The notes under the pieces: generated by a model
Told to the model about the DNA's origin: nothing
What the model saw: only the letters and a program-made list of their open reading frames with translations
Databases searched by the model: none
Shown here: positions 1 to 64,000 of the stretch, in pieces
Numbering within the stretch: position 1 is the stretch's first letter
How the letters are laid out: each line of letters begins with the position of its first letter
NCBI RefSeq assembly: GCF_014873755.1
Contig: NZ_JADBEG010000001.1
Coordinates: 5,625,501 to 5,689,500 of the forward strand
Origin: Amycolatopsis lexingtonensis
GTDB lineage: Bacteria; Actinomycetota; Actinomycetes; Mycobacteriales; Pseudonocardiaceae
Direction of reading: 5' to 3'
DNA length: 64,000 nucleotides
Program-made: the position numbers and the translations under genes

Positions 1-446
1 GCCTTCGCCTTGTCGGGGACGCCCGGGTCCGGCTCCTGGACGTCGGCGGAACAGGGCACGTCGGCGCTGTAGCCGACCCCGCGGGGATCGAACCCGACGA
101 GATCGTGGTGGACGCCGATGCCCCCGGCGTGACTGTCGGCGATGCTGCGCGGCATGTCGAGCCCGGACTGCCCGGGACCCCCGGGATTCAGCAGCACGGC
201 CCCGTCCCGCGCCCCGCTCGCCCGGATCCGGCTGACGGCGATGTCGATTTTCGGACCACCGGGGTCGGCGTAGTCGAGCGGAACCGGCACGAGCGCGCAC
301 TCGGTCCGGCGGTCCCCGGGATCCCACCCCTTCGCGACGGTGGCACAGAGCTGCCACTCGACTTCGCCGGCGGCGGCGACCGCCGGGACGACGGGAAGCA
401 GCGCCACGGCGGCGAGCAGCGGGACGGCGAACCGGGTGATCGACAT
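1..446 (-). CDS. Secreted alpha/beta hydrolase, tripeptidyl-aminopeptidase type (3' end outside window)
   Basis: Minus-strand gene starting at the ATG at 446 and running off the left edge; about 148 codons are visible. The start is MSITRFAVPLL followed by a hydrophobic Ala/Val-rich stretch ending near AAA, a Sec-type signal peptide. Then come VEWQLC, VPLDYADPGGPKI and LLNPGGPGQSG (the oxyanion-loop region of this family), then HHDLVGFDPRGVGYS, which matches secreted proteases of the SlpD/TAP group. The nucleophile serine (GxSYG) would lie beyond the edge, so catalysis cannot be verified. These enzymes normally release N-terminal di- or tripeptides outside the cell. The neighbouring region 447-807 is non-coding. 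Family call is good; exact substrate unknown. Confidence 0.8.
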   Translation of the reverse strand, partial: MSITRFAVPLLAAVALLPVVPAVAAAGEVEWQLCATVAKGWDPGDRRTECALVPVPLDYADPGGPKIDIAVSRIRASGARDGAVLLNPGGPGQSGLDMPRSIADSHAGGIGVHHDLVGFDPRGVGYSADVPCSADVQEPDPGVPDKAK

Positions 447-527
447 GGGGCTCAGGCTGCCGGGCGGGGGTGGGAGGGGAGATCGGCCGATCAGCCGATG
501 CTCGCCGCCGAACGGCCGGGATGGGGC

Positions 528-815
528 GTGGACGGATTTCGACCAGGGCTCGCGCGGGCCGGGCTGGACGATTTCCGGCCAGCGCTGACGCAGCCGGGCC
601 CGTGGACGGAAATCGACCAAGGTTCTGCGAGTCAGGCTGCGGGCGAACTGTCGACCGGGGCTCGCGCGGGCCGGGCTGGCGGTCGGGTTTCGGCAACGCC
701 GCGCGCGGAGTCGGGCAGTGGTCGAATTCCGACCAGGGCCGGTGCGCGGGCCGAGGCTCGCGTGCGGCCGGACCGTGGGCGAAATTCGACCAGCCCGCTC
801 GCTCAGGTCAGGCGA
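528..815. repeat. Degenerate ~37-bp tandem array with dyad core, about seven units
   Basis: This fills most of the 361-bp gene-free stretch 447-807. Units begin near 528, 566, 602, 642, 678, 718 and 775. The best units share GTGGnCGAAATTCGACCAG followed by a GGCTCGCGCGGGCCGGGCTG-like tail. The CGACC core falls at 540, 614, 652, 730 and 787, with weaker versions near 576 and 691, a period of about 37-38 bp. A 21-bp block is identical at 547-567 and 659-679. The core is itself a dyad, clearest at 718-736. The last unit overlaps the end of the GntR gene. Function unknown: operator array, transcription-stopping hairpins or decayed repeat family. Confidence 0.75.
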
Positions 816-1512
816 GGCCGACGAACATCGTGCGGTGGAGGCCGCCGACGTGCTTTCTCGTCACTCGCGCCGCCGCGTTCGGGTCGCCGGCCGCCAAGGC
901 CTTCACCAGGCTCGCGTGTTCGCGGTTCGACTCGCGCAGTTTCTCCATCGGGTACGGCAGGTAAAACCGGTACAGCTCGGCCAGCACCGTCTCGTACTGG
1001 GCGACCGCGGCCGCGGGGCCGGGGGCCGCCACCGTCCGGTGGAACTCCGCGTCGAGTTCGTGGAACTCCGCCCAGTCCCGCACCGTGTCCATCCGGGCGA
1101 CCAGCGCCCGCAGGCGCACGAGGTCCGGGGGCCGTTTGGCCACGAATTGGACCAAGCCCGACTCCAGCACCAGGCGGTGGTCGATCAGCTCGCGGACCTC
1201 GCCGGCCGACTCGCGGTAGGCGCCGACCTCGCTGACGCGGGAAGCCGGTGGGTGCTCGGCGACCAGAGTTCCGCCCGCGCGGCCACGGCGGCGTTCGATC
1301 AGGCCGTCCTCGGCCAGGGACTCCAGGGCCCGGCGCACGGTGATCTCCGCGACGCCGAGGGCCCGCGCGATTTCGCCGTTCGGCGGCAAGCGCTCCCCCG
1401 GCTTCAACAGCCCGAGCTCCACCGCGAGGGCGATCCGGGCGCGGACGGTGTCGAGCGCCGACAGCCGCCGGATTCCGGTCAGCGCGGGGGCGCTCAGGTC
1501 TGCCGTCGCCAT
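808..1512 (-). CDS. GntR-family transcriptional regulator (FCD type)
   Basis: 234 aa from the ATG at 1512 (MATADLSAPALTG). Residues ~15-80 form the GntR winged helix: VRARIALAVELGLLKPGERL, then ALGVAEITVRRALESLAEDGLIERRRGRGG-like wing. Residues ~95-225 are an all-helical FCD ligand-binding domain with acidic/histidine positions (ELDAEFHRTV, KHVGGLH) that usually bind a metal and a carboxylate effector. It is divergently transcribed from the nitrilase-permease pair, and a perfect 8-bp inverted repeat lies between the two starts, so it very likely controls that operon and itself. The effector is unknown; an amino-acid or nitrile-derived acid would fit the neighbours. The last codons run into the repeat array. 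Confidence 0.9.
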   Translation of the reverse strand: MATADLSAPALTGIRRLSALDTVRARIALAVELGLLKPGERLPPNGEIARALGVAEITVRRALESLAEDGLIERRRGRAGGTLVAEHPPASRVSEVGAYRESAGEVRELIDHRLVLESGLVQFVAKRPPDLVRLRALVARMDTVRDWAEFHELDAEFHRTVAAPGPAAAVAQYETVLAELYRFYLPYPMEKLRESNREHASLVKALAAGDPNAAARVTRKHVGGLHRTMFVGLA

Positions 1513-1538
1513 GAAACGACCGTACCGCACAAACTGCT

Positions 1539-1572
1539 CATCTTGAGCACTCTTGTTTAACTGTTCAAGATG
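1539..1572. promoter_or_regulatory. Probable GntR operator between divergent genes
   Basis: CATCTTGA at 1539-1546 and TCAAGATG at 1565-1572 form a perfect 8-bp inverted repeat separated by 18 bp. Inside it lie CTTGAGCACTCTTG and TTAACTGTTCAAG, a second overlapping set of CTTG/CAAG half-sites. The stretch is AT-richer than its surroundings. It sits 27 bp upstream of the regulator start and 16 bp upstream of the hydrolase start chosen here, as expected for an autoregulated divergent operator. Confidence 0.65.
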
Positions 1573-1587
1573 GACTATTTTTCGCCC

Positions 1588-2463
1588 ATGCCGCGACCAC
1601 TGCCGATCGCCCTGGTGCAAGCGCCGCCCCGGCCGGCCGGGGACTCCGGGTTCACCGGCGAGGTCGAGGACGTCCTTCGCGGATTTCCGGACACGCGCCT
1701 GGCCGCCTTCCCCGAGCTGCACCTCTGCGGCGTCGACGGCGAGGGCGACGAGCGCACCGCCCGGCTGCGGGCCGCCGCCGAGCCACTGCACGGGCCGCGG
1801 ACGCGAGAGCTCGCCGAACTGGCCGGTGACCTGGGGATCTGGCTCGCGCCCGGCACCGTTTGCGAAAAAGGTGACCACGGCGAGCTCTTCAACACCGCCC
1901 TGGTCTTCTCCCCACAGGGCGAGCTCGCCGGCTGGTACCGCAAGGTCTTCCCGTGGCGGCCGCACGAGCCGTACGACCCCGGCGACCGGTTCGTCGTCGC
2001 CGATCTGGCCGACGCCGGGCGCGTCGGGTTCTCCATCTGCTACGACGCCTGGTTCCCCGAGGTGACCCGGCACCTCGCCTGGATGGGCGCCGAACTCGTG
2101 CTTAACCCCGTGCAGACGACGACGCCGGACCGCGCCCAGGAACTCGTGCTGGCCCGGGCGAACGCCATCGTCAACCAGGTCTTCGTCGCCAGCGTGAACA
2201 CGGCCGGGCCGGTCGGGATGGGCGACAGCCTGCTCGTCGGGCCCGAAGGGGACGTCCTCGGCGCGTTGCCGGGAAACGACCACGGCGTCCTCTCCCACAC
2301 GATCGACCTCGACGAGGTGGCGCGCGTGCGCCGTGAGGGCACCGCGGGCACCAACCGCGTGTGGGCGCAGTTCACCCCGGACGACGCGCCCCTTGACCTG
2401 CCGCTCTACCAGGGCCGGATCGAGCCGGACCGCTGGCGCCCACGAGGAGGAGACGACCGATGA
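1588..2463 (+). CDS. Carbon-nitrogen hydrolase (nitrilase superfamily)
   Basis: 291 aa from the ATG at 1588 (MPRPLPIALVQAPP). An ATG at 1570 is also in frame, but it lies in the operator dyad and adds residues not typical of the family. The Glu-Lys-Cys triad is visible: Glu43 in AAFPELHL, Lys in WYRKVFPW (~120) and Cys in VGFSICYDAWFPE (~155). Such enzymes hydrolyse amides or nitriles to acids plus ammonia (amidases, ureidopropionase-like, omega-amidases). The gene is first of a two-gene operon, overlapping the permease gene by ATGA, and under the adjacent GntR. A transported amine or amide that is then hydrolysed is a reasonable guess; the substrate cannot be read from sequence. Confidence 0.88.
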   Translation: MPRPLPIALVQAPPRPAGDSGFTGEVEDVLRGFPDTRLAAFPELHLCGVDGEGDERTARLRAAAEPLHGPRTRELAELAGDLGIWLAPGTVCEKGDHGELFNTALVFSPQGELAGWYRKVFPWRPHEPYDPGDRFVVADLADAGRVGFSICYDAWFPEVTRHLAWMGAELVLNPVQTTTPDRAQELVLARANAIVNQVFVASVNTAGPVGMGDSLLVGPEGDVLGALPGNDHGVLSHTIDLDEVARVRREGTAGTNRVWAQFTPDDAPLDLPLYQGRIEPDRWRPRGGDDR

Positions 2464-3785
2464 CCACCACAGCCGCGGCCCCGGCCGCGCTGCAGCGACG
2501 GCTCGGGCTGCCCGGCGTCGTCCTGTTCGGGCTCGCCTACATGGCGCCGCTGATCGTGCTCGGCACCTTCGGGATCGTCGCGACGACGACCGAGGGCACC
2601 GTCCCCTCCGCGTACCTGCTGGCACTGGTCGCCATGCTGTTCACGGCCGCGAGCTACGGGAAGATGGCCGCCACGCACCCGGTCGCGGGCTCCGCCTACA
2701 CCTATGTCCGGAAATCGGTCGACGCGCGCGCCGGCTTCCTCGTCGGGTGGGCGGTGCTGCTCGACTACTTCTTCCTGCCGATGGTGATCTGGCTGATCGG
2801 CGGTGCCTACCTCTCGGCCGAGTTCCCGTCGGTGCCCAATTGGATCTGGTTGATCACTTTCATCGCGCTGACCACGATCCTGAACGTCCTGGGCATCAAG
2901 ATCGCGGAGAAGGCCAACTTCGTCCTGATGGCCTTCCAGCTGCTGGTGATCGGCTTCTTCGTCGTTCTTTCGGTCAAACAGGTGCTGCACCTCGGCGGCT
3001 CGCTCGCGAGCACGCAGCCGTTCTTCCACCCCGGCAGCACGCTGGGCACGATCTCCGGCGGCGCCGCGCTCGCGACGTACTCGTTCCTCGGGTTCGACGC
3101 CGTGACGACGTTGACCGAAGAAACGACCGAGCCGCGCAAGACGATTCCCCGGGCCATCCTGCTGACCGCGCTGATCGGCGGGGGCATCTTCATCGTGCTG
3201 GCCTACTTCACCCAGCTCGCGCACCCGGGCAGCACGTTCGGCGACGAGTCGTCCGCCGCGTTCGAAATCGCGACGACGATCGGCGGGAACCTGTTCGCGT
3301 CGTTCTTCCTCGCCGGGCTCGTCGTGGCCCAGTTCGCGTCGGGGATCGCCGCGCAGGCGAGCGCGTCGCGGCTGATGTTCGCCATGGGCCGGGACGGCGT
3401 GCTGCCGCGGGTCTTCGGGAAGCTGCAGCCGCGGTTCGCGACGCCGGTGTTCGGGATCGTCCTCACCGGACTCGTGGGGCTGGTCGCGCTGTCGCTGGAC
3501 GTCAGCACCTCGACGTCGTTCATCAACTTCGGCGCGTTCACCGCGTTCACGTTCGTCAACGTCAGCGTGCTGGCGACGTGGCTGCGCGACCGGTCGGGAA
3601 AACGCGTGCTGACCTGGGTGGTCTTCCCGGTGATCGGCGCCGTGGTCGATTTGTGGCTACTGGTCAACCTCGACGGCATCGCGCTGGTGTTCGGCCTGGT
3701 CTGGCTGGCGATCGGCGTCGTCGTGCTGGCCGCGATCACCCGCGGCTTCCGGCGGCCGCCGCCGGAGATGACGTTCGAGGAGTGA
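2460..3785 (+). CDS. APC-family amino acid/polyamine permease
   Basis: 441 aa, start ATG at 2460 overlapping the hydrolase stop (ATGA), so translationally coupled. About 12 membrane segments. N-terminal LGLPGVVLFGLAYMAPLIVL is the first APC helix with the broken-helix Gly motif; AATHPVAGSAYTYVRKSV and ATYSFLGFDAVTTLTEETTEP are the conserved APC signatures seen in PuuP-like putrescine importers and other amino-acid/polyamine permeases. Probably imports the substrate, or removes the product, of the preceding nitrilase-family enzyme. Expected to be regulated with it by the GntR protein at 808-1512. Substrate specificity not assignable. Confidence 0.9.
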   Translation: MTTTAAAPAALQRRLGLPGVVLFGLAYMAPLIVLGTFGIVATTTEGTVPSAYLLALVAMLFTAASYGKMAATHPVAGSAYTYVRKSVDARAGFLVGWAVLLDYFFLPMVIWLIGGAYLSAEFPSVPNWIWLITFIALTTILNVLGIKIAEKANFVLMAFQLLVIGFFVVLSVKQVLHLGGSLASTQPFFHPGSTLGTISGGAALATYSFLGFDAVTTLTEETTEPRKTIPRAILLTALIGGGIFIVLAYFTQLAHPGSTFGDESSAAFEIATTIGGNLFASFFLAGLVVAQFASGIAAQASASRLMFAMGRDGVLPRVFGKLQPRFATPVFGIVLTGLVGLVALSLDVSTSTSFINFGAFTAFTFVNVSVLATWLRDRSGKRVLTWVVFPVIGAVVDLWLLVNLDGIALVFGLVWLAIGVVVLAAITRGFRRPPPEMTFEE

Positions 3786-3786
3786 C

Positions 3787-4164
3787 TCAGGGACAGTCGC
3801 TCTCGCCACCGCTGCGCTCGACGCAATGGGTGGGCTCCGGCGGCGGGGGCGGCGCGTGGTGGGTCTGGGCCCACCGCACCGGCGCCACGACGGCGACCAC
3901 CGCGAGGCAGACTCCGTAGAACCAGGTCCAGCCCCGCCGCCGGGTGGTCGCCGAAATGACCACGCCCAGGACGGGGATGCCCGCCCCGAGCCAGGACGCC
4001 CAGGTGAAGGTCGCGCTCGCCGCCGCGGGGTCGCCGGGGCCGAGCCCGATGCCGTACGCCGTCGCGGCGCCCAGCAAGAACATCAGCGGGACGAGGATCA
4101 GCCACACCACCGCGCCCACCGCGAGCAGGACGGCCGCGGCCATGTCGCCGAAATCGCGCCACAC
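3787..4164 (-). CDS. Small two-to-three-helix membrane protein, paralogue A
   Basis: 125 aa from a GTG at 4164. I prefer this start to the ATG at 4143 because it gives exactly the length and N-terminal alignment of the neighbouring paralogue at 4167-4544. Membrane segments lie at about 10-35, 45-70 and 75-95. The shared signature is WASWLGAGIPVLGVVISATT-RRRGWTWF, then a cytosolic or exported tail HAPPPPPEPTHCVE with two cysteines near the end (THCVE, SDCP). Function unknown; no recognised domain. The GTG start lies 2 bp from the paralogue's stop, so the two are translated together. Confidence 0.7.
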   Translation of the reverse strand: MWRDFGDMAAAVLLAVGAVVWLILVPLMFLLGAATAYGIGLGPGDPAAASATFTWASWLGAGIPVLGVVISATTRRRGWTWFYGVCLAVVAVVAPVRWAQTHHAPPPPPEPTHCVERSGGESDCP

Positions 4165-4166
4165 CG

Positions 4167-4544
4167 TCAGCCGCCCGGGCAGTCGTTGCCGCCGCCGCTG
4201 TGCTCGACGCAGTGGCGCGGTCCCGGGGGTGGTGGCGGGGCGTGCCGGAGGTCGTCGGCCCACGAAAGCAGCGCGATCGCTGCCGCCAGGGTGAGGCAAA
4301 TGCCGAAGAACCACGTCCAGCCACGACGTCGCGTTGTCGCCGAAACGACCACGCCCACCAGCGGGAGTCCCGCGCCGAGCCAGGACGCCCACTTCAAGTA
4401 GCCGCGGGCGCCGTCGCCGACCTCGCCGAACGCCGGGATGCTCGCCAGGAAACCCAGCAGCACCAGGAACGGGACGACGAGCAGCAGGCCCACGGCGCAC
4501 ACCGCGACGACGAGCGACGACCACGCGGTCCGGATCTCCCCCAC
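4167..4544 (-). CDS. Small membrane protein, paralogue B (tandem duplicate)
   Basis: 125 aa from GTG at 4544 (VGEIRTAWSSLV). Same layout as the 3787-4164 product: hydrophobic segments, KWASWLGAGLPLVGVVVSATT-RRRGWTWF, a Pro5 run (HAPPPPPGPRHCVE) and a Cys-containing tail (NDCPGG). The two genes are adjacent, same length and same strand, so they arose by tandem duplication; they have diverged clearly in the first helix and loop. No known function. The pair lies between the permease gene (convergent) and an acyltransferase gene upstream on the same strand. Confidence 0.7.
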   Translation of the reverse strand: MGEIRTAWSSLVVAVCAVGLLLVVPFLVLLGFLASIPAFGEVGDGARGYLKWASWLGAGLPLVGVVVSATTRRRGWTWFFGICLTLAAAIALLSWADDLRHAPPPPPGPRHCVEHSGGGNDCPGG

Positions 4545-4587
4545 CGGATCAGTATGTCCGGGAAAGCGACGAACGACTTGAGTAGAT

Positions 4588-5340
4588 CTACTGCTCGAGG
4601 GTCTTCTGCAGCGCCTTGTTCGCCTTCCGTGCCATGTCGGCGACGGCTTCCCGCCGGGCCGCGTCGGCCGCGTAGTCCTCTTCGCGGTTGCGCACCACAC
4701 GGGCCGGCGCGCCGACCGCGATGGAGTAGTCCGGGATGTCACCGCGGACGACCGCGTGCGCGCCCAGCACCGAGCCGCGGCCGATGCGGGTGCCCTTCAG
4801 GACGCTGACCTTGGTGCCGAGCCACGTGTCCGGGCCGATGCGGACCGGCGACTTCACGATGCCCTGGTCCTTGATCGGGACGTGGATGTCGGCGATGACG
4901 TGGTCGAAGTCACAGATGTACACCCAGTCGGCGACCAGGGTGGCCGCGCCGAGCTCGATGTCGAGGTAGCAGTTGATGACGTTCTGGCGGCCGAACACGG
5001 ACTTGTCGCCGATCCGCAGCGAACCCTCGTGGCAGCGGATGGCGTTGCCGTCGCCGATGTGGACCCAGCGGCCGATCTCCAGGCGCCCGTAACCCGGGCG
5101 GCAGTGGATCTCGACGTTCTTGCCGAGGAAGAGCATCCCGCGCAGGATGATGTGCGGGTTGGCGAGCCGGAACTTGAGCAGCCGGTAGTACCGGACGAGG
5201 TACCAGGGCGTGTACGCGCGGTTGCGCAGCACCCAGCGCAGCGAGTCGGCGGTCAGGAACTTCGCCTGCCGCGGGTCCTGCCGGGCACGGCGCCAGGCCC
5301 GCACCCGCGACAGCGCGGGCGCACCCCACATCGACGTCAT
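4588..5340 (-). CDS. Left-handed beta-helix (hexapeptide) acyltransferase
   Basis: 250 aa from ATG at 5340 (MTSMWGAPALSRVRAWRRARQ). A longer frame with upstream Met exists, but the divergent gene start and usual family length favour 5340. The N-terminal ~80 residues are basic and helical (YTPWYLVRYYRLLKFRLANP), then hexapeptide repeats LEIGRWVHIGDG, LRIGDKSVFG, PVRIGPDTWLGT, TRIGRGSVLGAHAVV with the terminal IAVGAPARVV motif of WbbJ/LacA/CysE-type O-acyltransferases. The CDFDHVIAD segment probably carries the catalytic His. Such enzymes acetylate sugars in cell-surface glycans or glycolipids. Similar proteins are common single genes in actinobacteria; acceptor unknown. Confidence 0.85.
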   Translation of the reverse strand: MTSMWGAPALSRVRAWRRARQDPRQAKFLTADSLRWVLRNRAYTPWYLVRYYRLLKFRLANPHIILRGMLFLGKNVEIHCRPGYGRLEIGRWVHIGDGNAIRCHEGSLRIGDKSVFGRQNVINCYLDIELGAATLVADWVYICDFDHVIADIHVPIKDQGIVKSPVRIGPDTWLGTKVSVLKGTRIGRGSVLGAHAVVRGDIPDYSIAVGAPARVVRNREEDYAADAARREAVADMARKANKALQKTLEQ

Positions 5341-5393
5341 GCCCGTGACCGTAACCTGTGTGCGGGACGGGTTCACAGGCAAGGGGAGCGTGG

Positions 5394-6356
5394 ATGGGCA
5401 CGAAGCTGATCATCGACACCGACCCGGGCGTCGACGACGCGCTGGCGATCGCGCTGGCGGCGCTGTCACCGGACGTCGACCTGCTGGGCGTCACGTCGGT
5501 GTTCGGCAACGTGCCCCTGGACCGCACGACTTCGAACGCGCGACGGCTGCTGGAGCTGTTCGGCCGCGCCGACGTGCCGGTGGCCGCGGGGTCGGCGCGC
5601 CCGCTGGTGTACTCCAAGCCGCGCGACGCGAAGGAGGTCCACGGCGGCGACGGCCTGTCGGGGCACTCCTACACGCTGCCCGAGGCGAGCCGTCCCCTCG
5701 AGGAACGCGACGCCGTCCGCCTCATGCTGGACCTGCTGGACTCCTCGGACGAGCCGGTGACCATCGCCCCGATCGGCCCGCTGACGAACATCGCCGCGCT
5801 GCTCGCGGCCCACCCGGGCGCGGCGGCGAAGATCGCGCGGCTGGTGATCATGGGCGGCGGGGTGACCTTCGGCAACAGCACGACCGCCGCCGAGTTCAAC
5901 ATCTGGAGCGACCCCGAGTCGGCGCGGCGGGTGCTCGTCGAGGAGGACGTGCCGGTGGTGCTGGTCCCGCTCGACCTGACCCACCGCTGCGCCGTCGACG
6001 GCGAATGGCTGGCGAAGCTCGCGGCGTCGGGCCCGGTCGGCGCCACTCTCGAAGGCCTCACCTCGACCTACCGGCAGCACTACACGCGCGTGTTCGGCGA
6101 AGACCGGATGGTCATGCACGACGCCGTCGCGGTCGCCGAGGCGATCTCGCCGGGCATCCTGCGGACCGAGACCTACCGCGTCGACGTCGACTGCGGGCTC
6201 GGCCCGGCGCGCGGGCAGACCCTGGTCGACCGGCGGCGGCTCGGCGAAGACGATCCGCAGTTCTCCCCCGGCCGCCCGATCGAGGTCGCGGTGGACACCG
6301 ACCTCGACGGCCTGCGCGGCTTCGTCCTGGACCGGCTCACCGGAGCCGCGCGGTGA
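5394..6356 (+). CDS. Inosine-uridine preferring nucleoside hydrolase family protein
   Basis: 320 aa from ATG at 5394 with AAGGGGAG upstream. The N-terminal DTDPGVDDALAIALA motif is the Ca2+-binding DxDxxxDD signature of nucleoside hydrolases. TIAPIGPLTNIAALL, LVIMGGGV, AAEFNIWSDPESA and the C-terminal HDAVAVAEAI (Ca2+-binding Asp, after MVM) are also present, so the active site looks intact. It cleaves the N-glycosidic bond of ribonucleosides to give base plus ribose in the cytoplasm. It overlaps the downstream cell-wall gene (GTGA), though no functional link between the two is obvious. Confidence 0.92.
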   Translation: MGTKLIIDTDPGVDDALAIALAALSPDVDLLGVTSVFGNVPLDRTTSNARRLLELFGRADVPVAAGSARPLVYSKPRDAKEVHGGDGLSGHSYTLPEASRPLEERDAVRLMLDLLDSSDEPVTIAPIGPLTNIAALLAAHPGAAAKIARLVIMGGGVTFGNSTTAAEFNIWSDPESARRVLVEEDVPVVLVPLDLTHRCAVDGEWLAKLAASGPVGATLEGLTSTYRQHYTRVFGEDRMVMHDAVAVAEAISPGILRTETYRVDVDCGLGPARGQTLVDRRRLGEDDPQFSPGRPIEVAVDTDLDGLRGFVLDRLTGAAR

Positions 6357-7492
6357 GCGACGAGCCCGAGGTCGTGCCGGAAGAGACGCCCGAGCCCCGC
6401 CGCCGGAAGGCCGCCGTCGTGGTGGCCGCCGTGGTCGTGGTCGCCGCCGCGCTGGTGGTCGGCGTGCAGTTCGCGCCGAAGCAGCAGGAGACGACGAACG
6501 CGGCCGCGACGGCGACGCCCACGCCGTCTGTCGCGAAAACGACCACGCCGCCGCAGACGTCCGCGCCGCCGAAGGTGCCGGAGGCGAGCGAGTTCGACGC
6601 CTGGGCGTCCAAGACCAGCCAGTGGCTCGACATCCCGCTGCGCGCGATGGTCGGCTACGCGAAGGCCACGACGAAGCTCGGCAAGGACGTCCCGGGGTGC
6701 CACCTGTCCTGGGTGACGCTGGCCGCGGTCGGAAAAGTGACCACGGACCACGGGCGGGCGCAGGGCGGGCAGTTCGGCACCACCGGCGTGCTGGACAAGG
6801 CGCTCGGCACCATCGAGGTACGCGACTTCTACAACAAGGTCGTCTCGACGGCGAACGCCGCCGGGCCGATGCAGCTGTCGCCGGCGATCTGGGGCAAGTA
6901 CCAGGCGAGCTACGCGGGCGGGAAGCCCGATGTCCAGAACATCGACGACGCGGCGCTGACCACCGGCCGCGCGCTCTGCGCCGACGGCCACGACCTGTCC
7001 CAGGGCCAGGTGTGGTGGGACTCGGTCAGCACGCTGCAGGCGGCGCCGCTGTTCCTGCACCGCACGCTGGCGACCGTCAACGTCTACGGGACGGTCGGCC
7101 AGGGCGCGGCGGCGCCGAACGCGGCGGTGCTGAGCGCGGTGAACTTCGCCATCGACAAGATCGGCCTCCCCTACATCTGGGGCGGCAACGGCACCGGCGG
7201 CAACGACCCGGGCTTCGACTGCTCGGGCCTGACGACGGCGGCGTACGCGAGCGCCGGGGTCAAGCTGATGCGCACGGCCGACACGCAGTTCCGGAGCGTC
7301 CCGCACGTGACGGACCCGCAGCTGGGCGACCTGATCTTCTACGGCGAGCCGGCGACGAAGATCCACCACGTCGGGCTGTACATCGGCAACCAGCAGATGA
7401 TCGACGCGCCGCAGACGGGCCAGGCGGTCCAGGTGCACTCGTACCGCAAGGAAGGCGACGACTACGCGGGAGCCGGCCGCCCGACGGCCTGA
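6353..7492 (+). CDS. Membrane-anchored NlpC/P60 endopeptidase with degenerate transglycosylase-like domain
   Basis: 379 aa from GTG at 6353, overlapping the preceding stop. Layout: acidic N-terminus and RRRK (1-19), one membrane segment (~20-40, AAVVVAAVVVVAAALVVGV), Thr/Pro linker (~45-80), a MltB/SLT-like domain (~90-260; PGCHLSWVTLAAVGKV, AAGPMQLSPAIW, PDVQNIDDAALTTGRALC), then NlpC/P60 (~270-379; FDCSGLTTAAY, GDLIFYG, HHVGLYIG). The peptidase Cys/His pair is intact, so it probably cuts peptidoglycan stem peptides. In the transglycosylase domain the usual VES-x-HG catalytic Glu is replaced (VTTDHG), so that half is probably a wall-binding or scaffold domain. No nearby wall genes. Confidence 0.88.
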   Translation: MSDEPEVVPEETPEPRRRKAAVVVAAVVVVAAALVVGVQFAPKQQETTNAAATATPTPSVAKTTTPPQTSAPPKVPEASEFDAWASKTSQWLDIPLRAMVGYAKATTKLGKDVPGCHLSWVTLAAVGKVTTDHGRAQGGQFGTTGVLDKALGTIEVRDFYNKVVSTANAAGPMQLSPAIWGKYQASYAGGKPDVQNIDDAALTTGRALCADGHDLSQGQVWWDSVSTLQAAPLFLHRTLATVNVYGTVGQGAAAPNAAVLSAVNFAIDKIGLPYIWGGNGTGGNDPGFDCSGLTTAAYASAGVKLMRTADTQFRSVPHVTDPQLGDLIFYGEPATKIHHVGLYIGNQQMIDAPQTGQAVQVHSYRKEGDDYAGAGRPTA

Positions 7493-7502
7493 GTCCCGCG
7501 GG

Positions 7503-8318
7503 TCAGCCGAGGTGGTCGTTGGCCCCGCTGACCCAGGCGATGTACCGCTCGGCCGACCGGCGCACCGCGTTCTTGGCGTCGTCGAGGACCGTCGCGCCCA
7601 GGAGGCTGTAGAGGCGGTCGAACTCGTAGGGCTCGAGGCGGTCCACGATGCGCCGCACCAGGCCCGCGGAGAGCGGGATCCGGTTGGGGTAGCTGCGCAT
7701 GAACGTCACCCAGCCGGCGGCGGGGACCGGGACGATGGTGTCGCCGGTCAGCAGGACGCCTCCGGTTTCGGTCACGACGTGCGCCACCGCGGCGCCCGGG
7801 AAGTGCCCGCCCGCCTCGACGAGGGTGACGCCGGGCAGGACTTCTTCGGTGCCGGACCACTCCCGGATGACGGGGTCTTCGCGCCGCACCCACGCCCGGT
7901 CGGCGGTGTGGACCAGGACGGGGACGCCGCCCAGCCGGTGGCTCCAGCCGACCTGCGAGCCGTACATGTGCGGGTGGCTCGCGACGATCACGGCCGCGCC
8001 GCCCAGCTCCTCGAGCGTCGTGGCCAGCGCCGGGTCGAGGTGGTTCGGCGGGTCCCAGAGCAGGTTGCCGCGGGCGGTCCGGACGAGGTGCGTCCACTGG
8101 CCGATGCCGAACGGGGGTTCGCGGTTGAACCGGTGCAGGCCGGGTTCCGGTTCCTCGTGCACGATCGCGTGGCCCTCGAGCTCGCCGGGGGTGGTCCACA
8201 CCTGCCCCGAGGCGGGCACCCACTGCCGCTCGTCGGCGCAGATCGCGCAGTCGCCGGGCGGGGGTTGTTCGGTGTCGGGGTGTTCGACGCCGCAGGTCCC
8301 GCAGATCCAGATCGTCAT
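7503..8318 (-). CDS. MBL-fold hydrolase with N-terminal zinc ribbon
   Basis: 271 aa from ATG at 8318. N-terminus has a CGTCG ... CAIC pair (residues ~6-27), a rubredoxin-like zinc ribbon. The rest is a metallo-beta-lactamase fold: VASHPHMYGSQVGW (reduced H-x-H motif), VEAGGHFPGAAVAHV and LLTGDTIVPV. The canonical HxHxDH is incomplete (HPHMYGS), so metal binding may differ from classical hydrolases. Proteins with this CxxC-plus-MBL layout are common in actinobacteria with no firm role. It is convergent with the NlpC/P60 gene, 10 bp away, and divergent from the membrane-anchored protein at 8388. Confidence 0.8.
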   Translation of the reverse strand: MTIWICGTCGVEHPDTEQPPPGDCAICADERQWVPASGQVWTTPGELEGHAIVHEEPEPGLHRFNREPPFGIGQWTHLVRTARGNLLWDPPNHLDPALATTLEELGGAAVIVASHPHMYGSQVGWSHRLGGVPVLVHTADRAWVRREDPVIREWSGTEEVLPGVTLVEAGGHFPGAAVAHVVTETGGVLLTGDTIVPVPAAGWVTFMRSYPNRIPLSAGLVRRIVDRLEPYEFDRLYSLLGATVLDDAKNAVRRSAERYIAWVSGANDHLG

Positions 8319-8387
8319 GACGCCAGTCTCGAAGCTCCAGCATGGTGGAGGTCAAGGCGGCCGCGGGCGGGCTGGGAGAATCCCGTC

Positions 8388-8915
8388 ATGGACTCGGGGA
8401 CGACCACGCAGCTGATCACCGTGGGGGCCACGCTGGGCGGCGTCGTGCTCACCTTGCTGACCACCACGTTCGTCGAAAGCCGCAAGCTGAAGGCGGCCCA
8501 GCGCATCGAAGAGCGCAAGCGCGCGGCGGACCACGCCGACTGGCTGCGCGACGAGCGCGTGAAGGCCTACGCGAGCTTGTCGACGGCGAGCGAAGAAGCC
8601 TTCCAGCTCGTCAGGTCGGAATTCGTCAAGCTGCCCGCGAACCGGGCCGAGATCGAGACCCGGTGGCGCGAGCGGCGCTCCGAGCTGCGCAAGGCGCACA
8701 ACCAGGTGGCGTTGCTGGGCACCGAAGAGCCGCGGCGGCGCGGCAAGGAGCTGTGGAAGGCGGCCCGCAACGGTGCCAACGACGTCTTCGCCGAACTGGA
8801 CGCCGGAGCGTCGGCCGTGCCGCGGGAAAGCCTCGATCGGGTGCTGTCGGGGATCAGCGACGCCGGTGACCGCTTCCTGGAGGCGTGCCGCGCCGACGTT
8901 CAGGGAGCTCGCTGA
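8388..8915 (+). CDS. Membrane-anchored coiled-coil protein of unknown function
   Basis: 175 aa from ATG at 8388, with GGGAGAA upstream. One N-terminal membrane segment (~8-28, LITVGATLGGVVLTLLTTTF) followed by a charged helical region VESRKLKAAQRIEERKRAA-DHADWLRDERVKAYASL, then further helix rich in Arg/Glu to the end. This resembles small actinobacterial proteins annotated only as hypothetical. The last 16 bp overlap the 3' end of the convergent VOC gene. No enzyme motif is visible. Not recognised. Confidence 0.75.
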   Translation: MDSGTTTQLITVGATLGGVVLTLLTTTFVESRKLKAAQRIEERKRAADHADWLRDERVKAYASLSTASEEAFQLVRSEFVKLPANRAEIETRWRERRSELRKAHNQVALLGTEEPRRRGKELWKAARNGANDVFAELDAGASAVPRESLDRVLSGISDAGDRFLEACRADVQGAR

Positions 8916-9283
8916 ACGTCGGCCGGGCCCGCCAGGCCCACCAGGTTGCCCTGCGGGTCGGTGAACTGGGCGACCACCAGGTCGCGCCCGGGTGCGCGGT
9001 CCGGGCCCAGCCGGCGGGTGCCGCCGAGGCGCTCGGCCTCCGCCAGCGCCGCCGCGACGTCCGGGACGCCCACGTAGAACACCACGTGGCTCTCGTACCC
9101 CGCACCGCCGCCGACGCCGCCGGGGATGGTTCCGGATTCGACGAAGCCGTAGCCGGGTTCCGACACCTGGGCCGACACCGGCGCCGAGGTGTCGAATTCC
9201 CAGCCGAACAGCTCGCCGTAGTACCCGCGCAGGCTCGCCGGGTCGGGTCCGATGATCTCGAAGTGCACGACAGGTCGGCTCAT
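8900..9283 (-). CDS. VOC-family (glyoxalase/bleomycin-resistance fold) protein
   Basis: 127 aa from ATG at 9283 (MSRPVVHFEIIGPDP). Typical length and layout of a single vicinal-oxygen-chelate domain: VVHFEIIG, LRGYYGELFGWEF, ESHVVFYVGVPDVAAALAEAERLGG, then VAQFTDPQGNLVGL with the terminal metal-ligand region. It is divergent from the HxlR regulator at 9343 across 59 bp containing a perfect operator-like dyad, so HxlR probably controls it; such pairs often respond to electrophiles or xenobiotics. Substrate unknown. Its end overlaps the neighbouring gene by 16 bp. Confidence 0.85.
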   Translation of the reverse strand: MSRPVVHFEIIGPDPASLRGYYGELFGWEFDTSAPVSAQVSEPGYGFVESGTIPGGVGGGAGYESHVVFYVGVPDVAAALAEAERLGGTRRLGPDRAPGRDLVVAQFTDPQGNLVGLAGPADVQRAP

Positions 9284-9305
9284 ACCGGCACCGTACGCCC
9301 GGCTA

Positions 9306-9320
9306 GTTGTTAAAAACAAC
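9306..9320. promoter_or_regulatory. Palindromic operator in HxlR/VOC intergenic region
   Basis: GTTGTTAAAAACAAC: a perfect 6-bp inverted repeat around AAA, 23 bp upstream of the HxlR start, followed by a related half-site GAGTTGTATTTTG. This AT-rich block in a GC-rich genome, centred between two divergent starts, is the expected HxlR binding site. Confidence 0.65.
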
Positions 9321-9342
9321 CACTGAGTTGTATTTTGAAAGC

Positions 9343-9972
9343 ATGCCGACGAGCCGCAGCTACGGGGACGCCTGCACGATCGCCCGCGCGCTGGACGTCG
9401 TCGGGGAACGGTGGGCCCTGCTCGTCGTGCGCGAGCTGCTTCTCGGGCCGCAGCGGTTCTCCGACGTCCGGCGCGCGCTGCCGGGCGCGAGCACGAACCT
9501 CGTCACCGACCGGCTACGGGAACTCGAAGGGCACGGCGTCGTCGCCCGGCGGAAGCTGCCGCCGCCGGCCGGGTCCACCGTCTACGAGCTGACCGGCTGG
9601 GGGCGCGAGCTGGAACCCGTCGTGCTCGCCCTCGGGGCTTGGGGTGGCGGCATTCCGCGACCACCGGACGCACACCTCGGCACGACGTCCGTGCTGCTGT
9701 TCCTCCGCGGCGGCGCGCAGCCTCGCGGCGCCGCCTGCTACCGCGTCGAACTCGACGCTCGCGTGTGGACGGTCCGCACCGAGCCGGGCCGCCTCACCGT
9801 CGAGCCCGGCGCGCCCGAGTCGCCGGACGCCACGATCCGCACCGACCCGCCGACGCTGAACGCGCTGCTCGAAAAGCCGTCGGACCTCGACGCCGCGATC
9901 GCGGACGGCCGCGTCGCAGCGAGCGGCGACCGGAAAGCCCTCCGGCGGCTACTGCGCGAGCGGCTGACGTGA
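9343..9972 (+). CDS. HxlR-family transcriptional regulator with C-terminal SCP2-like domain
   Basis: 209 aa from ATG at 9343 with GAAAG upstream. Residues ~8-100 are the HxlR winged helix: CTIARALDVVGERWALLVVRELLLGPQRFSDVRRALPG, then LRELEGHGVVARRKL. Residues ~115-209 are an extra domain with TVRTEPGRLTVEPG and PDATIRTDPPTLNALL, the SCP2/alkyl-sulfatase-C-like lipid-binding fold often found at the end of actinobacterial HxlR proteins. Likely represses the divergent VOC gene through the GTTGTT dyad. Its 3' end overlaps the convergent MFS gene by 24 bp. Confidence 0.88.
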   Translation: MPTSRSYGDACTIARALDVVGERWALLVVRELLLGPQRFSDVRRALPGASTNLVTDRLRELEGHGVVARRKLPPPAGSTVYELTGWGRELEPVVLALGAWGGGIPRPPDAHLGTTSVLLFLRGGAQPRGAACYRVELDARVWTVRTEPGRLTVEPGAPESPDATIRTDPPTLNALLEKPSDLDAAIADGRVAASGDRKALRRLLRERLT

Positions 9973-11106
9973 CCGGACCCGCAGCGACGGGGCGAGGAAG
10001 ACGATCCCGAAGGTGACCACGACCGCCGACGACAGCGCCCAGTGCAGGCCGACGCGGGTGGCCAGCGCGCCCACCAGCACCGGCTCCACCAGGAAGCCCA
10101 GGTAGCCGCACGCCGCGACCGCGGCGACCGCCCGGCCCGGCGCGTCCGCCTGCTTCCGGCTCGCCGCGCTCCACGCGATCGGCACGATCCCGGCCACGCC
10201 CAGCCCCACCACCGCGAAGCCGAGCACGCCCATGACCGGCCACGGCACGGCGAGGACCACGGCGAACCCGAGCACCGCGACCGCGGCCGCCACGCGGACG
10301 AACGCGACCGGCCCCGTCCGCGCCACGACGCGGTCGGCGACCAGGCGGACCGCGATCATCGTCGCCGAGAAGGCGAAGTAGCCCAGGGAAGCCAACGCGG
10401 GCGTCGCGCCGGTGACGTCGGCGAGGTACACCGCGCTCCAGCTGTTGACCGCGCCTTCGGCGACGAACCCGCAGAACGCGATCACGCCCAGCGGCACCAG
10501 CGCCCGGCTCGGCCACGCGAACGCCGCGTCGCCCTGGCCGCGGTCGGCGCCGGTCAGGAACCGGGTGCGGGCCGCCCACAGCGCGAGCGCGAGCAGCGCC
10601 GCGCCGGCGAGCGGGAAGTGCACCGACACCGGGACGTGCGCGGCCTCCATCAGCGCGTCGACGCCCGAACCGGCGAGGCCGCCGATGTTCCAGAACGCGT
10701 GGAAGCCGGCGAAGATCGGGCGCCCGTAGCCCTCCTCGACGCGGGCGGCGTGCGCGTTCATCGCGACGTCGAGCAGGCTGTTGCCGACGCCGAGCACGAC
10801 GAGCGCGGCGACGAACACCGGCGCCGACCAGGCGAACGCGACCAGCGGCAGTCCCGCGCACAGCACGACCGCGCCCAGGACGACGGCCGCGCGGCTGCCG
10901 ATCCGGGTCAGCAGCGCGCCCGCGCCCAGCAGTGCCAGCACCGACCCGGCGGCCAGGCCGAAGAGCCCGGTCGCCAGCGCGGCCGTACTCAGCCCCAGCT
11001 GCTCCTGCACCGCCGGCACCCGGGCCAGCCAGGTCGCGAACGCGGCGCCGCACACCGCGAACACGACCGAAACCCCCAGGCGGGCACGTTTCAAGTCACC
11101 CGTCAC
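9949..11106 (-). CDS. MFS transporter (YbjJ-like)
   Basis: 385 aa from ATG at 11106 (MTGDLKRARLGVS). Twelve hydrophobic segments. The N-half carries FATWLARVPAVQEQLGLSTAALATGLFGLAAGS and LLTRIGSRAAVVLG, the MFS loop 2-3 region; LGVGNSLLDVAMNAHAARVE and FHAFWNIGGLAGSG are characteristic of the YbjJ/FucP-like branch in actinobacteria. Probably exports or imports a small sugar-like or hydrophilic molecule; no better specificity. Overlaps the HxlR gene tail to tail. Divergent from the broken isomerase gene at 11190. Confidence 0.88.
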   Translation of the reverse strand: MTGDLKRARLGVSVVFAVCGAAFATWLARVPAVQEQLGLSTAALATGLFGLAAGSVLALLGAGALLTRIGSRAAVVLGAVVLCAGLPLVAFAWSAPVFVAALVVLGVGNSLLDVAMNAHAARVEEGYGRPIFAGFHAFWNIGGLAGSGVDALMEAAHVPVSVHFPLAGAALLALALWAARTRFLTGADRGQGDAAFAWPSRALVPLGVIAFCGFVAEGAVNSWSAVYLADVTGATPALASLGYFAFSATMIAVRLVADRVVARTGPVAFVRVAAAVAVLGFAVVLAVPWPVMGVLGFAVVGLGVAGIVPIAWSAASRKQADAPGRAVAAVAACGYLGFLVEPVLVGALATRVGLHWALSSAVVVTFGIVFLAPSLRVRSRQPLAQ

Positions 11107-11189
11107 CCCGCCACCCTACGGACCGGGCCGCCCTTCGGGGCAGCGGAGCGTGACCCCATGGCCGCCGCGTGCCGGGCTACCGTGGCGGG

Positions 11190-11917
11190 GTGAAGACGTT
11201 GAGCCACGACCGGCCGGCCGTCGCACTCCTCGGCGAAGCGGACCGGTTCGCCGGCGACGATCGCGGGCGCCGCGCCGGATTCGCGCGCCCCCACTTATCC
11301 TGAATGGACAGTGCGCAACCTGGCCCTGCACGTCGGGGTGGCGTACCACAAGTCGGCCACGATCATCCTGAGCCGTCCCACGGGTTACGTGCCGTTCGAG
11401 GCCGTCACGATCGACGAGCCGCCCGGGTTCGCCGGCCTCGGCGACTGGCTCCGCGACGGCGCCGCACGGCTCGTCGCCGCGGTGACCGAGGTCGGCCCCG
11501 AGACGCCGACGTCGACCTGGACACCCGATCGCCACCGGCACGCCGTACGACGTCGACGCCGAGCTCGCCGCGGACGGCATCGCCGAAGGCCTCGGCCTGA
11601 TCACCGTCTTCTCGCGGCTGCGGCACCCGGCGCTGGACCGGACGCCGCTGCGGGGCACCGGCGAGACGCTGCTGTTCCACGCGACCGACCCGGATCTCGC
11701 GTGGCTGGCCCGGCGGACGCCGTCGGCGGTCGAGGTGAGCGACGGGCCCGGCGCGGCCGACGTGGTCGTCGAAGGGTGGGCGGCCGACCTGCTCCTCGCG
11801 CTGAACGGACGGCTCGCCGCGGACGACCCGCGGATCCGCGTGTCCGGGGACGCGGCGCTGTTCCGGCACTGGCTGGCGCACACGCGCTTCCAGGCGGGCT
11901 TGACGGCGGGCATATAG
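11190..11917 (+). pseudogene. Broken mycothiol-dependent maleylpyruvate isomerase-like gene
   Basis: Recognisable across three reading frames. From the GTG at 11190 the product begins VKTLSHDRPAVALLGEADRFA, the usual N-terminus. The family continuation ATIAGAAPDS ... TYPEWTVRNLALHVGVAY is in another frame, so one extra base lies near 11250-11258. That frame continues to PGFAGLGDWLRDGAARLVAAV ... TSTWTPD and is lost near 11525; the rest (ATGTPYDVDAELAADGIAEGL ... GGDAALFRHWL-like, HTRFQAGLTAGI) lies in a third frame to the TAG at 11917. Between these blocks the conserved RRMAHETAVHR segment is missing (about 20-25 codons). Family members use mycothiol and a DinB-like fold. Two lesions plus a deletion point to a true pseudogene rather than a read error. 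Confidence 0.75.
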
Positions 11918-11929
11918 TCGGTTCCGACT
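11916..11929. promoter_or_regulatory. Palindrome upstream of PadR gene
   Basis: AGTCGGTTCCGACT, a perfect 6-2-6 palindrome 15 bp before the GTG start, just after a TATAGT sequence that could be a -10 element. Position fits autorepression by PadR. Overlaps the last bases of the pseudogene. Confidence 0.5.
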
Positions 11930-11944
11930 GATAGGGAGCGACTA

Positions 11945-12517
11945 GTGGCGCGCAAGATCCGGAACACCCTCGCCCTGGCGCTGCTCGGCCTGCTGCTGGA
12001 ACGCCCGATGCACCCGTACGAAATGGCGTCCACGCTGCGCGAGCGGTACAAGGACACGAGTTTCAAGATCAACCCCGGTTCGCTCTACGACACCGTGGAG
12101 TCGCTGGCGAAGCACCGCTGGATCGAGCCGGTCGAGACGGTCCGGGCGGGCAACCGGCCGGAGCGGACCGTCTACGCGCACACCGAACTCGGCCGCCAGG
12201 AGTTCATCGCGTGGCTCGACGAACTGGTCCGCGAACCGGTCGCGGAGTACCCGAAGTTCGTCGCGGCAGTGAGCTACCTCGGCGCGCTGGGGCCGGACCG
12301 CGCCGCCGACGCGCTGGAGGAACGGGCTCGTCATCTGGCCGAACGCATCGAGGGCGCGGACACCGCGCTGGCCGAGACGGTCGGCAAGGGCGCGCCGCGG
12401 CTGTTCATGATCGAGGTCGAGTTCGTCCGGCACGCCTGGCAGGCCGAGCTCGACTGGGCCCGCCGCACGGCCGCCGAAATCCGCGCCGGCTCCCTGCCCT
12501 GGCCCGAACACCCCTGA
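11945..12517 (+). CDS. PadR-family transcriptional regulator
   Basis: 190 aa from GTG at 11945 preceded by AGGGAGCGACTA. N-terminal winged helix ~8-95: NTLALALLGLLLERPMHPYEMASTL, then FKINPGSLYDTVESLAKHRWIEPVE, the PadR recognition region, and a C-terminal helical dimerisation domain with LDELVREPVAEYPKF. It lies 10 bp upstream of a flavin monooxygenase gene on the same strand. PadR/monooxygenase pairs are typical of xenobiotic or antibiotic response, where the drug releases PadR from its palindrome. Effector unknown. Confidence 0.9.
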   Translation: MARKIRNTLALALLGLLLERPMHPYEMASTLRERYKDTSFKINPGSLYDTVESLAKHRWIEPVETVRAGNRPERTVYAHTELGRQEFIAWLDELVREPVAEYPKFVAAVSYLGALGPDRAADALEERARHLAERIEGADTALAETVGKGAPRLFMIEVEFVRHAWQAELDWARRTAAEIRAGSLPWPEHP

Positions 12518-12527
12518 GGGGAAGACC

Positions 12528-13952
12528 ATGCTCGAAACCGACGTCCTCATCGCCGGTGCCGGCCCGGCCGGCCTGCTGCTCGCCGCGGAACTCGCGCTGG
12601 CGGGCGTCCGCACCACGATCGTCGAACGCCACCCGGAACGCCCGCCGTACTGCCGCGGGTTCAACCTGAATTCGCGCGCGCTGGACCTGCTGGCCCGGCG
12701 CGGGCTGGCCGGCGGACTGGTCACCGAGGGGCACCGGGTCCCGCACGCCCCGGTCACCGGCCTGCCCGGCCCGCTGCTGCTCGACGGCGTGGCGACCGAT
12801 CACCCGTTCTCGCTGGGCATCCCGCAAACGCGCGTCGAGGAGGTCCTGGAGGCGCGGGCACTGGAGCTCGGCGCCGAAATCCTGCGCGGCCACGAGCTGC
12901 TTTCCTTCACCCAGGACGATTCCGGGGTCACCGCGTCGATCCACAATGGACTTTCTGTCCGAGCGCGGTACCTGGCCGGCTGCGACGGCGGGCGCAGCAC
13001 GGTGCGCAAGCAGGCCGGGATCGGTTTCCCCGGCGTGGCCGCGCGCTGGTTCGCGCTGCTCGCCGACGTCGAATGCGAGCTGCCGTACGGGCCTTCGGCC
13101 GGTCCGGACGGCCGGACGGTGTTCGTCATCCCGCGGCCCGGGTACGTCCGGATCGTCGTCCGGGAGGACGAGCCGCCCGCGGACAAGGACACGCCGGTCA
13201 CGCTGGAACTGGTGCAGGCCCAGGTGGACGCGGTGCTGGGACGGCACGTTCCGCTGCGCGCACCGCGCTGGCTGAGCCGCTTCGGCGACGCGGCGCGCCT
13301 GGCCTCTCGGTACCGTGAAGGCCGCGTGCTGCTGGCCGGGGACGCGGCGCACATCCACCCGCCGGCGGGCGCGATCGGGGTGAACGTGGCGCTGGACGAC
13401 GCGTTCAACCTCGGCTGGAAGCTCGCGGCGACGGTGCGCGGGACGGCACCTTCGGGGCTCCTCGACACGTACCACGCCGAGCGGCATGCCGCGGGCGAAC
13501 GGATTCTGGCCAACACCCGGGCGCAGGTCGCTTTGGAGGAGGCGGCCGGGGAGCCGTGGGCCGATTTGCTGCGGCGGGTGGCGGCGCACCCGGCGGGGAA
13601 CCGGGCGCTGACCGAGATCATCACCGGGTTGGACGCTTGTTACGAGACCGGTGGGCATCCTTGGCTGGGGCGGTTGGCGCCGGATGTTTCGCTGACCGTC
13701 TCGGGTCGATCGACGCAGTTGGCGGCGCTGCTGCATTCCGGGCGGCCGGTGCTGGTGGATTTCGCCGGGGCGTTCGGTGGCTGGTCGGCGGGGGTCGAGG
13801 TGGTGGCGGCTTCGTCCGGTTTGGACATTGGTGGGGTGCTTCTGCGGCCGGATGGGCATGTCGCCTGGGTGACCGAGGGTACGGACGACAGCGGGCTCGC
13901 GGAGGCTTTACGGCGGTGGGTCGGCGATGTGCCGGTCCCGGCGTCCGCTTAG
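12528..13952 (+). CDS. FAD-dependent aromatic monooxygenase (PheA/TetX/rifampicin-monooxygenase type)
   Basis: 474 aa from ATG at 12528 with GGGGAAG upstream. Rossmann motif GAGPAGLLLAAELA (8-21), ARYLAGCDGGRSTVRK (the DG motif) and VLLAGDAAHIHPPAGAIGVNVAL-DDAFNLGWKLA (FAD ribityl GD motif). C-terminal ~100 residues form the thioredoxin-like domain of this class (RPVLVDFAGAFGG). The usual GGQGxN loop after PP is changed to GAIGVN, which may alter substrate or flavin movement. It hydroxylates aromatic or polyketide-like substrates with NAD(P)H and O2. Operon with PadR suggests inducible detoxification; a biosynthetic role is not supported by the neighbours. Confidence 0.9.
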   Translation: MLETDVLIAGAGPAGLLLAAELALAGVRTTIVERHPERPPYCRGFNLNSRALDLLARRGLAGGLVTEGHRVPHAPVTGLPGPLLLDGVATDHPFSLGIPQTRVEEVLEARALELGAEILRGHELLSFTQDDSGVTASIHNGLSVRARYLAGCDGGRSTVRKQAGIGFPGVAARWFALLADVECELPYGPSAGPDGRTVFVIPRPGYVRIVVREDEPPADKDTPVTLELVQAQVDAVLGRHVPLRAPRWLSRFGDAARLASRYREGRVLLAGDAAHIHPPAGAIGVNVALDDAFNLGWKLAATVRGTAPSGLLDTYHAERHAAGERILANTRAQVALEEAAGEPWADLLRRVAAHPAGNRALTEIITGLDACYETGGHPWLGRLAPDVSLTVSGRSTQLAALLHSGRPVLVDFAGAFGGWSAGVEVVAASSGLDIGGVLLRPDGHVAWVTEGTDDSGLAEALRRWVGDVPVPASA

Positions 13953-13955
13953 CGG

Positions 13956-14474
13956 TCAGCGCGGGCGGTCCAGCACCGCCCGCTGCTCGACCCGCCCGTC
14001 CAGCGTGAACTTGCTGTGCGGTGTGAACCCCAGCTTCGCCACCACCCGGGCCGACGCCGTGTTCGCCGGTTCGTACACCGCCAGCAGGCGGTCCGCCCAG
14101 CCCGAGGCGAAAGCCTTGTCCCGCACCGCCGAAGTCGCCTCGGTGGCGTAACCCCGGCCCCAGCCCGAGGGGGCGATCCACCAGCCCATTTCCACCGCCG
14201 GTGTCCCCAGGCCCGACTCGACGGCACCGCGGCGGACCAGGGAGACCACGCCGTCGAACGATCCCGGGGTGACCGAAACCGCGAACCAGCCGAAACCGTG
14301 GGTTTCCCAGTGGGCCAGCGTCGCGCGGTGCTTGCCCAGGGTGTATTCGTGGCTCCACGGCTCGCCGGTCCCGACGTAGCGGACCGTCTCCGGGAGCTGG
14401 GCCAGCGCGAACAAGCCGTCGAAGCAGGCTTCGGACCACGCGTGCAGCGTGAGGCGTTCCGTGGTGATCAGCAC
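13956..14474 (-). CDS. GNAT-family N-acetyltransferase (RimJ/RimL type)
   Basis: 172 aa from GTG at 14474 (VLITTERLTLHAWSE), the usual N-terminus LxTERLxLR of this group. An ATG at 14510 would overlap the upstream SDR gene and add a basic tail not typical of the family. Motifs: VEMGWWIAPSGWGRGYATEATSAV (acetyl-CoA binding Q/RxxGxG/A form) and YEPANTASARVVAKLGF. It acetylates an amine on a protein N-terminus or a small molecule. It follows the SDR gene by 10 bp on the same strand and is 3 bp from the convergent monooxygenase stop. Confidence 0.85.
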   Translation of the reverse strand: MLITTERLTLHAWSEACFDGLFALAQLPETVRYVGTGEPWSHEYTLGKHRATLAHWETHGFGWFAVSVTPGSFDGVVSLVRRGAVESGLGTPAVEMGWWIAPSGWGRGYATEATSAVRDKAFASGWADRLLAVYEPANTASARVVAKLGFTPHSKFTLDGRVEQRAVLDRPR

Positions 14475-14484
14475 CGGCCCGAGT

Positions 14485-15414
14485 TTAGGCGTGCGCCGTC
14501 TTCCCGCCATCGATCACCAGCTGCGCGCCCGTCATGTAGGGGAAGTCGCCCGAGGCCAGCGCCAGTGCGAAGACCGCGATCTCGTCCGCCGTCGCCATCC
14601 GCTTCAGGCCCGGCACGTTCGACAGCGCCCAGTTCGCCGCCGTCGCTTCCCAGACCGGGTCCGGGAGGGCCATCGCGCCGCCGGCCCGGCGCACCAGTTC
14701 CGTGTTCGTCGTGCCCGGGACCAGGGCGTTGACGCGGATCCCGTCCGCCGCGTAATCCAGCGCCGCCGTCTGGACCAAGCCGACCAGGCCGCGCTTCGAC
14801 GCCGTGTACGCCGCGCGACCCGCGTCCGTGGCCAGCGCGTTGGACGACGCCGTCACCACCACCGTGCCGCCGCCCGCCGCCTTCAAGTGCGGGACCTCGT
14901 ACTTCAGCGCCAGGAAATTGCCGCGCAGGTTGGTGCCCACGACGTCGTCCCACTCCGCGGCGCTGTACTCGTGCAACGGCTTCTGGACGGTCACGCCCGC
15001 GTTGTTGAAGCACACGTTCAGCCCGCCGTACTTCGCCGCGATCGTGTCGACAAATCGCTTCACGTCGGCTTCCGACCGGACGTCGGCGCGCACATACGTC
15101 GCTTCGCCGCCCGCCGAACGGATCTCGCGCTCGAGCGCGGCGCCGAGGTTCTCGCGGCGCCCGCAGAAGCCGACCTTGCCGCCTTCGGCCGCGAACCGCA
15201 GTGCCGCCGCGCGGCCGATGCCCGAAGTCGCGCCGGTGATCAGCACGGCCTTGCCCGCGAACCGGCGGGCCGCCGACGGCCCGATCTGGGGCGTCTTCGC
15301 CCCGCCCTGCACCAACCCGACCCCGGCGACCGCGCCGACGCCGGCCGCGATGCCGCTGGTGGCCAGCAGGCGGCGACGGCCGTAGCGGCGGGGTTCTTCC
15401 TTGCTCTCGCTCAT
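14485..15414 (-). CDS. Short-chain dehydrogenase with Tat-type signal
   Basis: 309 aa from ATG at 15414. The first ~45 residues are YGRRRLLATSGIAAGVGAVAGVG, a twin-arginine motif followed by a hydrophobic stretch, so the enzyme may be exported folded with its cofactor. SDR domain ~55-309: AVLITGATSGIGRAAAL (TGxxxGIG), CFNNAGV (NNAG), catalytic Ser in VVVTASSNAL, YTASK (YxxxK), and C-terminal TGAQLVIDGG. Length of the catalytic part is normal. Oxidoreductase on an alcohol or ketone with NAD(P). It is upstream of the GNAT gene and downstream of the GntR-TetR regulator on the same strand. Confidence 0.88.
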   Translation of the reverse strand: MSESKEEPRRYGRRRLLATSGIAAGVGAVAGVGLVQGGAKTPQIGPSAARRFAGKAVLITGATSGIGRAAALRFAAEGGKVGFCGRRENLGAALEREIRSAGGEATYVRADVRSEADVKRFVDTIAAKYGGLNVCFNNAGVTVQKPLHEYSAAEWDDVVGTNLRGNFLALKYEVPHLKAAGGGTVVVTASSNALATDAGRAAYTASKRGLVGLVQTAALDYAADGIRVNALVPGTTNTELVRRAGGAMALPDPVWEATAANWALSNVPGLKRMATADEIAVFALALASGDFPYMTGAQLVIDGGKTAHA

Positions 15415-15452
15415 GCTGCCAGCGTGGCGGCGCCGGCCTGCGCGGCCATCCG

Positions 15453-16352
15453 TCAAAGCGACTGGTGTTCGCCCAGCAGCACCGCGATGCCGTCGAGCTG
15501 GTGGCGCAGCCCGAACTCGAACGCCTCGTCGAGGCCGACGTCCGCGACGCCGGTCATCACCTCGGCGAGCACCGGGAACCGGCCCGACTCCAGGTAACCC
15601 GCGAGCAGCGCCATGTCCGCCGCCAGCCGCTGGTCGCCCGTGATGCCCGTGTCCTGCTCGGCCTGGACCTCGAACGCGTTGCTCACCGCCAAGCCGCCGA
15701 CCCAGCCGTTGAGCGTCATCACGACCTGCAGCTTCACCCGCCGTCGCAGGCCGGTGCCGGCCAGTGCGCGCAGCGACCAGTCGAGCAGGCGGAGCCCCGC
15801 CGCCAGGACCGGCGGCCGGACGAGCGAGTTCAGCAGGATCGGCGCGAGCCAGGGGTGCCGCCGGTACGCGCGCCACTGCGCGCGGGCGGCCAGCTCGAGG
15901 CGCGGCCGCCACGGCGCCGGGCCCGGCTCCGGCAGCTCCGCCTCCCCCAGCGCCGTGTCGGCCATCAGCCGGAGCAGCTCGTCCTTGTCGGGCACATGCC
16001 GGTAGAGCGCCATCGGCCCGACGCCCAGCTCCGCGGCGAGCCGCCGCATCGACAGCGCGGACAGGCCCTCGGCGTCGGCGAGGGCGATCGCCGCGCGTAC
16101 CAGGCCGTCCCGGCCCAGCGGCGCCTTGACCGGCGTCCGGTCGGCGACGACGGTGCCGCTGCCCGGGACCGCGCGCACCCAGCCCTGGTCCCCCAGCGCG
16201 GACAGCGCTTTCGCGGCGGTCGCCATCGCGACACCCCACTCGCGGACCAGCGCGCGCGTCGACGGGACGCGGTCGCCGGGCCGCAGCTCGCCGGCGGAAA
16301 TCCGGCGGCGCAGGTCCGCCGCGATCCGCAGGTACGGCGCCTGCTCGGCCAC
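15453..16352 (-). CDS. GntR-TetR hybrid transcriptional regulator
   Basis: 299 aa from GTG at 16352 (VAEQAPYLRIAADLRRRI), chosen because GAGG lies 5-6 bases before it; GTG codons at 16358 and 16391 are alternatives. Two DNA-binding domains in one chain: a GntR winged helix (~1-70, ADLRRRISAGELRPGDRVPS and GVAMATAAKALSALGDQGWV) and a TetR HTH (~85-135, GLSALSMRRLAAELGVGPMALYRHVPDKDELL), then a TetR C-terminal ligand domain. This architecture occurs in actinobacteria and probably binds a composite site. A 9-bp dyad around 16365-16400 lies just upstream, between it and the divergent DUF2306 gene. Confidence 0.9.
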   Translation of the reverse strand: MAEQAPYLRIAADLRRRISAGELRPGDRVPSTRALVREWGVAMATAAKALSALGDQGWVRAVPGSGTVVADRTPVKAPLGRDGLVRAAIALADAEGLSALSMRRLAAELGVGPMALYRHVPDKDELLRLMADTALGEAELPEPGPAPWRPRLELAARAQWRAYRRHPWLAPILLNSLVRPPVLAAGLRLLDWSLRALAGTGLRRRVKLQVVMTLNGWVGGLAVSNAFEVQAEQDTGITGDQRLAADMALLAGYLESGRFPVLAEVMTGVADVGLDEAFEFGLRHQLDGIAVLLGEHQSL

Positions 16353-16364
16353 GAACACCTCGAT

Positions 16365-16400
16365 CCGTACTAGAACACTTGCCCCAGCCACCTAGAACGG
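16365..16400. promoter_or_regulatory. Operator-like dyad for GntR-TetR regulator
   Basis: CCGTACTAG at 16365-16373 and CTAGAACGG at 16392-16400 form an 8-of-9 inverted repeat with an 18-bp spacer, containing a TAGAACACTTG segment. It overlaps the regulator's leader and lies about 100 bp upstream of the DUF2306 start. Confidence 0.55.
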
Positions 16401-16496
16401 TTTCAGGGTACTCCCCCAATGTCCGCACGAAGGATTGCCGCGGTCACCGGCGGCTTCATACGGTGCGGATACAGCGTAAGAGAAACAGGGGGATCC

Positions 16497-17207
16497 ATGA
16501 CCACGACCGAAACCACGGCGAGCATCGGCGACGTCCGGCGGGCCACGCCGTGGTGGCGCCGCCCGTGGGTGTTCCCGCTGGGACTGCTCGTCACGGTGTT
16601 CCTGGTGTACTCGCTGCCGCCGTACCTCGGGCTGAACCCCGCGGAGTCGCGGATCCCGGCCCCCACCGGCTGGTACTACCCGGTGCTGGTGACGCACATC
16701 GGGTTCGCGACGGTCGCGATCGTGACGTGCGCGCTGCAGATCTGGCCGTGGCTGCGGCAGAAGCACCCGGTGGTGCACCGCCGCACCGGCCGCGTGTACG
16801 TCTTCGCCGGCGCGCTCCCGGCGTCCATCGGCGGGTTCGCGATCGCGCTCGCGGCGCCGTTCGGGCCGGTCGGCGCCGTCTCGAACGTCCTGCTGGCGAC
16901 GCTCTGGTTCACCTGCACCGTGCAGGGTTTCCGGACGGCGCGGGCGCGGCGGTTCGGCGAGCACCGCCGCTGGATGGTCCGCAGCTTCGCGCTGTGCATG
17001 TCGATCATCAGCAACCGGGTGTGGGCGATCGTCTGGGCCACTGTGCTGCCCGGGCAGCTGGACACGACGTTCGGCGGCAGCGAAGTCGCGCTGGGGCAGG
17101 CGATCGCCGGCCTGACGACGTGGACCGGCTGGGTGCTCCCGCTGCTGTTCGCGGAATGGTGGCTGACCCGGAGCCGGGGACGCCGCCGCGCGCCGTCCCC
17201 GGCCTGA
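16497..17207 (+). CDS. DUF2306 membrane protein
   Basis: 236 aa from ATG at 16497, with CAGGGGG upstream. Six to seven membrane segments. Signatures of DUF2306: WYYPVLVTHIGFATVAIVTCALQIWPWLRQKHPVVHRRTGRVY (split here: HIGFATVAIV, QIWPWLR, HPVVHRRTGRVYVF) and FGEHRRWMVRSFALCMSIISNR, with conserved His and Arg that suggest haem or quinone contact. Function of the family is not established. Divergent from the GntR-TetR hybrid regulator, which probably represses it. Ends 3 bp before the convergent secreted-protein gene. Confidence 0.85.
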   Translation: MTTTETTASIGDVRRATPWWRRPWVFPLGLLVTVFLVYSLPPYLGLNPAESRIPAPTGWYYPVLVTHIGFATVAIVTCALQIWPWLRQKHPVVHRRTGRVYVFAGALPASIGGFAIALAAPFGPVGAVSNVLLATLWFTCTVQGFRTARARRFGEHRRWMVRSFALCMSIISNRVWAIVWATVLPGQLDTTFGGSEVALGQAIAGLTTWTGWVLPLLFAEWWLTRSRGRRRAPSPA

Positions 17208-17210
17208 GCC

Positions 17211-18146
17211 CTACAGCCCGGAAACCTTGCCCTTGTGGAGGTTCCGGATGATGTTGCGCGGGTTCTTCGCGACGTACTGCGCGGCACCCGATTCGAAGAC
17301 GAGGTAGGCGTACCCGCCCGACTCGGTGATGCCCTCGTTCATGCTGGGCGAGCGGAAGCACCGGGTCGAGGCCTTGTCGATGTCCCGCGAGCCCGCGTCG
17401 ACGACGTAGAGGTTGCCGCGGTTGTCGTTGCCGTACGAGGTGCTGAACACGAAGCGGGACTGGGTGACCATCAGGCCCTGCGTCTTCGTCGGCACCTCGT
17501 ACGCGCCGGACTGCGTGGTCAGCGAGCCGTCGGTGCCCACTTTGTACCGGTACATCTTGTCGCGGCCGGTCTCGTTGAACTTGCCCGAGTACAGGTTGTC
17601 GCCGTAGCTGGTCAGGAAGGACGCGCCGTAGACCTTGCGCGCCTCGCCGACCTGCTTGAGGTACGGCGTGCCGGACTTCTTCATCGCGGCCTTGAGCTCG
17701 GACAGCTTGTACTTGCGGATCGTGTCGCCCTCCCCCGCGACGAACGCCCAGCCCTGGGTGATCGCGACGCCGCCGGCGTGGGTGGCGGCGATCGCGACCG
17801 TGCCGACGTGCTTGCCGGTCTTCGCGTCGATGCCGATCAGGTGGGCGTCGTGGCCGGCGCGGTAGGCGCCGATGACGAGCAGGTCGCCGCCGCCGTCCCA
17901 GCTGTACCAGGTCGCGATGCCCTGCGGCGTGTACGTGTCCAGTTCCGGGACCGCGGGCCCCTTCGCGAAGCGGCTGTCGTAGGCGTAGGACGCCGAAAGA
18001 CCGGAATAGAACGAAGCGAGCTTCCCGCTCGACGTCTCCGAGCAGCTGATCGCGGCGGCGGCCGGTTCGGCGGCGGCCACGGTCGTCCCCAACGCGACCG
18101 CGATGCCCGCGGTGACCGTCGCGGCCTTCCTCTTCCAGGTGTTCAT
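17211..18146 (-). CDS. Secreted protein, beta-propeller-like, unknown function
   Basis: 311 aa from ATG at 18146. Sec signal peptide: MNTWKRKAATVTAGIAVALG then AAAEPAAAA. The mature part carries repeated beta-strand-rich blocks such as YTPQGIATWYSWDGGGDLLVIGAY, LIGIDAKTGKHVGTVAI, HAGGVAITQGWAFVAGEGDTIRKY and RGNLYVVDAGS, consistent with a small propeller. Two cysteines (SCSET; TRCFRS) may form a disulfide. No catalytic signature seen. Similar secreted proteins are frequent in Streptomyces and Amycolatopsis. The 198 bp upstream (18147-18344) shows no further gene. Confidence 0.8.
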   Translation of the reverse strand: MNTWKRKAATVTAGIAVALGTTVAAAEPAAAAISCSETSSGKLASFYSGLSASYAYDSRFAKGPAVPELDTYTPQGIATWYSWDGGGDLLVIGAYRAGHDAHLIGIDAKTGKHVGTVAIAATHAGGVAITQGWAFVAGEGDTIRKYKLSELKAAMKKSGTPYLKQVGEARKVYGASFLTSYGDNLYSGKFNETGRDKMYRYKVGTDGSLTTQSGAYEVPTKTQGLMVTQSRFVFSTSYGNDNRGNLYVVDAGSRDIDKASTRCFRSPSMNEGITESGGYAYLVFESGAAQYVAKNPRNIIRNLHKGKVSGL

Positions 18147-18344
18147 CGAGCTCCCTCAGTCGGCTCTGCCTTGCCGGACTGGGACTCGCGGGGATGATCT
18201 CCGGTTCCCTCCGTCACCTCGGGCGACCGGAGTTACCGGTCTATACCAATGGGGACAGATTCCCGCTGCTACCTGGGGATCGACACCTCGAATTCATGGG
18301 TACCAGCGGCCCACGCCCTCGTGGGCCTCGCGCCGGCATCGATG

Positions 18345-19100
18345 TCACGATCGGGGGCTCATCGGGTGCTGCATCCACACGTTCCACTCCTCGTACCTGC
18401 CCAGGTCGCGTTCACGATCGATATCCACCAGGTCGAGCGCTCCGGGGACGACATACCGGCCGGTCTGCGGAAAGGCCATGCCTGTCCACTGCTCCCATTG
18501 AGCGACGGTTCCGGACACGACCATGGACCGGGAGGCCGGGGCCAGGATGGCGGCTCCGAGGCGTTGATGCGTGCGGATCCAGGGATCCAGGTGCAGCCCG
18601 TCCTCGCGGGTCCAACACAGAAAGTCCGTCATCGGGGTCAGCGGGTAGCTCGCCTTCAGCGTGGGTCGCACCGGCACGATGACTCGGTGGAGGCCGGCGT
18701 CCGCCGCGCGTTCACGAAGAGCGGTCAGCACCTGCCCGGCCAGGCCACCACCCGAGCGGTCGGGCCGGACCGTGGCGGACATGATGCACAGCGTGTTCGG
18801 TTCCACCTGGTTTTCATGCCCCGTCACCGCGGCAATGAGGGCGCCGTCATACCCGTCCGGGAGCGTGCCCGGTTCGCCATCCCAGTGCAGCGTCACCGCG
18901 ACCGCGTTGGCCAGCACCTCTCCATTGTTGACCAGGAGCACGTCGAACTGCGGAAAGTACTCTCCTGCGGCTTCACGGTGAGCGTTCGACACCGCATCGT
19001 GGAGCACGAACTCCGGCCACGCCGCACGCAACGCCGCCGCGGCACCGGCTTTGAGATCACGATTCTCAGCGGTGGTCACGATCTTCGATTTCTGCACCAC
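18345..19100 (-). CDS. GNAT-like acetyltransferase
   Basis: 251 aa from GTG at 19100 (VVQKSKIVTTAENRDL; two GTG codons in a row). Central part NTLCIMSATVRPDRSGGGLAGQVLTALRERAADAGLHRV fits the acetyl-CoA-binding strand/loop/helix of GNAT enzymes; the C-terminal half (DGLHLDPWIRTHQRLGAAIL, GTVAQWEQWTGM) matches a group of uncharacterised actinobacterial transferases. Codon use and local GC look somewhat lower than neighbours, hinting at later arrival. Acceptor unknown. No operon partner. Confidence 0.75.
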   Translation of the reverse strand: MVQKSKIVTTAENRDLKAGAAAALRAAWPEFVLHDAVSNAHREAAGEYFPQFDVLLVNNGEVLANAVAVTLHWDGEPGTLPDGYDGALIAAVTGHENQVEPNTLCIMSATVRPDRSGGGLAGQVLTALRERAADAGLHRVIVPVRPTLKASYPLTPMTDFLCWTREDGLHLDPWIRTHQRLGAAILAPASRSMVVSGTVAQWEQWTGMAFPQTGRYVVPGALDLVDIDRERDLGRYEEWNVWMQHPMSPRS

Positions 19101-19110
19101 CAGAACCTAA

Positions 19111-19203
19111 ACCGCGCCACAGCCACAGGCCCAGCGCCAGTGCACGAACGTGCCGCAGGCGAAGTACGAGTTCGGCAAGATCTTCGCCGGCTACACGGGC
19201 TGA
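19111..19203 (+). pseudogene. C-terminal remnant of an unidentified secreted or cell-surface protein
   Basis: An open stretch with no start codon, right after a TAA at 19108-19110, reads TAPQPQAQRQCTNVPQAKY then EFGKIFAGYTG and a proper stop TGA at 19201. It looks like the last 30 residues of a longer protein whose body has been removed. It lies between the acetyltransferase gene start and the LysR gene end, on the opposite strand. Too short to name. Confidence 0.35.
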
Positions 19204-19204
19204 G

Positions 19205-20047
19205 TCACCACCGGGCGGCGTCCGCGAGCAGTGCGTCACGCACCGCCGCGGGCCCCGCCCGGCAGGGCTCGGCGCGGGTGACCGCGAAGAGCGTGTTGAT
19301 CGGTGGCTCCTCCGGCTCCAGCAACGCGATCAGCGAGCCCGCGGCCAGCTCGGCGGCGCACAGGTACCGCGGCAGCACGCTCACGCCGAAGCCGGCGAGG
19401 ACGCACGTCAAAATGGCCCGCAGGTCCGGGACGACCACCGCGGGGCCGGGCGGTGGGCGGACGCCCAGTACCGAACGCCAGTAGCGGCGGATGATCGGCA
19501 GGTCCTCGGCGTAGGCCACCAGGGGTGCGGTGCGGGGGTCGCCGTCGAAACCGCGGGGGCCGACCAGGACGAACTCCTCGTCCGTCAGCGGGGTGGCCGC
19601 CAGGCCGCGGCGGCGGGGGCGGATCGTGGAGACGACCAGGTCGTAGCGGCGCTGGGCGAGGCCGGCGAGGAGGTCGTCGGCCAGGCCGAACGTCACGCGC
19701 AGGCGGAGCCCGGACGCGACCAGACCGGCCAGCGCCGGGAGGACCCGGGTCGTGGTCAGCTCGGCGGGTCCGGCCAGGTGCACCGGCGCCGCGAACAGGT
19801 CGTCGCCGACGGCGACCACGGCCAGCGCGTCCACATGCGGGGCGATGCGGGCCGCCAGTTCATCGGCGGCCGACGTCGGGGTCACGCCCCGGGCGCGGCG
19901 GACGAACAGCTGGTGCCCGAGCTCCTCCTCCAGGGCTCTGACCTGCGCGGTCACCGTCGGCTGGGACAAGCCCAGCGACGGTGCCGCGCCGGTCAGCGAA
20001 CCCGCCCGGTGGACGGCCAGGAACGTCCGCAGCAGGTCGAGGTCCAG
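19205..20047 (-). CDS. LysR-family transcriptional regulator, probable CTG start
   Basis: 280 aa if read from CTG at 20047 (LDLDLLRTFLAVHRAGSL), which matches exactly the usual LysR N-terminus. No ATG or GTG occurs near the correct position; the nearest TTG (20119) lies deep inside the upstream gene and would add non-homologous residues. GAGGA sits five bases before the CTG, and the DUF427 stop overlaps this signal, so translation is probably coupled. HTH: LTGAAPSLGLSQPTVTAQVRALEEELGHQLFVRR; the remaining ~200 residues are the periplasmic-binding-protein-like effector domain (FVLVGPRGF, VLAGFGVSVLPRYL). Effector unknown. Confidence 0.82.
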   Translation of the reverse strand: MDLDLLRTFLAVHRAGSLTGAAPSLGLSQPTVTAQVRALEEELGHQLFVRRARGVTPTSAADELAARIAPHVDALAVVAVGDDLFAAPVHLAGPAELTTTRVLPALAGLVASGLRLRVTFGLADDLLAGLAQRRYDLVVSTIRPRRRGLAATPLTDEEFVLVGPRGFDGDPRTAPLVAYAEDLPIIRRYWRSVLGVRPPPGPAVVVPDLRAILTCVLAGFGVSVLPRYLCAAELAAGSLIALLEPEEPPINTLFAVTRAEPCRAGPAAVRDALLADAARW

Positions 20048-20048
20048 C

Positions 20049-20429
20049 TCAGTCCTCGACCAGCTCGATGGAGTCCACGACGTTCGGGTAGAACGCGACG
20101 TGGTCCTTGATCGCGGCAACCGGCTCGTACGGCTTCTCGTACGTCCAGACCGCGTTCTCGCCCTTCACCTCGCCCGCGTTGAGCGAGTAGTAGCTGGCCT
20201 CGCCCTTGTACGGGCAGTACGTCTCGTGGTCGGTCCGCTCCAGCACGCCCGCGTCGACGTCCGCCAGCGGGATGTACTGGACCGCCGGGTACGTGGACTC
20301 CTGCAGGGTGAACGCGTTGCGGCTGTCCGCGATGACGCGCCCGCCCGCCTTGACCACCACTCGGGCCTTGGTGGGCTCGACGGTGATCGGGTGGTCCGGG
20401 CCCGGTACCAGCACCTTCTTCTCCGGCAT
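20049..20429 (-). CDS. DUF427 domain protein
   Basis: 126 aa from ATG at 20429. Typical single DUF427 domain: KARVVVKAGGRVIADSRNAFTL, YPAVQYIPLADVD, TDHETYCPYKGEASYYSL and the terminal AFYPNVVDSIEL. The TYCPYKG motif with its Cys is the family signature. It is a small beta-rich protein with no established reaction; often beside redox or stress genes. Upstream of and coupled to the LysR gene. Confidence 0.9.
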   Translation of the reverse strand: MPEKKVLVPGPDHPITVEPTKARVVVKAGGRVIADSRNAFTLQESTYPAVQYIPLADVDAGVLERTDHETYCPYKGEASYYSLNAGEVKGENAVWTYEKPYEPVAAIKDHVAFYPNVVDSIELVED

Positions 20430-20490
20430 GTCCGCTCCTCGAAAAGGTCGTGTACAGGAGCAGCACCCCGGGCCCGGCGGTTATTCCACC

Positions 20491-21255
20491 TCAGGGCAGG
20501 TAGTACATCGGGTTCGGCAGCTTGATCGGGCGCAGCGCGTAGCCACCTTCGAGGTCGCTGAACTGGTCGCCGACGTTCAGCACGATCTTCGCGCCCGTCG
20601 CCTCGATGTGCGCCCGCGTGCCCGACTTGTACTGGACGGTGTTGCAGGTCAGGCCGCACGGCAGGTAGTCGGGCGCGGTGGTCTTCGGCTTGAAGAACGC
20701 CCCCGCCGGCGCCGGGTAGCCCTCGTTGGCCAGGTTCTTGAGCGACTGCGGCCCCTGGAACTCGTTGCGGCCGGTCAGGAAGTACACCTTGACGCCGTGC
20801 TGCACGGCCCAGTTGGCCAGCTCCAGCACCGGCTTGTTGGCGACGAACGTGCCGTTGTCGATCGCCTGCTGCTGCTTGACCGGGTCGAAGCCGAAGTCGT
20901 TGTCGGCTTCCCAGCCGAAGGTGATCTCGGAGGTGTCGTCGACGTCGAGCACGATCGCCGGGTCCTTGACCTTGCCGAGCTGCTGCTGCAGGTAGCGCTT
21001 CGCGTCGGAGACGACGCGGTTGCTGTCCTTCGCGAACTGGCTGGTCTCGGAGTAGTGGTGCTTGCCCGAGGCGTCGAGGTAGTCGCCGTAGTACGCCTTG
21101 ACGTCGTTCTTGACCTGGCCGATGTTGGCCGGCTCCTTGGCGCGGGCGGCGGTCGCGTCGTCCGACCCGGCGAGCGCGGTCGCCCCCGAGGCGACGGTGG
21201 CGCCGATGGCCGCGGCGGCGGCGAGCTTGACGAGACCTGACCATTTTCCGGACAC
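20491..21255 (-). CDS. Secreted HAD-type acid phosphatase (class B / e(P4)-like)
   Basis: 254 aa from GTG at 21255 with GGAGGG eight bases upstream. Signal peptide: LVKLAAAAAIGATVASGATALA. HAD motifs: IVLDVDDTSE (DxDxT nucleophile and acid), VYFLTGRNEFQ (motif II Thr), IVLNVGDQFSDLEGG (motif IV). This matches secreted phosphatases that release phosphate from nucleotides or small esters outside the cell. Two Cys (CGLTC) may form a disulfide. Single gene, 60 bp upstream of the DUF427 gene. Confidence 0.9.
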   Translation of the reverse strand: MSGKWSGLVKLAAAAAIGATVASGATALAGSDDATAARAKEPANIGQVKNDVKAYYGDYLDASGKHHYSETSQFAKDSNRVVSDAKRYLQQQLGKVKDPAIVLDVDDTSEITFGWEADNDFGFDPVKQQQAIDNGTFVANKPVLELANWAVQHGVKVYFLTGRNEFQGPQSLKNLANEGYPAPAGAFFKPKTTAPDYLPCGLTCNTVQYKSGTRAHIEATGAKIVLNVGDQFSDLEGGYALRPIKLPNPMYYLP

Positions 21256-21335
21256 GGCGACCCTCCAGTGAAACTTGGCAACTGGGGGAACCTACGTCAC
21301 GTCCACCCGGAGTTCCACCCCTCGAAAGTTTCCGT

Positions 21336-22496
21336 TCACCTCTCGGCGCGGCAGAGGAACGCCACCGGCGACCGGCCGATCCGCGTCAGCACCACCGAAG
21401 CTTCCGCGCCACCACGGGGTTTCAGCCGCCGCCGCAGGGCATCCGGGTCGACGTCCAGGCCGCGCACCAGGATTTCCAGGCGCCCGACGTCGTGTCGCTT
21501 GAGGACGGCTTTGAGCGCCTTCTCGCTGTAGGGCCCCTGCTCCAGCACCCGGAACGCCCGCACGCCCGGTGGCGGGGTGTCGCCGGTCAGGTACGCGATG
21601 CGTTCGTCCAGCTGCCACAACCCGTGCCGCGCCGCGTAGTGGCGGACCAGCCCGGCCCGGACCACGGCGCCGTCGGGGTCGACGATCCACTCCCCCGGCG
21701 CCCGCGTGGGCAGTTCGTCCGGTTCGGCGTCGGTGACCGTCCACTGTGTCCCGTCCGAGCGCAGCACGGTCGCCCGGCGGGTGACGCCTTCGCCCAGGCC
21801 GCGCCAGAGGCAGGATTCGCGTACCTGGCCGTCCAGGGACACCAGCTCGACCTCGTCCGCCCACGGCGTGAGCGCGAAATCGAGGCCGGGCGCGCACTTC
21901 ACGGACAGCGCCCGCCCCGGGTAGGCCTCGACCAGCCCGCCGAGCGGCGGGGCGAAGTCCGCGGGCTTCCACGCCCGGCGCCCGGCAGAATCACGCCGGG
22001 CCGGGTCCGCCACGACGACGCCGGTACGGCTCACCGGGCGCAGCGCGTCGGCACGGGACAGTCCGAACGCGACACCGGCGGCACTTCCGTTGTGCCGGGC
22101 CATTTCCAGCCGGACCGGGTCCAGATCGGACCCGAGTGCGCGCCGCGCCACCCGGGCGATTTCGACGAGGTCGGCGCCGACCGAGCACGTGACGTCGTGG
22201 ACGTCGAGTCCCGCCAAGCGGGCGGCCCGGTGCCGGGCGACCGGCGTGGCGCTGGCCTGCTGGAGCGCGTCGGAGGTGAACAGCCAGTCCACACCGGACA
22301 GCTTGCCGACGGCTTTCCGCCGCAGCAGCACGGTTTCCAGCACCGCGGCCGCGTGCTCCTCGCCCACGAGACGGCGCACTTGAGCGACCGAAGCGATCCG
22401 GTCGGTCAGCGGCAACGACGCAACCTCGGCGAGCGCCGCGATACCCGCGCCGGAACGCAGGTAGGCGACGTCGCCGAGGCTGAACGAATAACCCAA
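21336..22496 (-). CDS. Class I methyltransferase with THUMP-like C-terminal domain
   Basis: 386 aa from a TTG at 22496 (LGYSFSLGDVAYL), one base after the upstream stop. No better start is close. Residues ~90-220 form a Rossmann methyltransferase domain (DVTCSVGADLVEIARV, LGSDLDPVRLEMARHN, VVVADPARRDSAGRR), the last resembling the DPPR motif of RNA base methyltransferases. The C-terminus (ILVRGLDVDPDALRRRLKPRGG) is the THUMP-like part. This family is conserved in actinobacteria and is probably an RNA-modifying enzyme; target not established. Coupled to the gene before it. Confidence 0.82.
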   Translation of the reverse strand: MGYSFSLGDVAYLRSGAGIAALAEVASLPLTDRIASVAQVRRLVGEEHAAAVLETVLLRRKAVGKLSGVDWLFTSDALQQASATPVARHRAARLAGLDVHDVTCSVGADLVEIARVARRALGSDLDPVRLEMARHNGSAAGVAFGLSRADALRPVSRTGVVVADPARRDSAGRRAWKPADFAPPLGGLVEAYPGRALSVKCAPGLDFALTPWADEVELVSLDGQVRESCLWRGLGEGVTRRATVLRSDGTQWTVTDAEPDELPTRAPGEWIVDPDGAVVRAGLVRHYAARHGLWQLDERIAYLTGDTPPPGVRAFRVLEQGPYSEKALKAVLKRHDVGRLEILVRGLDVDPDALRRRLKPRGGAEASVVLTRIGRSPVAFLCRAER

Positions 22497-22497
22497 T

Positions 22498-23463
22498 TCA
22501 GGACGGCCGCTTGGTCCCGGTGATCATCACGTTGTAGAACAGCTCGCGCGGCAGGATCTTCGCGAGCACCTTCTTGTCCACAGCGGACAGCCGCAGCCAC
22601 AGGCGGTAGGCGAACAGGCGCCAGCGCACGGTCAGCTTCTCCTGCGGCACGGCGGCCTCGAACGTCCGGATCGGCCAGCCGGCCAGCGCCGCGGCGAACT
22701 CCTCGGTGACCGCGTGGACGTCCTGGGCGCCGGCGCCGCGGGCCCACGACTCCAGCTCCGACGGGTCGAACGTGTGGATGTCGACCACGGCCTCCAGCGC
22801 GGCGGCGCGCGAGGACTCGTCGAGCTCCTCCTGGGGACGGCGCCAGCCGCTCAGCACGGGCAGCTTCGTCACCCGCGTGGTCAGGAACCAGGTGAACTGG
22901 CCGAGCTTGCGGGCGTAGAAGTCGCCGATCTTGGTCGGCTCGCCGGCGAAGACGAACCGGCCGCCCGGCTTGAGCACGCGCAGCACCTCGCGGAACGCCG
23001 CCTGGACGTCCGGGATGTGGTGCAGCACCGCGTGCCCGACGACGAGGTCGAACGTGTTGTCCTCGTACGGGATGCGCTCGGCGTCGGCGACCCGGCCGTC
23101 GACGTCGAGACCGAGCTTCTCGGCGTTGCGCAGCGCGACCTGGACCATGCCGGGCGAGAGGTCGGTGACCGAGCCCTTCTTGGCGACGCCGCCCTGCATG
23201 AGGTTCAGCAGGAAGAAGCCGGTGCCGCTGCCCAGCTCCATCGCGTGCTGGTAGGGTTGGCCGTCGTCGCCCGCGACGGCGTTGAACACGTCGGTGGCGT
23301 AGGAGATGCAGCGCTCGTCATACGAGATCGACCACTTCTCGTCGTAGGTGCCGGCTTCCCAGTCGTGGTAGAGCACGTTCGCCAGCTTGGGGTCGGCGTA
23401 AGCCGCCTGGACCTCTTCGGCGGTGGCGTGCGGGTTGGGCGCCGGGTCGTTCACGTCGGTCAA
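22498..23463 (-). CDS. SAM-dependent methyltransferase
   Basis: 321 aa from TTG at 23463 (LTDVNDPAPNPHATAEEV); a GTG at 23454 is the alternative. Motif I is HAMELGSGTGFFLLNLMQGG; then VTDLSPGMVQVALRNAE, YEDNTFDLVVGHAVLHHIPD and VLRVLKPGGRFVFAGEP, a UbiE/COQ5-type class I fold. The long C-terminal region (~200-321) with FAYRLWLRLS is less common and may bind a lipid substrate. Lies 5 bp after the enoyl-CoA hydratase stop and 1 bp before the next methyltransferase start, so the three form an operon. Confidence 0.88.
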   Translation of the reverse strand: MTDVNDPAPNPHATAEEVQAAYADPKLANVLYHDWEAGTYDEKWSISYDERCISYATDVFNAVAGDDGQPYQHAMELGSGTGFFLLNLMQGGVAKKGSVTDLSPGMVQVALRNAEKLGLDVDGRVADAERIPYEDNTFDLVVGHAVLHHIPDVQAAFREVLRVLKPGGRFVFAGEPTKIGDFYARKLGQFTWFLTTRVTKLPVLSGWRRPQEELDESSRAAALEAVVDIHTFDPSELESWARGAGAQDVHAVTEEFAAALAGWPIRTFEAAVPQEKLTVRWRLFAYRLWLRLSAVDKKVLAKILPRELFYNVMITGTKRPS

Positions 23464-23467
23464 GGCG

Positions 23468-24247
23468 TCATTTCCCTTCGAAAGTGGCCTTGCCGGGCCC
23501 GTTTTCGATGAACGACTTCATGCCGTTCCGCTGGTCTTCGGTCGCCCAGAGCGCGGCGAACAGGTGCGATTCGAGCTTGAGCGCGTTGGGGAGGTCCATG
23601 TCGAGACCGCCGTCGATGGCCGCCTTCGCCGCGCGCAGAGCCACGGCGGGGCCGTTCGCGAACTGGGCCGCCCACTTGTGCGCCGCCGCGTAGACGTCGT
23701 CCGGGGCGACGACCTGGTCGACGATCCCGAGCTGCAACGCCTCTTCGGCCTTGACGAACCGTCCGGTGTAGACGATGTCCTTGGTCTTGCTCGGGCCGAT
23801 CAGCCGGGCCAGGCGCTGGGTGCCGCCCGCGCCGGGGATGACGCCGAGCTGGATCTCGGGCTGGCCGACCTTGACGTTGTCGCCCGCGACGCGCCAGTCC
23901 GCGGTCAGCGCCAGTTCGAGGCCGCCGCCGAGGGCGTAGCCGGTGATGGCCGCGACGACCGGCTTGGGGATGTTCGCGATCGCGGCCAGCGTCCCGGTGA
24001 GGTTCGCGCCGAACTTGGCGATCTCCGGGTAGGTGCGGGTGGCCATCTCCTTGATGTCCGCGCCGCCCGCGAAGGTCTTCTCGCCGCCGTAGAGGATCAC
24101 CGCGCGGACGTCGTCGCGCTCGGTGGCCTCCTTCGCCAGCTCGGCGAGCTCGGCGGTGACCTGGGCGTTCAGGGCGTTGACCGGCGGCCGGTCGAGCCGG
24201 ATCGTGCCGACCCCGTCCTTGACCTCCAGCGATACGAACTCTCCCAC
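23468..24247 (-). CDS. Enoyl-CoA hydratase/isomerase
   Basis: 259 aa from GTG at 24247; an ATG at 24253 is in frame but touches the GAGGAGG ribosome site, whereas the GTG is six bases away. Crotonase fold: oxyanion-hole GGEKTFAGGADIKEM and GYALGGGLELALTADWR. Both catalytic glutamates are in place (GGGLELAL and GQPEIQLGVIPGAGGTQ). It hydrates trans-2-enoyl-CoA in fatty-acid beta-oxidation. First gene of a run with two methyltransferases; the functional tie is unclear. Confidence 0.92.
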   Translation of the reverse strand: MGEFVSLEVKDGVGTIRLDRPPVNALNAQVTAELAELAKEATERDDVRAVILYGGEKTFAGGADIKEMATRTYPEIAKFGANLTGTLAAIANIPKPVVAAITGYALGGGLELALTADWRVAGDNVKVGQPEIQLGVIPGAGGTQRLARLIGPSKTKDIVYTGRFVKAEEALQLGIVDQVVAPDDVYAAAHKWAAQFANGPAVALRAAKAAIDGGLDMDLPNALKLESHLFAALWATEDQRNGMKSFIENGPGKATFEGK

Positions 24248-24302
24248 GCCCATCCTCCTCGTTGACGAAGTGCCAGCAGGCTACCCGCCGGTAAGCGACA
24301 GC

Positions 24303-25124
24303 TTAGCGACGGCGGGCGAAGAAGCGATCTCCGGAACGCTCCAGCACGAGGTCCTGGTCGAACGTCTTCGACAGGTTTTCGCTGGTGATGACGTCGTCGA
24401 CCAGCCCGGAGACGACCGCGCCACCGTCACGGAGAAGAAGCGCGTGGGTGAATCCCGGCGGGATCTCCTCGACGTGGTGGGTGACCAGCACGAGCGCCGG
24501 CGCGTCCGGGTCGAGGGCCAGCGCCGAGAGCCGCGCGACCAGGTCTTCGCGGCCGCCGAGGTCGAGCCCGGCCGCCGGCTCGTCGAGCAGCAGCATCTCC
24601 GGGTCCGTCATCAGCGAGCGCGCGATCAGGGCCCGCTTGCGCTCGCCCTCGGACAGCGTCCCGAAGGTGCGCTCGGCCAGGTGGCCGATGCCCATCGCTT
24701 CGAGCAGCTCGGTCGCGCGGGCGGTGTCGAGGGTGTCGTATTCCTCACGCCAGCGGCCGAGCACCGCGTAGCCGGCGCTGACCACGACGTCCTTGACCAG
24801 CTCGTCGCCCGGCACGCGCTGGGCGATCGCCGCCGACGTGAAGCCGATGCGCGGGCGCAGGTCGAAGATGTTGACCCGGCCGATGCGCTCGCCGAGCAGG
24901 TCGATCTCGCCTGCCGTCGGGTGCAGCTCGGCCGCGGCGAGACGCAGCAGGGTGGTCTTGCCCGCGCCGTTCGGGCCGAGCACCACCCAGCGCTCGTCCA
25001 GTTCCACGGACCAGTCGAGGCCCTTGAGGAGGTCGTTGGTCCCCCGGCGGACGCCGACACCGGCCATCCGGACCACGAGGTCGTCAAGTTCGCTGGGCTG
25101 GATCGGCTCGCTCACGAGCCCCAT
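24303..25124 (-). CDS. ABC transporter-type ATPase (YlmA-like, no permease nearby)
   Basis: 273 aa from ATG at 25124 (MGLVSEPIQPSELDDL); GTG at 25115 is possible. Walker A VVLGPNGAGKTTLLRL, Q-loop region RIGFTSAAI, signature FGTLSEGERKRALIA, Walker B MLLLDEPAAGLDLGG and switch VTHHVEEIPPGFTH. The HHVEEIPPGFTHALLLRDG stretch is the hallmark of the YlmA/PhoK-like single ATPases that occur without a transmembrane partner. Probably a soluble regulator or part of an unlinked transporter. Stands alone, divergent from the leader-peptide/dioxygenase operon. Confidence 0.88.
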   Translation of the reverse strand: MGLVSEPIQPSELDDLVVRMAGVGVRRGTNDLLKGLDWSVELDERWVVLGPNGAGKTTLLRLAAAELHPTAGEIDLLGERIGRVNIFDLRPRIGFTSAAIAQRVPGDELVKDVVVSAGYAVLGRWREEYDTLDTARATELLEAMGIGHLAERTFGTLSEGERKRALIARSLMTDPEMLLLDEPAAGLDLGGREDLVARLSALALDPDAPALVLVTHHVEEIPPGFTHALLLRDGGAVVSGLVDDVITSENLSKTFDQDLVLERSGDRFFARRR

Positions 25125-25258
25125 TCTGTCTGTCGTCGCGCGCGCGTGCGCACCCGCCCGGGTGAGTGGGCGATCCGGCAGGTCGGGGCGTGTCCACGTC
25201 GTGGAACGCCGCACCGCGGGAGAGCAGCTCGGGGCCGGGTTGTGGCACGATCGCAGAC

Positions 25259-25372
25259 ATGTCAGCCGACGCGCCCGCCACCCCGGTCACCCGGGGCTCG
25301 TTCTGGCGCCGTCGCACGATCGACCTGCTCCTCGTGGCCTCGGCCGGGTGTACGCGGGCGCGGCTTCGCTGA
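25259..25372 (+). CDS. Cys-containing leader peptide of the cysteine dioxygenase operon
   Basis: 37 codons from ATG at 25259, ending TGA at 25372, 84 bp before the dioxygenase start. The core RRRTIDLLLVASAGC matches the R-x-x-(V/I)DL-x-x-VAS-x-x-C pattern of actinobacterial leader peptides placed before sulfur genes, where ribosome stalling at Cys codons signals low cysteine. Its position before a cysteine-degrading enzyme fits. Small dyads (for instance CGCGT at 25378-25382 with ACGCG at 25393-25397) follow it and could form an attenuator. Only one Cys is present, fewer than in the poly-Cys type known from mycobacteria. Confidence 0.6.
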   Translation: MSADAPATPVTRGSFWRRRTIDLLLVASAGCTRARLR

Positions 25373-25456
25373 TCCCCCGCGTCCTCTGCGTGACGCGTGC
25401 GCGTGCCGCGCTGCCCCCGTGTCCCGAATCACTTTCGCGCCCGAGGAGCACTCGCG

Positions 25457-26002
25457 TTGACCACTTCGATCGTCCGCCCGCCCGTCGAGATCCACCCGCG
25501 GCTGACCGACCCGCTGCTGCCCGAGCTGCTGCACCCGTCGCGGCTGCTCTGGACCCCGCGTGAGCTGGCCGAGCTGACCGCCACCGTCACCACCGAGCTG
25601 ACCGCGAACCTGCGGAGCATCCTGCGCTTCGACGAAGACCGGCGGTGGTGGGCCCGGCTGGCCCTCACCGACGGCGTCGAGCTGTGGCTGCTGTCGTGGC
25701 TGCCCGGCCAGCACACGAAGCCGCACGACCACGGCGGCGCGTCCGGCTCGTTCACCGTGCTGCAGGGCGAGATCGGCGAGGAGTACCGCTATCCCGGCGG
25801 GCCGATCCGGCGCCGCACGCACGTCGCCGGCCAGGGCCTCGGCTTCGGCGCCGGCCGCGCCCACCAGGTCACCGGCATCGGCGACCGGCCCGCGGCGAGC
25901 GTCCACGCGTACTCGCCGCCGCTGGTGGCGACGCGCGAGTACGCCACGCTCGCCGACGTTCCGCCGGAAATCCCGCCGCTGCCCGCTATCGTCCGGCCAT
26001 GA
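25457..26002 (+). CDS. Cysteine dioxygenase type I
   Basis: 181 aa from TTG at 25457, with GAGGAG upstream; no ATG or GTG fits the family N-terminus. Cupin fold: LLSWLPGQHTKPHDHGGASGSF carries the iron ligands (HxH), and the third His is in FGAGRAHQVTGIG. The length is shorter than the eukaryotic enzyme but normal for actinobacteria. It oxidises cysteine to cysteine sulfinate with O2. Overlaps the rhodanese gene (ATGA). The leader peptide upstream suggests control by cysteine level. Confidence 0.88.
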   Translation: MTTSIVRPPVEIHPRLTDPLLPELLHPSRLLWTPRELAELTATVTTELTANLRSILRFDEDRRWWARLALTDGVELWLLSWLPGQHTKPHDHGGASGSFTVLQGEIGEEYRYPGGPIRRRTHVAGQGLGFGAGRAHQVTGIGDRPAASVHAYSPPLVATREYATLADVPPEIPPLPAIVRP

Positions 26003-26394
26003 GCGCTGTCGATACGTTCCTGGCCGCGGCCCGCTCCGGCCTGGACCGGGTTTCTCCCCCGCGCGCCCGCGAGCTGCAGGAGGCCGGCGCGTTGCTGGTC
26101 GATATCCGGCCGCATCAGAACCGGCAGACCGAGGGCGAGATCCCGGGCGCGGTGATCGTCGAGCGGATCCACCTGGAGTGGCGGCTAGCGCCGGACAGCG
26201 AATGGCGGCTGCCTTCGGTGACGGCGGACTCGACGGTGATCGTGCTGTGCAACGAGGGCTACTCGTCGAGCCTCGCGGCCGCCGACCTGCAGCGGCTGGG
26301 GCTGCCGCACGCGACCGACCTCGAAGGCGGCTTCCGCGCCTGGGCTGCCGCCGGCCTGCCCGTGCAGACCGGCGGCAGCCCCGCGGTGCCCTAG
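25999..26394 (+). CDS. Rhodanese-domain sulfurtransferase
   Basis: 131 aa from ATG at 25999, overlapping the dioxygenase stop. One rhodanese domain: ALLVDIRPHQNRQTEGEIPGAVIVERIHLEW, active-site Cys in VIVLCNEGYSSSLAA, and DLEGGFRAWAAAGLPV. It moves sulfane sulfur between donors and thiol or cyanide acceptors. Linked to cysteine dioxygenase in one operon, a frequent pairing for cysteine/sulfide balance. Tail overlaps the convergent oxidoreductase gene by 4 bp. Confidence 0.9.
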   Translation: MSAVDTFLAAARSGLDRVSPPRARELQEAGALLVDIRPHQNRQTEGEIPGAVIVERIHLEWRLAPDSEWRLPSVTADSTVIVLCNEGYSSSLAAADLQRLGLPHATDLEGGFRAWAAAGLPVQTGGSPAVP

Positions 26395-27377
26395 GCGAGC
26401 GCGGGCGCGACCTTCTCGGCGAACAGGTCGATGCCGGAGCGGTCGTACGCGGCTTCGGGGAAGTTGAAGATCGCGTACGACATGCCCAGCTCGCCCATCG
26501 CGGCGAGCTTCTCGGTGACCTGCTCGGGCGTGCCGGTCGTCGGGCTGTTCACGAAGACGCCGTGCCACCGCTCCGCCGCGTCGGCCGGCGCGTACTTCTC
26601 GAGGTGCGACTTCAGCCAGGCCAGCTTGTCCTGGACGTCCTTTTCGGTCTCCCCGAGCACGACGTTGTGGTTGGCCGAGCGCACGATGGCGTCGTAGTCG
26701 GTGCCGACGTCCTTGCAGTGCTGCGCGAGGATTTCCGACTTGCGGGTGAACGTCTCCGGGTCGGCGGCGAAGTTCGTGTACTTCGCGTACTTCGCGGCGA
26801 TCTTGAGCGTCTTCTTCTCGCCACCACCGGCGATCCAGAGCGGGAGCCCGCCCTCCTGCGGCGGCAGCGGGCGCAGGATCGCGCCGTCCGTCTTGTAGTG
26901 CTTTCCGTCCAGTGTGGACGTTCCGGTGGTCCAGAGGTCGCGCATGATCTGCACGCCTTCGTCGAGCTGCCCGAGCCGGTCACCGGCGCCCGGGAAACCG
27001 TAGCCGTAGGCCCGCCACTCGTGCTCGTACCAGCCGGCCCCGATCCCCATTTCGACGCGCCCGCCGGCGATGGTGTCGGCGGTGGCGGCGACCTTCGCCA
27101 GGTAGGCGGGGTTGCGGTAGCCCATGCAGGTGCACATCTGCCCGAGCCGCACGGTCTCCGTCGCGGCGGCGAAGGCCGAGATCAGCGACCAGGCCTCGTG
27201 CGTGGCCTCCTCGGTCGGGACGGGCACGGTGTGGAAGTGGTCGTAGACCCAGATCGATTCGAAGGGCCCGGCTTCCGCGTGCTTCGCGAGGCCGAGCATG
27301 GTCTTCCAGTGGTCCGCGGGGTCGATGCCGGCGAGGTCGAGCCGCCACCCCTGCGGGACGAAGATTCCGAAGCGCAT
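26391..27377 (-). CDS. LLM-class F420-dependent oxidoreductase
   Basis: 328 aa from ATG at 27377 (MRFGIFVPQGWRLDLAGID). TIM-barrel luciferase-like signatures: ESIWVYDHFHTVPVP, RLGQMCTCMGYRNPAYLAKVAATADTIAGGRVEMGIGAGW and LWIAGGGEKKTLKIAA. The GIGAGWYEHEW and YGYGFPGAGDRLGQLDE parts match the actinobacterial F420 group. It probably transfers hydride to or from F420 with an unknown alcohol or enone. Single gene. Confidence 0.88.
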   Translation of the reverse strand: MRFGIFVPQGWRLDLAGIDPADHWKTMLGLAKHAEAGPFESIWVYDHFHTVPVPTEEATHEAWSLISAFAAATETVRLGQMCTCMGYRNPAYLAKVAATADTIAGGRVEMGIGAGWYEHEWRAYGYGFPGAGDRLGQLDEGVQIMRDLWTTGTSTLDGKHYKTDGAILRPLPPQEGGLPLWIAGGGEKKTLKIAAKYAKYTNFAADPETFTRKSEILAQHCKDVGTDYDAIVRSANHNVVLGETEKDVQDKLAWLKSHLEKYAPADAAERWHGVFVNSPTTGTPEQVTEKLAAMGELGMSYAIFNFPEAAYDRSGIDLFAEKVAPALA

Positions 27378-27561
27378 GCAGCCAACCTAACGCCGCGCGG
27401 GGCGGTGTGCGCAGCGATTTCCCGGCTGGAGCAACTCCAGGTCAGGGGCCCTTCGAAACGTTCTGGGGTGCCTTCCGGCCCTCGTGGTCACGACGTTGGG
27501 CCATAGCGGGCCGGCCCGGCGGGCGCGATCGTCGGGCCCACGAGGAATCGAGGTGGACCCC

Positions 27562-27756
27562 ATGACCGAGCCACACGGAGTTCCGAAGCAGTACCGGCCG
27601 CACGACCACAGCTGGATGGTGGGAGCTTGGGTGTTGCCGCTGGCCGTCGCCGCCGCGCTGACCGCGGTGAGCGGCGGTCTGCTGGCGATCACCCTGCCGG
27701 TGGCGCTGGTCGTCGGCATCGCGGCGACCGTGCTGCACCAGCGCGACCGGACCTGA
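27562..27756 (+). CDS. Small membrane protein (64 aa)
   Basis: 64 aa from ATG at 27562 with GAGGTGG upstream. N-terminal MTEPHGVPKQYRPHDHSWMV, then two hydrophobic segments (~20-38 and ~42-58: WVLPLAVAAALTAVSGGLLA, ITLPVALVVGIAATVLH) and a charged end HQRDRT. Not recognised; small, likely inner-membrane. The 184 bp upstream has no other gene. Confidence 0.6.
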   Translation: MTEPHGVPKQYRPHDHSWMVGAWVLPLAVAAALTAVSGGLLAITLPVALVVGIAATVLHQRDRT

Positions 27757-27771
27757 CCCGCGCGGGTCAGG
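27752..27771. terminator. Palindrome shared by two convergent stop codons
   Basis: CCTGACCCGCGCGGGTCAGG is a perfect 20-bp palindrome. It contains the TGA of the small plus-strand gene and the TGA of the phosphorylase on the minus strand. Could act as a short two-way terminator. Confidence 0.4.
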
Positions 27772-30298
27772 CCAGGACGACTCGGGCCAGCTCCGCCGGC
27801 GTCGCCAGCAGCCCGTGCTTCGGCAGCACCCGCACGGTGTACCCGATCGACCCCGGCCGTGGCAGCTTCAGCCTCGCCGCGAAGGCGCCGATGCCGTCGG
27901 CCGTCATCGGGACCGTGACCGCGTCGCGGAGCTCGTCGTCGTCGGCGACCTGGCCGACCACCGCCTGGATGTCCACTTCGGACGGATCGAGGCCGGCCAG
28001 GTCGATGCGGGCGCGGATGGTCACCTCGGTGCCGACCACCAGTGGCTCGGTCTGCTCCACCAGCAGCTCCGAGTCGAAGATGCGCAGCCGGGGCCAGGAG
28101 ACCTCGAGCTTCGTGCGGTAGTCCGCCAGGGACAGCGCGCCGCGGTAGCCGTCGCCGGTGGCCGCCGCGACCATGCGGGATGCCGGGAGGTAGCCGTTGT
28201 CGACGTACTCGCGGACCATGCGGGACGCCTGGACGCGCGGGCCGAGCGTCTCCAGCGTGTGCCACACCATCGACAGCCAGCCGGTCGGCACGCCCCCTTC
28301 GCCGGAGCGGTCGTAGAACAGCGGGGCGATCTGCTGGCCGAGCAGCTCGTACAGCGCCGCCGCCTCGAGGTCGTCGCGGCGCAGCGGGTCGGTGACGCCG
28401 TCCGCGGTCGGGATCGCCCAGCCGTTGCTGCCGTCGTAGCACTCGTCCCACCAGCCGTCGCGGATGGAGAGGTTCAGGCCGCCGTTGAGCGCCGACTTCA
28501 TGCCCGACGTCCCGCACGCCTCCAGCGGGCGCACCGGGTTGTTCAGCCAGACGTCGCAGCCGCGATAGAGGTACCGCGCCATCGACATGTCGTAGTCCGG
28601 GAGGAAGACGATCCGGTGCCGCACGTCCGCGCCGTCGACGAAGCGGACGATCTGCTGGATCAGCTGCTTGCCGTTCTCGTCGGCCGGGTGCGACTTGCCG
28701 GCCACGACGACCTGGAGCGGGCGGTCCTCGTTGAGCAGCAGGGTGCGCAGGCGGTCGGGGTCGCGCAGCATCAGCGTCAGGCGCTTGTACGTCGGGACGC
28801 GGCGGGCGAACCCGACCGTGAGCACGTCCGGGTCGAAGACCGAGTCCACCCAGCCCAGCTCCAGCGGGGACGCGCCGCGCTGCAGCCACGCCGCGCGCAC
28901 CCGGCGGCGCACCTCGTGCACCAGCTTCTCGCGCAGCTCCCGCCGCAGCGCCCACAGCTGGGCGTCCGAGACGCCGTCGCGCAGCGGCCCCTCGCCGACG
29001 TCGAGGCCCCATTCGCGGCCGAGCAGCGTGCTCAGCTCGCGCGCCACCCACGTCGGGCCGTGGACGCCGTTGGTCACCGACGAGATCGGCACCTCGTCGT
29101 GGTCGAACCCGGGCCACAGCCGCGAGAACATCCGGCGCGTGACGCGCCCGTGCAGCTGCGAGACGCCGTTCGCGCGCTGCGCCAGCCGCAGGCCCATGTG
29201 CGCCATGTTGAACAGGCCGGGGTTGTCCTCGGCGCCGAGCGCGAGCACGCGGCGCGGGTCGATGTCCGGAACGAGCCTCCCGTCGGCGAAGTAGCGCTGG
29301 ACCAGGTCCACCGGGAACCGGTCGATGCCCGCGCTGACCGGCGTGTGCGTGGTGAACAGCGTCCCGGCGCGGACCGCGGGCATGGCCTCGTCGAACGCGA
29401 GGCCGTCGGCCTGGACGATCTCGCGGGCCCGCTCCAGCCCGAGGAAACCCGCGTGGCCTTCGTTCGTGTGGAACACCATCGGCTGCGGGTGGCCGGTCAG
29501 CTCGCAGTACTTCCGGACCGCGCGGAACCCGCCGATGCCCGCCAGGATCTCCTGCCGCAGCCGGTGGTCGGCGTCGCCGCCGTAGAGGCGGTCTGTGACA
29601 CCGCGCAGGTCTTCGTCGTTGGCCTCGACGTCGGTGTCGAGCAGCAGCAGCGGCACGCGCCCGACGCGGGCCTGCCAGATCTGCGCGCACAGCTCGCGCC
29701 CGCCCGGCATCGCGACGCCGATCAACACCGGCCGCCCGCCCGCGGTCAGCAGCTCGAGGGGGAACGCGTTCGGGTCGATCACCGGGTAGTGCTCGACCTG
29801 CCAGCCGTCCAGCGACAGCGACTGCCGGAAGTAGCCGTTGCGGTAGAGCAGCCCGACGCCGACCATCGGCACGCCCAGGTCGGACGCGGCCTTGAGGTGG
29901 TCGCCGGCCAGCACCCCGAGGCCGCCGGAGTAGTTCGGGAGGGCCTCGGTGACGCCGAACTCCATCGAGAAGTAGGCGACCGCGGGCGGCAGCTCGGCGT
30001 CGTCACGCTGCTGGTACCAGCGCGGTTCCGAGAGGTACTTGTCGAGGTCCTCGGCCGCGGCTCTCGCGCGTTCGAGGAAGTCGTCGTCGACGGCGAGCTC
30101 GTCGAGGCGGGCGGGCGGGAGCGCGGTGAGCATCCGCAGCGGGTCGCGCACGGCGTTGAACAGCTCGGCGTCCATCGACGCGAACAGGTCGCGCGTCGGC
30201 GGGTGCCACGTCCAGCGCAGGTTGGTGGCCAGCGCGCCCAGGCCGGACAGGGACTCCGGGAGGCTGGCGCGGACGGTGAACCGGCGGACTGCACGCAT
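27767..30298 (-). CDS. glgP: Alpha-glucan phosphorylase (GlgP type, DUF3417 N-terminus)
   Basis: 843 aa from ATG at 30298 (MRAVRRFTVRASLPESL). N-terminal DUF3417 part (LATNLRWTWHPPTRDLF), then the phosphorylase domain: YFSMEFGVTEALPNYSGGLGVLAGDHLK, TLFTTHTPVSAG, SSVTNGVHGPTW, FARRVPTYKRL, and GTSGMKSALNGGLNLSI with the PLP-binding Lys. It releases glucose-1-phosphate from glycogen or maltodextrin, or acts with GlgE-type maltosyl products. Length and motifs normal. Divergent from the metalloprotease gene. Confidence 0.93.
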   Translation of the reverse strand: MRAVRRFTVRASLPESLSGLGALATNLRWTWHPPTRDLFASMDAELFNAVRDPLRMLTALPPARLDELAVDDDFLERARAAAEDLDKYLSEPRWYQQRDDAELPPAVAYFSMEFGVTEALPNYSGGLGVLAGDHLKAASDLGVPMVGVGLLYRNGYFRQSLSLDGWQVEHYPVIDPNAFPLELLTAGGRPVLIGVAMPGGRELCAQIWQARVGRVPLLLLDTDVEANDEDLRGVTDRLYGGDADHRLRQEILAGIGGFRAVRKYCELTGHPQPMVFHTNEGHAGFLGLERAREIVQADGLAFDEAMPAVRAGTLFTTHTPVSAGIDRFPVDLVQRYFADGRLVPDIDPRRVLALGAEDNPGLFNMAHMGLRLAQRANGVSQLHGRVTRRMFSRLWPGFDHDEVPISSVTNGVHGPTWVARELSTLLGREWGLDVGEGPLRDGVSDAQLWALRRELREKLVHEVRRRVRAAWLQRGASPLELGWVDSVFDPDVLTVGFARRVPTYKRLTLMLRDPDRLRTLLLNEDRPLQVVVAGKSHPADENGKQLIQQIVRFVDGADVRHRIVFLPDYDMSMARYLYRGCDVWLNNPVRPLEACGTSGMKSALNGGLNLSIRDGWWDECYDGSNGWAIPTADGVTDPLRRDDLEAAALYELLGQQIAPLFYDRSGEGGVPTGWLSMVWHTLETLGPRVQASRMVREYVDNGYLPASRMVAAATGDGYRGALSLADYRTKLEVSWPRLRIFDSELLVEQTEPLVVGTEVTIRARIDLAGLDPSEVDIQAVVGQVADDDELRDAVTVPMTADGIGAFAARLKLPRPGSIGYTVRVLPKHGLLATPAELARVVLA

Positions 30299-30421
30299 GG
30301 GAAGCGACGATATCGGGCCGCGGCCCGTCGTGCGCAGGGAGTAGTTCGGGGATAACGTGCACGCTCCGCGTAAGCCCTGGGTATGGTCCTGCCCGTCGGG
30401 TACGGGTGGGCACGAGAGCGA

Positions 30422-31864
30422 GTGAAGAAGATGATCCCAGGGGGAGGACGGCGCGCGCTGGTCGCGTTGCTCGCCGTCGCGGCCGTGGCCGTGAGCGGGT
30501 GCAACGACAAGGGCGGTGCGAGCGGGGACCCGGCCAAGGACAACGGCGCCGGGTCGGTGTCGGGCCTGCCGGTGACGCACTTCGAAAGCGGCCTCAAGCC
30601 GGACGCGCCTTCGCCGGACCTCGACGTCCGCAACGCCGACGGCGGCGAGGACGACAAGCTCGCCACCGCCGCGATCGCCGACGTCCAGACGTACTGGGCC
30701 GAGCACCTGCAGGCCGACTTCGGGCAGCAGTTCGAGCCGGTGAAGTCGCTGCTGTCCTATGACGCGCAGACCGACACCGAAGAGACCGGCTGCGGCAGCG
30801 TGAAGAAGCTCGTGAACGCGTTCTACTGCCCGGTCGACGACTCGGTGGCGTGGGACCGCGGCGTGCTGCTGCCGATGCTGCGCCAGCGGTTCGGGCCGAT
30901 GTCGGTGGTCGTCGTGCTCGCGCACGAGTTCGGCCACGCCGTCCAGTACCGGCTCGGCGACAAGGCGGGGATCACCAAGAGCACCCCGACCGTGGTCAAG
31001 GAGCAGCAGGCCGACTGCTTCGCCGGCGGCTACTTCCGCTGGGTTGCCGAGGACAAGAGCAAGTTCTACCGGGTGTCGACGTCCGAGGGCCTGAACCAGG
31101 TGATGGCGTCGATGTTCCTGATCCGCGACCAGGCGGGCACCAGCGCCGCCGACAAGGGCGCGCACGGCACGGCGTTCGACCGCACGTACGCGTTCCAGGC
31201 CGGGTTCGAGAAGGGCCCGAAGGAGTGCGCGGCGATGAACAACGAGAACGTCAAGGCCCGGCTGACCGAGCGCCCGTTCGACAAGGGTGACAAGGGCAAG
31301 GGCGACGCGAAGTTCAACGAACAGGCCGTCGAGCTGCTGAAGAAGAGCCTCGACGAGGCCTTCAAGGGCGCCGGCGTCGCCGCCCCGGAGATCACCGACG
31401 GCGGCAGCTGCCAGACCACGCCGCCGGCGTCGTACTGCCCCGGCGACAACACGGTGAGCATCGACCTGGCGAAGCTGTCGGCGCTGGCCCAGCCGATCGA
31501 CCGCGAGGCCGAGATGAAGGGCGAGGACCCGGGCGGCATGGGCGACTTCGCGGCGTTCTCGGAGGTCGCTTCGCGGTACGCGCTGGGCATCCAGAAGGGC
31601 GTCGGCGCGTCGATCGACAACGCGAACGCGGGCCTGCGCACGGCGTGCCTGGTGGGCGCGTGGGCGGCGTTCACGAACCGGCCGGGCGACCTGCGGCTGT
31701 CCGCGGGCGACCTCGACGAGGCCATCGCGGACCTGCTGCTGCCGGAGAGCCTGGTGTCGGCCGACGTCAACGGGAAGCGCCCGGACAGCGGTTTCGATCG
31801 GGTCGAGTCGCTGCGGAAGGGTTACCTCGAGGGCTCGTCGGTCTGCTCGAAGCAGTACGGCTGA
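30422..31864 (+). CDS. Lipoprotein neutral zinc metallopeptidase
   Basis: 480 aa from GTG at 30422 (VKKMIPGGGRRAL); ATG at 30431 is possible. Lipoprotein signal: LVALLAVAAVAVSGC, with Cys about residue 24 after cleavage. Metallopeptidase domain: SVVVVLAHEFGHAVQYRLG is HEXXH with a downstream Glu candidate in EQQADCFAGGYFRW, typical of the putative neutral zinc metallopeptidase family. Four further Cys in the mature part could form disulfides (CGSVKKLVNAFYC, CQTTPPASYC). Acts on the outer face of the membrane; substrate unknown. Confidence 0.88.
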   Translation: MKKMIPGGGRRALVALLAVAAVAVSGCNDKGGASGDPAKDNGAGSVSGLPVTHFESGLKPDAPSPDLDVRNADGGEDDKLATAAIADVQTYWAEHLQADFGQQFEPVKSLLSYDAQTDTEETGCGSVKKLVNAFYCPVDDSVAWDRGVLLPMLRQRFGPMSVVVVLAHEFGHAVQYRLGDKAGITKSTPTVVKEQQADCFAGGYFRWVAEDKSKFYRVSTSEGLNQVMASMFLIRDQAGTSAADKGAHGTAFDRTYAFQAGFEKGPKECAAMNNENVKARLTERPFDKGDKGKGDAKFNEQAVELLKKSLDEAFKGAGVAAPEITDGGSCQTTPPASYCPGDNTVSIDLAKLSALAQPIDREAEMKGEDPGGMGDFAAFSEVASRYALGIQKGVGASIDNANAGLRTACLVGAWAAFTNRPGDLRLSAGDLDEAIADLLLPESLVSADVNGKRPDSGFDRVESLRKGYLEGSSVCSKQYG

Positions 31865-31869
31865 GCTGA

Positions 31870-31928
31870 AACGCCGTGAAGGCCTCCTTACCGGCTTTTT
31901 TGCCCGGTAAGGAGGCCTTCACGGCGTT
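31870..31928. terminator. Perfect 25-bp stem hairpin with T6 in the loop
   Basis: Left arm 31870-31894 and right arm 31904-31928 are perfect reverse complements (arm core GTGAAGGCCTCCTTACCGG); the 9-nt loop reads CTTTTTTGC. It lies 5 bp past the metallopeptidase stop and 8 bp before the convergent thioredoxin stop. Ideal two-way terminator position, but with no T-run after the stem, and the exceptional stem suggests a member of a dispersed palindromic repeat family. Confidence 0.8.
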
Positions 31929-31936
31929 CGGGGGGG

Positions 31937-32911
31937 TTAGAAGAGGGCGGAAGCCAGGTCGCGGCGGGCCTTCATGACGCGGTCGTCGGCCGGGTCGAAG
32001 AGGTCGAACAGGGCCACCAGGTGCTCGCGGACCTTGTTGCGGTCCTCCCCCGCCGTGCGGCGGACCGCGTCGATGAGGCGCTTGAAGCCCGCCTCGACGT
32101 CGTTCGCCGCGATCTCCAGGTCGGCCGCGTCGAGCTGGGCCGCCAGGTCGGACGGGTCGGCGTCGGCCTTCGCGAGTGCCTCCGGGTCGGCGTTCTCCGC
32201 GCGGGCGGTGAACTTGACCTGGGCCAGTGCGTTCTTGGCCAGCTCGTTGGCCGGTTCGACGTCGAGGATGCGCTCGTAGGCCGCCTGGGCCGCGGCGAAG
32301 TCGCCGCGCTCGAAGGCTTCCTCCGCCTCGGTGAAGCGGGGGTCCTCGGGCTCCTCGATCGGGCCGCCGCCGTTGGCCTCCGCCTCGGCGATCGACGGCA
32401 ACTTGTCGCGCAGGGCGTCCAGCAGCGCGTTGATCCACTTGCGGATCTCCGGCTCGGGCAGCGCGCCGGAGAACGCGTCGACCGGCTGGCCGCCGGCGAT
32501 GGCGACGATCGTCGGGATGGACTGCGCGCCGAACAGCTGCGCGATCCGCGGGTTGGCGTCGACGTCGACCTTCGCCACCACCCACGCGCCGCCGGACTCG
32601 GCGGCCAGCCGCTCCAGCACCGGGGACAGCTGCTTGCACGGGCCGCACCACTCGGCCCACAGGTCGACGATCACCAGCTGGCGCAGCGACCGCTCCACGA
32701 CCTCGGCCTGGAAGGTGGCCTCGGTGACATCGATCACGGCGTCGGTCGAGACGGGCGGCGGCGGCCCGTCGCCGCCGGACGGGCCGGCCTGCGGGGCCGG
32801 CTGCCGCTGCGCCGCATCGGCGCGCGCCTTGAGCGCGGACAGGTCGACCGCGCCGGACAGGGCGGCGGACAAGGCCGCTGACTTCGCTGCAGATCCGCGT
32901 GGCTGTGTCAC
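31937..32911 (-). CDS. Thioredoxin-TPR co-chaperone (CnoX/YbbN-like)
   Basis: 324 aa from GTG at 32911 ([15 protein letters not shown]). Disordered N-terminus to ~60, thioredoxin domain ~60-170 with intact WCGPCK, cis-Pro in SIPTIVAI, then a TPR region ([26 protein letters not shown]) and C-terminal helices ([31 protein letters not shown]). Same domain order as YbbN/CnoX, which protects proteins under oxidative stress and hands them to chaperones. Conserved in mycobacteria and relatives. Cytoplasmic. Confidence 0.9.
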
Positions 32912-33003
32912 GGTTCCATCCTGGCACGCGCGCCGGACGGTTTCACCGGGTCCCCCGGCCGGTCCGCTTGGCAGGACGGCGCCGCTGGGGCAGGCTCGGC
33001 CGG

Positions 33004-33411
33004 GTGCACATCCGGCGTGACGTGAAGGTGGGGCTGTCGGTCGCCGCCGCCGTCACGTGGATCGGCGCGGTGTCGCTGCTCATCGGGCACCAGCCGGATC
33101 CGGGCGCGGCGTCGCCCGGCGAGCTGCGCGATCGCCTGGCCACCGCGCTTTCCGCGCACGACGCCGACGCCTTCGCCGGCCTCCTCGACTACCCCGGCTC
33201 CGGCGGCGGCGACTTCGCGAAGGACTACGTCGCGGTGCTGACCGACCACGGCGTCCACGACGTCCGGGTGGCGCTCGGACCGGACGCCGCCGCGCCCTCG
33301 CGCGCCACGGTGACGGGCACGCTGGGAGACGGGCGGCCGTTCAGCTACCCGCTGACGGTGACGAGCGAAGACGGCCGGTGGACGGTCGCCTTCACCCCGC
33401 CGCTGCCGTAG
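33004..33411 (+). CDS. Small membrane-anchored protein, unknown
   Basis: 135 aa from GTG at 33004 ([13 protein letters not shown]). One N-terminal membrane segment (~8-30: [20 protein letters not shown]), then a mixed alpha/beta exported part: [52 protein letters not shown]. The latter half resembles NTF2-like lipoprotein domains (short helix then beta sheet), but this is weak. Abuts the convergent thiamine-binding gene with no gap. Confidence 0.65.
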
Positions 33412-33714
33412 TCACGACTCGCGCAGGTGCGCTTCCACGCGTTCGACCTTGGCCTCCAGCTGGCCTTCGAAGCCCGGCCGGATGTCCGCCTTCAGGACGA
33501 GCCCGACGCGGGCCGAGCCCTCGCCCGCGGCTTCGACCGCGCGCTTCACGACGGCCATCACCTCGTCCCACTCGCCCTCGATGTTGGTGAACATCGCGTT
33601 GGTCGAGTTGGGCAGCCCGGACTCGCGGACCACCTTCACGGCCTTGGCGACGGCTTCGCTGACTCCGCCGTCGGGGTCCCCGCCGGACGGGCTCACGCTG
33701 AACGCGACGATCAT
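33412..33714 (-). CDS. Thiamine-binding (MTH1187/YkoF, DUF77) protein
   Basis: 100 aa from ATG at 33714. Typical single MTH1187 domain: MIVAFSVSPSGGDPDGGVSEAVAKAVKVVRESGL, SNAMFTNIEGEWDEVM-like (here NAMFTNIEGEWDEV), RVGLVLKADIRPGFEG. A small ferredoxin-fold protein that binds thiamine or related ligands in the cytoplasm. Divergent from the MarR regulator across 78 bp. Confidence 0.88.
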   Translation of the reverse strand: MIVAFSVSPSGGDPDGGVSEAVAKAVKVVRESGLPNSTNAMFTNIEGEWDEVMAVVKRAVEAAGEGSARVGLVLKADIRPGFEGQLEAKVERVEAHLRES

Positions 33715-33792
33715 GGTCGGAAGTCCCTTCTTCGGTGCTCTTTCCGCCGGTCGTGGGACACGCGCCGGTACCCGCTGGTAACTTCGCGTGTC

Positions 33793-34293
33793 ATGAACCG
33801 TCCGCTGCCGTTCGACCCGATCGCCCGCGCGGCCGCGCTCTGGGAGGACCGGATCGGGCCCTCCGGGACCATGGCCGCGGTGACCGGGGTGATGCGGGTC
33901 CAGCAGATCATCCAGTCCGCGGTGGACGGCGCGCTCAAGCCGCACGGCCTGACCTTCGCCCGGTACGAAGCACTGGTGCTGCTCACCTTCGCCCGCAGCG
34001 CCAGCCTGCCGATGCGGGTGATGGGCGAGCGGCTCCAGCTGCACCCCACCAGTGTCACCAACATAGTCGACCGGCTGGAGCGCGACGGGCTCGTCAAGCG
34101 CGTCCCGCACCCGACGGACCGGCGCACGACGCTGGTCGAGATCACCGACGAGGGCCGCAAGCGCCGCGAGAGCGCGACCGAGGCCGTGACGACCATCGAC
34201 TTCGGACTGTCCGGGCTCACCGAGCGGCAGACCGAGCAGCTGACCGACCTGCTGACGAAGGTGCGCCGGGCGGCGGGCGACTTCACCGAATGA
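33793..34293 (+). CDS. MarR-family transcriptional regulator
   Basis: 166 aa from ATG at 33793. Winged helix: LTFARYEALVLLTFARSASLPMRVMGERLQLHPTSVTNIVDRLERDGLVKRVPHPTDRRTTLVEITDEGR with the MarR wing DRR. N-terminal ~35 residues include ALWEDRIGPSGTMAAVTGVMRVQQ. Acts as a ligand-responsive repressor or activator; likely target is itself or the divergent thiamine-binding gene. Followed at once by a terminator hairpin. Confidence 0.9.
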   Translation: MNRPLPFDPIARAAALWEDRIGPSGTMAAVTGVMRVQQIIQSAVDGALKPHGLTFARYEALVLLTFARSASLPMRVMGERLQLHPTSVTNIVDRLERDGLVKRVPHPTDRRTTLVEITDEGRKRRESATEAVTTIDFGLSGLTERQTEQLTDLLTKVRRAAGDFTE

Positions 34294-34296
34294 CAA

Positions 34297-34328
34297 GAAA
34301 GGCCCGCTCCGGAGGGCGCGGGCCTTTC
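34297..34328. terminator. Convergent hairpin terminator
   Basis: GAAAGGCCCGC at 34297-34307 pairs with GCGGGCCTTTC at 34318-34328, a 10-nt loop between. The TTTC end gives a short T-run for the plus strand and the AAAG for the minus. It serves MarR and the DUF3817 gene. Confidence 0.8.
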
Positions 34329-34341
34329 TCACGTCGTGGGA

Positions 34342-34707
34342 TCAGACGGCGACGGGTTCCTGCGCCTGGAACAGGCCGACACCGCCGTGGGACAGCCGCT
34401 GCGGGCCGTCGAGCTTGCCGTTGCGCAGCGCCCACTTCTCGAACAGCCACGTGAACAGCGGCGGGATGCTCGCGAGCAGGGCCAGGACCAGCGTCTTCGG
34501 GCGCCAGCCGAGCGGCTTCGCCACGGACAGGGAGACGACCACGTAGAGGACGAAGATCACGCCGTGCACCATGCCGATGACGGGCACGCCGCCCTCGCCG
34601 GAAGAGTGGACGACGTACTTGAGGAACATCCCGACAAGCAGCGCCGCCCAGGAAAGGGCTTCGGCTACTGCGGCCACGCGGAACACTAGAGCGGCCTTGC
34701 TGGACAC
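34342..34707 (-). CDS. DUF3817 membrane protein
   Basis: 121 aa from GTG at 34707, chosen because GGAGGA lies four bases before it and it matches the family N-terminus (SSKAALVFRVAAVAEALSW). Three membrane segments; SWAALLVGMFLKYVV, PVIGMVHGVIFVLYVVVSL and FTWLFEKWALR are DUF3817 signatures (integral membrane protein, YdzA-like). Function not known. The 214 bp upstream (34708-34921) shows no gene. Confidence 0.85.
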   Translation of the reverse strand: MSSKAALVFRVAAVAEALSWAALLVGMFLKYVVHSSGEGGVPVIGMVHGVIFVLYVVVSLSVAKPLGWRPKTLVLALLASIPPLFTWLFEKWALRNGKLDGPQRLSHGGVGLFQAQEPVAV

Positions 34708-34921
34708 TGCTTCCTCCTGTGGGGTCTCACCACGTTGGTCCATGACATGCAAAACGCCCGACACACCGTCCAAGGCGGACTTGCCTTGTACGTCAACGGC
34801 GTCGTCGGACGTGCTGATACCAGTGTGAGGCGTGACGGCCCTCACCGGAACACCGGGTCCCGTGACGATGCTCACGAACGTGGTCCACTGTGGTCAGGAC
34901 CACGTCCGTGAGCGCCGCTAT

Positions 34922-37309
34922 CTAGTCGGAACACGGGGAAATCGGTGCTGCGGAGGGCGAAGTGCCCCATGTCGCCTTCGCGACATCCGCAGTCAAGGAG
35001 AAGTCCAGCGTCGCCCCGCGCTTGAGCTGGTCGACGCCGACGTAAACCTTGTCACTGGGCTTCGAGCCGACCTTCAGGCCCGAGACGTACTGCAGCTTCG
35101 AGCCGTCCGCGCCGGACGCCTTGATCGTGATGTCGCGCCCGTTCTCCAGGTGCAGCACGGACTTCTCGAACCGCGGCGCGTTCAGCACGAAGTTCCCAGT
35201 CCCTGGGACGGCGGGATAGAGGCCGAGCGCGCTGAAGACGTACCAGGCCGACATGGTGCCGAGGTCGTCGTTCCCGGTGACGCCGTTGGGCGCGTTGGTG
35301 AACAGCGTGTGCGCCGCCCGCACGACCGTCGACGTCTTCGCCGGCTGCCCGGTCAGCGCGTACATCCACGGCGAGTGCAAGTCGGGCTCGTTGTTCGGGT
35401 TGTAGCGGAACTGGTCGTAGTAGTCGTACGGGCCGACCACCCAGTTTTCCCGGACCGCCGTCGCCGGGTTCTTCACCAGCTCGTCGTAGGCGAAGAAGTC
35501 GTCGAGGCGCTTCCCGGTGGCCGCCGGGCCGCCCATCCGCTGGACCAGGCCGGGGACGTCCTGCTGGACCAGCCACTGGTACTGCCAGGCGGTGCCCTCG
35601 TGGAAGCCGTCCTGGCTCTGCGGGCTGTACGGCTTGTCGGCGGGGCTGAACCAGGCGCCGCCGAGGACCTTCGGCCGGAAGAAGCCGGTGAAGCCGCGGT
35701 CGGTCTGCGTTTCGTCCCACAGCGTCCGGTAGGTCCGGCCCTTCTCCTTCAGCGCGGCGGCGTCGTCCTTCTTGCCGAGCGCGGCGGCCATGACCGACAG
35801 CGAACAGTCACCGAGCGCGTACTCCAGGGTGGCCGACGCGCCGTGGTTGGGGTCGGTGTCCTGCCCCTTCTTGGGGAAGTCCGGGTCGTACTGGACGAAG
35901 CCGTCCTGCTGGTAGCTCGCGTTGCCCGAGCGGCCCTGGAACGGCGACGCCGCGGGCGGGATCTGCGTCGAGTTCTGCAGGAGCGCCTGGTAAGCGTGCG
36001 CTTCCTCGCCCGACAGCGCGCCGAACCGCCAGAGGTCGACCAGGAACGGCGTGACCGGGTCGCCGGTCATCGTGTTCGTCTCCTGGCTCGCGTACGCCCA
36101 CCGCGGCAGCCAGCCGCCCTGGTCGTGGATGGCGAGGATGCTCTTGGCGATGTCCTTCGCGCGACTCGGCCGCAGCAGCGCCAGGAGCTGGTTCTGGGAC
36201 CGGTAGGTGTCCCACAGCGAGAAGAAGTCGTAGTACGTCCAGCCGGTCGCGCGGTGGATCTTCTTGTCGAAGCCGTAGTAGCGGCCGTCGGCGTCGTTCG
36301 CGGTCAGCGGCTGCAGCAACGCGTGGTAGAGCGAGGTGTAGAACACCGTGCGGTCGTCCGTCGTGCCACCCTTGATGTCCACAGTGGACAACTCGTGCCG
36401 CCAGGTGCGCTCGACCGCGTCCTTGGCCGCGTCGAACGACCGGATCTTCTCCGACGCCAGGTTGACCCGCGCGCCCTGCGCGTCCACCTGGGAGATCGCG
36501 GTGGTCGCGGTGACCTGGCCGCCGCCCGCGAACGTCAGCCACGCGCCACGGAGTCCCGCGCCACCGCTCGACTCGCGGCTGCCCGGGGTGCCGCCGGTCG
36601 GCGACCAGGTGCCCGAGGACTTGAACGGCTTGTCGAACTTCGTCGTGAAGTACGTCGTGTAGGCCTTGCCGCCGCAGAACGCCTGGGACTCCACGGTTCC
36701 TTCGACGGTCCGGTCGTCGACGACGCGGATGCTGCTGCCGGTAACCGGTTCCTTGTCGTTCGCCTGCCCGACGTTGACGAAGACGTTGGCGTCGCCCGGT
36801 TTCGCGAACGTGTACCGCTCGACGCCCGCGCGGGTCGCCGCGGTCGTCTCGACGTCGACGCCGCCGTAGCCGGTCAGGCGGACCTTGTAGTAGCCGGGCT
36901 TGCCGACCTCGCCGTCGTGCGTGAACGGCGACGCGTACAGCTTCTGGTCGAAAGTGGACGCCTTCGTCGTGTCGAACGCCTTGCCGGGGCCCACTTCCCC
37001 GGTCGTCGGCAGCGTCGAGACCAGGCCGCCCTGCTCCCAGCAGCCCGCGCCGGACAGGAAGAAGTGCCCGAACCCGCGGATGGCCGTGTCGGTGTAGCGG
37101 TACCCGGCGTAGTGCGAGGTGATCGGGCTGACCTGCGTCATCCCGAACGGCGCCGAGGCACCCGGGAAGGTGTTCCCTTCGTCCTGCGTGCCGATGAACG
37201 TGTTGACGGCGCCGAGGGCGTCGCCCCCGGCCGCCGAAGCGACGACGGGACTCACCCCCGTCGCCACCACGGCGAGCGCCAATGCGCCCGCCAGGACCTT
37301 GCTCTTCAC
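34922..37309 (-). CDS. Secreted GH92 alpha-1,2-mannosidase (short form)
   Basis: 795 aa from GTG at 37309 with GGAGGAAGC upstream. Signal peptide: VLAGALALAVVATGVSPVVASA. GH92 landmarks: VNTFIGTQDEGNTFPGASAPFGMTQVSP, YRYTDTAIRGFGHFFLSGAGC, YHALLQPLTANDADG, the general-acid region GFHEGTAWQYQW, and GNDDLGTMSAWYVFSALGLYP with the base Asp pair. Calcium-dependent exo-mannosidase removing terminal mannose from N-glycans or mannan outside the cell. It lacks the extra C-terminal domains of its neighbour at 44322. A 12-of-14 copy of the LacI palindrome lies 12 bp upstream. Confidence 0.93.
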   Translation of the reverse strand: MKSKVLAGALALAVVATGVSPVVASAAGGDALGAVNTFIGTQDEGNTFPGASAPFGMTQVSPITSHYAGYRYTDTAIRGFGHFFLSGAGCWEQGGLVSTLPTTGEVGPGKAFDTTKASTFDQKLYASPFTHDGEVGKPGYYKVRLTGYGGVDVETTAATRAGVERYTFAKPGDANVFVNVGQANDKEPVTGSSIRVVDDRTVEGTVESQAFCGGKAYTTYFTTKFDKPFKSSGTWSPTGGTPGSRESSGGAGLRGAWLTFAGGGQVTATTAISQVDAQGARVNLASEKIRSFDAAKDAVERTWRHELSTVDIKGGTTDDRTVFYTSLYHALLQPLTANDADGRYYGFDKKIHRATGWTYYDFFSLWDTYRSQNQLLALLRPSRAKDIAKSILAIHDQGGWLPRWAYASQETNTMTGDPVTPFLVDLWRFGALSGEEAHAYQALLQNSTQIPPAASPFQGRSGNASYQQDGFVQYDPDFPKKGQDTDPNHGASATLEYALGDCSLSVMAAALGKKDDAAALKEKGRTYRTLWDETQTDRGFTGFFRPKVLGGAWFSPADKPYSPQSQDGFHEGTAWQYQWLVQQDVPGLVQRMGGPAATGKRLDDFFAYDELVKNPATAVRENWVVGPYDYYDQFRYNPNNEPDLHSPWMYALTGQPAKTSTVVRAAHTLFTNAPNGVTGNDDLGTMSAWYVFSALGLYPAVPGTGNFVLNAPRFEKSVLHLENGRDITIKASGADGSKLQYVSGLKVGSKPSDKVYVGVDQLKRGATLDFSLTADVAKATWGTSPSAAPISPCSD

Positions 37310-37321
37310 TGAGCTTCCTCC

Positions 37322-37335
37322 TGCCAACGATGTCA
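37322..37335. promoter_or_regulatory. Degenerate LacI operator before the first GH92 gene
   Basis: TGCCAACGATGTCA, 12 of 14 matches to TGACAACGTTGTCA. Lies just above the ribosome-binding site of the GH92 gene at 34922-37309, where a bound repressor would block transcription. Confidence 0.55.
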
Positions 37336-37371
37336 TCCCCGAGCACACCTTCGGCAACGCCCGACGAACCG

Positions 37372-37409
37372 GTCAAGAGGGCGGTGAATACCTGTCTCGT
37401 TCCGGACAG
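37372..37409 (-). promoter_or_regulatory. Shared GH92 promoter element, copy 1
   Basis: GTCAAGAGG at 37372-37380 followed after 11 bp by CTGTC...GACAG (37392-37409). The same two blocks in the same order and spacing occur at 47652-47690 before the other GH92 gene. On the minus strand this gives a CTGTC dyad then CTCTTGAC, which could be an activator or repressor site plus a -35-like TTGAC. It lies only 3 bp from the last tail gene's stop. Confidence 0.6.
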
Positions 37410-37412
37410 CGC

Positions 37413-37847
37413 TCAGCCGGCGAGCGCGAACGCCGTCACCCGCACCGTTCCGGTGTCGCCGGTCCGCCGGGCCTCGACCACCAGCTCGGCACTCGGGGCG
37501 ACGGCGACTTCGTGGCGGCCGACGTCGCCGGTGACCGCGAAGGTTTCGGCCACTTCGCCGTCCACGACCACCCGCACCTCGCCTTCGCTGTCGCCCACGG
37601 CCTCGAGCACGACCACGAACGCGCCGGGCCGGGTGAGCAGCCGGACGAGCGGGGTCCAGCTCGCCGAGGCCGTGCCGGGCCAGTCCTGCGGGCGCGCCGG
37701 CTGGAAGGCCACCGCGGAGCTGGGCGCGGCGGCCGACGCCGCCGTGAACGCCGCGGCGGCGTGGCGGGTGCCTTCGAGCACGCGCAGCCGCCGCTGGATC
37801 TCCCGCAGCAGCGTGACGAGGGTGTCCGGCTGGTTGACGCGGCTCAC
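37413..37847 (-). CDS. Small tail-appendage protein, phage-tail module
   Basis: 144 aa from GTG at 37847, overlapping the preceding stop by GTGA. The first ~30 residues (VNQPDTLVTLLREIQRRLRVLEG) form a short coiled coil of the kind that trimerises phage fibres. Residues ~60-144 are beta-rich: WTPLVRLLTRPGAFVVVLEAV, VRVVVDGEVAETFAV, LVVEARRTGDTGTVRVTAF, like a small jelly-roll. Last gene of the module; possibly a tail-tip or decoration protein. Not identifiable by name. Confidence 0.7.
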   Translation of the reverse strand: MSRVNQPDTLVTLLREIQRRLRVLEGTRHAAAAFTAASAAAPSSAVAFQPARPQDWPGTASASWTPLVRLLTRPGAFVVVLEAVGDSEGEVRVVVDGEVAETFAVTGDVGRHEVAVAPSAELVVEARRTGDTGTVRVTAFALAG

Positions 37848-38956
37848 GACGGCTCCAGGAACGGTTCGACGGTCAACACGACTTCTTCCTGCCCGGCGTC
37901 GTCGCCGGGCGTGACCGACAGCCCGAGCAGCCGGACGGTGACGTCGAGCTGGTCCCCGGCGAAGAACGGGTCGGCCACAACGATCCGCGCGTCGTCGCCG
38001 ACCGAGTACGACCCGACGACCGGGTCGAGGTCGGCGCGCACGGTCAGCTCGGGCAGCACGACCGGCCGCCGCCGCGCGGCCAGCTCCCCGGCGACGTGCG
38101 CGGCGAGCATGGCGGCGTCGGTGGTGTCCACCGGCGCGGCCGCGGCTTCCAGCAACGGCCAGCCGCCCGCCGTCGCGCCCGGATCCGACCGCACCACCGG
38201 CACGCCCCCGCCGCCGGCGTTCCCCATCCCGAGCACCCGGGTCGCCATGCTCGCGGCGTCGCTCGGCCAGACGAAGTCGACCAGGTTCGCGCCGTACTCC
38301 CAGACGAACGCGCGCTCCCCGCCGGGCAGGCCCAGGCGCGGGTACCCCAGCCGCAGCAGGCGTTCCGGCTGGCCGCTCTCGTCGTAGCGGACGTCGAAGG
38401 CGAAGTCGAACCCGGTGTCGGTGTTGGCGAGGTCCCGCAGGACCTCCGCGACCGACTTCAGGTCGGCCGAGGCGTAGCTCACCGTGCGCAGGACGCCGGA
38501 GCTCGCCGAGCCGGTCACCACCACCCCGAGGTCGCCGCCGTCCGCCGACTGCGCGAGGTCGAGCAGCCCCCGCACGATCGCGAGCTGGTCGGTGGCGGTG
38601 AACGAGACCGGCTTGGTCAGGTCCGCGGGGTCGAGGACCAGCCGGTGGTCGAAGTAGGACGCGAAGTCGGCGGCGGTCAGCTCCAGCACCCCGCCGGCCG
38701 CGCTGTAGCGGCTGGTCCAGACGATGCCGCCCCACACGAGGTCGCCGTCGCGGTCGACGTAGACCGCGGTGCGGCCCGGCTCGGCGAGCAGCCGCGGCTC
38801 CCGGATCCGGATCTCCGGGTCGTCGACCCGCAGCTGCCCGCGCAGCGTGCCGGTGTCGTTGAGCTTCTTGTCGAACTGCACGCCGGACAGCGGGAGCTCG
38901 TCCAGGACCGCGCCGGTGCGCAGGTCCGCGATCAGGTAGGTGTACGACGTGCCCAT
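37844..38956 (-). CDS. Siphovirus ReqiPepy6 Gp37-like tail protein
   Basis: 370 aa from ATG at 38956 (MGTSYTYLIADLRTGAVLDELPLSGVQF). The start, KKLNDTGTLRGQLRVDDPEI and YVDRDGDLVWGGIVWTSRYSAAGGVLELTAADFASYFDHRL are hallmarks of the Gp37-like family in actinobacterial siphophages, a hub-type protein at the tail tip (gp27/Tal-like fold by function). In phages it joins Dit to fibres. Part of the tail module; overlaps the next gene. No catalytic domain seen. Confidence 0.82.
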   Translation of the reverse strand: MGTSYTYLIADLRTGAVLDELPLSGVQFDKKLNDTGTLRGQLRVDDPEIRIREPRLLAEPGRTAVYVDRDGDLVWGGIVWTSRYSAAGGVLELTAADFASYFDHRLVLDPADLTKPVSFTATDQLAIVRGLLDLAQSADGGDLGVVVTGSASSGVLRTVSYASADLKSVAEVLRDLANTDTGFDFAFDVRYDESGQPERLLRLGYPRLGLPGGERAFVWEYGANLVDFVWPSDAASMATRVLGMGNAGGGGVPVVRSDPGATAGGWPLLEAAAAPVDTTDAAMLAAHVAGELAARRRPVVLPELTVRADLDPVVGSYSVGDDARIVVADPFFAGDQLDVTVRLLGLSVTPGDDAGQEEVVLTVEPFLEPS

Positions 38957-38965
38957 CCGCTGCGC

Positions 38966-39910
38966 CTAGTAGGTGGAGAACGTGAGGCCGTCGAGGGACA
39001 ACCAGCCGGCGTTGCCCGTGGTCGCCATCACCTCACCGGTCGGCAGGATGTCCACCCGGCCGTGCGCGTCCGGGTTGGTGGAGACGCCGAGCAACCAGTG
39101 CGCGACCGGCCGGTAGCCGACCGGCAGGGTGAAGATCGCCTTGTCGAGCAGGCCGTTGCGGACCAGGCCGCGCAGCCGCACCCAGCCGTCGTCCATCAGC
39201 GTGTAGGCGGCCGTGGTGAACCCGCTGCCGTAGTTGACCCAGCTGTTCTGCAGGGTCGGCGCGTGCCAGGTGTCGCCGCGCGGCGGGCGGTAGGGCGCCC
39301 ACACGCCGCCGCGCTTGCACAGCAGCACCCCGGTGTCGAGGCGGTAGACGAACTGGCTGCTGTGCGTGGTCGCGACGGGCGGGAGATCGGTTTCACCGCG
39401 CACCGGCAGGATCCCGCTGAGGGCGGAGGTGAACTGGCGGCGGTCGACGACCGTGGGCGCGGTGCCCGCCGGGGGCACCTGGACCTCGGCCAGCACGAGC
39501 ACCGGGGACCCGTTCGGCGTCGGCCGCACCGGGCTGGCCGCGTTCTCCCCCGCGTAGACGTTCACCGCGAACGCCCCGCCGACGATCTCCGCGACCACCA
39601 GGTCCAGCCGGGACAGCGACGCGTGCGCCGCGCCGAAGGGCAGCTCCTTCACCGCGTCCAGCGTGACGATGTAGGGACCGTCGCCCGGCCGGGCCCGGTC
39701 GGTGAGCACGGCCTGGAACGGGTTGACCCGCAGCTTGTTCGACGCGATCGCGACCGACCCGGGCGTACCCGGCGCGTCCCGGATCCCGGGGCGCGCCCGC
39801 AGCGGGTCGAGCGCGTCGCCGGTCGCGTCCGCCTGCACCAGTGCCCCGGTGATCAACCGCGCTTCGGCCGAGTCGACGCCGTCGACCCACCCCGCGTGCC
39901 GTTCCGCCAT
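38966..39910 (-). CDS. Tail-fibre-like protein of the tail module, candidate receptor binder
   Basis: 314 aa from ATG at 39910 (MAERHAGWVDGVDSAEARLITGALV). N-terminal ~160 residues carry VDRRQFTSALSGILPV and LSRLDLVVAEIVGGAFAVNVYAGE, seen in minor tail proteins of actinophages. C-terminal ~100 residues (QNSWVNYGSGFTTAAYTLMDDGWVRLRGLVRNGLL, IFTLPVGYRPV) resemble the receptor-binding head domain of tail fibres. Placed between Dit and the Gp37-like hub gene. Likely decides target specificity of the particle. Confidence 0.72.
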   Translation of the reverse strand: MAERHAGWVDGVDSAEARLITGALVQADATGDALDPLRARPGIRDAPGTPGSVAIASNKLRVNPFQAVLTDRARPGDGPYIVTLDAVKELPFGAAHASLSRLDLVVAEIVGGAFAVNVYAGENAASPVRPTPNGSPVLVLAEVQVPPAGTAPTVVDRRQFTSALSGILPVRGETDLPPVATTHSSQFVYRLDTGVLLCKRGGVWAPYRPPRGDTWHAPTLQNSWVNYGSGFTTAAYTLMDDGWVRLRGLVRNGLLDKAIFTLPVGYRPVAHWLLGVSTNPDAHGRVDILPTGEVMATTGNAGWLSLDGLTFSTY

Positions 39911-39932
39911 CGCAGCTCCCCCTTCTCGCTCT

Positions 39933-40802
39933 TCAGATCCACGCGTCCCGCCAGCGGGCGGTCAGCGTGCCCGCTTCGGCGTCGTCGAAAGCCTCGAACC
40001 CGATCGTCGTGCTGCCCGGCGGGAGCCCGAACCAGCTCGACCGCGGCTGCAGCACCGAACGGCGCGAGGCCGTGCCGAGGAACACCGTGCGCGCGGCCGT
40101 GTCGACGGTCAGCACGTCACCTTCGGCGAGGCTCAGCGAGAACGCGAGCCGTTCGCCGGTCGAATCGTTGCGGATCACCGGCTGCGTGCACGGGCCGGTG
40201 ATCGTCCACACCGGACGCGTCGTCGCCGTGCCGGCGTTCACCAGCGCCAGCGCGCCGCCGTCGGCCTGCCCGAACACCAGCGGGAAACCGAGCGGGAAGG
40301 TGATGCCCTGTCCCGGTTTCGGCAGCCCGCAGGACAGCTCGTGGACTTCTTCGCCGTAGCGCAGCGGGTCGGGCGCGGTGAACTGCAGGGACCAGTCGAA
40401 GCTCACCGGTGTCGTGTCGGAGACCTTCGTGCCGGCCGAGAGCCGGACCAGCGCGCGGCGCGTCACGGTGCGCTCCCGCACGACGAACTCCGCCGGCGCC
40501 GAGCCGTCGGCGAGCACGGCGGCGATCCGGTCCTTCGCCCGCTCGCGGCTGTCCTCGTCGGGCGCGACGGCGGTGCCCTCCAGGGTGATCACCCGCGCCG
40601 AGCGGAACGACGGCGCGTCGAAGGCGCCGTCGCGCTGCGGCCGGTCGGCCAGCTCGAGCCGCACGCCGGGGCCGGCCGACCAGCCGTCCTCCTTGGTGAC
40701 CCACCACTCGACGCCGTCGGCGTCCACGGTGTTGCCGGCCCAGCCGTCCAGCTCGTACACCGGCAGCGCGAGCGACACGGCACTCAGCGTTTCGCCGCCC
40801 AT
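39933..40802 (-). CDS. Distal tail (Dit-like) protein
   Basis: 289 aa from ATG at 40802, overlapping the tape-measure gene end by 19 bp. Two-domain layout of siphovirus Dit proteins: N-terminal sandwich (PVYELDGWAGNTVDADGVEWWVTKEDGW, RSARVITLEGTAVAPDEDSRERAKDRI, WSLQFTAPDPLRYG) and C-terminal galectin-like half (NAGTATTRPVWTITGPCTQPVIRNDSTGERLAFSLSLAEGDVLTVDTAARTV split over the region). It closes the tail tube and anchors the tip proteins. Confidence 0.82.
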   Translation of the reverse strand: MGGETLSAVSLALPVYELDGWAGNTVDADGVEWWVTKEDGWSAGPGVRLELADRPQRDGAFDAPSFRSARVITLEGTAVAPDEDSRERAKDRIAAVLADGSAPAEFVVRERTVTRRALVRLSAGTKVSDTTPVSFDWSLQFTAPDPLRYGEEVHELSCGLPKPGQGITFPLGFPLVFGQADGGALALVNAGTATTRPVWTITGPCTQPVIRNDSTGERLAFSLSLAEGDVLTVDTAARTVFLGTASRRSVLQPRSSWFGLPPGSTTIGFEAFDDAEAGTLTARWRDAWI

Positions 40803-42421
40803 GCCACCTCCCGGGCCGCGACGCGGCCGATCTCGTATTCGGACTGGCCCGCCCGCGGGTGCACGTTGACCGTCACCGCGCCCGAACCGGCCGGCGTGGA
40901 GCGGGCCACCGGGCCCACGGCGGACGCCGCGACCGCCTTCGTCAGGTTCGCCACCGCCGGCCGGATGGTGGCCGAGCCCGGCAGCGGCACCAGCCGGGTC
41001 ATCGCGCCGGAGACCTGGTCGCCGCTCGCCTCGATGCCGACCGTCAGCCCGGCCCCGATGTTGCGGCCGATGTCGGCCATCACCTGCGACGGCGAGAAGA
41101 TCTTGAGGACGTTCTTGATCGGGCCGGGGATCTTGTCGACGATGAAGTTCTTGATCGCCGAGACGATGTTGCCCGCCATGTCGCGGATGCCGCCGATGAA
41201 CCCTTCGATCAACGACTTCCCGGCGCTGTAGAGCGTCTTCCCGATGTTGCCGAGCGCGCCGACGACCCGGCCGGGCAGCCCGCGCACGAACGAAACGACC
41301 CCGGAGATGGCGTTGCTCACCGCGGACTTGGCCTGGTCGAAGGCGTTCCGCACGATGCCGACCACCTGGCTGACCCCGCGGATCGTCGCGACGACCGTGT
41401 GGATCGCGCCGGTGACCACCGCCTTGACCGCGTTGAACACCGCCGTCACCACGGTCTTGACGATGGTGAAGTACGTGGTGACGTAGGTGCGGATGACGGT
41501 GACCGCGACTTGGATGACCTTCGCGATGTAGGGCCACACCACCGCGACGACGCCGCGGATCGTGTTCACCGCCCCCAGCACGACGTTCTTCACGGCCGTG
41601 AAGACGGCGTTGACGATGTTCCGGAACGTCGTACTCCGGTTGTAGGCCAGCACGACCGCCGCCACGAGCAGCGTGATCGCGGTGATGATCAGGCCGATGG
41701 GGTTCAGCCGCATGACGACGTTGAGCAGTGCCTGCGCGATCGACCAGAGCCGGGTCGCCACGGCGACGACGCGTTGCGCGACGGCCATCGCCACCGTCCG
41801 CGCGGTCGCGATCACCGCCTGGACCGCGGTTTTCGCGTAGGCGACGGCGAGCTGCGCCAGGTTCCGCACGGCGCCCGCGGCGGCCAGTGCCGTGCTCCGG
41901 GCTTGGGCCGCGAACCGGCCGATCGCCTCCCCCGCGCTCGTCGCGGCTTGGCGGGCGGCGGCGAGCCCCTGGCTGAGCGAGCCCCGCAGCGACGTCCCGA
42001 GGTCGCGGATCGCGCCCGGGGCGCTCTTGACCATGTTCTTGAGGTCGTTGCCGAGCTTCTGCACTTCGGCCGCGCTTTCGCGCAGCCCGGTGCGCAGGTC
42101 CTTGATGGCGCCCGGCAGTTCCTTCATCGCGGCCGCGGCGTCCTTGACCTGCCCGACGGTGTTCTGCACGGCGGTCGACGCGGTGTTGATCGCGTCCGCG
42201 AAGCCCACCACGTCGGTGACCGCCGCGGTCACCGCCGGATGCGTCTCCTTGAACTTGGCGGTCATCTCGCCGAGTTCCTTGTTGACGTGCTCGGTGAACC
42301 CTTCGGTCAGCTTCGTCGCCGCGTCGGAGACGGCGCTCGTGATCGACTCGCGGATGCCGTCGATCAGCGCCGTCACCTGGGCCTGCGCCGCGTTGGTGAT
42401 GGCCGACGTCGGCTGCGTCAC
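40784..42421 (-). CDS. Tape measure protein of the tail module (short)
   Basis: 545 aa from GTG at 42421 with GGGAGGTGAG upstream. Long helical protein without globular domain: N-terminal ~170 residues of coiled coil, many Val/Ala repeats of the form TVRNIVNAVFTAVKNVV, a hydrophobic segment LNPIGLIITAITLLVAAVVLAY near 270, and phage-like C-terminal SAGKSLIEGFIGGIRDMAGNIV and KIFSPSQVMADIGRNIGAGL. At about 1.5 angstrom per residue the tail would be only ~80 nm. Typical siphophages have larger ones. The gene begins 4 bp after the gpGT stop. Confidence 0.88.
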   Translation of the reverse strand: MTQPTSAITNAAQAQVTALIDGIRESITSAVSDAATKLTEGFTEHVNKELGEMTAKFKETHPAVTAAVTDVVGFADAINTASTAVQNTVGQVKDAAAAMKELPGAIKDLRTGLRESAAEVQKLGNDLKNMVKSAPGAIRDLGTSLRGSLSQGLAAARQAATSAGEAIGRFAAQARSTALAAAGAVRNLAQLAVAYAKTAVQAVIATARTVAMAVAQRVVAVATRLWSIAQALLNVVMRLNPIGLIITAITLLVAAVVLAYNRSTTFRNIVNAVFTAVKNVVLGAVNTIRGVVAVVWPYIAKVIQVAVTVIRTYVTTYFTIVKTVVTAVFNAVKAVVTGAIHTVVATIRGVSQVVGIVRNAFDQAKSAVSNAISGVVSFVRGLPGRVVGALGNIGKTLYSAGKSLIEGFIGGIRDMAGNIVSAIKNFIVDKIPGPIKNVLKIFSPSQVMADIGRNIGAGLTVGIEASGDQVSGAMTRLVPLPGSATIRPAVANLTKAVAASAVGPVARSTPAGSGAVTVNVHPRAGQSEYEIGRVAAREVAWAAKR

Positions 42422-42425
42422 GGGC

Positions 42426-42824
42426 TCACCTCCCTGGAGTGCCGAAGAACGCGGCGATCTCGTCGGTGCTCGCCGCCGGGTCGGGTTCGGGCGCCACACC
42501 CGGGCGCGGGACCGGCCGCGGCCGGTCGGGCTGGTCGGCGCCCTCGGCGGAGTTGGCCGCGACGAACAGCCAGTTGCCCACCGCGAGCTCGTCGACCGCG
42601 CCCGCGAGCAGGTGCTCGGTCAGGCCCCACTCGGCCGCCTCGCCGTGCAGGGCGCGCACCAGCGCCGACTCGCGGGGCAGGTGCCGGATCAGCACCCGCA
42701 GCCGCCTCGGCGTCAGCTTGCCGCGGTAGTAGTCGAGCAGGTCCACCCGGTAGAACCGGAGCAGGTCGGCTTCGACGGCCTCGCCGTGCTCGCTCAGGAG
42801 CGCGTCGAGGCCGAGGATTCCCCC
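42426..42824 (-). CDS. gpT part of the gpG-T tail assembly chaperone (made by -1 frameshift)
   Basis: No independent start codon or ribosome site; entered by slipping at 42818-42824. After the slip the product reads GILGLDALLSEHGEAVEADL, then LRFYRVDLLDYYRGKLTPRRLRVLIRHLP, ending STDEIAAFFGTPGR at the TGA 42426-42428. The motif DLLDYYRGKLTPRRL with RVLIRHLPRESAL is the usual T domain of actinophage tail assembly chaperones. The fusion chain starts at 43102. It coats the tape measure protein and recruits major tail subunits. Confidence 0.8.
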   Translation of the reverse strand, partial: GGILGLDALLSEHGEAVEADLLRFYRVDLLDYYRGKLTPRRLRVLIRHLPRESALVRALHGEAAEWGLTEHLLAGAVDELAVGNWLFVAANSAEGADQPDRPRPVPRPGVAPEPDPAASTDEIAAFFGTPGR

Positions 42825-43102
42825 AGCGCCATACCGGTGTCCCGGCCGTAGGCCTCCAGCAGGGCCTGGACGTCCTGCACGCTCACCGCGTGCCGGCCGA
42901 GCTTCTCGAACTGCTCCGCGCCGAGCAGTACCTCGAGCAGACCGTCCAAATCGGACGGATCGAGACCGGACAGCCGCGCCACCGCTTCCCGGGGCAGCTC
43001 GGTCGGCAGGCTGAACGTCTCGCCGTCCAGCTCGAACTCCCAGCGCTCCCCCAGGGCTTCCAGACGCTGCGCGCGGACGGCGTTGACGTTGTACTTCGCC
43101 AT
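42794..43102 (-). CDS. Tail assembly chaperone gpG
   Basis: 102 aa from ATG at 43102 (MAKYNVNAVRAQRLEALGERW). Two-thirds of it (EFELDGETFSLPTELPREAVARLSGLDPSDLDGLLEVLLGAEQFEKL) is typical of tail assembly chaperones placed between major tail and tape-measure genes in siphophages. Near the end the frame passes CTG GGG GAA, a slippery site, and then stops at 42796. A fraction of ribosomes shift to make the longer gpG-T. Both products help fold the tape measure. Confidence 0.85.
   Translation of the reverse strand: MAKYNVNAVRAQRLEALGERWEFELDGETFSLPTELPREAVARLSGLDPSDLDGLLEVLLGAEQFEKLGRHAVSVQDVQALLEAYGRDTGMALGESSASTRS
42818..42824 (-). other. Programmed -1 ribosomal frameshift site (GGGGGAA)
   Basis: On the minus strand the sequence is GGGGGAA, in phase as G GGG GAA, the classical -1 heptamer used in mycobacteriophage and related gpG/gpGT genes. 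It lies 22 bp before the gpG stop, and the -1 frame continues for about 130 codons of phage-like sequence. Confidence 0.82.
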
Positions 43103-43125
43103 TTCGTGCGTTCCCCCTCGCCCGC

Positions 43126-43704
43126 TCACGCGGACTTTTCTTCGGCGGCGGCGGCACCCGCGGCCGGGTTGATCGACCACTGCGCGAGCGGCTCGGACGT
43201 GCTGTTGATCGGTGTCATCGCGGTGAACGTGACGCCGAGCTTGATCGCCGACGTCCGGGTGATCGCGGTTTCGTCGGTCTCGGTGACGACCCCGCGCGGG
43301 ATGTAGAACCGGTGCTTCACGTTCGGGCCGTCGCTGAACTCGATGCCGAGCGCGCGTTCGTCGACCCGGGGCGCGGCGGCGATGTTGTAGACGCCGTTCG
43401 TCCCCGCGGGTGCGCTGAAGAAGAACTGCAGGGTGTCGCTGTTGATCTGCAGCAGCGAGAACTTCGCGGAGAAGTCGCGGTCGCTGAAGACGTACCGGAT
43501 CGCGGCCACCGACTGCCAGGTGTCCACCGGGTCCAGCTTGTCCTTCTTGACGAACTTGACGCCGTCGGCGGTGGTGTAGCCGAGGTCGACCCACGGCGAG
43601 GCCCACGGCTTGGTGAAGTCGGCCGGTGCGGCGGTGTGCGCCGGCGCCACGTAGATGGCCCCGGTTCCCGCCACCCGGATTTCGCTGGCGTTCAGTCCTG
43701 GCAT
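43126..43704 (-). CDS. Major tail protein of the tail module
   Basis: 192 aa from ATG at 43704 (MPGLNASEIRVAGTGAIYVAP). Typical siphovirus tail-tube sequence: VDLGYTTADGVKFVKKDKLDPVDTWQ, VAAIRYVFSDRDFSAKFSLLQINSDTLQFFF, DGPNVKHRFYIPRGVVTETDETAITRTSAIKLGVTFTA. Builds the hexameric tail tube. Slightly short, no added Ig-like domain. Placed upstream of gpG, as in phage operons. Confidence 0.88.
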   Translation of the reverse strand: MPGLNASEIRVAGTGAIYVAPAHTAAPADFTKPWASPWVDLGYTTADGVKFVKKDKLDPVDTWQSVAAIRYVFSDRDFSAKFSLLQINSDTLQFFFSAPAGTNGVYNIAAAPRVDERALGIEFSDGPNVKHRFYIPRGVVTETDETAITRTSAIKLGVTFTAMTPINSTSEPLAQWSINPAAGAAAAEEKSA

Positions 43705-43736
43705 GAGCAGCCCTCCCACTGCACCGCCGGCCCGGT

Positions 43737-44156
43737 TCAGGCCGGTCTGGATACGACTAGCGCGACGAACCGGTACCGCATGACGTACCGGTTCGCGTCG
43801 GAATGCCTTCGGTCGAGCACGAAGCACGGCCCCTGGAGCTCGGTCACGTCGGGGAACACGGTGCCGCCGGAAGCGCTCAAGATCGGCAGCACACCCCGCA
43901 CGGCCAGCGCGACCGCGTGCGCCGCGGGCTTGTCCGGACCGTAGGAATCCAGCCGCACCTCGGCGTTGTCGAGCCGGTCGTCGTCGAGGTAGACGCCGCC
44001 GAGCCGGGTGAGCACCACGGCGCGCTGCGTCCCGTCGAAGCCCGGCGGCACCGAAGTTCCCACCGGCACACCGGACAGTTCCGGCCGCGCGCGCACGAAC
44101 TCCGCGACGGCCTGCTCGACATCCGGGAACACCAGCGGTTCCTGGGCGATCGGCAC
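43737..44156 (-). CDS. Tail terminator-like protein of the tail module
   Basis: 139 aa from GTG at 44156 (VPIAQEPLVFPDVEQAVAEF), with GGGGGAA upstream; a GTG at 44168 is possible. Layout matches gpU/tail terminator proteins of actinophages: VEQAVAEFVRARPELSGVPVGTSVP, RAVVLTRLGGVYLDDDRLDNAEVRLDSYG, AVRGVLPILSASG, NRYVMRYRFVALVV. Forms the ring that stops tube growth and would meet a head connector. In this module no connector, portal or head gene follows on either side; it is the first gene of the cluster. Confidence 0.75.
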   Translation of the reverse strand: MPIAQEPLVFPDVEQAVAEFVRARPELSGVPVGTSVPPGFDGTQRAVVLTRLGGVYLDDDRLDNAEVRLDSYGPDKPAAHAVALAVRGVLPILSASGGTVFPDVTELQGPCFVLDRRHSDANRYVMRYRFVALVVSRPA

Positions 44157-44277
44157 GATTTCCCCCACCTCCCCACTCCCCTTGGGGTGTGACCAACCTA
44201 ACGCACCCGTCAGCACCCGCAAGCGGCCGAACGGGCGATGACACTGGCCGGATCCGGCCAATCCGCCTGCAGCGGAA

Positions 44278-44309
44278 CGGCCCCCTTCCCGTGCGCGGGA
44301 AGGGGGCCG
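44278..44309. terminator. Hairpin terminator between GH92 gene and tail module
   Basis: CGGCCCCCTTCCCG (44278-44291) and its perfect complement (44296-44309) around TGCG. It lies just past the second GH92 gene's stop and ~120 bp before the tail module's first gene, so the tail module must have its own promoter in 44157-44277. Confidence 0.82.
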
Positions 44310-44321
44310 TCGCTCTGTGGG

Positions 44322-47300
44322 CTACGCGCCGATGCCGATCGCGAACACGTGCAGCGCACCGCCGTTGACGTTGTCCGGCAACGTCACGCTGGCAACGGTC
44401 TTGCCCGCGTCCAGGGTGATCGGGTTGGTGCCGAACACCATCGTGCGGATCTGCTGCGGGTCGCCGCCCGAGGCGTTGCGGTACGGCGTCGACAGCACGA
44501 TCCGGTTGCCGAACGCCGGCTGCGCGCCGCCGCCACCGAGGGTCCAGTCGGAGAACCCGATGGTCGCGGTGGACGTCGTGCCGTCGGTGTAGGTCACCGT
44601 CAGCGTGCCGGACGCGTTGCCGTTGGACGCCGAGCCGAGCAGCGCGAGCCGCCCGGAACCGGTCACGTTCACCTTCTGACCGGACGCGATCACGTTGTCC
44701 GGATCGCCCACCGGGAACGACGGCCAGGTGAACTTGATGCCGTCACTGGTGACCGTGCCGCCCGGGGTGGCGCCGGCCGCGGCCAGCGCGTCGGCCGAGT
44801 AGCTCCAGCCGCCGCCGTCGAAGTTGGCCGCGCCCGAGTTCGCATCCGGGGAGATGCCGGCGTTGTTCACCGTGGCCAGCCAGCTGTTCGGCTGGGCCAC
44901 CAGTACCGTCAGGACGGCCTGCGTCGAGGCGAGCCCCGGCGACGAGAACGTCACCGGGATGCGGCGGGCGCCGTCGGCCAGCCCGGCCGGGACGCTCACC
45001 GTCAGCTCGGCCTTACCCTTGCCACCGGCCGGAACCGCGATGCTGCCCGACGCGGGGGTCAGCGTGATCCCGTCGACGCTGCCCGCGCTGTAGGTCCAGG
45101 TCCGGGCGACCCCCGAAAGGTCCTGGACCCCCACCGACGCCTGCGACGTCGACCCCGCGGGCGTCACCGCGCGCGCCGGGTCCACAAAGGACAGGCTGGG
45201 CTTCTCCTGCTCTCGGAACGACGGCGGTGCGTCGGCCGCCGCGCTGCCCCACGCGGTCGCCGTGGCGGACCGGGTGTAGTCGAGCGTGCCGCCACTGGAG
45301 ATCAGCGCCTCCGGCAGCCACGCCTTGGCGGCCGCACCGCCGTTGACCTTCAGGCTGCCCACGTAGTCGCCGGTGCCCGGCGCGTTGACGGTGACCTTCT
45401 TGCCCGAGCCGGTGGTGAGCACGGCGTGCTCGAAGCGCGGGGTGACGAGCAGCGTCTCGGCGCGGCCCGGGATCTCCGGGTAGAGGCCGAGCGCGGACCA
45501 CACGTACCAGGCCGACATCTGGCCGAGGTCGTCGTTGCCGATCAGGCCTTCGGGACGCGGGTTGTACAGCTGGTCCATCGAGCGGCGCACGATCGACTGG
45601 GTCTTGGCCGGGGCCCCCGCGTACGAATACACGTACGGCGCGTTGGAGTTCGGCTCGTTGCCCATGAACGCGTACGGCTCCTGCGTGCCCGCGTTCAGGT
45701 CGGTGAAGAAGGTGTCCAGCCGCGACTGGGTCGCGGTGTTCCCGCCGAACGCCGTGACGACGCCGCCGAGGTCGTAGGGCACCATCCACTCGTACTGCGC
45801 GCCGTTGCCCTCGACCCAGCCCTCCGAGCTGGCGGGGTCGTAGGTGCCGGCGAACGAGCCGTCCGCGTTGCGCGGCTGCAGGTGCCCGGTACCGGGGTTG
45901 TAGAGGTTCTGCCAGTTCTGCGCGCGCTTCATGAACGTCGTGTACGTCGCGCTGTCGCCGAGCCGCTTCGCGAACTGGGCGATGGAGAAGTCGGCGCTGG
46001 TGTACTCGAGCGTGTCCGCACCGGCGCCGGGCACGTACCCGAGCTTCTGGTAGTCGTCGAGGCCCGGCCGCTCGGTGTAGCCCTGCGTCGGCTGGGTGGC
46101 GCCCTTGATCATGAGCAGCAACGCCTTCTGGGCGTCGAAGTCACGGGCGCCGAACGCGTACGCGCTGGAGACGATGATGTGGTACGGGTCGCCGTTCATG
46201 ACGCCGGTGTAGTCATTGGCCACGGTCCAGCGGTCCCACGAACCGCCCTGTTCCGCGTAGGCCATCATCGACCGGACGATGTCCGACGTCTCGTGCGGCG
46301 CGATCGTCGCCAGCAGCGGGATCTCCGAGCGGTAGATGTCCCAGCCGGAGAAGTTCGTGTACATCGCGTGGCCCTTGCCGGCCGTGTGGATCCGGCCGTC
46401 GAAGCCGATGTACTGGCCGTTGACGTCGGAGAACACGTTCGGCTGGATCAGCGAGTGGTACAGCGAGGTGTAGAACGTCGTCATGTCGGCGTCGGAGCCA
46501 CCGGTGACGGCGATCTTGCCCAGCTGGGCGTTCCACGCCTTGCGCGCGCCCGCCGCGACGGTGTCGAAGGACTTGCCGGTGTTTTCGGCCTTCAGGTTGG
46601 CCTTCGCGCCGTCGACGGACACAAAGGACAGTCCGACCTGGACGTTCACCTGGGCGCCGTTGAGGTTGGCGAAGGTGACGTACCCGCCGCTGCCCGGGCC
46701 GGACACGGTGGTGTCCTGCTGCTTGGCGGTGGTGGTGCGCGCGATCGAGGCGTTGACGCCGTTGGGCTGCGCGACCTTCGCCTTGGCGCCACCGGTCTCC
46801 GCGGCCTTGTTCGGCGTCACGGCGCCGTTCTTCCACGTGCCGATCGAGGCGAACGGCGTGTCGAACTTGGCCGAGAAGTAGACGCGGTAGCTGTTCTGCG
46901 CGCCGCAGAAGCGGCCGCTCGTGGCCCAGCCGCTGATGGTGTCCTTGCCGATGCTGATCGACGCGTCGTCGGTGCCGTTGACCGAGCCGGAGGTGTTGAC
47001 CAGCAGCGTCGAGGACGCGCCGGCCGGGTAGGTCAGCCGCGCGGAGCCGGTGCGCTGGGTCGCGCTCAGTTCGACCTTCGCGCCGCTGTCGAGGGTGACG
47101 TCGTAGGCGCCCGCGGTCGCGTGTTCGTTGGTGTGCGAGAACTTCGAGGTGTAGTGCGACGGGTCGGTCGCCGGGGAAGTCGTCACTTCGCCGACATAAG
47201 GGATGAACGGGATGTCCTCATAGGTCGAACAGCCCGCGCCCGAAAGGTGCGTCAGACTGAACCCGGTGAGGGCATTGTCGTCGTAGAAGTACCCGCCCGG

Positions 47301-47552
47301 CTGGGATTTCACCGTGTCCGGGCTCCACTGGACCATGCCGAACGGCGCCACCGCGCCCGGGAACGTGTTGCCGGCCCCGCCCCCGGTGCCGTGGTCGGCG
47401 CCGCCGGGCCGGGTGCCGACGAAGGGGTTGACCCACTTCGCGAAATCCGTGCTCGTGGCCGCCGAGGCGGGGACAGCGGGAGCCACCGCTGCCGTCACCG
47501 CCAGTGTCAAAAAGGTCAAACCGGCTCTGAAGCGCAATCGCGCCATGGCCAT
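44322..47552 (-). CDS. Secreted multidomain GH92 alpha-mannosidase
   Basis: 1076 aa from ATG at 47552 (MAMARLRFRAGL); the ATG two codons later, at 47546, has the better spacing to GAGG and may be the true start. Signal peptide to about ASAA. GH92 catalytic part ~35-760: VNPFVGTRPGGADHGTGGGAGNTFPGAVAPFGM, HLSGAGC, YHSLIQPNVFSDVNG, SEGWVEGNGAQYEWMVPYD (acid Glu) and GNDDLGQMSAWYVWSALGLYP (base Asp). Next a NEW3-type domain (~790-890, PAGGKGKAELTVSVPAGL) and a C-terminal carbohydrate-binding-like sandwich. Hydrolyses terminal alpha-mannose from glycans. Confidence 0.93.
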   Translation of the reverse strand: MAMARLRFRAGLTFLTLAVTAAVAPAVPASAATSTDFAKWVNPFVGTRPGGADHGTGGGAGNTFPGAVAPFGMVQWSPDTVKSQPGGYFYDDNALTGFSLTHLSGAGCSTYEDIPFIPYVGEVTTSPATDPSHYTSKFSHTNEHATAGAYDVTLDSGAKVELSATQRTGSARLTYPAGASSTLLVNTSGSVNGTDDASISIGKDTISGWATSGRFCGAQNSYRVYFSAKFDTPFASIGTWKNGAVTPNKAAETGGAKAKVAQPNGVNASIARTTTAKQQDTTVSGPGSGGYVTFANLNGAQVNVQVGLSFVSVDGAKANLKAENTGKSFDTVAAGARKAWNAQLGKIAVTGGSDADMTTFYTSLYHSLIQPNVFSDVNGQYIGFDGRIHTAGKGHAMYTNFSGWDIYRSEIPLLATIAPHETSDIVRSMMAYAEQGGSWDRWTVANDYTGVMNGDPYHIIVSSAYAFGARDFDAQKALLLMIKGATQPTQGYTERPGLDDYQKLGYVPGAGADTLEYTSADFSIAQFAKRLGDSATYTTFMKRAQNWQNLYNPGTGHLQPRNADGSFAGTYDPASSEGWVEGNGAQYEWMVPYDLGGVVTAFGGNTATQSRLDTFFTDLNAGTQEPYAFMGNEPNSNAPYVYSYAGAPAKTQSIVRRSMDQLYNPRPEGLIGNDDLGQMSAWYVWSALGLYPEIPGRAETLLVTPRFEHAVLTTGSGKKVTVNAPGTGDYVGSLKVNGGAAAKAWLPEALISSGGTLDYTRSATATAWGSAAADAPPSFREQEKPSLSFVDPARAVTPAGSTSQASVGVQDLSGVARTWTYSAGSVDGITLTPASGSIAVPAGGKGKAELTVSVPAGLADGARRIPVTFSSPGLASTQAVLTVLVAQPNSWLATVNNAGISPDANSGAANFDGGGWSYSADALAAAGATPGGTVTSDGIKFTWPSFPVGDPDNVIASGQKVNVTGSGRLALLGSASNGNASGTLTVTYTDGTTSTATIGFSDWTLGGGGAQPAFGNRIVLSTPYRNASGGDPQQIRTMVFGTNPITLDAGKTVASVTLPDNVNGGALHVFAIGIGA

Positions 47553-47591
47553 CGCCTTTCACCTCGTCAGCGCGACCGGAAACGCCTGTGA

Positions 47592-47605
47592 TGACAACCT
47601 TGTCG
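47592..47605. promoter_or_regulatory. LacI operator before the second GH92 gene
   Basis: TGACAACCTTGTCG, 12 of 14 to the consensus TGACAACGTTGTCA, 40 bp upstream of the mannosidase start. Together with 37322, 47794 and 49674 it marks one regulon. Confidence 0.65.
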
Positions 47606-47651
47606 CGCAGTCGGTCGAACCGGGCCACCTTGGGCAGCCTCTCACCAAGTC

Positions 47652-47690
47652 GTCAAGAGGGCTCGTCAAGACCTGTCCACTTCGGGACAG
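47652..47690 (-). promoter_or_regulatory. Shared GH92 promoter element, copy 2
   Basis: GTCAAGAGG (47652-47660) then CTGTCCACTTCGGGACAG (47673-47690), a 6-6-6 dyad. Same arrangement as 37372-37409. Lies 100-138 bp above the GH92 start. Confidence 0.6.
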
Positions 47691-47792
47691 CGTGATCAGC
47701 CATCTGCCTTACGACGTCGGTAGCCGAATCGGCACAATCCACGCAGCAGGCGTTGACAAGCCACCGGGTCGTGGCGTTCAATCCCGGTCACT

Positions 47793-48845
47793 ATGACAAC
47801 GTTGTCTCCACCCGGCCGGGACCGGGACGGCGCCACGCGCACCGCGAGCAGGCGAGCCACGATGAGCGACGTGGCCCGCCTGGCGGGCGTGAGCATCAAG
47901 ACCGTTTCGCGCGTGGTCAACGACGAACCGGCGGTGCACCCGGACACCGCCGAGCGGGTCATGGCGGCCATCGAGCAGCTGGGGTTCCGGCGCAACCTGG
48001 GCGCGCGCAACCTGCGCCGCGGGTCGACGACCGGCACCATCGGGCTGATCGTCGAGGACGTCGGCAACCCCTTCTACTCCGAGCTGAACCGCGCGGTCGA
48101 GCGCATCGCGACGTCGTTCGGGCGCCAGGTGCTCACCGGCTCGTCCGAGGAGAACTCCGACCGCGAGCGCGAGCTCGTGCTGGAGTTCTGCGCGCGGCGG
48201 GTGGACGGCATCCTCGTCGTCCCCGCCGGCCTGCAGCACGGCTACCTGGTGCCGGAGATGCGCGCGGGCACGCCGGTGGTGTTCATCGACCGCCCGGCCG
48301 GCGACATCGTGGCCGACACGGTGCTGGTCGACAACCTCGGCGGCACCATCGAAGCCGTCACCCACCTGGCGAAGCACGGGCACCGGCGGATCGCCTTCCT
48401 CGGCGACAGCCCGGACATCTTCACCGCGGCCGAGCGCCTGCGCGGCTTCCGCGAAGGCTGCGTCCGCAACGGCATCTCCTACGACGAGTCGCTCGTCTCC
48501 ATGCGCACGCCGACGCCGGAGTACATCGGCGACGTGGTGAAGCGCCTGCTGCACGGGCCGGACGCGGCCACCGCGGTGATCGCGGGCAACAACCGGGTCG
48601 CCGTGCACGTGCTGCGCGCGCTGGCCCACGCCGAGCACCGGCCGGCGATGGTCGGCTTCGACGACTTCGAGCTGGCGGACCTGCTCGACCCGCCGGTCAC
48701 CGTGATCGCGCACGACGTGAGCGCGCTCGGCCACGCCGCGGCCGAGCTGCTCTTCGCCCGCGTCCAAGGAGACCAGTCCCCGCCCAGAAAGGTAGTCCTG
48801 CCCGTGCATCTCGTCGCCCGTGGTTCCGGTGAGGTCGCCCCGTGA
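47793..48845 (+). CDS. LacI-family repressor of the mannoside regulon
   Basis: 350 aa from ATG at 47793. The first codons (MTTLSPP) are themselves encoded by the operator. HTH at ~24-45: MSDVARLAGVSIKTVSRVVNDEPAVHPDTAERV, hinge and then a sugar-binding domain (TIGLIVEDVGNPFYSELNRAVE, RRVDGILVVPAG, VVFIDRPAG, RRIAFLGDSPDIFTAAERLRGFREGC, MVGFDDFELADLLDPPVTVIAHD). It probably binds mannose or a derivative. Divergent from the large GH92 gene; overlaps manA by 4 bp. The operator over its start codon implies autorepression. Confidence 0.92.
   Translation: MTTLSPPGRDRDGATRTASRRATMSDVARLAGVSIKTVSRVVNDEPAVHPDTAERVMAAIEQLGFRRNLGARNLRRGSTTGTIGLIVEDVGNPFYSELNRAVERIATSFGRQVLTGSSEENSDRERELVLEFCARRVDGILVVPAGLQHGYLVPEMRAGTPVVFIDRPAGDIVADTVLVDNLGGTIEAVTHLAKHGHRRIAFLGDSPDIFTAAERLRGFREGCVRNGISYDESLVSMRTPTPEYIGDVVKRLLHGPDAATAVIAGNNRVAVHVLRALAHAEHRPAMVGFDDFELADLLDPPVTVIAHDVSALGHAAAELLFARVQGDQSPPRKVVLPVHLVARGSGEVAP
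47794..47807. promoter_or_regulatory. LacI operator over the lacI start codon
   Basis: TGACAACGTTGTCT, 13 of 14 to the consensus. The ATG of the regulator begins at base 47793, so a bound dimer would cover the start of its own gene. Confidence 0.7.
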
Positions 48846-49879
48846 CCCTCGAACCGATCCGCCTCCCGGCCAACCAGCCACCGCAGTTCTACCGCGGCGG
48901 CGACGCCATCGCCGCGCTGCGCGGGGCGTCGTCCGGCAAGAAGTTCGGCCCGGAGGACTGGGTCGCGTCGGTCAGCACCATGTTCGGCCAGGACACCAAC
49001 GGCCTCACCCGGCTCCCGGACGGCGCCTGGCTGCGTGACGCCGTTCTCGCGAACCCGAACGGCTGGCTCGGCGCCAAGCACGTCGAGGCGCTCGGGACGT
49101 CGACCGGCCTGCTGGTCAAGCTGCTCGACGCGGGCCAGCGGCTGCCCGTGCACTTCCACCCGGACGACGCCTTCGCGAAGCAGCACTTCGATTCGCACTT
49201 CGGCAAGACCGAGGCGTGGATCGTGGTCGGCAGCTACGGCGACGACCCGCGCGTCTACCCCGGGTTCAAGGAGACGCTGTCGAAGGACACCGTGTCCGAG
49301 TGGACGCGCGAGCAGGACGTGCCGTCGATGCTGGGCGCGCTGAACAGCGTCCCGGTCACCGCGGGCGACACCGTCTACATCCCGGCCGGCCTGCCGCACG
49401 CGATCGGCGAGGGCGTGTTCGTCGTCGAACTGCAGCAGCCGACGGACTTCTCGCTGACCATCGAGTGGCGTGATTTCCTCGCCTCGCCCGAAAAGGGCCA
49501 CCTCGGCCTGGGCTTCGACACCGCGATCGAGGCGCTGGACACCTCGGGCTGGGACGCCGAGCGCCTGGACACCATCATCAAGCGCACGGCCGGCGACGCT
49601 TCGGCCACGGTCGACCTGCTGGCCGCCGGTTCGGAGCGGTTCTTCCGAGCCGAGCAGCTGCGCACGGACAAGATGACAACGTTGTCAACGGATCCGTCGT
49701 TCGCGGTCCTCGTCATTCTCGACGGCGAAGGGACGCTGCGCACCGAGCACGGCGGCGAGTACGCGCTGGCGAAGGGCGACACCTACGTCGTCCCGTTCGA
49801 CGCCGGCCAGACCGAGCTGTCCGGCACGGTGACGGCGATCCGCTGCCGCCCGCCGGCGCCGGAAGAGAGGAACGGATGA
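48842..49879 (+). CDS. manA: Mannose-6-phosphate isomerase-like cupin (class I)
   Basis: 345 aa from GTG at 48842 overlapping the LacI stop. Type I phosphomannose isomerase: VKLLDAGQRLPVHFHPDDAFAKQHFDSHFGKTEAWIV holds the zinc ligands (HxH and downstream Glu), then VTAGDTVYIPAGLPHAIGEGVFVVELQQPTDFS with the third His. It interconverts mannose-6-phosphate (or free mannose) and the ketose form. No separate mannokinase gene is nearby. A perfect copy of the LacI palindrome is embedded at 49674-49687. Overlaps the ABC ATPase gene by ATGA. Confidence 0.85.
   Translation: MTLEPIRLPANQPPQFYRGGDAIAALRGASSGKKFGPEDWVASVSTMFGQDTNGLTRLPDGAWLRDAVLANPNGWLGAKHVEALGTSTGLLVKLLDAGQRLPVHFHPDDAFAKQHFDSHFGKTEAWIVVGSYGDDPRVYPGFKETLSKDTVSEWTREQDVPSMLGALNSVPVTAGDTVYIPAGLPHAIGEGVFVVELQQPTDFSLTIEWRDFLASPEKGHLGLGFDTAIEALDTSGWDAERLDTIIKRTAGDASATVDLLAAGSERFFRAEQLRTDKMTTLSTDPSFAVLVILDGEGTLRTEHGGEYALAKGDTYVVPFDAGQTELSGTVTAIRCRPPAPEERNG
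49674..49687. promoter_or_regulatory. Intragenic LacI operator (perfect palindrome)
   Basis: TGACAACGTTGTCA, a full 14-bp palindrome inside manA, about 190 bp before its end and 202 bp before the ABC ATPase start. The encoded residues (KMTTLSTD) are the same MTTLS as at the lacI start. Could serve DNA looping or a second internal roadblock for the transporter genes. Confidence 0.65.
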
Positions 49880-50640
49880 GCGAAATCCTCCTGGAAGCGG
49901 TCGACCTCACCAAGCACTACGGCTCCGTCGAAGCGCTGCGCGGCGCGTCTTTCCAGGCCCGCGCGGGCGAAGTGACCGCGCTGATCGGCGACAACGGCGC
50001 CGGCAAGTCCACTTTGGTCAAATGCCTCTCCGGTGCGGAGCAGCCGACGTCGGGGAAGATCCTCCTCGACGGCGCCGAGGCGCACTTCGACTCGCCGACC
50101 ACCGCGCGGCGCCTAGGCATCGAAACCGTTTACCAAGACCTCGCCGTCGCCCCCGAGCTCGACCCGGCGGCGAACCTGTTCCTGGGCCGCGAAATCCACC
50201 GCAAGGGCATCCTCGGCAAGCTCGGGATGCTCGACAAGGCTGAAATGCGCCGCCAGGCCGTCGAGGAGTTCCAGCGCCTCGGCGTGACGCTGCAGAGCAC
50301 CGACGTCCCCATCGGCTCGCTGTCCGGCGGACAGCGCCAGAGCGTCGCGGTGGCGCGGTCGGTCGTGTGGGCGTCGAAGGTCGTGTTCATGGACGAGCCG
50401 ACCGCGGCGCTGGGCGTCGTGCAGCGCGAGCGCGTGCTCGACGTCATCAAGAAGGTGCGCGACAAGGGCATCGCCGTGGTGCTGATCAGCCACAACATGC
50501 CGGAGGTGCTGTCGGTGGCCGACCGCGTCGAGGTGCTGCGGCTCGGCAAGCGCGTCGCCCGGTTCAGCGGGCCGGACACGAAGCTCGAAGACCTCGTCGC
50601 CGCGATGACCGGGGCGCTCGTGCAAGAGGAGGCCGCGTGA
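49876..50640 (+). CDS. Sugar ABC transporter ATPase (single-domain)
   Basis: 254 aa from ATG at 49876. Walker A LIGDNGAGKSTLVK, Q-loop IETVYQDLAVAPELDP, signature SLSGGQRQSVAVAR, Walker B VVFMDEPTAALGVVQ, switch VVLISHNMPEVLSVADRV. One nucleotide-binding domain, as in FrcA, whereas RbsA-type proteins have two. Energises the permease encoded next (50637). In the mannose operon behind LacI and manA. Confidence 0.92.
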   Translation: MSEILLEAVDLTKHYGSVEALRGASFQARAGEVTALIGDNGAGKSTLVKCLSGAEQPTSGKILLDGAEAHFDSPTTARRLGIETVYQDLAVAPELDPAANLFLGREIHRKGILGKLGMLDKAEMRRQAVEEFQRLGVTLQSTDVPIGSLSGGQRQSVAVARSVVWASKVVFMDEPTAALGVVQRERVLDVIKKVRDKGIAVVLISHNMPEVLSVADRVEVLRLGKRVARFSGPDTKLEDLVAAMTGALVQEEAA

Positions 50641-51680
50641 GCGCGCCTACGAAGGACATCCAGGAAACACCCGAGGCGGGGTTCGGCAAGCGCCCGCTGG
50701 GCAAGCGCCTGGTCGGCGCCAACACTTTCTGGATCGCGCTGGTGCTGCTGGCGCTGATCATCGTCTTCAGCGCGATCGCCCCCGGTGAGTTCCCGACGCT
50801 GTTCACGTTCCAGACGCTGCTCATCGAGACCGCGGTGCTGCTGGTGCTTTCGGTCGGGATGACGTTCGTGATCATCACCTCCGGCATCGACCTGTCCGTC
50901 GGCTCGGTGCTCATCTTCGCCGGCATGGTCGCCGGCAAGGTGATGGAGGCGATGTCCGGCGGCAACGCGTCGGGCGCCGGCTGGGGCGTGATCACCGTCG
51001 GGCTGATCGCCGCCGTGGTCGCCGGCACCCTGTGGGGCCTCGTCAACGGGTTCCTCATCGCCGTGGCTGGCATCCCGCCGCTGATCGTCACCCTGGGCAC
51101 GATGGGCGCGGCGCTCGGCGCGGCCTACCTGCTCAACAACGGATCGGACGTGCGCAGCGTCCCGGTCGCGCTGAACCAGACCCTCGGCTACGGCACGTCG
51201 TTCGGCATCGTGCCGAACCTGGTCATCGTCGCCGTCGTGATCACCCTGATCGGCGCCTGGCTGCTGCACACCACGAAGTTCGGCCGCTACACCTACGCGG
51301 TCGGCTCCAACGCCGAGGGCGCGCGCCGGGCGGGCATCGGCGTCACCGCGCACCTGCTGAAGGTGTACACGCTGACGGGGTTCCTGGCCGGGATCGCCGG
51401 GTTCCTCTCGCTGGCCTACTACGCGTCGACCACGATCTCGGCGCACACCACCGACAACCTCAACGCCATCGCCGCGGTCGTGATGGGCGGGACGAGCCTC
51501 TTCGGCGGCGTCGGCACGGTGCTGGGCACGGTGATCGGCGTGTTCATCCCGGCGGTGCTGAAGAAGGGCTTCAACATCACGCACGTCCAGGACTTCTGGC
51601 AGATGATCGCCGTCGGCGCGGTGCTCATCGCGGCCGTCTGGTTCGACCAGCGGCGTCGCCGTCGCCGCAACTCCCGCTGA
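50637..51680 (+). CDS. Sugar ABC transporter permease (RbsC/FrcC type)
   Basis: 347 aa from GTG at 50637 overlapping the ATPase stop (GTGA). Eight to ten membrane segments. Family landmarks: SVGMTFVIITSGIDLSVGSVLIFAGMVAG, AGIPPLIVTLGTMGAALG, YAVGSNAEGARRAGIGVTAHLLKVYTLTGFLAGIAGFL and AAVVMGGTSLFGGVGTVLGTVIGVF. Forms the channel, usually as homodimer, with the ATPase before it and the binding protein after. Confidence 0.93.
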   Translation: MSAPTKDIQETPEAGFGKRPLGKRLVGANTFWIALVLLALIIVFSAIAPGEFPTLFTFQTLLIETAVLLVLSVGMTFVIITSGIDLSVGSVLIFAGMVAGKVMEAMSGGNASGAGWGVITVGLIAAVVAGTLWGLVNGFLIAVAGIPPLIVTLGTMGAALGAAYLLNNGSDVRSVPVALNQTLGYGTSFGIVPNLVIVAVVITLIGAWLLHTTKFGRYTYAVGSNAEGARRAGIGVTAHLLKVYTLTGFLAGIAGFLSLAYYASTTISAHTTDNLNAIAAVVMGGTSLFGGVGTVLGTVIGVFIPAVLKKGFNITHVQDFWQMIAVGAVLIAAVWFDQRRRRRRNSR

Positions 51681-51709
51681 GTTCCCCCGAGTACGAAGAG
51701 GTGCTTGTC

Positions 51710-52708
51710 ATGAACTTCTCCAAGACGCTCGTCGCGGTCGGCGCCCTGGCCTCCGCCGCCGCGCTGCTCACCGCGTGCGGCTCCGGCACGGTCGGGCAGA
51801 CCGGGTCCGGTGGCAGCCAGGCGAACTCGGCCGGCTCGAAGAAGCTCGCGCTCATCCCGGGCGTGCAGGCCGAGCCGTTCTACATCTCCCTGCAATGCGG
51901 CGCGGAGGCCGAAGCGAAGAAGCTCGGCTACGAGCTGACCACGCAGGCCCCGCAGAAGTTCGACGCGGCCATGCAGACCCAGCTCGTCAACGCGCTCGGC
52001 TCGAACCCGCCGGCCGGGCTGCTCATCGCCCCGACCGACGACACGGCCATGCTCGCGCCGATCCAGCAGGTCAAGAACCGCGGCGCGAAGATCGTCGAGG
52101 TCGACACCTCGCTGAAGGACACCGGCGTCGCCGTCTCGTCGGTTTCCTCCGACAACGCCGCGGGCGGCAAGCTCGCCGCGCAGACGATGGCGAAGCTGGC
52201 GGCCGGCAAGAGCGGCTCGGTCCTGGTACTCGACACGATCGCGGGCACGTCGACGACCGCGGCGCGCGCGAAGGGCTTCGAGGACGAGCTGAAGAACACC
52301 CCGAACCTCAAGTCGATCGGCGTCCAGTTCACCCAGAACGAGCCCGACCAGGCGGCGTCCAAGGTGACGGCGGCCCTGTCCTCGACGCCGGACCTCATCG
52401 GCGTCTTCGCGACCAACCTCAACACCGGCGAGGGCGCGGCCACCGGCCTGCGCAACGCGGGCAAGGTCGGCGCGGTGAACCTGATCGGCTTCGACGCCAG
52501 CCCGTCCGAGGTCGAGGGCCTGAAGAGCGGCCAGTACCAGGCCCTGATCGCCCAGGACCCGGCGTCGATCGGCACCCAGGGCGTGCAGCAGGCCGTGGCG
52601 GCGATCGAGGGCAAGCCGGTGACGCGGAACCTGACCGCGCAGCTGCACTCGATCACCAAAGCGGACATGGAAGCCAACTCTCAGTACTTCTACAAGCAGT
52701 CCTGCTGA
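51710..52708 (+). CDS. Sugar-binding lipoprotein of the ABC transporter
   Basis: 332 aa from ATG at 51710 (MNFSKTLVAVGALASAAALLTAC). Lipobox LLTAC gives lipid attachment. RbsB-like two-lobed fold: KLALIPGVQAEPFYISLQCGAEAEAKKLG, PAGLLIAPTDDTAML, GSVLVLDTIAGTSTTAARAKGFEDEL, VGAVNLIGFDASPSEVEGLKSGQYQALIAQDP. Captures the sugar outside and delivers it to the permease. Its terminator follows at 52718. Mannose is the likely ligand from context. Confidence 0.92.
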   Translation: MNFSKTLVAVGALASAAALLTACGSGTVGQTGSGGSQANSAGSKKLALIPGVQAEPFYISLQCGAEAEAKKLGYELTTQAPQKFDAAMQTQLVNALGSNPPAGLLIAPTDDTAMLAPIQQVKNRGAKIVEVDTSLKDTGVAVSSVSSDNAAGGKLAAQTMAKLAAGKSGSVLVLDTIAGTSTTAARAKGFEDELKNTPNLKSIGVQFTQNEPDQAASKVTAALSSTPDLIGVFATNLNTGEGAATGLRNAGKVGAVNLIGFDASPSEVEGLKSGQYQALIAQDPASIGTQGVQQAVAAIEGKPVTRNLTAQLHSITKADMEANSQYFYKQSC

Positions 52709-52717
52709 TCCGTCCGT

Positions 52718-52760
52718 CAGGGCTCTGTGAGGGGTGTGTGCGCCCCCTTACAGGGCCCTG
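52718..52760 (+). terminator. Terminator of the mannose operon
   Basis: Imperfect stem: 52718-52734 (CAGGGCTCTGTGAGGGG) against 52744-52760 (CCCCTTACAGGGCCCTG), 9-nt loop, no T-run. Starts 9 bp after the binding-protein stop. Confidence 0.65.
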
Positions 52761-52909
52761 AACAGCACGTTTCACCCCCAGTGATCGGTCACTGCCGGTC
52801 ACCGCGGTGAGGCAACCGCTCACCGCACGACCCGTTCCCCCGGACGGGTGTCCACCGTCACACTCATCTGCACATGCATTTACACATGCATGATCGCAGG
52901 GAGGGTGCG

Positions 52910-53623
52910 ATGAACTACGAACGATCGGCCGTGCACCGGACGATCTTCGCCGTGGACGTCGAGGGCTACGGCGACCGGAGCAGGACCACACCACACCGCT
53001 TGGCGCTGCGCGACGGCCTGTACCGCGCGCTCGGCCGGGCGTTCGACGACGCGGGCGTCCCGTGGACGGCCTGCCGGAGCGAGGACTGCGGCGACGGCGT
53101 GTTCGTCCTCGCCCCGCCGCAGATCCCGAAAGGACTCTTCGTCGAGTTCTTGCCCAACGCGCTCGCCGTGGCGGTGCACCGGCACAACCTGACCCACCAC
53201 GCCGGCGCCCGGATCCGGCTCCGGATGGCGCTGCACGCGGGCGAGGTGGCCTACGACGACCACGGCGTCACGGCGCCGGCGATCAACCACGCGTTCCGCC
53301 TGCTGGACGCGGCTCCGCTGAAGGAGGCGCTCAAGGCGTCGCCCGGCGTGCTCGGGCTGATCACGTCGGCGTGGTTCTTCGAGGAGGTCGTCCGGCACAG
53401 CGAAGGGCTCGACCCGGCGACGTTCCGGCCGGTGCGGGTGGCGGTGAAGGAGACCCGCGCGACGGGCTGGATCTCGCTGCCCGACCGGCCCTACCCGGCC
53501 GACGCGAGCCTGCTGGTGCGGCTGCCGGAACCCGCCAAGGTCACCGGGCTCGACGACTACCGGACCTGGCGCCGGTTCCGCCGCCACGCCCAGGTGCTGG
53601 CCGATCACCAGGAGCCCGGATAG
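52910..53623 (+). CDS. Stand-alone nucleotidyl-cyclase-homology protein
   Basis: 237 aa from ATG at 52910 with GGGAGGG upstream. HRTIFAVDVEGYGDRSRTTPHRLALRDGLY is the start of a class III cyclase-like fold with the first acidic pair (D, then E) and SEDCGDGVFVLAPP the second (GDG). LRMALHAGEVAYDDHGVTAPAINHAFRLL also matches. The typical catalytic Asn/Arg region is not evident, so it may bind nucleotide without cyclising it. Related domains occur fused to effector modules in actinobacterial signalling genes. Its upstream region has two CACATGCA copies. Confidence 0.75.
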   Translation: MNYERSAVHRTIFAVDVEGYGDRSRTTPHRLALRDGLYRALGRAFDDAGVPWTACRSEDCGDGVFVLAPPQIPKGLFVEFLPNALAVAVHRHNLTHHAGARIRLRMALHAGEVAYDDHGVTAPAINHAFRLLDAAPLKEALKASPGVLGLITSAWFFEEVVRHSEGLDPATFRPVRVAVKETRATGWISLPDRPYPADASLLVRLPEPAKVTGLDDYRTWRRFRRHAQVLADHQEPG

Positions 53624-53668
53624 CCGTAGGATCTGTTCCCCTGGACACCGTCGCCGAGGGGAGGCCCG

Positions 53669-54721
53669 ATGACCGTGCACCTGCGCCCGGCGTCCCGCGC
53701 CGACCCGCTGCCGGTGCTCGCGGCCGCCCGCCGGATCACCGACGACCTGCGCGACGGCCTCGCCGGCACCCGCGCGCGCCGCGCCGCACACCGCCTGCGC
53801 CGGCTCTTCGGCTTCCCCGGGCTCGGCCTCACCGACCTGTCCGGTTCGCTGCTCTGGTCGGGGCGGCCCGGGCCGGACGCGGTCGTCGCGACGGTGCTCG
53901 ACGGCGTCCTGCACACCGAGGAAACCGGCTCGGCGCCGGACGTCCTGGTGCTCCCGCTGCACGTCCGCGACGAGCTCGCCGGCGCGCTGCTGGTGGTCGG
54001 CGACGTCCGGGACGCGGTCGCGGCCCAGGCCGCCGACCTGGTCGTCCAGGCGCTGGAGCGCGGCCGGCTGGAGGCGTCGGCGGAACAGGCGGCGCAGGCC
54101 GAGCTGCGGGCGCTGCGGGCGGAGATGTCCCCGCACTTCGTCTACAACGCGCTGACGGTCATCGCGTCGCTGGTGCGCTCGGATCCCGACCGCGCCCGCG
54201 ACCTCATGCTCGACTTCGCCGACTACACGCGCTACAGCCTGGCGCGCCACGGCGAGTACACGGTGGTGGCCGAGGAGTTCCGCGCGATCGAGACGTACCT
54301 GGCGCTGCAGCGGGCGGTGCTCGGCGAACGGCTGCGCGTCCAGGTGCGGGTGGCCCCGGAGGTCCTTGCCGTCGCCGTGCCGTACCTGGTGCTGGAACCG
54401 TTGGTGGAGAACGCGATCCGGCACGGCATCGAGCCGCGGTCGGGCACCGGGCTGGTCCAGGTGCACGGCCAGGCGGAGGGGAACGACTGCGTGATCTTCG
54501 TCGAGGACGACGGCGTCGGCATGGACCCGAAGCGCGCGGCGGACCTCCTCGCCGGCCGCACCGGCGACGACGACCCGGCCAGCCTCGGCCTGGCCAATGT
54601 GGACCGGCGGCTGCGGGACGTCTACGGCGCCTGGTACGGCTTGACGGTGGAGACCGAGGTCGGCGCCGGCACCCGCGTGATCGTGCGGGTGCCGCGGTTC
54701 CAGCCGGGGGTGCTGCCGTGA
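53669..54721 (+). CDS. LytS-type soluble sensor histidine kinase
   Basis: 350 aa from ATG at 53669. No membrane segment; N-terminal ~130 residues look GAF-like (LGLTDLSGSLLWSGRPGPDAVVATVL). Histidine kinase family 5 motifs: AQAELRALRAEMSPHFVYNALTVIASLV (phospho-His in SPHF), YLVLEPLVENAIRHGIEP (N box), VEDDGVGMDP (G1), LGLANVDRRLRDVYG. Paired with the LytTR regulator encoded next by GTG overlap. Senses an intracellular signal and likely controls the downstream symporters. Confidence 0.9.
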   Translation: MTVHLRPASRADPLPVLAAARRITDDLRDGLAGTRARRAAHRLRRLFGFPGLGLTDLSGSLLWSGRPGPDAVVATVLDGVLHTEETGSAPDVLVLPLHVRDELAGALLVVGDVRDAVAAQAADLVVQALERGRLEASAEQAAQAELRALRAEMSPHFVYNALTVIASLVRSDPDRARDLMLDFADYTRYSLARHGEYTVVAEEFRAIETYLALQRAVLGERLRVQVRVAPEVLAVAVPYLVLEPLVENAIRHGIEPRSGTGLVQVHGQAEGNDCVIFVEDDGVGMDPKRAADLLAGRTGDDDPASLGLANVDRRLRDVYGAWYGLTVETEVGAGTRVIVRVPRFQPGVLP

Positions 54722-55473
54722 CTCCGCTTCGCGTACTCGCCGTCGACGACCTGCCGCCCGCGCTGGACGAGCTGTGCCGCATGTTGGGCGAAGCCCCCGA
54801 AGTCGGCGAAGTCGTCGGAGCGGGCGACGCGCTGAAGGCGTTGAAGCTGCTTCAGGCGGACAGGTTCGACGCCGTCTTCCTTGACATCTCGATGCCGGGC
54901 CTCGACGGCCTCGAACTCGCTTCGCTGCTGGCCCGCTTGAACGAGCCGCCGGTGATCGTGTTCGTCACGGCGCACGACGGCCACGCCGTGGCGGCGTACG
55001 GCATCGGCGCTGTCGATTACCTGCTGAAGCCGGTCCGGGCGGAGCGCCTTTCGGCGGCGCTGGCGAAGGTCCTGCGGATGGCGACACCGGCTTCACGCTC
55101 GACACCGGACGCGATGGCCGCCCTGCCGGTGGAGTCCGGCGGCCGCACTCGCTACGTCCGCCGCGACGACGTGCTGTTCGTGGAAGCCCACGGCGACTAC
55201 GTCCGCTTGCACACCCGCGGCGGCGTGCACCTGGTGCGGATGCCGATTTCACGGCTCGAGGAGTATTGGGAGGGAACGGGGTTCAGCCGGGTGCACCGCG
55301 GGTTCCTGCTCGCGGTGGGCGCGGTGCTGGAGCTGCGGAGTGACAGCGCGGGCGGACTGCTGGCGCACACGGAGGCCGGGGACGTCCCGGTGAGCAGGCG
55401 GCACGCGCGGGATCTGCGAGACCGCCTGCTGGAGGCCGCCCAGCGTGGCCAGCTCGGCCCGGGCTCGCGATGA
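54718..55473 (+). CDS. LytTR-family response regulator
   Basis: 251 aa from GTG at 54718 overlapping the kinase stop. Receiver domain 1-125: VLAVDDLPPALDEL, FDAVFLDISMPGLDGLEL (phospho-Asp), VTAHDGHAVAAYGIGAVDYLLKPVRAERL. LytTR DNA-binding domain ~140-245: VLFVEAHGDYVRLHTRGGVHLVRMPISRLEEYW, FSRVHRGFLLAV. Such pairs, as BtsSR, commonly drive transport genes for pyruvate or acetate. Likely targets are the symporter genes in the same cluster. Confidence 0.92.
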   Translation: MTPLRVLAVDDLPPALDELCRMLGEAPEVGEVVGAGDALKALKLLQADRFDAVFLDISMPGLDGLELASLLARLNEPPVIVFVTAHDGHAVAAYGIGAVDYLLKPVRAERLSAALAKVLRMATPASRSTPDAMAALPVESGGRTRYVRRDDVLFVEAHGDYVRLHTRGGVHLVRMPISRLEEYWEGTGFSRVHRGFLLAVGAVLELRSDSAGGLLAHTEAGDVPVSRRHARDLRDRLLEAAQRGQLGPGSR

Positions 55474-55817
55474 GCAAGATCCGCCGGGTCGCCGTCACCA
55501 GCCCGCAAACCCGGCTCGCCCACGCCCGCCGCCGGTCCCACCACCGCTGGCGCCAGACCCGCCTCCCCGTGTCCGACGCCCAGCGCGCCACCGCCCTCTA
55601 CACCGCGCAACGCCGCCGCGGCGTCCCCGCCCTCGTCCTGATGTTCGCGCTGCTGCTCGGCCTCCCCGGCGTCTTCGCGCTCTTCCCCGCCCTGGACACC
55701 GTGCGGCTGCTGGGAATCCCGCTCTCCTGGCTGATGCTGGCCGTCCTCCCCTACCCCGCGATGGCCCTCCTCGCCCGCTGGCAGCTGCGCCGCGCCGAGC
55801 GCCTCGAGGACGACTGA
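55470..55817 (+). CDS. Small membrane protein linked to kinase/regulator pair
   Basis: 115 aa from ATG at 55470 overlapping the regulator stop (ATGA). Basic N-terminal half (KIRRVAVTSPQTRLAHARRRSHHRWRQTRL) then two membrane segments (~52-72, ~80-100: PALVLMFALLLGLPGVFALF, LLGIPLSWLMLAVLPYPAMALL) and a charged end RRAERLEDD. Similar small proteins precede the symporter in related clusters. Function unknown. The stop codon TGATG starts the 42-codon ORF that crosses the inserted repeat. Confidence 0.75.
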   Translation: MSKIRRVAVTSPQTRLAHARRRSHHRWRQTRLPVSDAQRATALYTAQRRRGVPALVLMFALLLGLPGVFALFPALDTVRLLGIPLSWLMLAVLPYPAMALLARWQLRRAERLEDD

Positions 55818-55840
55818 TGCGCCCCGGTCAGCCCCGAACG

Positions 55841-55918
55841 CCCCAATGTGGCGTTGGTTGCGTCCAACGCACCCAATGTGGCGTTCGGTGCGTTGGACGC
55901 ACCGAACGCCACATTGGG
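55841..55918. repeat. Compound palindromic repeat (REP/MITE-like) before the symporter gene
   Basis: Two related halves. 55841-55871 has CCCCAATGTGGCGTT then a hairpin GCGTTGG-CCAACGC. 55872-55918 is a perfect 22-bp stem (arm start CCCAATGTGGCGTTCGGTGC) with a TGG loop. Both halves begin with CCCAATGTGGCGTT. The element takes nearly all of the 127-bp gap between two otherwise tightly coupled genes. I recall similar palindromes being common in Amycolatopsis, which needs checking. Confidence 0.85.
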
Positions 55919-55944
55919 GCGCTCGAGATCGGCGGGCCGCGCTA

Positions 55945-57669
55945 GTGGGCATCGCGCTCGCCGTCGCCCCCGTCGTGCTCGTGACGCTGCTCATCGGCGT
56001 GCGCGGGGTCGCCGCGATGCGCACGACGTCCGACTTCCTGGTCGCGTCCCGCCGGATCTCGCCGCTGGTCAACTCCGCCGCCGTGTCCGGTGAGTACCTG
56101 AGCGCGGCGTCGTTCCTCGGCGTCGCGGGGCTCGTCGTCAAGGACGGCATCGGCGCACTCTGGTACCCGGTCGGCTTCACCGCCGGCTACATCGCGATGC
56201 TCGTCCTGGTCGCCGCCCCGATGCGCCGCTCGGGCGCGCTGACCGTGCCGGACTTCGCCGAGGCGCGGCTCAACTCCCCCGCGCTGCGCCGTCTCACCGC
56301 CGTCGTGGTCCTCGTGATCGGCACCATCTACGTCGTCCCGCAGTTCCGCACCGCCGGGCTGGTGCTCACCGCCGTCGGCGGCACGCCGTACTGGGTCGGC
56401 GTCGTCCTGGCCGGCGCCGCGGTCAGCGTCACCCTCGCGCTCGGCGGGATGCGCGCGGCGACGTACGTCCAGGCGTTCCAGTTCGTCCTCAAGCTGCTGC
56501 TGTTCCTCATCCCGGCGATCTGGCTCGTCCTCCAGGCGGGCGCGGTCAACCGGACCGACGCGCTCAACCCCGTCGAGTTCACCCACTTCGCCCGCGAGAC
56601 ACCGGTGCGCTTCGAAGTCGACGTCACCATGGAGATCCGCGAGCCGACCCCCGTGCGGCGCAACGGCGTCGCCGAAACCCTGCCGCCGGGCGAATTCACC
56701 GCGCACAGCCAGGACGAGGTCGTGTTCGGCGCGGGCGCGGCGGTCCCGGCCGTCCGCGGCGGCGCCCCGCTCGGCGGCGCCGACTGGCAGCGGCCGCTGC
56801 TCGACCTCGGCGACCAGGGCTACCCGCTGCTCGGCACCTGGGCCGTGCTCATCGCGACCATGCTCGGCACGATGGGCCTGCCGCACGTGCTCATGCGCTT
56901 CCACACCAGCCCCGACGGCCGCGCCGCGCGCCGCACCGCCGCGATCACCGTGGCCCTGCTGGGGATCTTCTACCTCTTCCCCGGTGTCTACGGCGTGCTC
57001 GGCCGGGTGCTCGTGCCCGGGCTCTACCTCTCCGGCGCCACGGACACCGTCGTCGTCGCGCTGCCGTACCAAGTGGACCGCGGCTGGGCGGGCGGCCTCT
57101 TCACGGCGTTGCTGACGGCGGGCGCGTTCGCCGCGTTCCTGGCGACGTCGCTCGGGCTGCTGCTGGTGATGTCCGGCGCCATCGCGCACGACCTCGTGCC
57201 CGGCGGGCTGCGGCGGCTGCGGATCGCCGTGTTCGGCGTCGCCGCGATCATGGTGCTGCTGGCGCTGCGTTCGGCCGAGCTCGACGCCGGGGTGCTCGTC
57301 ACGTGGGGCTTCACCGTGGCGGCGTCGACGTTCTGCCCGCTGCTCGTGCTCGGCATCTGGTGGCCGCGGCTGACCGCGACGGGCGGCATCGCCGGGGTGC
57401 TGACCGGGCTCGTCGCGTCGTCCGGCTCGATCCTGTTCGCGCTCGCCGGCCCGGAGCTGCACGGCTGGGTGGCGATCTTGGTGCAGCAACCGGCACCCTG
57501 GTCGGTACCGCTGGCGTTCGGCGTAATGGCGTTGGTCTCCCTGCGGGGCAGACCCCCCACCTGGTCGACGGCGGCGATGCTCCGGTTGCACCTGGACGAA
57601 CCCCGTTCGACGGGACCGCGCGACCGTTCGTCAACCGTTCGTCGTCTGGCGAGGCTGTTGAACCGCTGA
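55945..57669 (+). CDS. Sodium:solute symporter (SSS family), monocarboxylate type
   Basis: 574 aa from GTG at 55945, sharing one base with the TAG of a small upstream frame. About 12-13 membrane segments. SSS signatures: VSGEYLSAASFLGVAGLVVKDGIGALWYPVGFTAGYIAMLVLVAAPMRRSG and LGTMGLPHVLMRFHTSPDGRAARRT. A large loop (~215-290, VRFEVDVTMEIREPTPVRRNGVAETLPPGEF) with strand-like content separates helices 6 and 7, as in some actinobacterial acetate/pyruvate symporters. Probably transports small acids with Na+; under control of the LytS/LytTR pair. Confidence 0.88.
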   Translation: MGIALAVAPVVLVTLLIGVRGVAAMRTTSDFLVASRRISPLVNSAAVSGEYLSAASFLGVAGLVVKDGIGALWYPVGFTAGYIAMLVLVAAPMRRSGALTVPDFAEARLNSPALRRLTAVVVLVIGTIYVVPQFRTAGLVLTAVGGTPYWVGVVLAGAAVSVTLALGGMRAATYVQAFQFVLKLLLFLIPAIWLVLQAGAVNRTDALNPVEFTHFARETPVRFEVDVTMEIREPTPVRRNGVAETLPPGEFTAHSQDEVVFGAGAAVPAVRGGAPLGGADWQRPLLDLGDQGYPLLGTWAVLIATMLGTMGLPHVLMRFHTSPDGRAARRTAAITVALLGIFYLFPGVYGVLGRVLVPGLYLSGATDTVVVALPYQVDRGWAGGLFTALLTAGAFAAFLATSLGLLLVMSGAIAHDLVPGGLRRLRIAVFGVAAIMVLLALRSAELDAGVLVTWGFTVAASTFCPLLVLGIWWPRLTATGGIAGVLTGLVASSGSILFALAGPELHGWVAILVQQPAPWSVPLAFGVMALVSLRGRPPTWSTAAMLRLHLDEPRSTGPRDRSSTVRRLARLLNR

Positions 57670-57739
57670 ATCTTCACACGAGACTCACACGTCCCTACGG
57701 TGTCGCAGGTCACTTTCCGCAGCGTCGCGAGGAGCAGCG

Positions 57740-58090
57740 ATGAGCACGACGGACACCGGCGGCGGGCCCCCGGAAACGTCTGAGACCGTCTGGGAACACG
57801 CCCACGACAGCACGGAGTTCCGTGAGCTGCGCAGCCGGCTGCGCCGGTTCGTCTTCCCCATGACGGCGCTGTTCCTGGTCTGGTACCTGCTGTACGTGCT
57901 CCTCGCGGACTACGCGCACGGCTTCATGAGCACCAAGCTGTTCGGCAACATCAACGTCGGCCTCGTCTTCGGCCTGCTGCAGTTCGTCTCGACGTTCGTC
58001 ATCACCGGGCTGTACGTGCGCTACGCCAACCGGAAGCTCGACCCGGTCGCCGAGAAGATCCGTGAGGACATCGAGAAGGAGCAGGCATGA
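57740..58090 (+). CDS. DUF485 inner-membrane protein
   Basis: 116 aa from ATG at 57740 with GAGGAGC upstream. Two membrane segments, with the DUF485 pattern: EFRELRSRLRRFVFPMTALFLVWYLLYVLLADY, NVGLVFGLLQFVSTFVITGLYVRYANRKLDPVAEKI. This family (YjcH) nearly always comes directly before an ActP-type symporter and probably aids its insertion or activity. Overlaps that gene by ATGA. Has its own promoter region (57670-57739). Confidence 0.92.
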   Translation: MSTTDTGGGPPETSETVWEHAHDSTEFRELRSRLRRFVFPMTALFLVWYLLYVLLADYAHGFMSTKLFGNINVGLVFGLLQFVSTFVITGLYVRYANRKLDPVAEKIREDIEKEQA

Positions 58091-59697
58091 CCGCGACACT
58101 TGCCGCGAGCGTCGAGGGCAGCAACTCGCTCCTCAACATCGGCATCTTCGCCCTCTTCGTGATCATCACGCTGGTGATCGTGTTCCGCGCCAGCCGCAAC
58201 TCGAAGACGGCGTCGGACTACTACGCCGCCGGCCGCGCGTTCACCGGCCCGCAGAACGGCATCGCGATCTCGGGTGACTACCTTTCGGCGGCGTCGTTCC
58301 TCGGCATCGCGGGCGCCATCGCGATCAACGGCTACGACGGCTTCCTCTACTCCATCGGCTTCCTGGTCGCGTGGCTCGTCGCGCTGCTGCTCGTCGCGGA
58401 GCTGCTGCGCAACACCGGCAAGTTCACGATGGGCGACGTGCTGGCGTTCCGCATGAAGCAGCGCCCGGTGCGGGCCGCGGCCGCGACGTCGACGCTGGCC
58501 GTGTCGTTCTTCTACCTGCTGGCGCAGATGGCGGGCGCCGGTGGCCTCGTCGCGCTGCTGCTGGGCGTCGAAGGTTCCGGGGCGCAGGCGCTGGTCATCG
58601 CCGTCGTCGGCGTGATCATGATCGCCTACGTGCTGATCGGCGGCATGAAGGGCACCACCTGGGTGCAGATCATCAAGGCCGCGCTGCTCATCGCCGGCGC
58701 GCTCGCGATGACGCTGTGGGTGCTGGGCAAGTACGGCTTCAACTTCTCCAGCCTGCTGCAGGCCGCCGTCGACAAGGCGGGCAAGGCCGGCGAGACGCTG
58801 CTCGGCCCGGGCAAGCAGTACGGCGCCACCGGAACGTCCAAATTGGACTTCCTGTCGCTCGGTATCGCGCTGGTCCTCGGCACGGCCGGCCTGCCGCACG
58901 TCCTGATGCGCTTCTACACGGTGCCGACCGCGCGCGACGCCCGTCGCTCGGTGGTCTGGGCGATCGTGCTGATCGGCGTGTTCTACCTGTTCACGCTGGT
59001 GCTCGGCTACGGCGCCGGTGCGCTGGTCGGGCCGGACGCGATCAAGAAGGCGCCCGGCGGCGTGAACTCCGCGGCGCCGCTGCTCGCGCTCGAACTGGGC
59101 GGGCCGGTGCTGCTGGGCCTGATCTCCGCGGTCGCGTTCGCGACGATCCTCGCGGTGGTCGCCGGCCTGACCATCACGGCGTCCGCGTCCTTCGCGCACG
59201 ACGTCTACGCGAACGTCGTCAAGCGGGGCAAGACGTCGCCGGACTCCGAGGTCAAGGTCGCCCGGATCACCGCGCTGGTGATCGGCGCACTCGCGATCGG
59301 CGGCGGCATCCTGGCCAACGGGCAGAACGTGGCCTTCCTGGTGGCGCTGGCCTTCGCGGTGGCGGCGTCGGCGAACCTGCCGACGATCCTCTACTCGCTG
59401 TTCTGGAAGCGGTTCAACACCCAGGGCGCGCTCTGGTCGATCTACGGCGGCCTGGCCATCACGATCGTGCTGATCGTCTTCTCGCCGGCGGTGTCGGGGA
59501 AGAGCACGTCGATGTTCAAGAACGCCGACTTCGCCTGGTTCCCGCTGAGCAACCCGGGCATCGTCTCGATCCCGGCCGCGTTCATCCTGGGCTGGCTGGG
59601 CACGGTCCTGTCCAAGGAGCACGACGAGAAGAAGTACGCCGAGATGGAGGTCCGGTCGCTGACCGGCGCGGGTGCCGAGAAGGCCGTCGCGCACTGA
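58087..59697 (+). CDS. actP: Cation/acetate symporter (ActP-like)
   Basis: 536 aa from ATG at 58087, overlapping DUF485. Twelve to thirteen helices. Motifs: SGDYLSAASFLGIAGAIAINGYDGFLYSIGFLVAWLVALLLVAELLRNTGKFTMGDVLAFR and LGTAGLPHVLMRFYTVPTARDARRSVVWA, the SSS signature. Na+-coupled uptake of acetate, propionate or pyruvate. Second symporter in the cluster; it differs from the first by lacking the large loop. Followed by a C20 run and a terminator. Confidence 0.92.
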   Translation: MTATLAASVEGSNSLLNIGIFALFVIITLVIVFRASRNSKTASDYYAAGRAFTGPQNGIAISGDYLSAASFLGIAGAIAINGYDGFLYSIGFLVAWLVALLLVAELLRNTGKFTMGDVLAFRMKQRPVRAAAATSTLAVSFFYLLAQMAGAGGLVALLLGVEGSGAQALVIAVVGVIMIAYVLIGGMKGTTWVQIIKAALLIAGALAMTLWVLGKYGFNFSSLLQAAVDKAGKAGETLLGPGKQYGATGTSKLDFLSLGIALVLGTAGLPHVLMRFYTVPTARDARRSVVWAIVLIGVFYLFTLVLGYGAGALVGPDAIKKAPGGVNSAAPLLALELGGPVLLGLISAVAFATILAVVAGLTITASASFAHDVYANVVKRGKTSPDSEVKVARITALVIGALAIGGGILANGQNVAFLVALAFAVAASANLPTILYSLFWKRFNTQGALWSIYGGLAITIVLIVFSPAVSGKSTSMFKNADFAWFPLSNPGIVSIPAAFILGWLGTVLSKEHDEKKYAEMEVRSLTGAGAEKAVAH

Positions 59698-59717
59698 CCC
59701 CCCCCCCCCCCCCCCCC
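59698..59717. repeat. C20 homopolymer tract
   Basis: Twenty consecutive C residues start immediately after the symporter stop codon TGA (59695-59697). Such a run is very unusual even in GC-rich DNA. It could be polymorphic in length or an assembly artefact of difficult sequence. Confidence 0.9.
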
Positions 59718-59723
59718 GAGACA

Positions 59724-59762
59724 CCGAAGGCCGTCGTGAGTCACCCTCGCGGCGGCCTTCGG
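59724..59762. terminator. Convergent hairpin after actP
   Basis: CCGAAGGCCG (59724-59733) pairs with CGGCCTTCGG (59753-59762); 19-nt loop. Lies between convergent stops of the symporter and the PEP-mutase family gene. Confidence 0.75.
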
Positions 59763-59774
59763 CCATGCTCGGGG

Positions 59775-60512
59775 TCAGTACGGCAGCTTGCCTCCGGCGA
59801 CCCCGGCGAGCGTCGCTTCGAGCTGCTTCCGGAGGTGCTGCCACAGCCCGCCGCCGAGCGAGATCCTCGCCACCCCCAGCTCGGCGAGGCCGTCGAGACC
59901 CGGGCCGCCCGGCCAAGCGGGCGCGTTGACGGCGCCGCCGACGCCCTGCACGAACTCCGCGATCAGCTCGGGTGTGCGCAGGTGGATCGGGTAGACGCAG
60001 TCGGCGCCCGCCGCGAGGTAGGCCTTCGCCCTGGCGATCCCGCCGGCGAGCCCCTCCTTCGGATCGATGCCGCGGAAGGAGTCGACGCGGGCGTTGATCA
60101 CCAGGCCGTCGCCCGCCGCCTCCCGGAGGGCGGCGATCCGCTCGGCCTGTTCGGCGACCGGCCGCACCCCACCGGTGGCGTGGTCGGTGTCCTCGAAGTT
60201 GCAGCCCACCGCGCCGGCGTCGGACAGCCGTCCGGCCAGCTCGGCGCCGGAGAGGCCGTAGCCCGACTCGGCGTCGACGGTCACCGGCACGCCGACCGCC
60301 TTGGCGATCCGCGCGGCGGCGGCGAACATCTCGTCCGCCGGCGCCTGCTCCCCGTCGGGGAACCCGAGCACGGCCGCGACGGCGACCGAGCTGGTCGCCA
60401 CGGCCGGGAACCCGGCGGCTTCGACGAGCTTGGCGGTGTCGGCGTCCCAGACGTTCGGCAGCACGAGCGGCTTGCCGGGGACGTGCAGCGCCTTGAGGGC
60501 CGCGGCGGTCAC
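59775..60512 (-). CDS. Isocitrate lyase/PEP mutase family protein
   Basis: 245 aa from GTG at 60512, overlapping the AhpD-like gene stop by GTGA. TIM-barrel signatures: LVLPNVWDADTAKLVEAAGFPAVATSSVAVAAVLG, VPVTVDAESGYG, GAVGCNFEDTDH, NARVDSFRG, GADCVYPIHLRTPE. The KKCGH/ KCG-type catalytic loop of isocitrate lyase is absent, so it is in the oxaloacetate-decarboxylase/PEP-mutase-like group. Acts on small oxo-acids. Coupled to the AhpD-like gene. Confidence 0.88.
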   Translation of the reverse strand: MTAAALKALHVPGKPLVLPNVWDADTAKLVEAAGFPAVATSSVAVAAVLGFPDGEQAPADEMFAAAARIAKAVGVPVTVDAESGYGLSGAELAGRLSDAGAVGCNFEDTDHATGGVRPVAEQAERIAALREAAGDGLVINARVDSFRGIDPKEGLAGGIARAKAYLAAGADCVYPIHLRTPELIAEFVQGVGGAVNAPAWPGGPGLDGLAELGVARISLGGGLWQHLRKQLEATLAGVAGGKLPY

Positions 60513-60970
60513 GAGTCCCGTTTCGGCAGCGGCGTGTGGCTGGTGATGGTCATCCGGTTCCAGCTGTTGATCGCGATGATCTCCCACGCGACCGCGCGGT
60601 ACTGGTCTTCGGTGAACACCTTCACGGCCTGCTCGTAGACGTCGTCCGGCACGGTCTGGGTCGCGGACAGCTTGGTCATCGCCTCGGTGAGGGCGAGCGC
60701 GGCCTGCTCCTGCTCGGTGAACAGGTCGGTCTCGCGCCAGCCGTCGAGGACGAACAGCCGCCGCGGCGACTCGCCCAGCTCCAGCGCGTCGCGGGAGTGC
60801 ATGTCGAGGCAGAACGCGCAGCCGTTGATCTGGGACGCGCGGGTCTTCACCAGTTCGAGGAGCTTCGGGTCGAGCCCCGCGTTGGCCCCGGCCTTGTTCA
60901 CCTCGGCCTGGAGGTTCGCCATCGCCTGGTAGAGCTCGGGGGCGCCCCCGAGTCCGATTCGCTTGGTCAT
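60509..60970 (-). CDS. Carboxymuconolactone decarboxylase / AhpD-like protein
   Basis: 153 aa from ATG at 60970. CMD domain: LELVKTRASQINGCAFCLDMHSRDALELGESPRRLF, with the CxxC redox pair and His of AhpD-like alkylhydroperoxidases. WRETDLFTEQEQAALALTEAMTKL is also typical. Probably a peroxidase or thiol-reductase partner. First gene of a two-gene operon, divergent from a MocR regulator which may control it. Confidence 0.9.
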   Translation of the reverse strand: MTKRIGLGGAPELYQAMANLQAEVNKAGANAGLDPKLLELVKTRASQINGCAFCLDMHSRDALELGESPRRLFVLDGWRETDLFTEQEQAALALTEAMTKLSATQTVPDDVYEQAVKVFTEDQYRAVAWEIIAINSWNRMTITSHTPLPKRDS

Positions 60971-60990
60971 GTCTTCACGCTAGCTCGAAC

Positions 60991-61010
60991 TGGTCCACGG
61001 GTATGGTCCA
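60991..61010. promoter_or_regulatory. TGGTCCA direct repeats, probable MocR site
   Basis: TGGTCCA at 60991-60997 and 61004-61010 (13-bp step), with a TTGGTCA half-site at 60963-60969. Direct repeats between divergent genes are typical of MocR-type regulators. It lies 20 bp past the AhpD-like start and 6 bp before the MocR start. Confidence 0.6.
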
Positions 61011-61015
61011 GTGAC

Positions 61016-62386
61016 ATGGCAGATCCGTGGTCCAGTTCCGGCCTCGACGTCCACCTCGACTGGCAGCCTTCGACCGGCCGGCGCGGCCTCGCGGCGGCGA
61101 TCCGCGCGGCCATCCGCGAGGGCCGCTGGCAGCCGGACGCGGCGGTGCCCTCGACCCGCGCACTGGCCCAGGACCTGGGGATCGCCCGCGGCACGGTCAC
61201 CCGCGTGTACGCCGACCTCGCCGCCGAGGGCTACCTGCGCACGGCCCAGGGCGCCCCGACCCGCGTCGCGACGGCGGGCTCGCTCCCCCAGTCCGCCCCG
61301 CGCCAGGCACCGCGCGACCCCGCGCCCCGCTGGGACCTGCGCCCGGGCCGCCCGGACCTGACGGCGTTCCCCCGCCAGGCCTGGCTCACCGCGACCCGCC
61401 GCGCCCTCCTGCGCACCCCGGCGGCGGCGTTCGGCTACGAGTCGGAGCTGGGCGCGCCCGAGCTGCGCGCCACCCTCGCGACCTACCTCGCCCGAGCCCG
61501 CGGGGTGGTCGCCGACCCGGCGCGGATCGTCGTGTGCCACGGGTATTCCCACGCGATCGCGGTGCTGTCCCGGGCACTTTTCGGGCTGGGCATCGGCGAA
61601 GTCGCGTTCGAGAACCCGTCGTTCGGCTTGTACCGCTCGATCGCGGCGGCCCAGGGCCCCCGCGTGGTCGGCGTCCCGGTCGACGAGCACGGCCTCGACG
61701 TGTCCGCATTGGACAGTCCGGCGGTGGTCGTGACGGCGGCCCACCAGTACCCCACCGGCGTCACCCTCGCCCCGCACCGCCGAGCCGCCCTGACCCGCTC
61801 CGGCGCGATCGTCCTGGAGGACGACTACGACGGCGAGTTCCGCTTCGACCGCCAGCAGGTCGGCGCGCTGCAGGCACTGGCTCCGGAGCGGGTGGTGTAC
61901 GCGGGAACGGCGAGCAAGACCCTCGCCCCGGCCCTGCGCTTAGCCTGGCTGGTGCTGCCGAGGTCACTGGTGGAGCCGGTCCGCGCGGCCATGGCCGACA
62001 GCGGTTCCCACCCGGCGTTGCTGAACCAGCTGGCCCTGGCGGAGCTGATCGACTCGGGCGCGTACGACCAGCACGTCCGCCGCAGCCGGGCGGAGTACCG
62101 TTCCCGCCGCACCCGGCTGCTGGCCGCGTTGCCGGATTCGGTGCGCCCCCAAGGCATTTCGGCGGGCTTGCACCTCCTGCTGATGCTCCCATCGGACGGC
62201 CCGACGGAAACCCAGGCCCTGGCGGCCTGCCGCCGCCGCGCGATCGGCATCGAGGGCATCGGCGGGTATTGGATGGACGCGAACCGCCCGGGCGGCTTGA
62301 TCGTGGGCTACGCGGCCCCGGCGAAGCACGCTTTCGCCGGGGCCACGCAGACGTTGATCGAGGCGCTGCACGAGATCACCAGCTGA
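61016..62386 (+). CDS. MocR-family regulator (GntR HTH fused to aminotransferase domain)
   Basis: 456 aa from ATG at 61016. N-terminal GntR winged helix (~15-80: AAIRAAIREGRWQPDAAVPSTRALAQDLGIARGTVTRVYADLAAEGYL), linker, then a fold-type I aminotransferase domain (~110-456): YESELGAPELRATLATYLARARG, VVTAAHQYPTGVTLAPHRRAAL, VLEDDYDGEFRF and YAGTASKTLAPALRLAW with the PLP Lys. Uses PLP as sensor; often regulates vitamin B6, GABA or taurine genes. Divergent from the AhpD-like operon. Confidence 0.92.
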   Translation: MADPWSSSGLDVHLDWQPSTGRRGLAAAIRAAIREGRWQPDAAVPSTRALAQDLGIARGTVTRVYADLAAEGYLRTAQGAPTRVATAGSLPQSAPRQAPRDPAPRWDLRPGRPDLTAFPRQAWLTATRRALLRTPAAAFGYESELGAPELRATLATYLARARGVVADPARIVVCHGYSHAIAVLSRALFGLGIGEVAFENPSFGLYRSIAAAQGPRVVGVPVDEHGLDVSALDSPAVVVTAAHQYPTGVTLAPHRRAALTRSGAIVLEDDYDGEFRFDRQQVGALQALAPERVVYAGTASKTLAPALRLAWLVLPRSLVEPVRAAMADSGSHPALLNQLALAELIDSGAYDQHVRRSRAEYRSRRTRLLAALPDSVRPQGISAGLHLLLMLPSDGPTETQALAACRRRAIGIEGIGGYWMDANRPGGLIVGYAAPAKHAFAGATQTLIEALHEITS

Positions 62387-62425
62387 ACTCGCACGTCCCC
62401 GCCGCTCGATCAGCTTTGTCCGTGG

Positions 62426-63151
62426 TCAGAACCAGCAGTCCGGCCGGACCCGCAGAAGCTCGGTCCGCAGCACGGGCGTCCCGTCGACCGGCGCGGGATC
62501 GTCGGCCGTCGGCTGGATCCCGCCCGCGGCCACCCGGTCCAGGGTCTTCAGCCCTTCGGCCCCGACCGTCCCGAAGACGGTGTAGTTCGGCCGCAGCGCG
62601 GAATCGCCGTACACGACGAAGAACTGCGACCCGTTGGTGTCCGGCCCCGCGTTGGCCATCGCCAGCAACCCGCGCGCGTACACCCGCCGGGCACCGGTCG
62701 GGTCCGTCGGCGCCGGCGGCAGGTCCACCGGCAGCTCGTCCTTGTACTTGTAGCCCGGCCCGCCTTCCCCGGTCGCGCTCGGGTCGCCGCACTGCAGCAC
62801 CTTCAGCGTCGGATAAGCGGTGAGCCGGTGGCAGACGGTGTGGTCGTAGAACCGGTGTCGCGCCAGGTGCAGGAAGCTCTGCACGGTGCACGGCGCCTTC
62901 GCACGGTCGAGCGTCAGCGGCAGCGCACCCTGGCTGGTCGGAATCGCGACGTCCACCTTGCCGTGACTCGGCGTCCACCGCGGATCGGGCGGCAGCGGCA
63001 CCGGCCGCGAGGCCGGCTCATCCGGCGTCTCGGTGTACTGGCACGGCCCGTGCGTCGTCTTCGGCGGCGGCGCATCGGCCGCGGTGGCGACGCCGTTGCC
63101 CGCCGCGAACAACGCGCCCACCGCCAGCGCGGTGACGAGTGTTTTCTTCAT
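62426..63151 (-). CDS. Secreted cyclophilin-type peptidylprolyl isomerase
   Basis: 241 aa from ATG at 63151 (MKKTLVTALAVGALFAAGNGVATAA), a Sec signal. Cyclophilin fold: QSFLHLARHRFYDHTVCHRLT, GGPGYKYKDELP, ARGLLAMANAGPDTNGSQFFVVYGDSALRPNYTVFGTV and LRTELLRVRPDCWF. The usual FxRV motif is here CHRLT, so the catalytic Arg is retained. Extra Cys (CQYTE, APCTV, LQCGD, CWF) may form disulfides outside the cell. Helps protein folding at the surface. Confidence 0.9.
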   Translation of the reverse strand: MKKTLVTALAVGALFAAGNGVATAADAPPPKTTHGPCQYTETPDEPASRPVPLPPDPRWTPSHGKVDVAIPTSQGALPLTLDRAKAPCTVQSFLHLARHRFYDHTVCHRLTAYPTLKVLQCGDPSATGEGGPGYKYKDELPVDLPPAPTDPTGARRVYARGLLAMANAGPDTNGSQFFVVYGDSALRPNYTVFGTVGAEGLKTLDRVAAGGIQPTADDPAPVDGTPVLRTELLRVRPDCWF

Positions 63152-63436
63152 CCTGCACGCCCTCCCAGTGATCGCCCGCTTCCGGAGCGTCCCGCAGTCT
63201 AGGGCCCGGCACCGACAGGAATAACCGGCGAAAGTCGCCCGTGTCAGCCCATCGGGTGAACCCGGTCGCGGGCACCCCGGAAATTGTCGGACCCCCGGCG
63301 CACGATGGTGATCACGCGGCGAACCGGTCGCACCAGAGGAGGGGAAGTCATGGAGTTCCGCCGAAGAACCATTGCGGTGGCGCGGTTTCTGCTCACCCGC
63401 TTCACGCGGACGGCCCGGACCACGCCGCACGCCACG

Positions 63437-64000
63437 TCAGCCCCGCAGATCCGCGATCAGCTCCTCGGCGGCGGCGAACGGGTCAAGCTCCCGCGCCACC
63501 ACCCGCTCGGCGACCTCACCCAACCGCCCGCCACCCCGCAGATCGGCCAGCTCCGCCCGCAACTGCCGCACCGCGATAGCTTCGACCTCGTCACGCGCGC
63601 GGGCCGCCCGGCGCCGGGTCAGCTCGTCGTGCGCGACCAGCCACTCGTGGTGCGAAGCCAGCGCCCGCACCACCTCGTCGACACCCTCGCCCTTCGCCGC
63701 CACGGTCCGCACGATCGGCTGCCGCCAGCTCGCCCCTCGAAGCTCCCGCCGGGCCAGCGAAATCATCTGTTTCAGGTCGTGCACCGTGGCGTCGGCACCC
63801 TCCCGGTCCGCCTTGTTCACGACGAAGACGTCGGCGATCTCGAGCACCCCGGCCTTCGCGGCCTGGATGCCGTCCCCCATCCCCGGCGCGAGCAGCACCA
63901 CGGTGGTGTCGGCCAGCTTCACGACGTCCACTTCGGACTGCCCGACCCCGACGGTCTCGATCAGCACCACGTCGAAGCCCGCGGCGTCGAGCACGCGCAC
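63437..64000 (-). CDS. meaB: Methylmalonyl-CoA mutase-associated GTPase MeaB (5' end outside window)
   Basis: The C-terminal 187 residues are visible, entering from the right edge. VRVLDAAGFDVVLIETVGVGQSEVDVV is G-domain switch II (ETVGVGQ), LAPGMGDGIQAAKAGVLEIADVFVVNKADREGA carries the NKAD base-recognition motif, and the C-terminus (RRAARARDEVEAIAVRQL) is the dimerisation arm. It protects and reloads B12-dependent methylmalonyl-CoA mutase using GTP. The mutase genes would be expected upstream, beyond the window. Confidence 0.93.
   Translation of the reverse strand: MRVLDAAGFDVVLIETVGVGQSEVDVVKLADTTVVLLAPGMGDGIQAAKAGVLEIADVFVVNKADREGADATVHDLKQMISLARRELRGASWRQPIVRTVAAKGEGVDEVVRALASHHEWLVAHDELTRRRAARARDEVEAIAVRQLRAELADLRGGGRLGEVAERVVARELDPFAAAEELIADLRG

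Follow-up and report, generated by a model that had tools for sequence, protein, structure and literature searches.

What are nine phage-tail genes doing between two alpha-mannosidase genes of the soil actinomycete Amycolatopsis lexingtonensis: are they what is left of a prophage, or do they encode a particle that the bacterium makes for its own use? In the window (the whole 64,000-nucleotide stretch that was analysed) these siphophage-type genes run uninterrupted on the minus strand from 44156 to 37413, with all frames intact in the ORF calls (counting GT as an extension of G), as the first-pass annotation had reported. By PHROGs and Pfam profile matches, the gene set for a non-contractile siphophage-type tail is complete. 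It begins with a tail terminator of 139 aa (43737..44156; phrog_123, 2.5e-15), matched in 17 of the 18 family loci that are uncut by a contig end (the exception being L047), and continues, all on the minus strand, with a major tail (tube) protein of 192 aa (43126..43704; PF25681, 4.5e-54; phrog_117), the tail assembly chaperone G of 102 aa (42794..43102; phrog_10551, 4e-19), the post-frameshift GT extension (42426..42822, its 5′ edge being approximate; phrog_5813, 2.5e-27, a match to the C-terminal part of GT proteins) and a tape measure of 545 aa (40784..42421; phrog_58, 6e-50). Then follow a Dit-like distal tail protein of 289 aa (39933..40802; PF22768, 1e-13; phrog_5577, 1e-53), which also gave a profile match (0.0018) to PDB 2x8k, presumably the Dit of SPP1; a fibre-like tip protein of 314 aa (38966..39910; phrog_3398, 6e-15); a Gp37-like tail hub protein of 370 aa (37844..38956; phrog_1885, 1e-75; PF14594 below cut-off); and a small tip protein, SM, of 144 aa (37413..37847), with a weak match to phrog_9849 (2e-4). 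The N-terminus of SM is conserved, and by eye was judged helical; its C-terminal domain is variable. PDB sequence searches gave no match for the fibre or the tube and weak matches only for SM, and names from NCBIfam were rejected, its single match falling far below the cut-off. Membership of an anti-phage defence family was rejected, the one candidate being a single weak ZorA match (0.0064).

Tail length follows a rule of about 0.15 nm per tape measure residue, by which the 545-aa protein predicts a tail of about 82 nm, close to the roughly 80 nm first proposed. The repetitive region of the tape measure also matches phrog_971, a family named endolysin; Pfam shows no wall-hydrolase family in this protein, and no lytic domain was recognised. 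The proposed −1 frameshift site, CTGGGGGAA (42818..42826, minus strand, letters checked), joins G to GT; in all 23 loci examined TGGGGGAA stands at the equivalent position and the GT frame lies at −1. This site is unlike the canonical X-XXY-YYZ heptamer, the strict pattern of which found no match, and we infer that slippage may occur here.

A prophage at this locus should have head and packaging genes beside its tail, and profile scans of the neighbours found none. Ten of the 12 called genes within 7 kb on either side (all but 32968-33411 and 50637-51680) belong by Pfam to bacterial enzyme, transporter, regulator (LacI, MarR) or DUF families, which upholds the claim that no head or other phage genes lie so near. 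Nor was a holin-lysin cassette found among the nine genes or these 10 neighbours, as had also been claimed, or in 30 genes near other family loci (by Pfam, two of the 30 matching nothing); no phage regulator was recognised in the module or the scanned flanks, and no tRNA gene lies within the window. Across the whole 10.7-Mb genome from which the window comes (G000), the families PF03354 (TerL), PF05065 (capsid), PF04860 and PF05133 (portal) and PF03237 (terminase) gave 0 matches. Head genes elsewhere in the genome, which would have spoken against domestication, were thus rejected for these five families; a very divergent head may escape Pfam and PHROGs searches.

The capsid, portal and terminase of a gene transfer agent are likewise among the five families that G000 fails to match. 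That the module supplies tails to such an agent, or to a satellite, with head genes elsewhere is very improbable: portal or terminase matches do occur elsewhere in the genome in eight of ten carriers examined (G005, G008, G014, G020, G032, G056, G060, G097), but they lie on different contigs or more than 1 Mb away, in several carriers beside a second, distant Dit, and for G000 and G064 the four head families that were scanned in both genomes gave no match.

Distant Dit homologues provided a control set of 20 (31-41% identity, from 20 genomes searched). A portal or terminase match lies 7-18 kb upstream in 17 of them, and PHROGs shows a terminase, a portal and a capsid for one more (G032:C22; L125), so that head genes accompany 18 of the 20; the loci G064:C1 and G097:C6 appear to be further tail-only sets. 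Siphophages of actinobacteria, such as Streptomyces phage Attoomi and Arthrobacter phage Sonali, have homologous Dit, tube and Gp37-like proteins; these phages also carry head genes, whereas the module has none. All matches of three module proteins to phage records fall below 60% identity, reaching at most 33.6% among the best 20 of 141, 8 of 343 and 8 of 69 records. Viral contigs scanned for two short Dit motifs held no close phage relative, a search to which relatives lacking those motifs are invisible because it used these motifs only.

Amycolatopsis and seven further genera of actinomycetes share the module and its gene order, amid unrelated bacterial genes. All nine genes were matched in the common order in 15 of 20 family loci; one small gene was missed at threshold in three and two are truncated by contig ends. 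The neighbours vary by genus and are bacterial genes wherever Pfam names them. The flanks were also searched with PHROGs (118 ORFs, 13 loci), for which the best 25 of 63 families, many without description, were considered; each of the other 38 has a single member, with an E-value above 4e-29, and a flanking phage gene could therefore be missed. This search left out the ORFs of L041, L043, L045 and L065, nine of the 13 of L063 and the SM of L035, and too few ORFs were called in the flanks of L036 (4) and L044 (8). Within the genus the family is carried by nine of 80 genomes, G000 included; a threshold of 1e-40 gives 10 of 80, the distant homologues in G069 and at a second G064 locus not being taken as carriers. 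Among 396 genomes of the phylum (1e-40, six candidates scored per genome) G000 was the sole carrier, and the family looks rare outside the listed genera. In loci of subtype B a second ORF is the tape measure. A split tape measure there is possible, but the preceding ORF has no clear relation to that of G000, and stop codons in the tape-measure frame interrupt it in several loci.

Selection has kept these genes intact. Between close relatives dN/dS is below 1 for all nine; for G000/G005 it ranges from 0.03 to 0.44, with dS of 0.13-0.27 vs 0.22 in the neighbouring mannosidase gene GH92-B. Of the nine, SM has the highest dN/dS in two pairs, G000/G005 and G064/G056, and the tape measure of G014/G020 gives 1.19, a comparison in which one ORF is a fragment of 182 aa and the alignment has 25% identity. 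For G000/G064, dS is 0.24 in GH92-B vs 0.53-0.67 from GT to SM, raised as in allelic exchange. The proposal of domestication is thus supported by the lack of head genes, by dN/dS below 1 and by the headless module in other genera. It might be argued that the module is a functionless prophage remnant in decay, since it is repeatedly absent from the mannosidase site and has left a deletion remnant in three relatives; this explanation is largely refuted by the nine intact frames, purifying selection between close relatives, synteny across genera, the letters of the frameshift site, present in all 23 loci, and the want of a close phage relative in the motif-bearing viral contigs or phage records searched.

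The two mannosidases themselves, GH92-A (44322..47552, minus strand; PF07971, 8e-152) and GH92-B (34922..37309, minus strand; PF07971, 7e-144), serve as site markers; they are neighbours and not parts of the system. The module lies upstream of GH92-B's own LacI-operator-like promoter, recognised by sequence likeness (GACATCGTTGGC, 37323..37334, minus strand), and relatives without GH92-A have GACAACGTTGTC at that promoter position. A G+C-rich hairpin after GH92-A (44276..44311, minus strand), seen directly, is a probable transcript end; the terminator scan, which requires a T run, did not call it. Six Amycolatopsis genomes, forming one branch of the module tree, have the module at the GH92-B site, and it is absent from 40 of 44 adjacent GH92 pairs (rows selected from the GH92 listings, among the matches listed, and judged by distance). 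At this site the module looks old, often lost and absent from most relatives; in the GH92-B tree 17 of 43 inner branches are well supported, the bootstrap not having settled. The idea of a recent insertion between two co-regulated mannosidases was accordingly rejected, GH92-B having its own promoter and the module being old there and missing in most relatives. No whole prophage fills the gap wherever it was visible in relatives, as the domestication argument had demanded: in the 44 GH92 pairs (by distance), in G008 and in 17 of 20 genomes with GH92-B only (in the other three, the 2 kb upstream fell short of LacI). The expectation that relatives would conserve the cluster was borne out for Amycolatopsis and the seven other genera, where it is headless, with dN/dS below 1 between close relatives, but failed for the GH92 site, from which most relatives lack it.

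Could the particle's function be tied to mannose polymers and the adjoining GH92 enzymes? The single branch at the GH92-B site, a GH26 gene adjoining one module and the lack of a called terminator between SM and GH92-B (by a scan that called none anywhere in the stretch) would fit, but the unrelated neighbours in other genera and the 40 of 44 listed GH92 pairs without a module leave us giving this little credence.

Before the tail terminator gene lies a sigma70/HrdB-like element, TTGCGG-16-TAGGTT (44195..44222, minus strand), which is a consensus match only and was missed by a stricter promoter scan. It recurs at −66/−67 in G000, G005, G060 and G064 (four of 23 upstream regions), with one further match at −64 in Actinophytocola. 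An exact LexA-like box was found in none of the 23 upstream regions, and one with 1-2 mismatches in three. SOS control finds no support in the sequence, and neither does the earlier expectation that DNA damage (mitomycin/SOS) would induce the particle.

A promoter element of vegetative type, and no release genes found, would also suit a tail that acts on the producing colony, in or on the hypha, affecting lysis or development, with antagonism secondary. Such a role has been proposed for the contractile injection system of Streptomyces, on which a report describes tail particles of the contractile kind that occur inside intact hyphae and have a link to cell death, with the sheath protein also found outside cells without general lysis (PMC10020575). 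That system resembles the module as a phage-tail-derived particle gene cluster of actinomycetes, but it is contractile, with a sheath, whereas the module is siphophage-type and no sheath match was shown among its nine proteins in PHROGs and Pfam (for the tape measure, among the best 25 of 32 PHROG families); the sheath is the mark of contractile injection systems and R-type tailocins. A role within the colony, though possible, is unlikely in our judgement: the highly variable C-terminus of the fibre suggests varied external ligands, and presence in nine of 80 genomes of the genus is unlike a core developmental function.

The closer comparison is with F-type tailocins, which are described as less studied than R-type (PMC7076858, PMC8910223) and of which our literature search, in titles and the starts of abstracts of the papers listed, found none described in actinomycetes. 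The module shares two of their marks, a non-contractile tail gene set and a locus where no head genes were found; a third mark of theirs is that they kill competing bacteria. The Listeria monocin, described as an 18-gene cluster that includes a holin-lysin cassette and listed under SOS-inducing conditions (PMC7076858), is likewise encoded in the chromosome of a Gram-positive bacterium as a non-contractile tail without a head; that description sets it apart from the module, which has nine genes and no lysis cassette, recognised regulator or exact SOS box. Rhizoviticin of Allorhizobium also has tail genes without head genes, and its account adds a phage regulator, genes for replication and for lysis and, at a tRNA gene, what remains of an integrase (PMC10811719); none of these was found in the module. 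The module thus seems to be a variant of the F-type tailocins in which the lysis genes, the regulator of phage type and the SOS box of the described examples are lacking.

We propose that this is probably an operon, settled in the chromosome, for a siphophage-type tail particle that is short, headless and non-contractile and resembles an F-tailocin; an own-use particle is the probable reading because the tail set is complete, headless, kept intact by selection and common to other genera. A promoter of vegetative type belonging to the module would drive its transcription, G/GT together with the tape measure would build the tail of about 80 nm, and the terminator would cap it where a head would sit. 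The particle would stay in the cytoplasm and be freed upon hyphal death, a route suggested by the absence of a lysis cassette. Outside, the variable ends of fibre and SM could bind surface glycans of other actinomycetes, whereupon the tube or tape measure could open a channel in the target membrane; target, release and killing of other bacteria are our inferences, with killing compatible with the data. How the thick wall would be crossed is unexplained, because the tape measure has no recognised wall-degrading domain. Counting against this proposal, neither lysis genes (holin, lysin) nor a regulator of phage type came to light and, unlike in monocins, there is no exact SOS box; a costly element that is being lost would be patchily distributed as well.

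No stretch varies more than the C-terminus of the fibre: over eight distant loci the mean identity of the fibre protein is 0.44 for residues 1-170 and 0.26 for residues 207-314, and that of SM is 0.62 for residues 1-28 and 0.38 for residues 29-144. Variability is not restricted to the tip, because the tape measure (0.33-0.40) varies as much as the SM tip (0.38). Three genomes (G048, G042, G045) keep only the C-terminal domain of SM, as an intact 121-aa frame with its own start under purifying selection. This orphan domain could act as a free receptor-binding head that shields non-producers from their neighbours' particles or, alternatively, as a binding protein recruited to another task. It is a speculative and rather improbable suggestion that the family is an undescribed actinomycete weapon in which SM does more than serve as a fibre and the retained SM domain may give resistance or serve another task.

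If our proposal is true, this nine-gene family would be a minimal self-contained tail particle, with no recognised lysis genes or phage regulators, in genera that include antibiotic producers, and the orphan SM domain would offer a route to asking how non-producers cope.

The module comprises nine intact reading frames on the minus strand, running from 44156 to 37413, and eight of its proteins are named by profile searches: tail terminator, tube protein, G, GT, tape measure, Dit (whose profile also matched PDB entry 2x8k, at 0.0018), a fibre-like protein and a Gp37-like hub. The remaining protein, SM, is small; its N-terminus is conserved and its C-terminal domain variable. Where G meets GT, all 23 loci examined share TGGGGGAA, and GT follows in the -1 frame; these letters do not form a canonical slippery heptamer. 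Profile searches recognised no wall hydrolase in the tape measure, which is matched across its repetitive region by a PHROG named endolysin. A Pfam scan of 10 of the 12 called genes within 7 kb placed the module among bacterial genes: GH92 alpha-mannosidases, a LacI regulator, an isomerase-like cupin, an ABC ATPase and others.

The first-pass annotation had proposed a tail set standing without head or packaging genes, and the host genome, a single 10.7-Mb contig, gave zero matches to the five families tested (TerL PF03354, capsid PF05065, portals PF04860 and PF05133, and terminase PF03237). The same searches do give matches in control genomes. In a closer control, of 20 distant Dit homologues (31-41% identity) in 20 genomes, 17 had a portal or terminase match on the same strand, 7-18 kb upstream; one of the 17 (G099, near 1.80 Mb) was counted partly via matches below the cut-off. 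At one of the three exceptions (G032:C22), terminase, portal and capsid were found by PHROGs. The remaining two, on contigs G064:C1 (locus L124, 1052-6341) and G097:C6 (locus L126, 13166-19767), hold a terminator/connector (phrog_2595), tube (phrog_3884), tape measure, Dit and fibre-like (phrog_3398) gene; terminase, portal, capsid or any other head family was absent among the ORFs scanned (9 of 19 and 8 of 19), the phrog_3398 and connector matches aside, which the main module resembles too. Both appear to be tail-only sets of a second type, with tape measures of 515 and 593 aa and Dit matches at 36-37%, and both genomes carry the main module as well. Ten genomes were examined as carriers of that module (G000, the genome studied here, and G005, G008, G014, G020, G032, G056, G060, G064 and G097), and none had a head match at its locus; eight of them did have one at a distance, either on a different contig or over 1 Mb away.

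The first-pass annotation had suggested searching relatives for the cluster, and the same headless gene set does recur in Amycolatopsis and other genera. A Dit profile recovered 20 loci at 51-94% identity, from named genomes of eight genera (Amycolatopsis, Actinophytocola, Kutzneria, Kibdelosporangium, Crossiella, Streptomyces, Nocardiopsis and Virgisporangium), and a twenty-first, outlying locus in Mycetocola at 32%. All nine genes were matched, in unchanged order, in 15 of the 20; SM fell below threshold in L035 and L050 and the terminator in L047, and L031 and L045 are truncated by contig ends. Within the genus, the family occurs in nine of 80 genomes, and in a phylum sample of 396 genomes G000 was the sole match at 1e-40. 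Viral contigs containing two Dit motifs yielded four loci at 28-34% identity; phage records matching Dit, tube or Gp37 were all below 60% identity, and so were plasmid records (at most 33.6% and 32.4%, respectively, among the matches listed).

The module's neighbours vary by genus (DnaE-like and ImuB-like genes, MMPL, GH26, a penicillin-binding protein, Hsp70, glutamate dehydrogenase and others). Among 30 genes scanned near family loci, 28 had a Pfam match and none a phage family; 118 ORFs from the flanks of 13 loci matched 63 PHROG families, and the best 25 of these, many of them carrying no description, include none named for head, integration or lysis functions. Near the module of K. philippinense (L036:4046-5161) lies a polymorphic toxin-like EndoU nuclease with a T7SS signal.

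Two subtypes exist. The module studied here has one fibre gene; subtype B (in Streptomyces, Virgisporangium, K. philippinense and Amycolatopsis G032, with G014 and G020 grouping with it in the tree) has two fibre-like genes and an extra ORF of 211-340 aa before a shortened tape measure of ~374-399 aa (L044:7905-10019, L036:8148-10019, L050:7835-10019), possibly a two-piece tape measure.

Selection maintains the module, judging by its coding sequences. For the pair G000/G005, dN/dS (NG86) was 0.17 for the terminator, 0.13 tube, 0.07 G, 0.03 GT, 0.31 tape measure, 0.25 Dit, 0.18 fibre, 0.15 hub and 0.44 SM, with dS of 0.13-0.27 for module genes against 0.22 for the mannosidase gene GH92-B. The sole ratio above 1 among eight pairs was that of the G014/G020 tape measure, for which one ORF, a 182-aa fragment, aligned at 25% identity. 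In a comparison of eight distant loci, seven in the case of the terminator, mean identity was 57-73% for Dit, hub, tube, GT and G, 48% for the terminator and 33-40% for the tape measure, falling from N- to C-terminus in the fibre (44% to 26%) and SM (62% to 38%).

The mannosidase genes GH92-A (44322..47552) and GH92-B (34922..37309) are adjacent in 44 of the 80 genus genomes, spaced by -1 to 321 bp in 40 and by 6.8-7.0 kb, with the module inside, in four. In G060 the module is in two pieces on two contigs, each adjoining its mannosidase; in G008, whose GH92-B belongs to the second deep branch of its tree, the module lies between LacI and GH92-B, without GH92-A. Because the six modules of this site fall on a single branch of the module tree (four proteins, 20 loci; fork support 100/99; G008 branching first if the root lies outside), because G000/G008 dS is 0.52-0.87 for the module and 0.62 for GH92-B, and because carriers are interspersed among empty sites in the GH92-B tree, we read the history as a single arrival before the deep split, followed by many losses. 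Homologous exchange is an alternative for part of this history. G000/G064 dS is 0.24 for GH92-B, 0.26 for the terminator and 0.31-0.36 for tube and G, but 0.53-0.67 across the genes GT to SM, a pattern such as allelic replacement would give.

A LacI-operator-like site at 37323-37334, between SM and GH92-B, is retained, and relatives without GH92-A have the same site at their GH92-B promoter; with others at 47795-47806, 47593-47604 and 49675-49686, it belongs to a group of such sites around LacI and the two mannosidase genes, of which one is inside the cupin gene. In G079, G019 and G018 (L084, L088, L093; the 2 kb next upstream of GH92-B) other genes, by eye an apparent flavin amine oxidase and TetR-like regulator, fill the same gap, which may thus take cargo repeatedly.

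Of 23 genomes with GH92-B and no GH92-A match, 20 were examined, and three of these (G048, G042, G045) have a 121-aa ORF between LacI and GH92-B that aligns to G008 SM residues 44-154 at 84-89% identity (L095:1517-1882, L098:1506-1871 and, on the reverse strand, L099 1518-1883); other module genes were not matched in that gap. Pairwise dN is 0.09-0.12 against dS of 0.44-0.75, and the ORF has therefore been kept as a protein: a stand-alone SM C-terminal domain, under purifying selection, that outlasted the rest of the module.

Six of eight Streptomyces loci have a DnaE-like and then an ImuB-like gene after the module (L039:14499-18907, and the same place in L040-L043 and L049; identified by Pfam on L039 and by clustering elsewhere). 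As this pair is DNA-damage-inducible elsewhere, the Streptomyces module is possibly co-regulated with it. An exact LexA-like box occurred in none of 23 upstream regions, and one with 1-2 mismatches in three. A sigma70-like element lies upstream of the module, its position shared by four Amycolatopsis carriers; a stricter scan of the window called neither promoter nor terminator.

The module, known here from its genes, is like an F-type tailocin in anatomy. Monocin is described as having a lysis cassette (PMC7076858) and rhizoviticin as having a phage regulator and replication genes (PMC10811719); none of these was found with the module, and we therefore do not file it as monocin-type. The literature surveyed (titles and abstract openings) showed no description of a non-contractile tail-only cluster in actinomycetes among the matches listed. 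We propose that the module would be transcribed from a promoter upstream and that its tail proteins would assemble into a particle; hyphal death would free such particles, whose variable tips may mediate binding, and the target membrane would then be depolarised.
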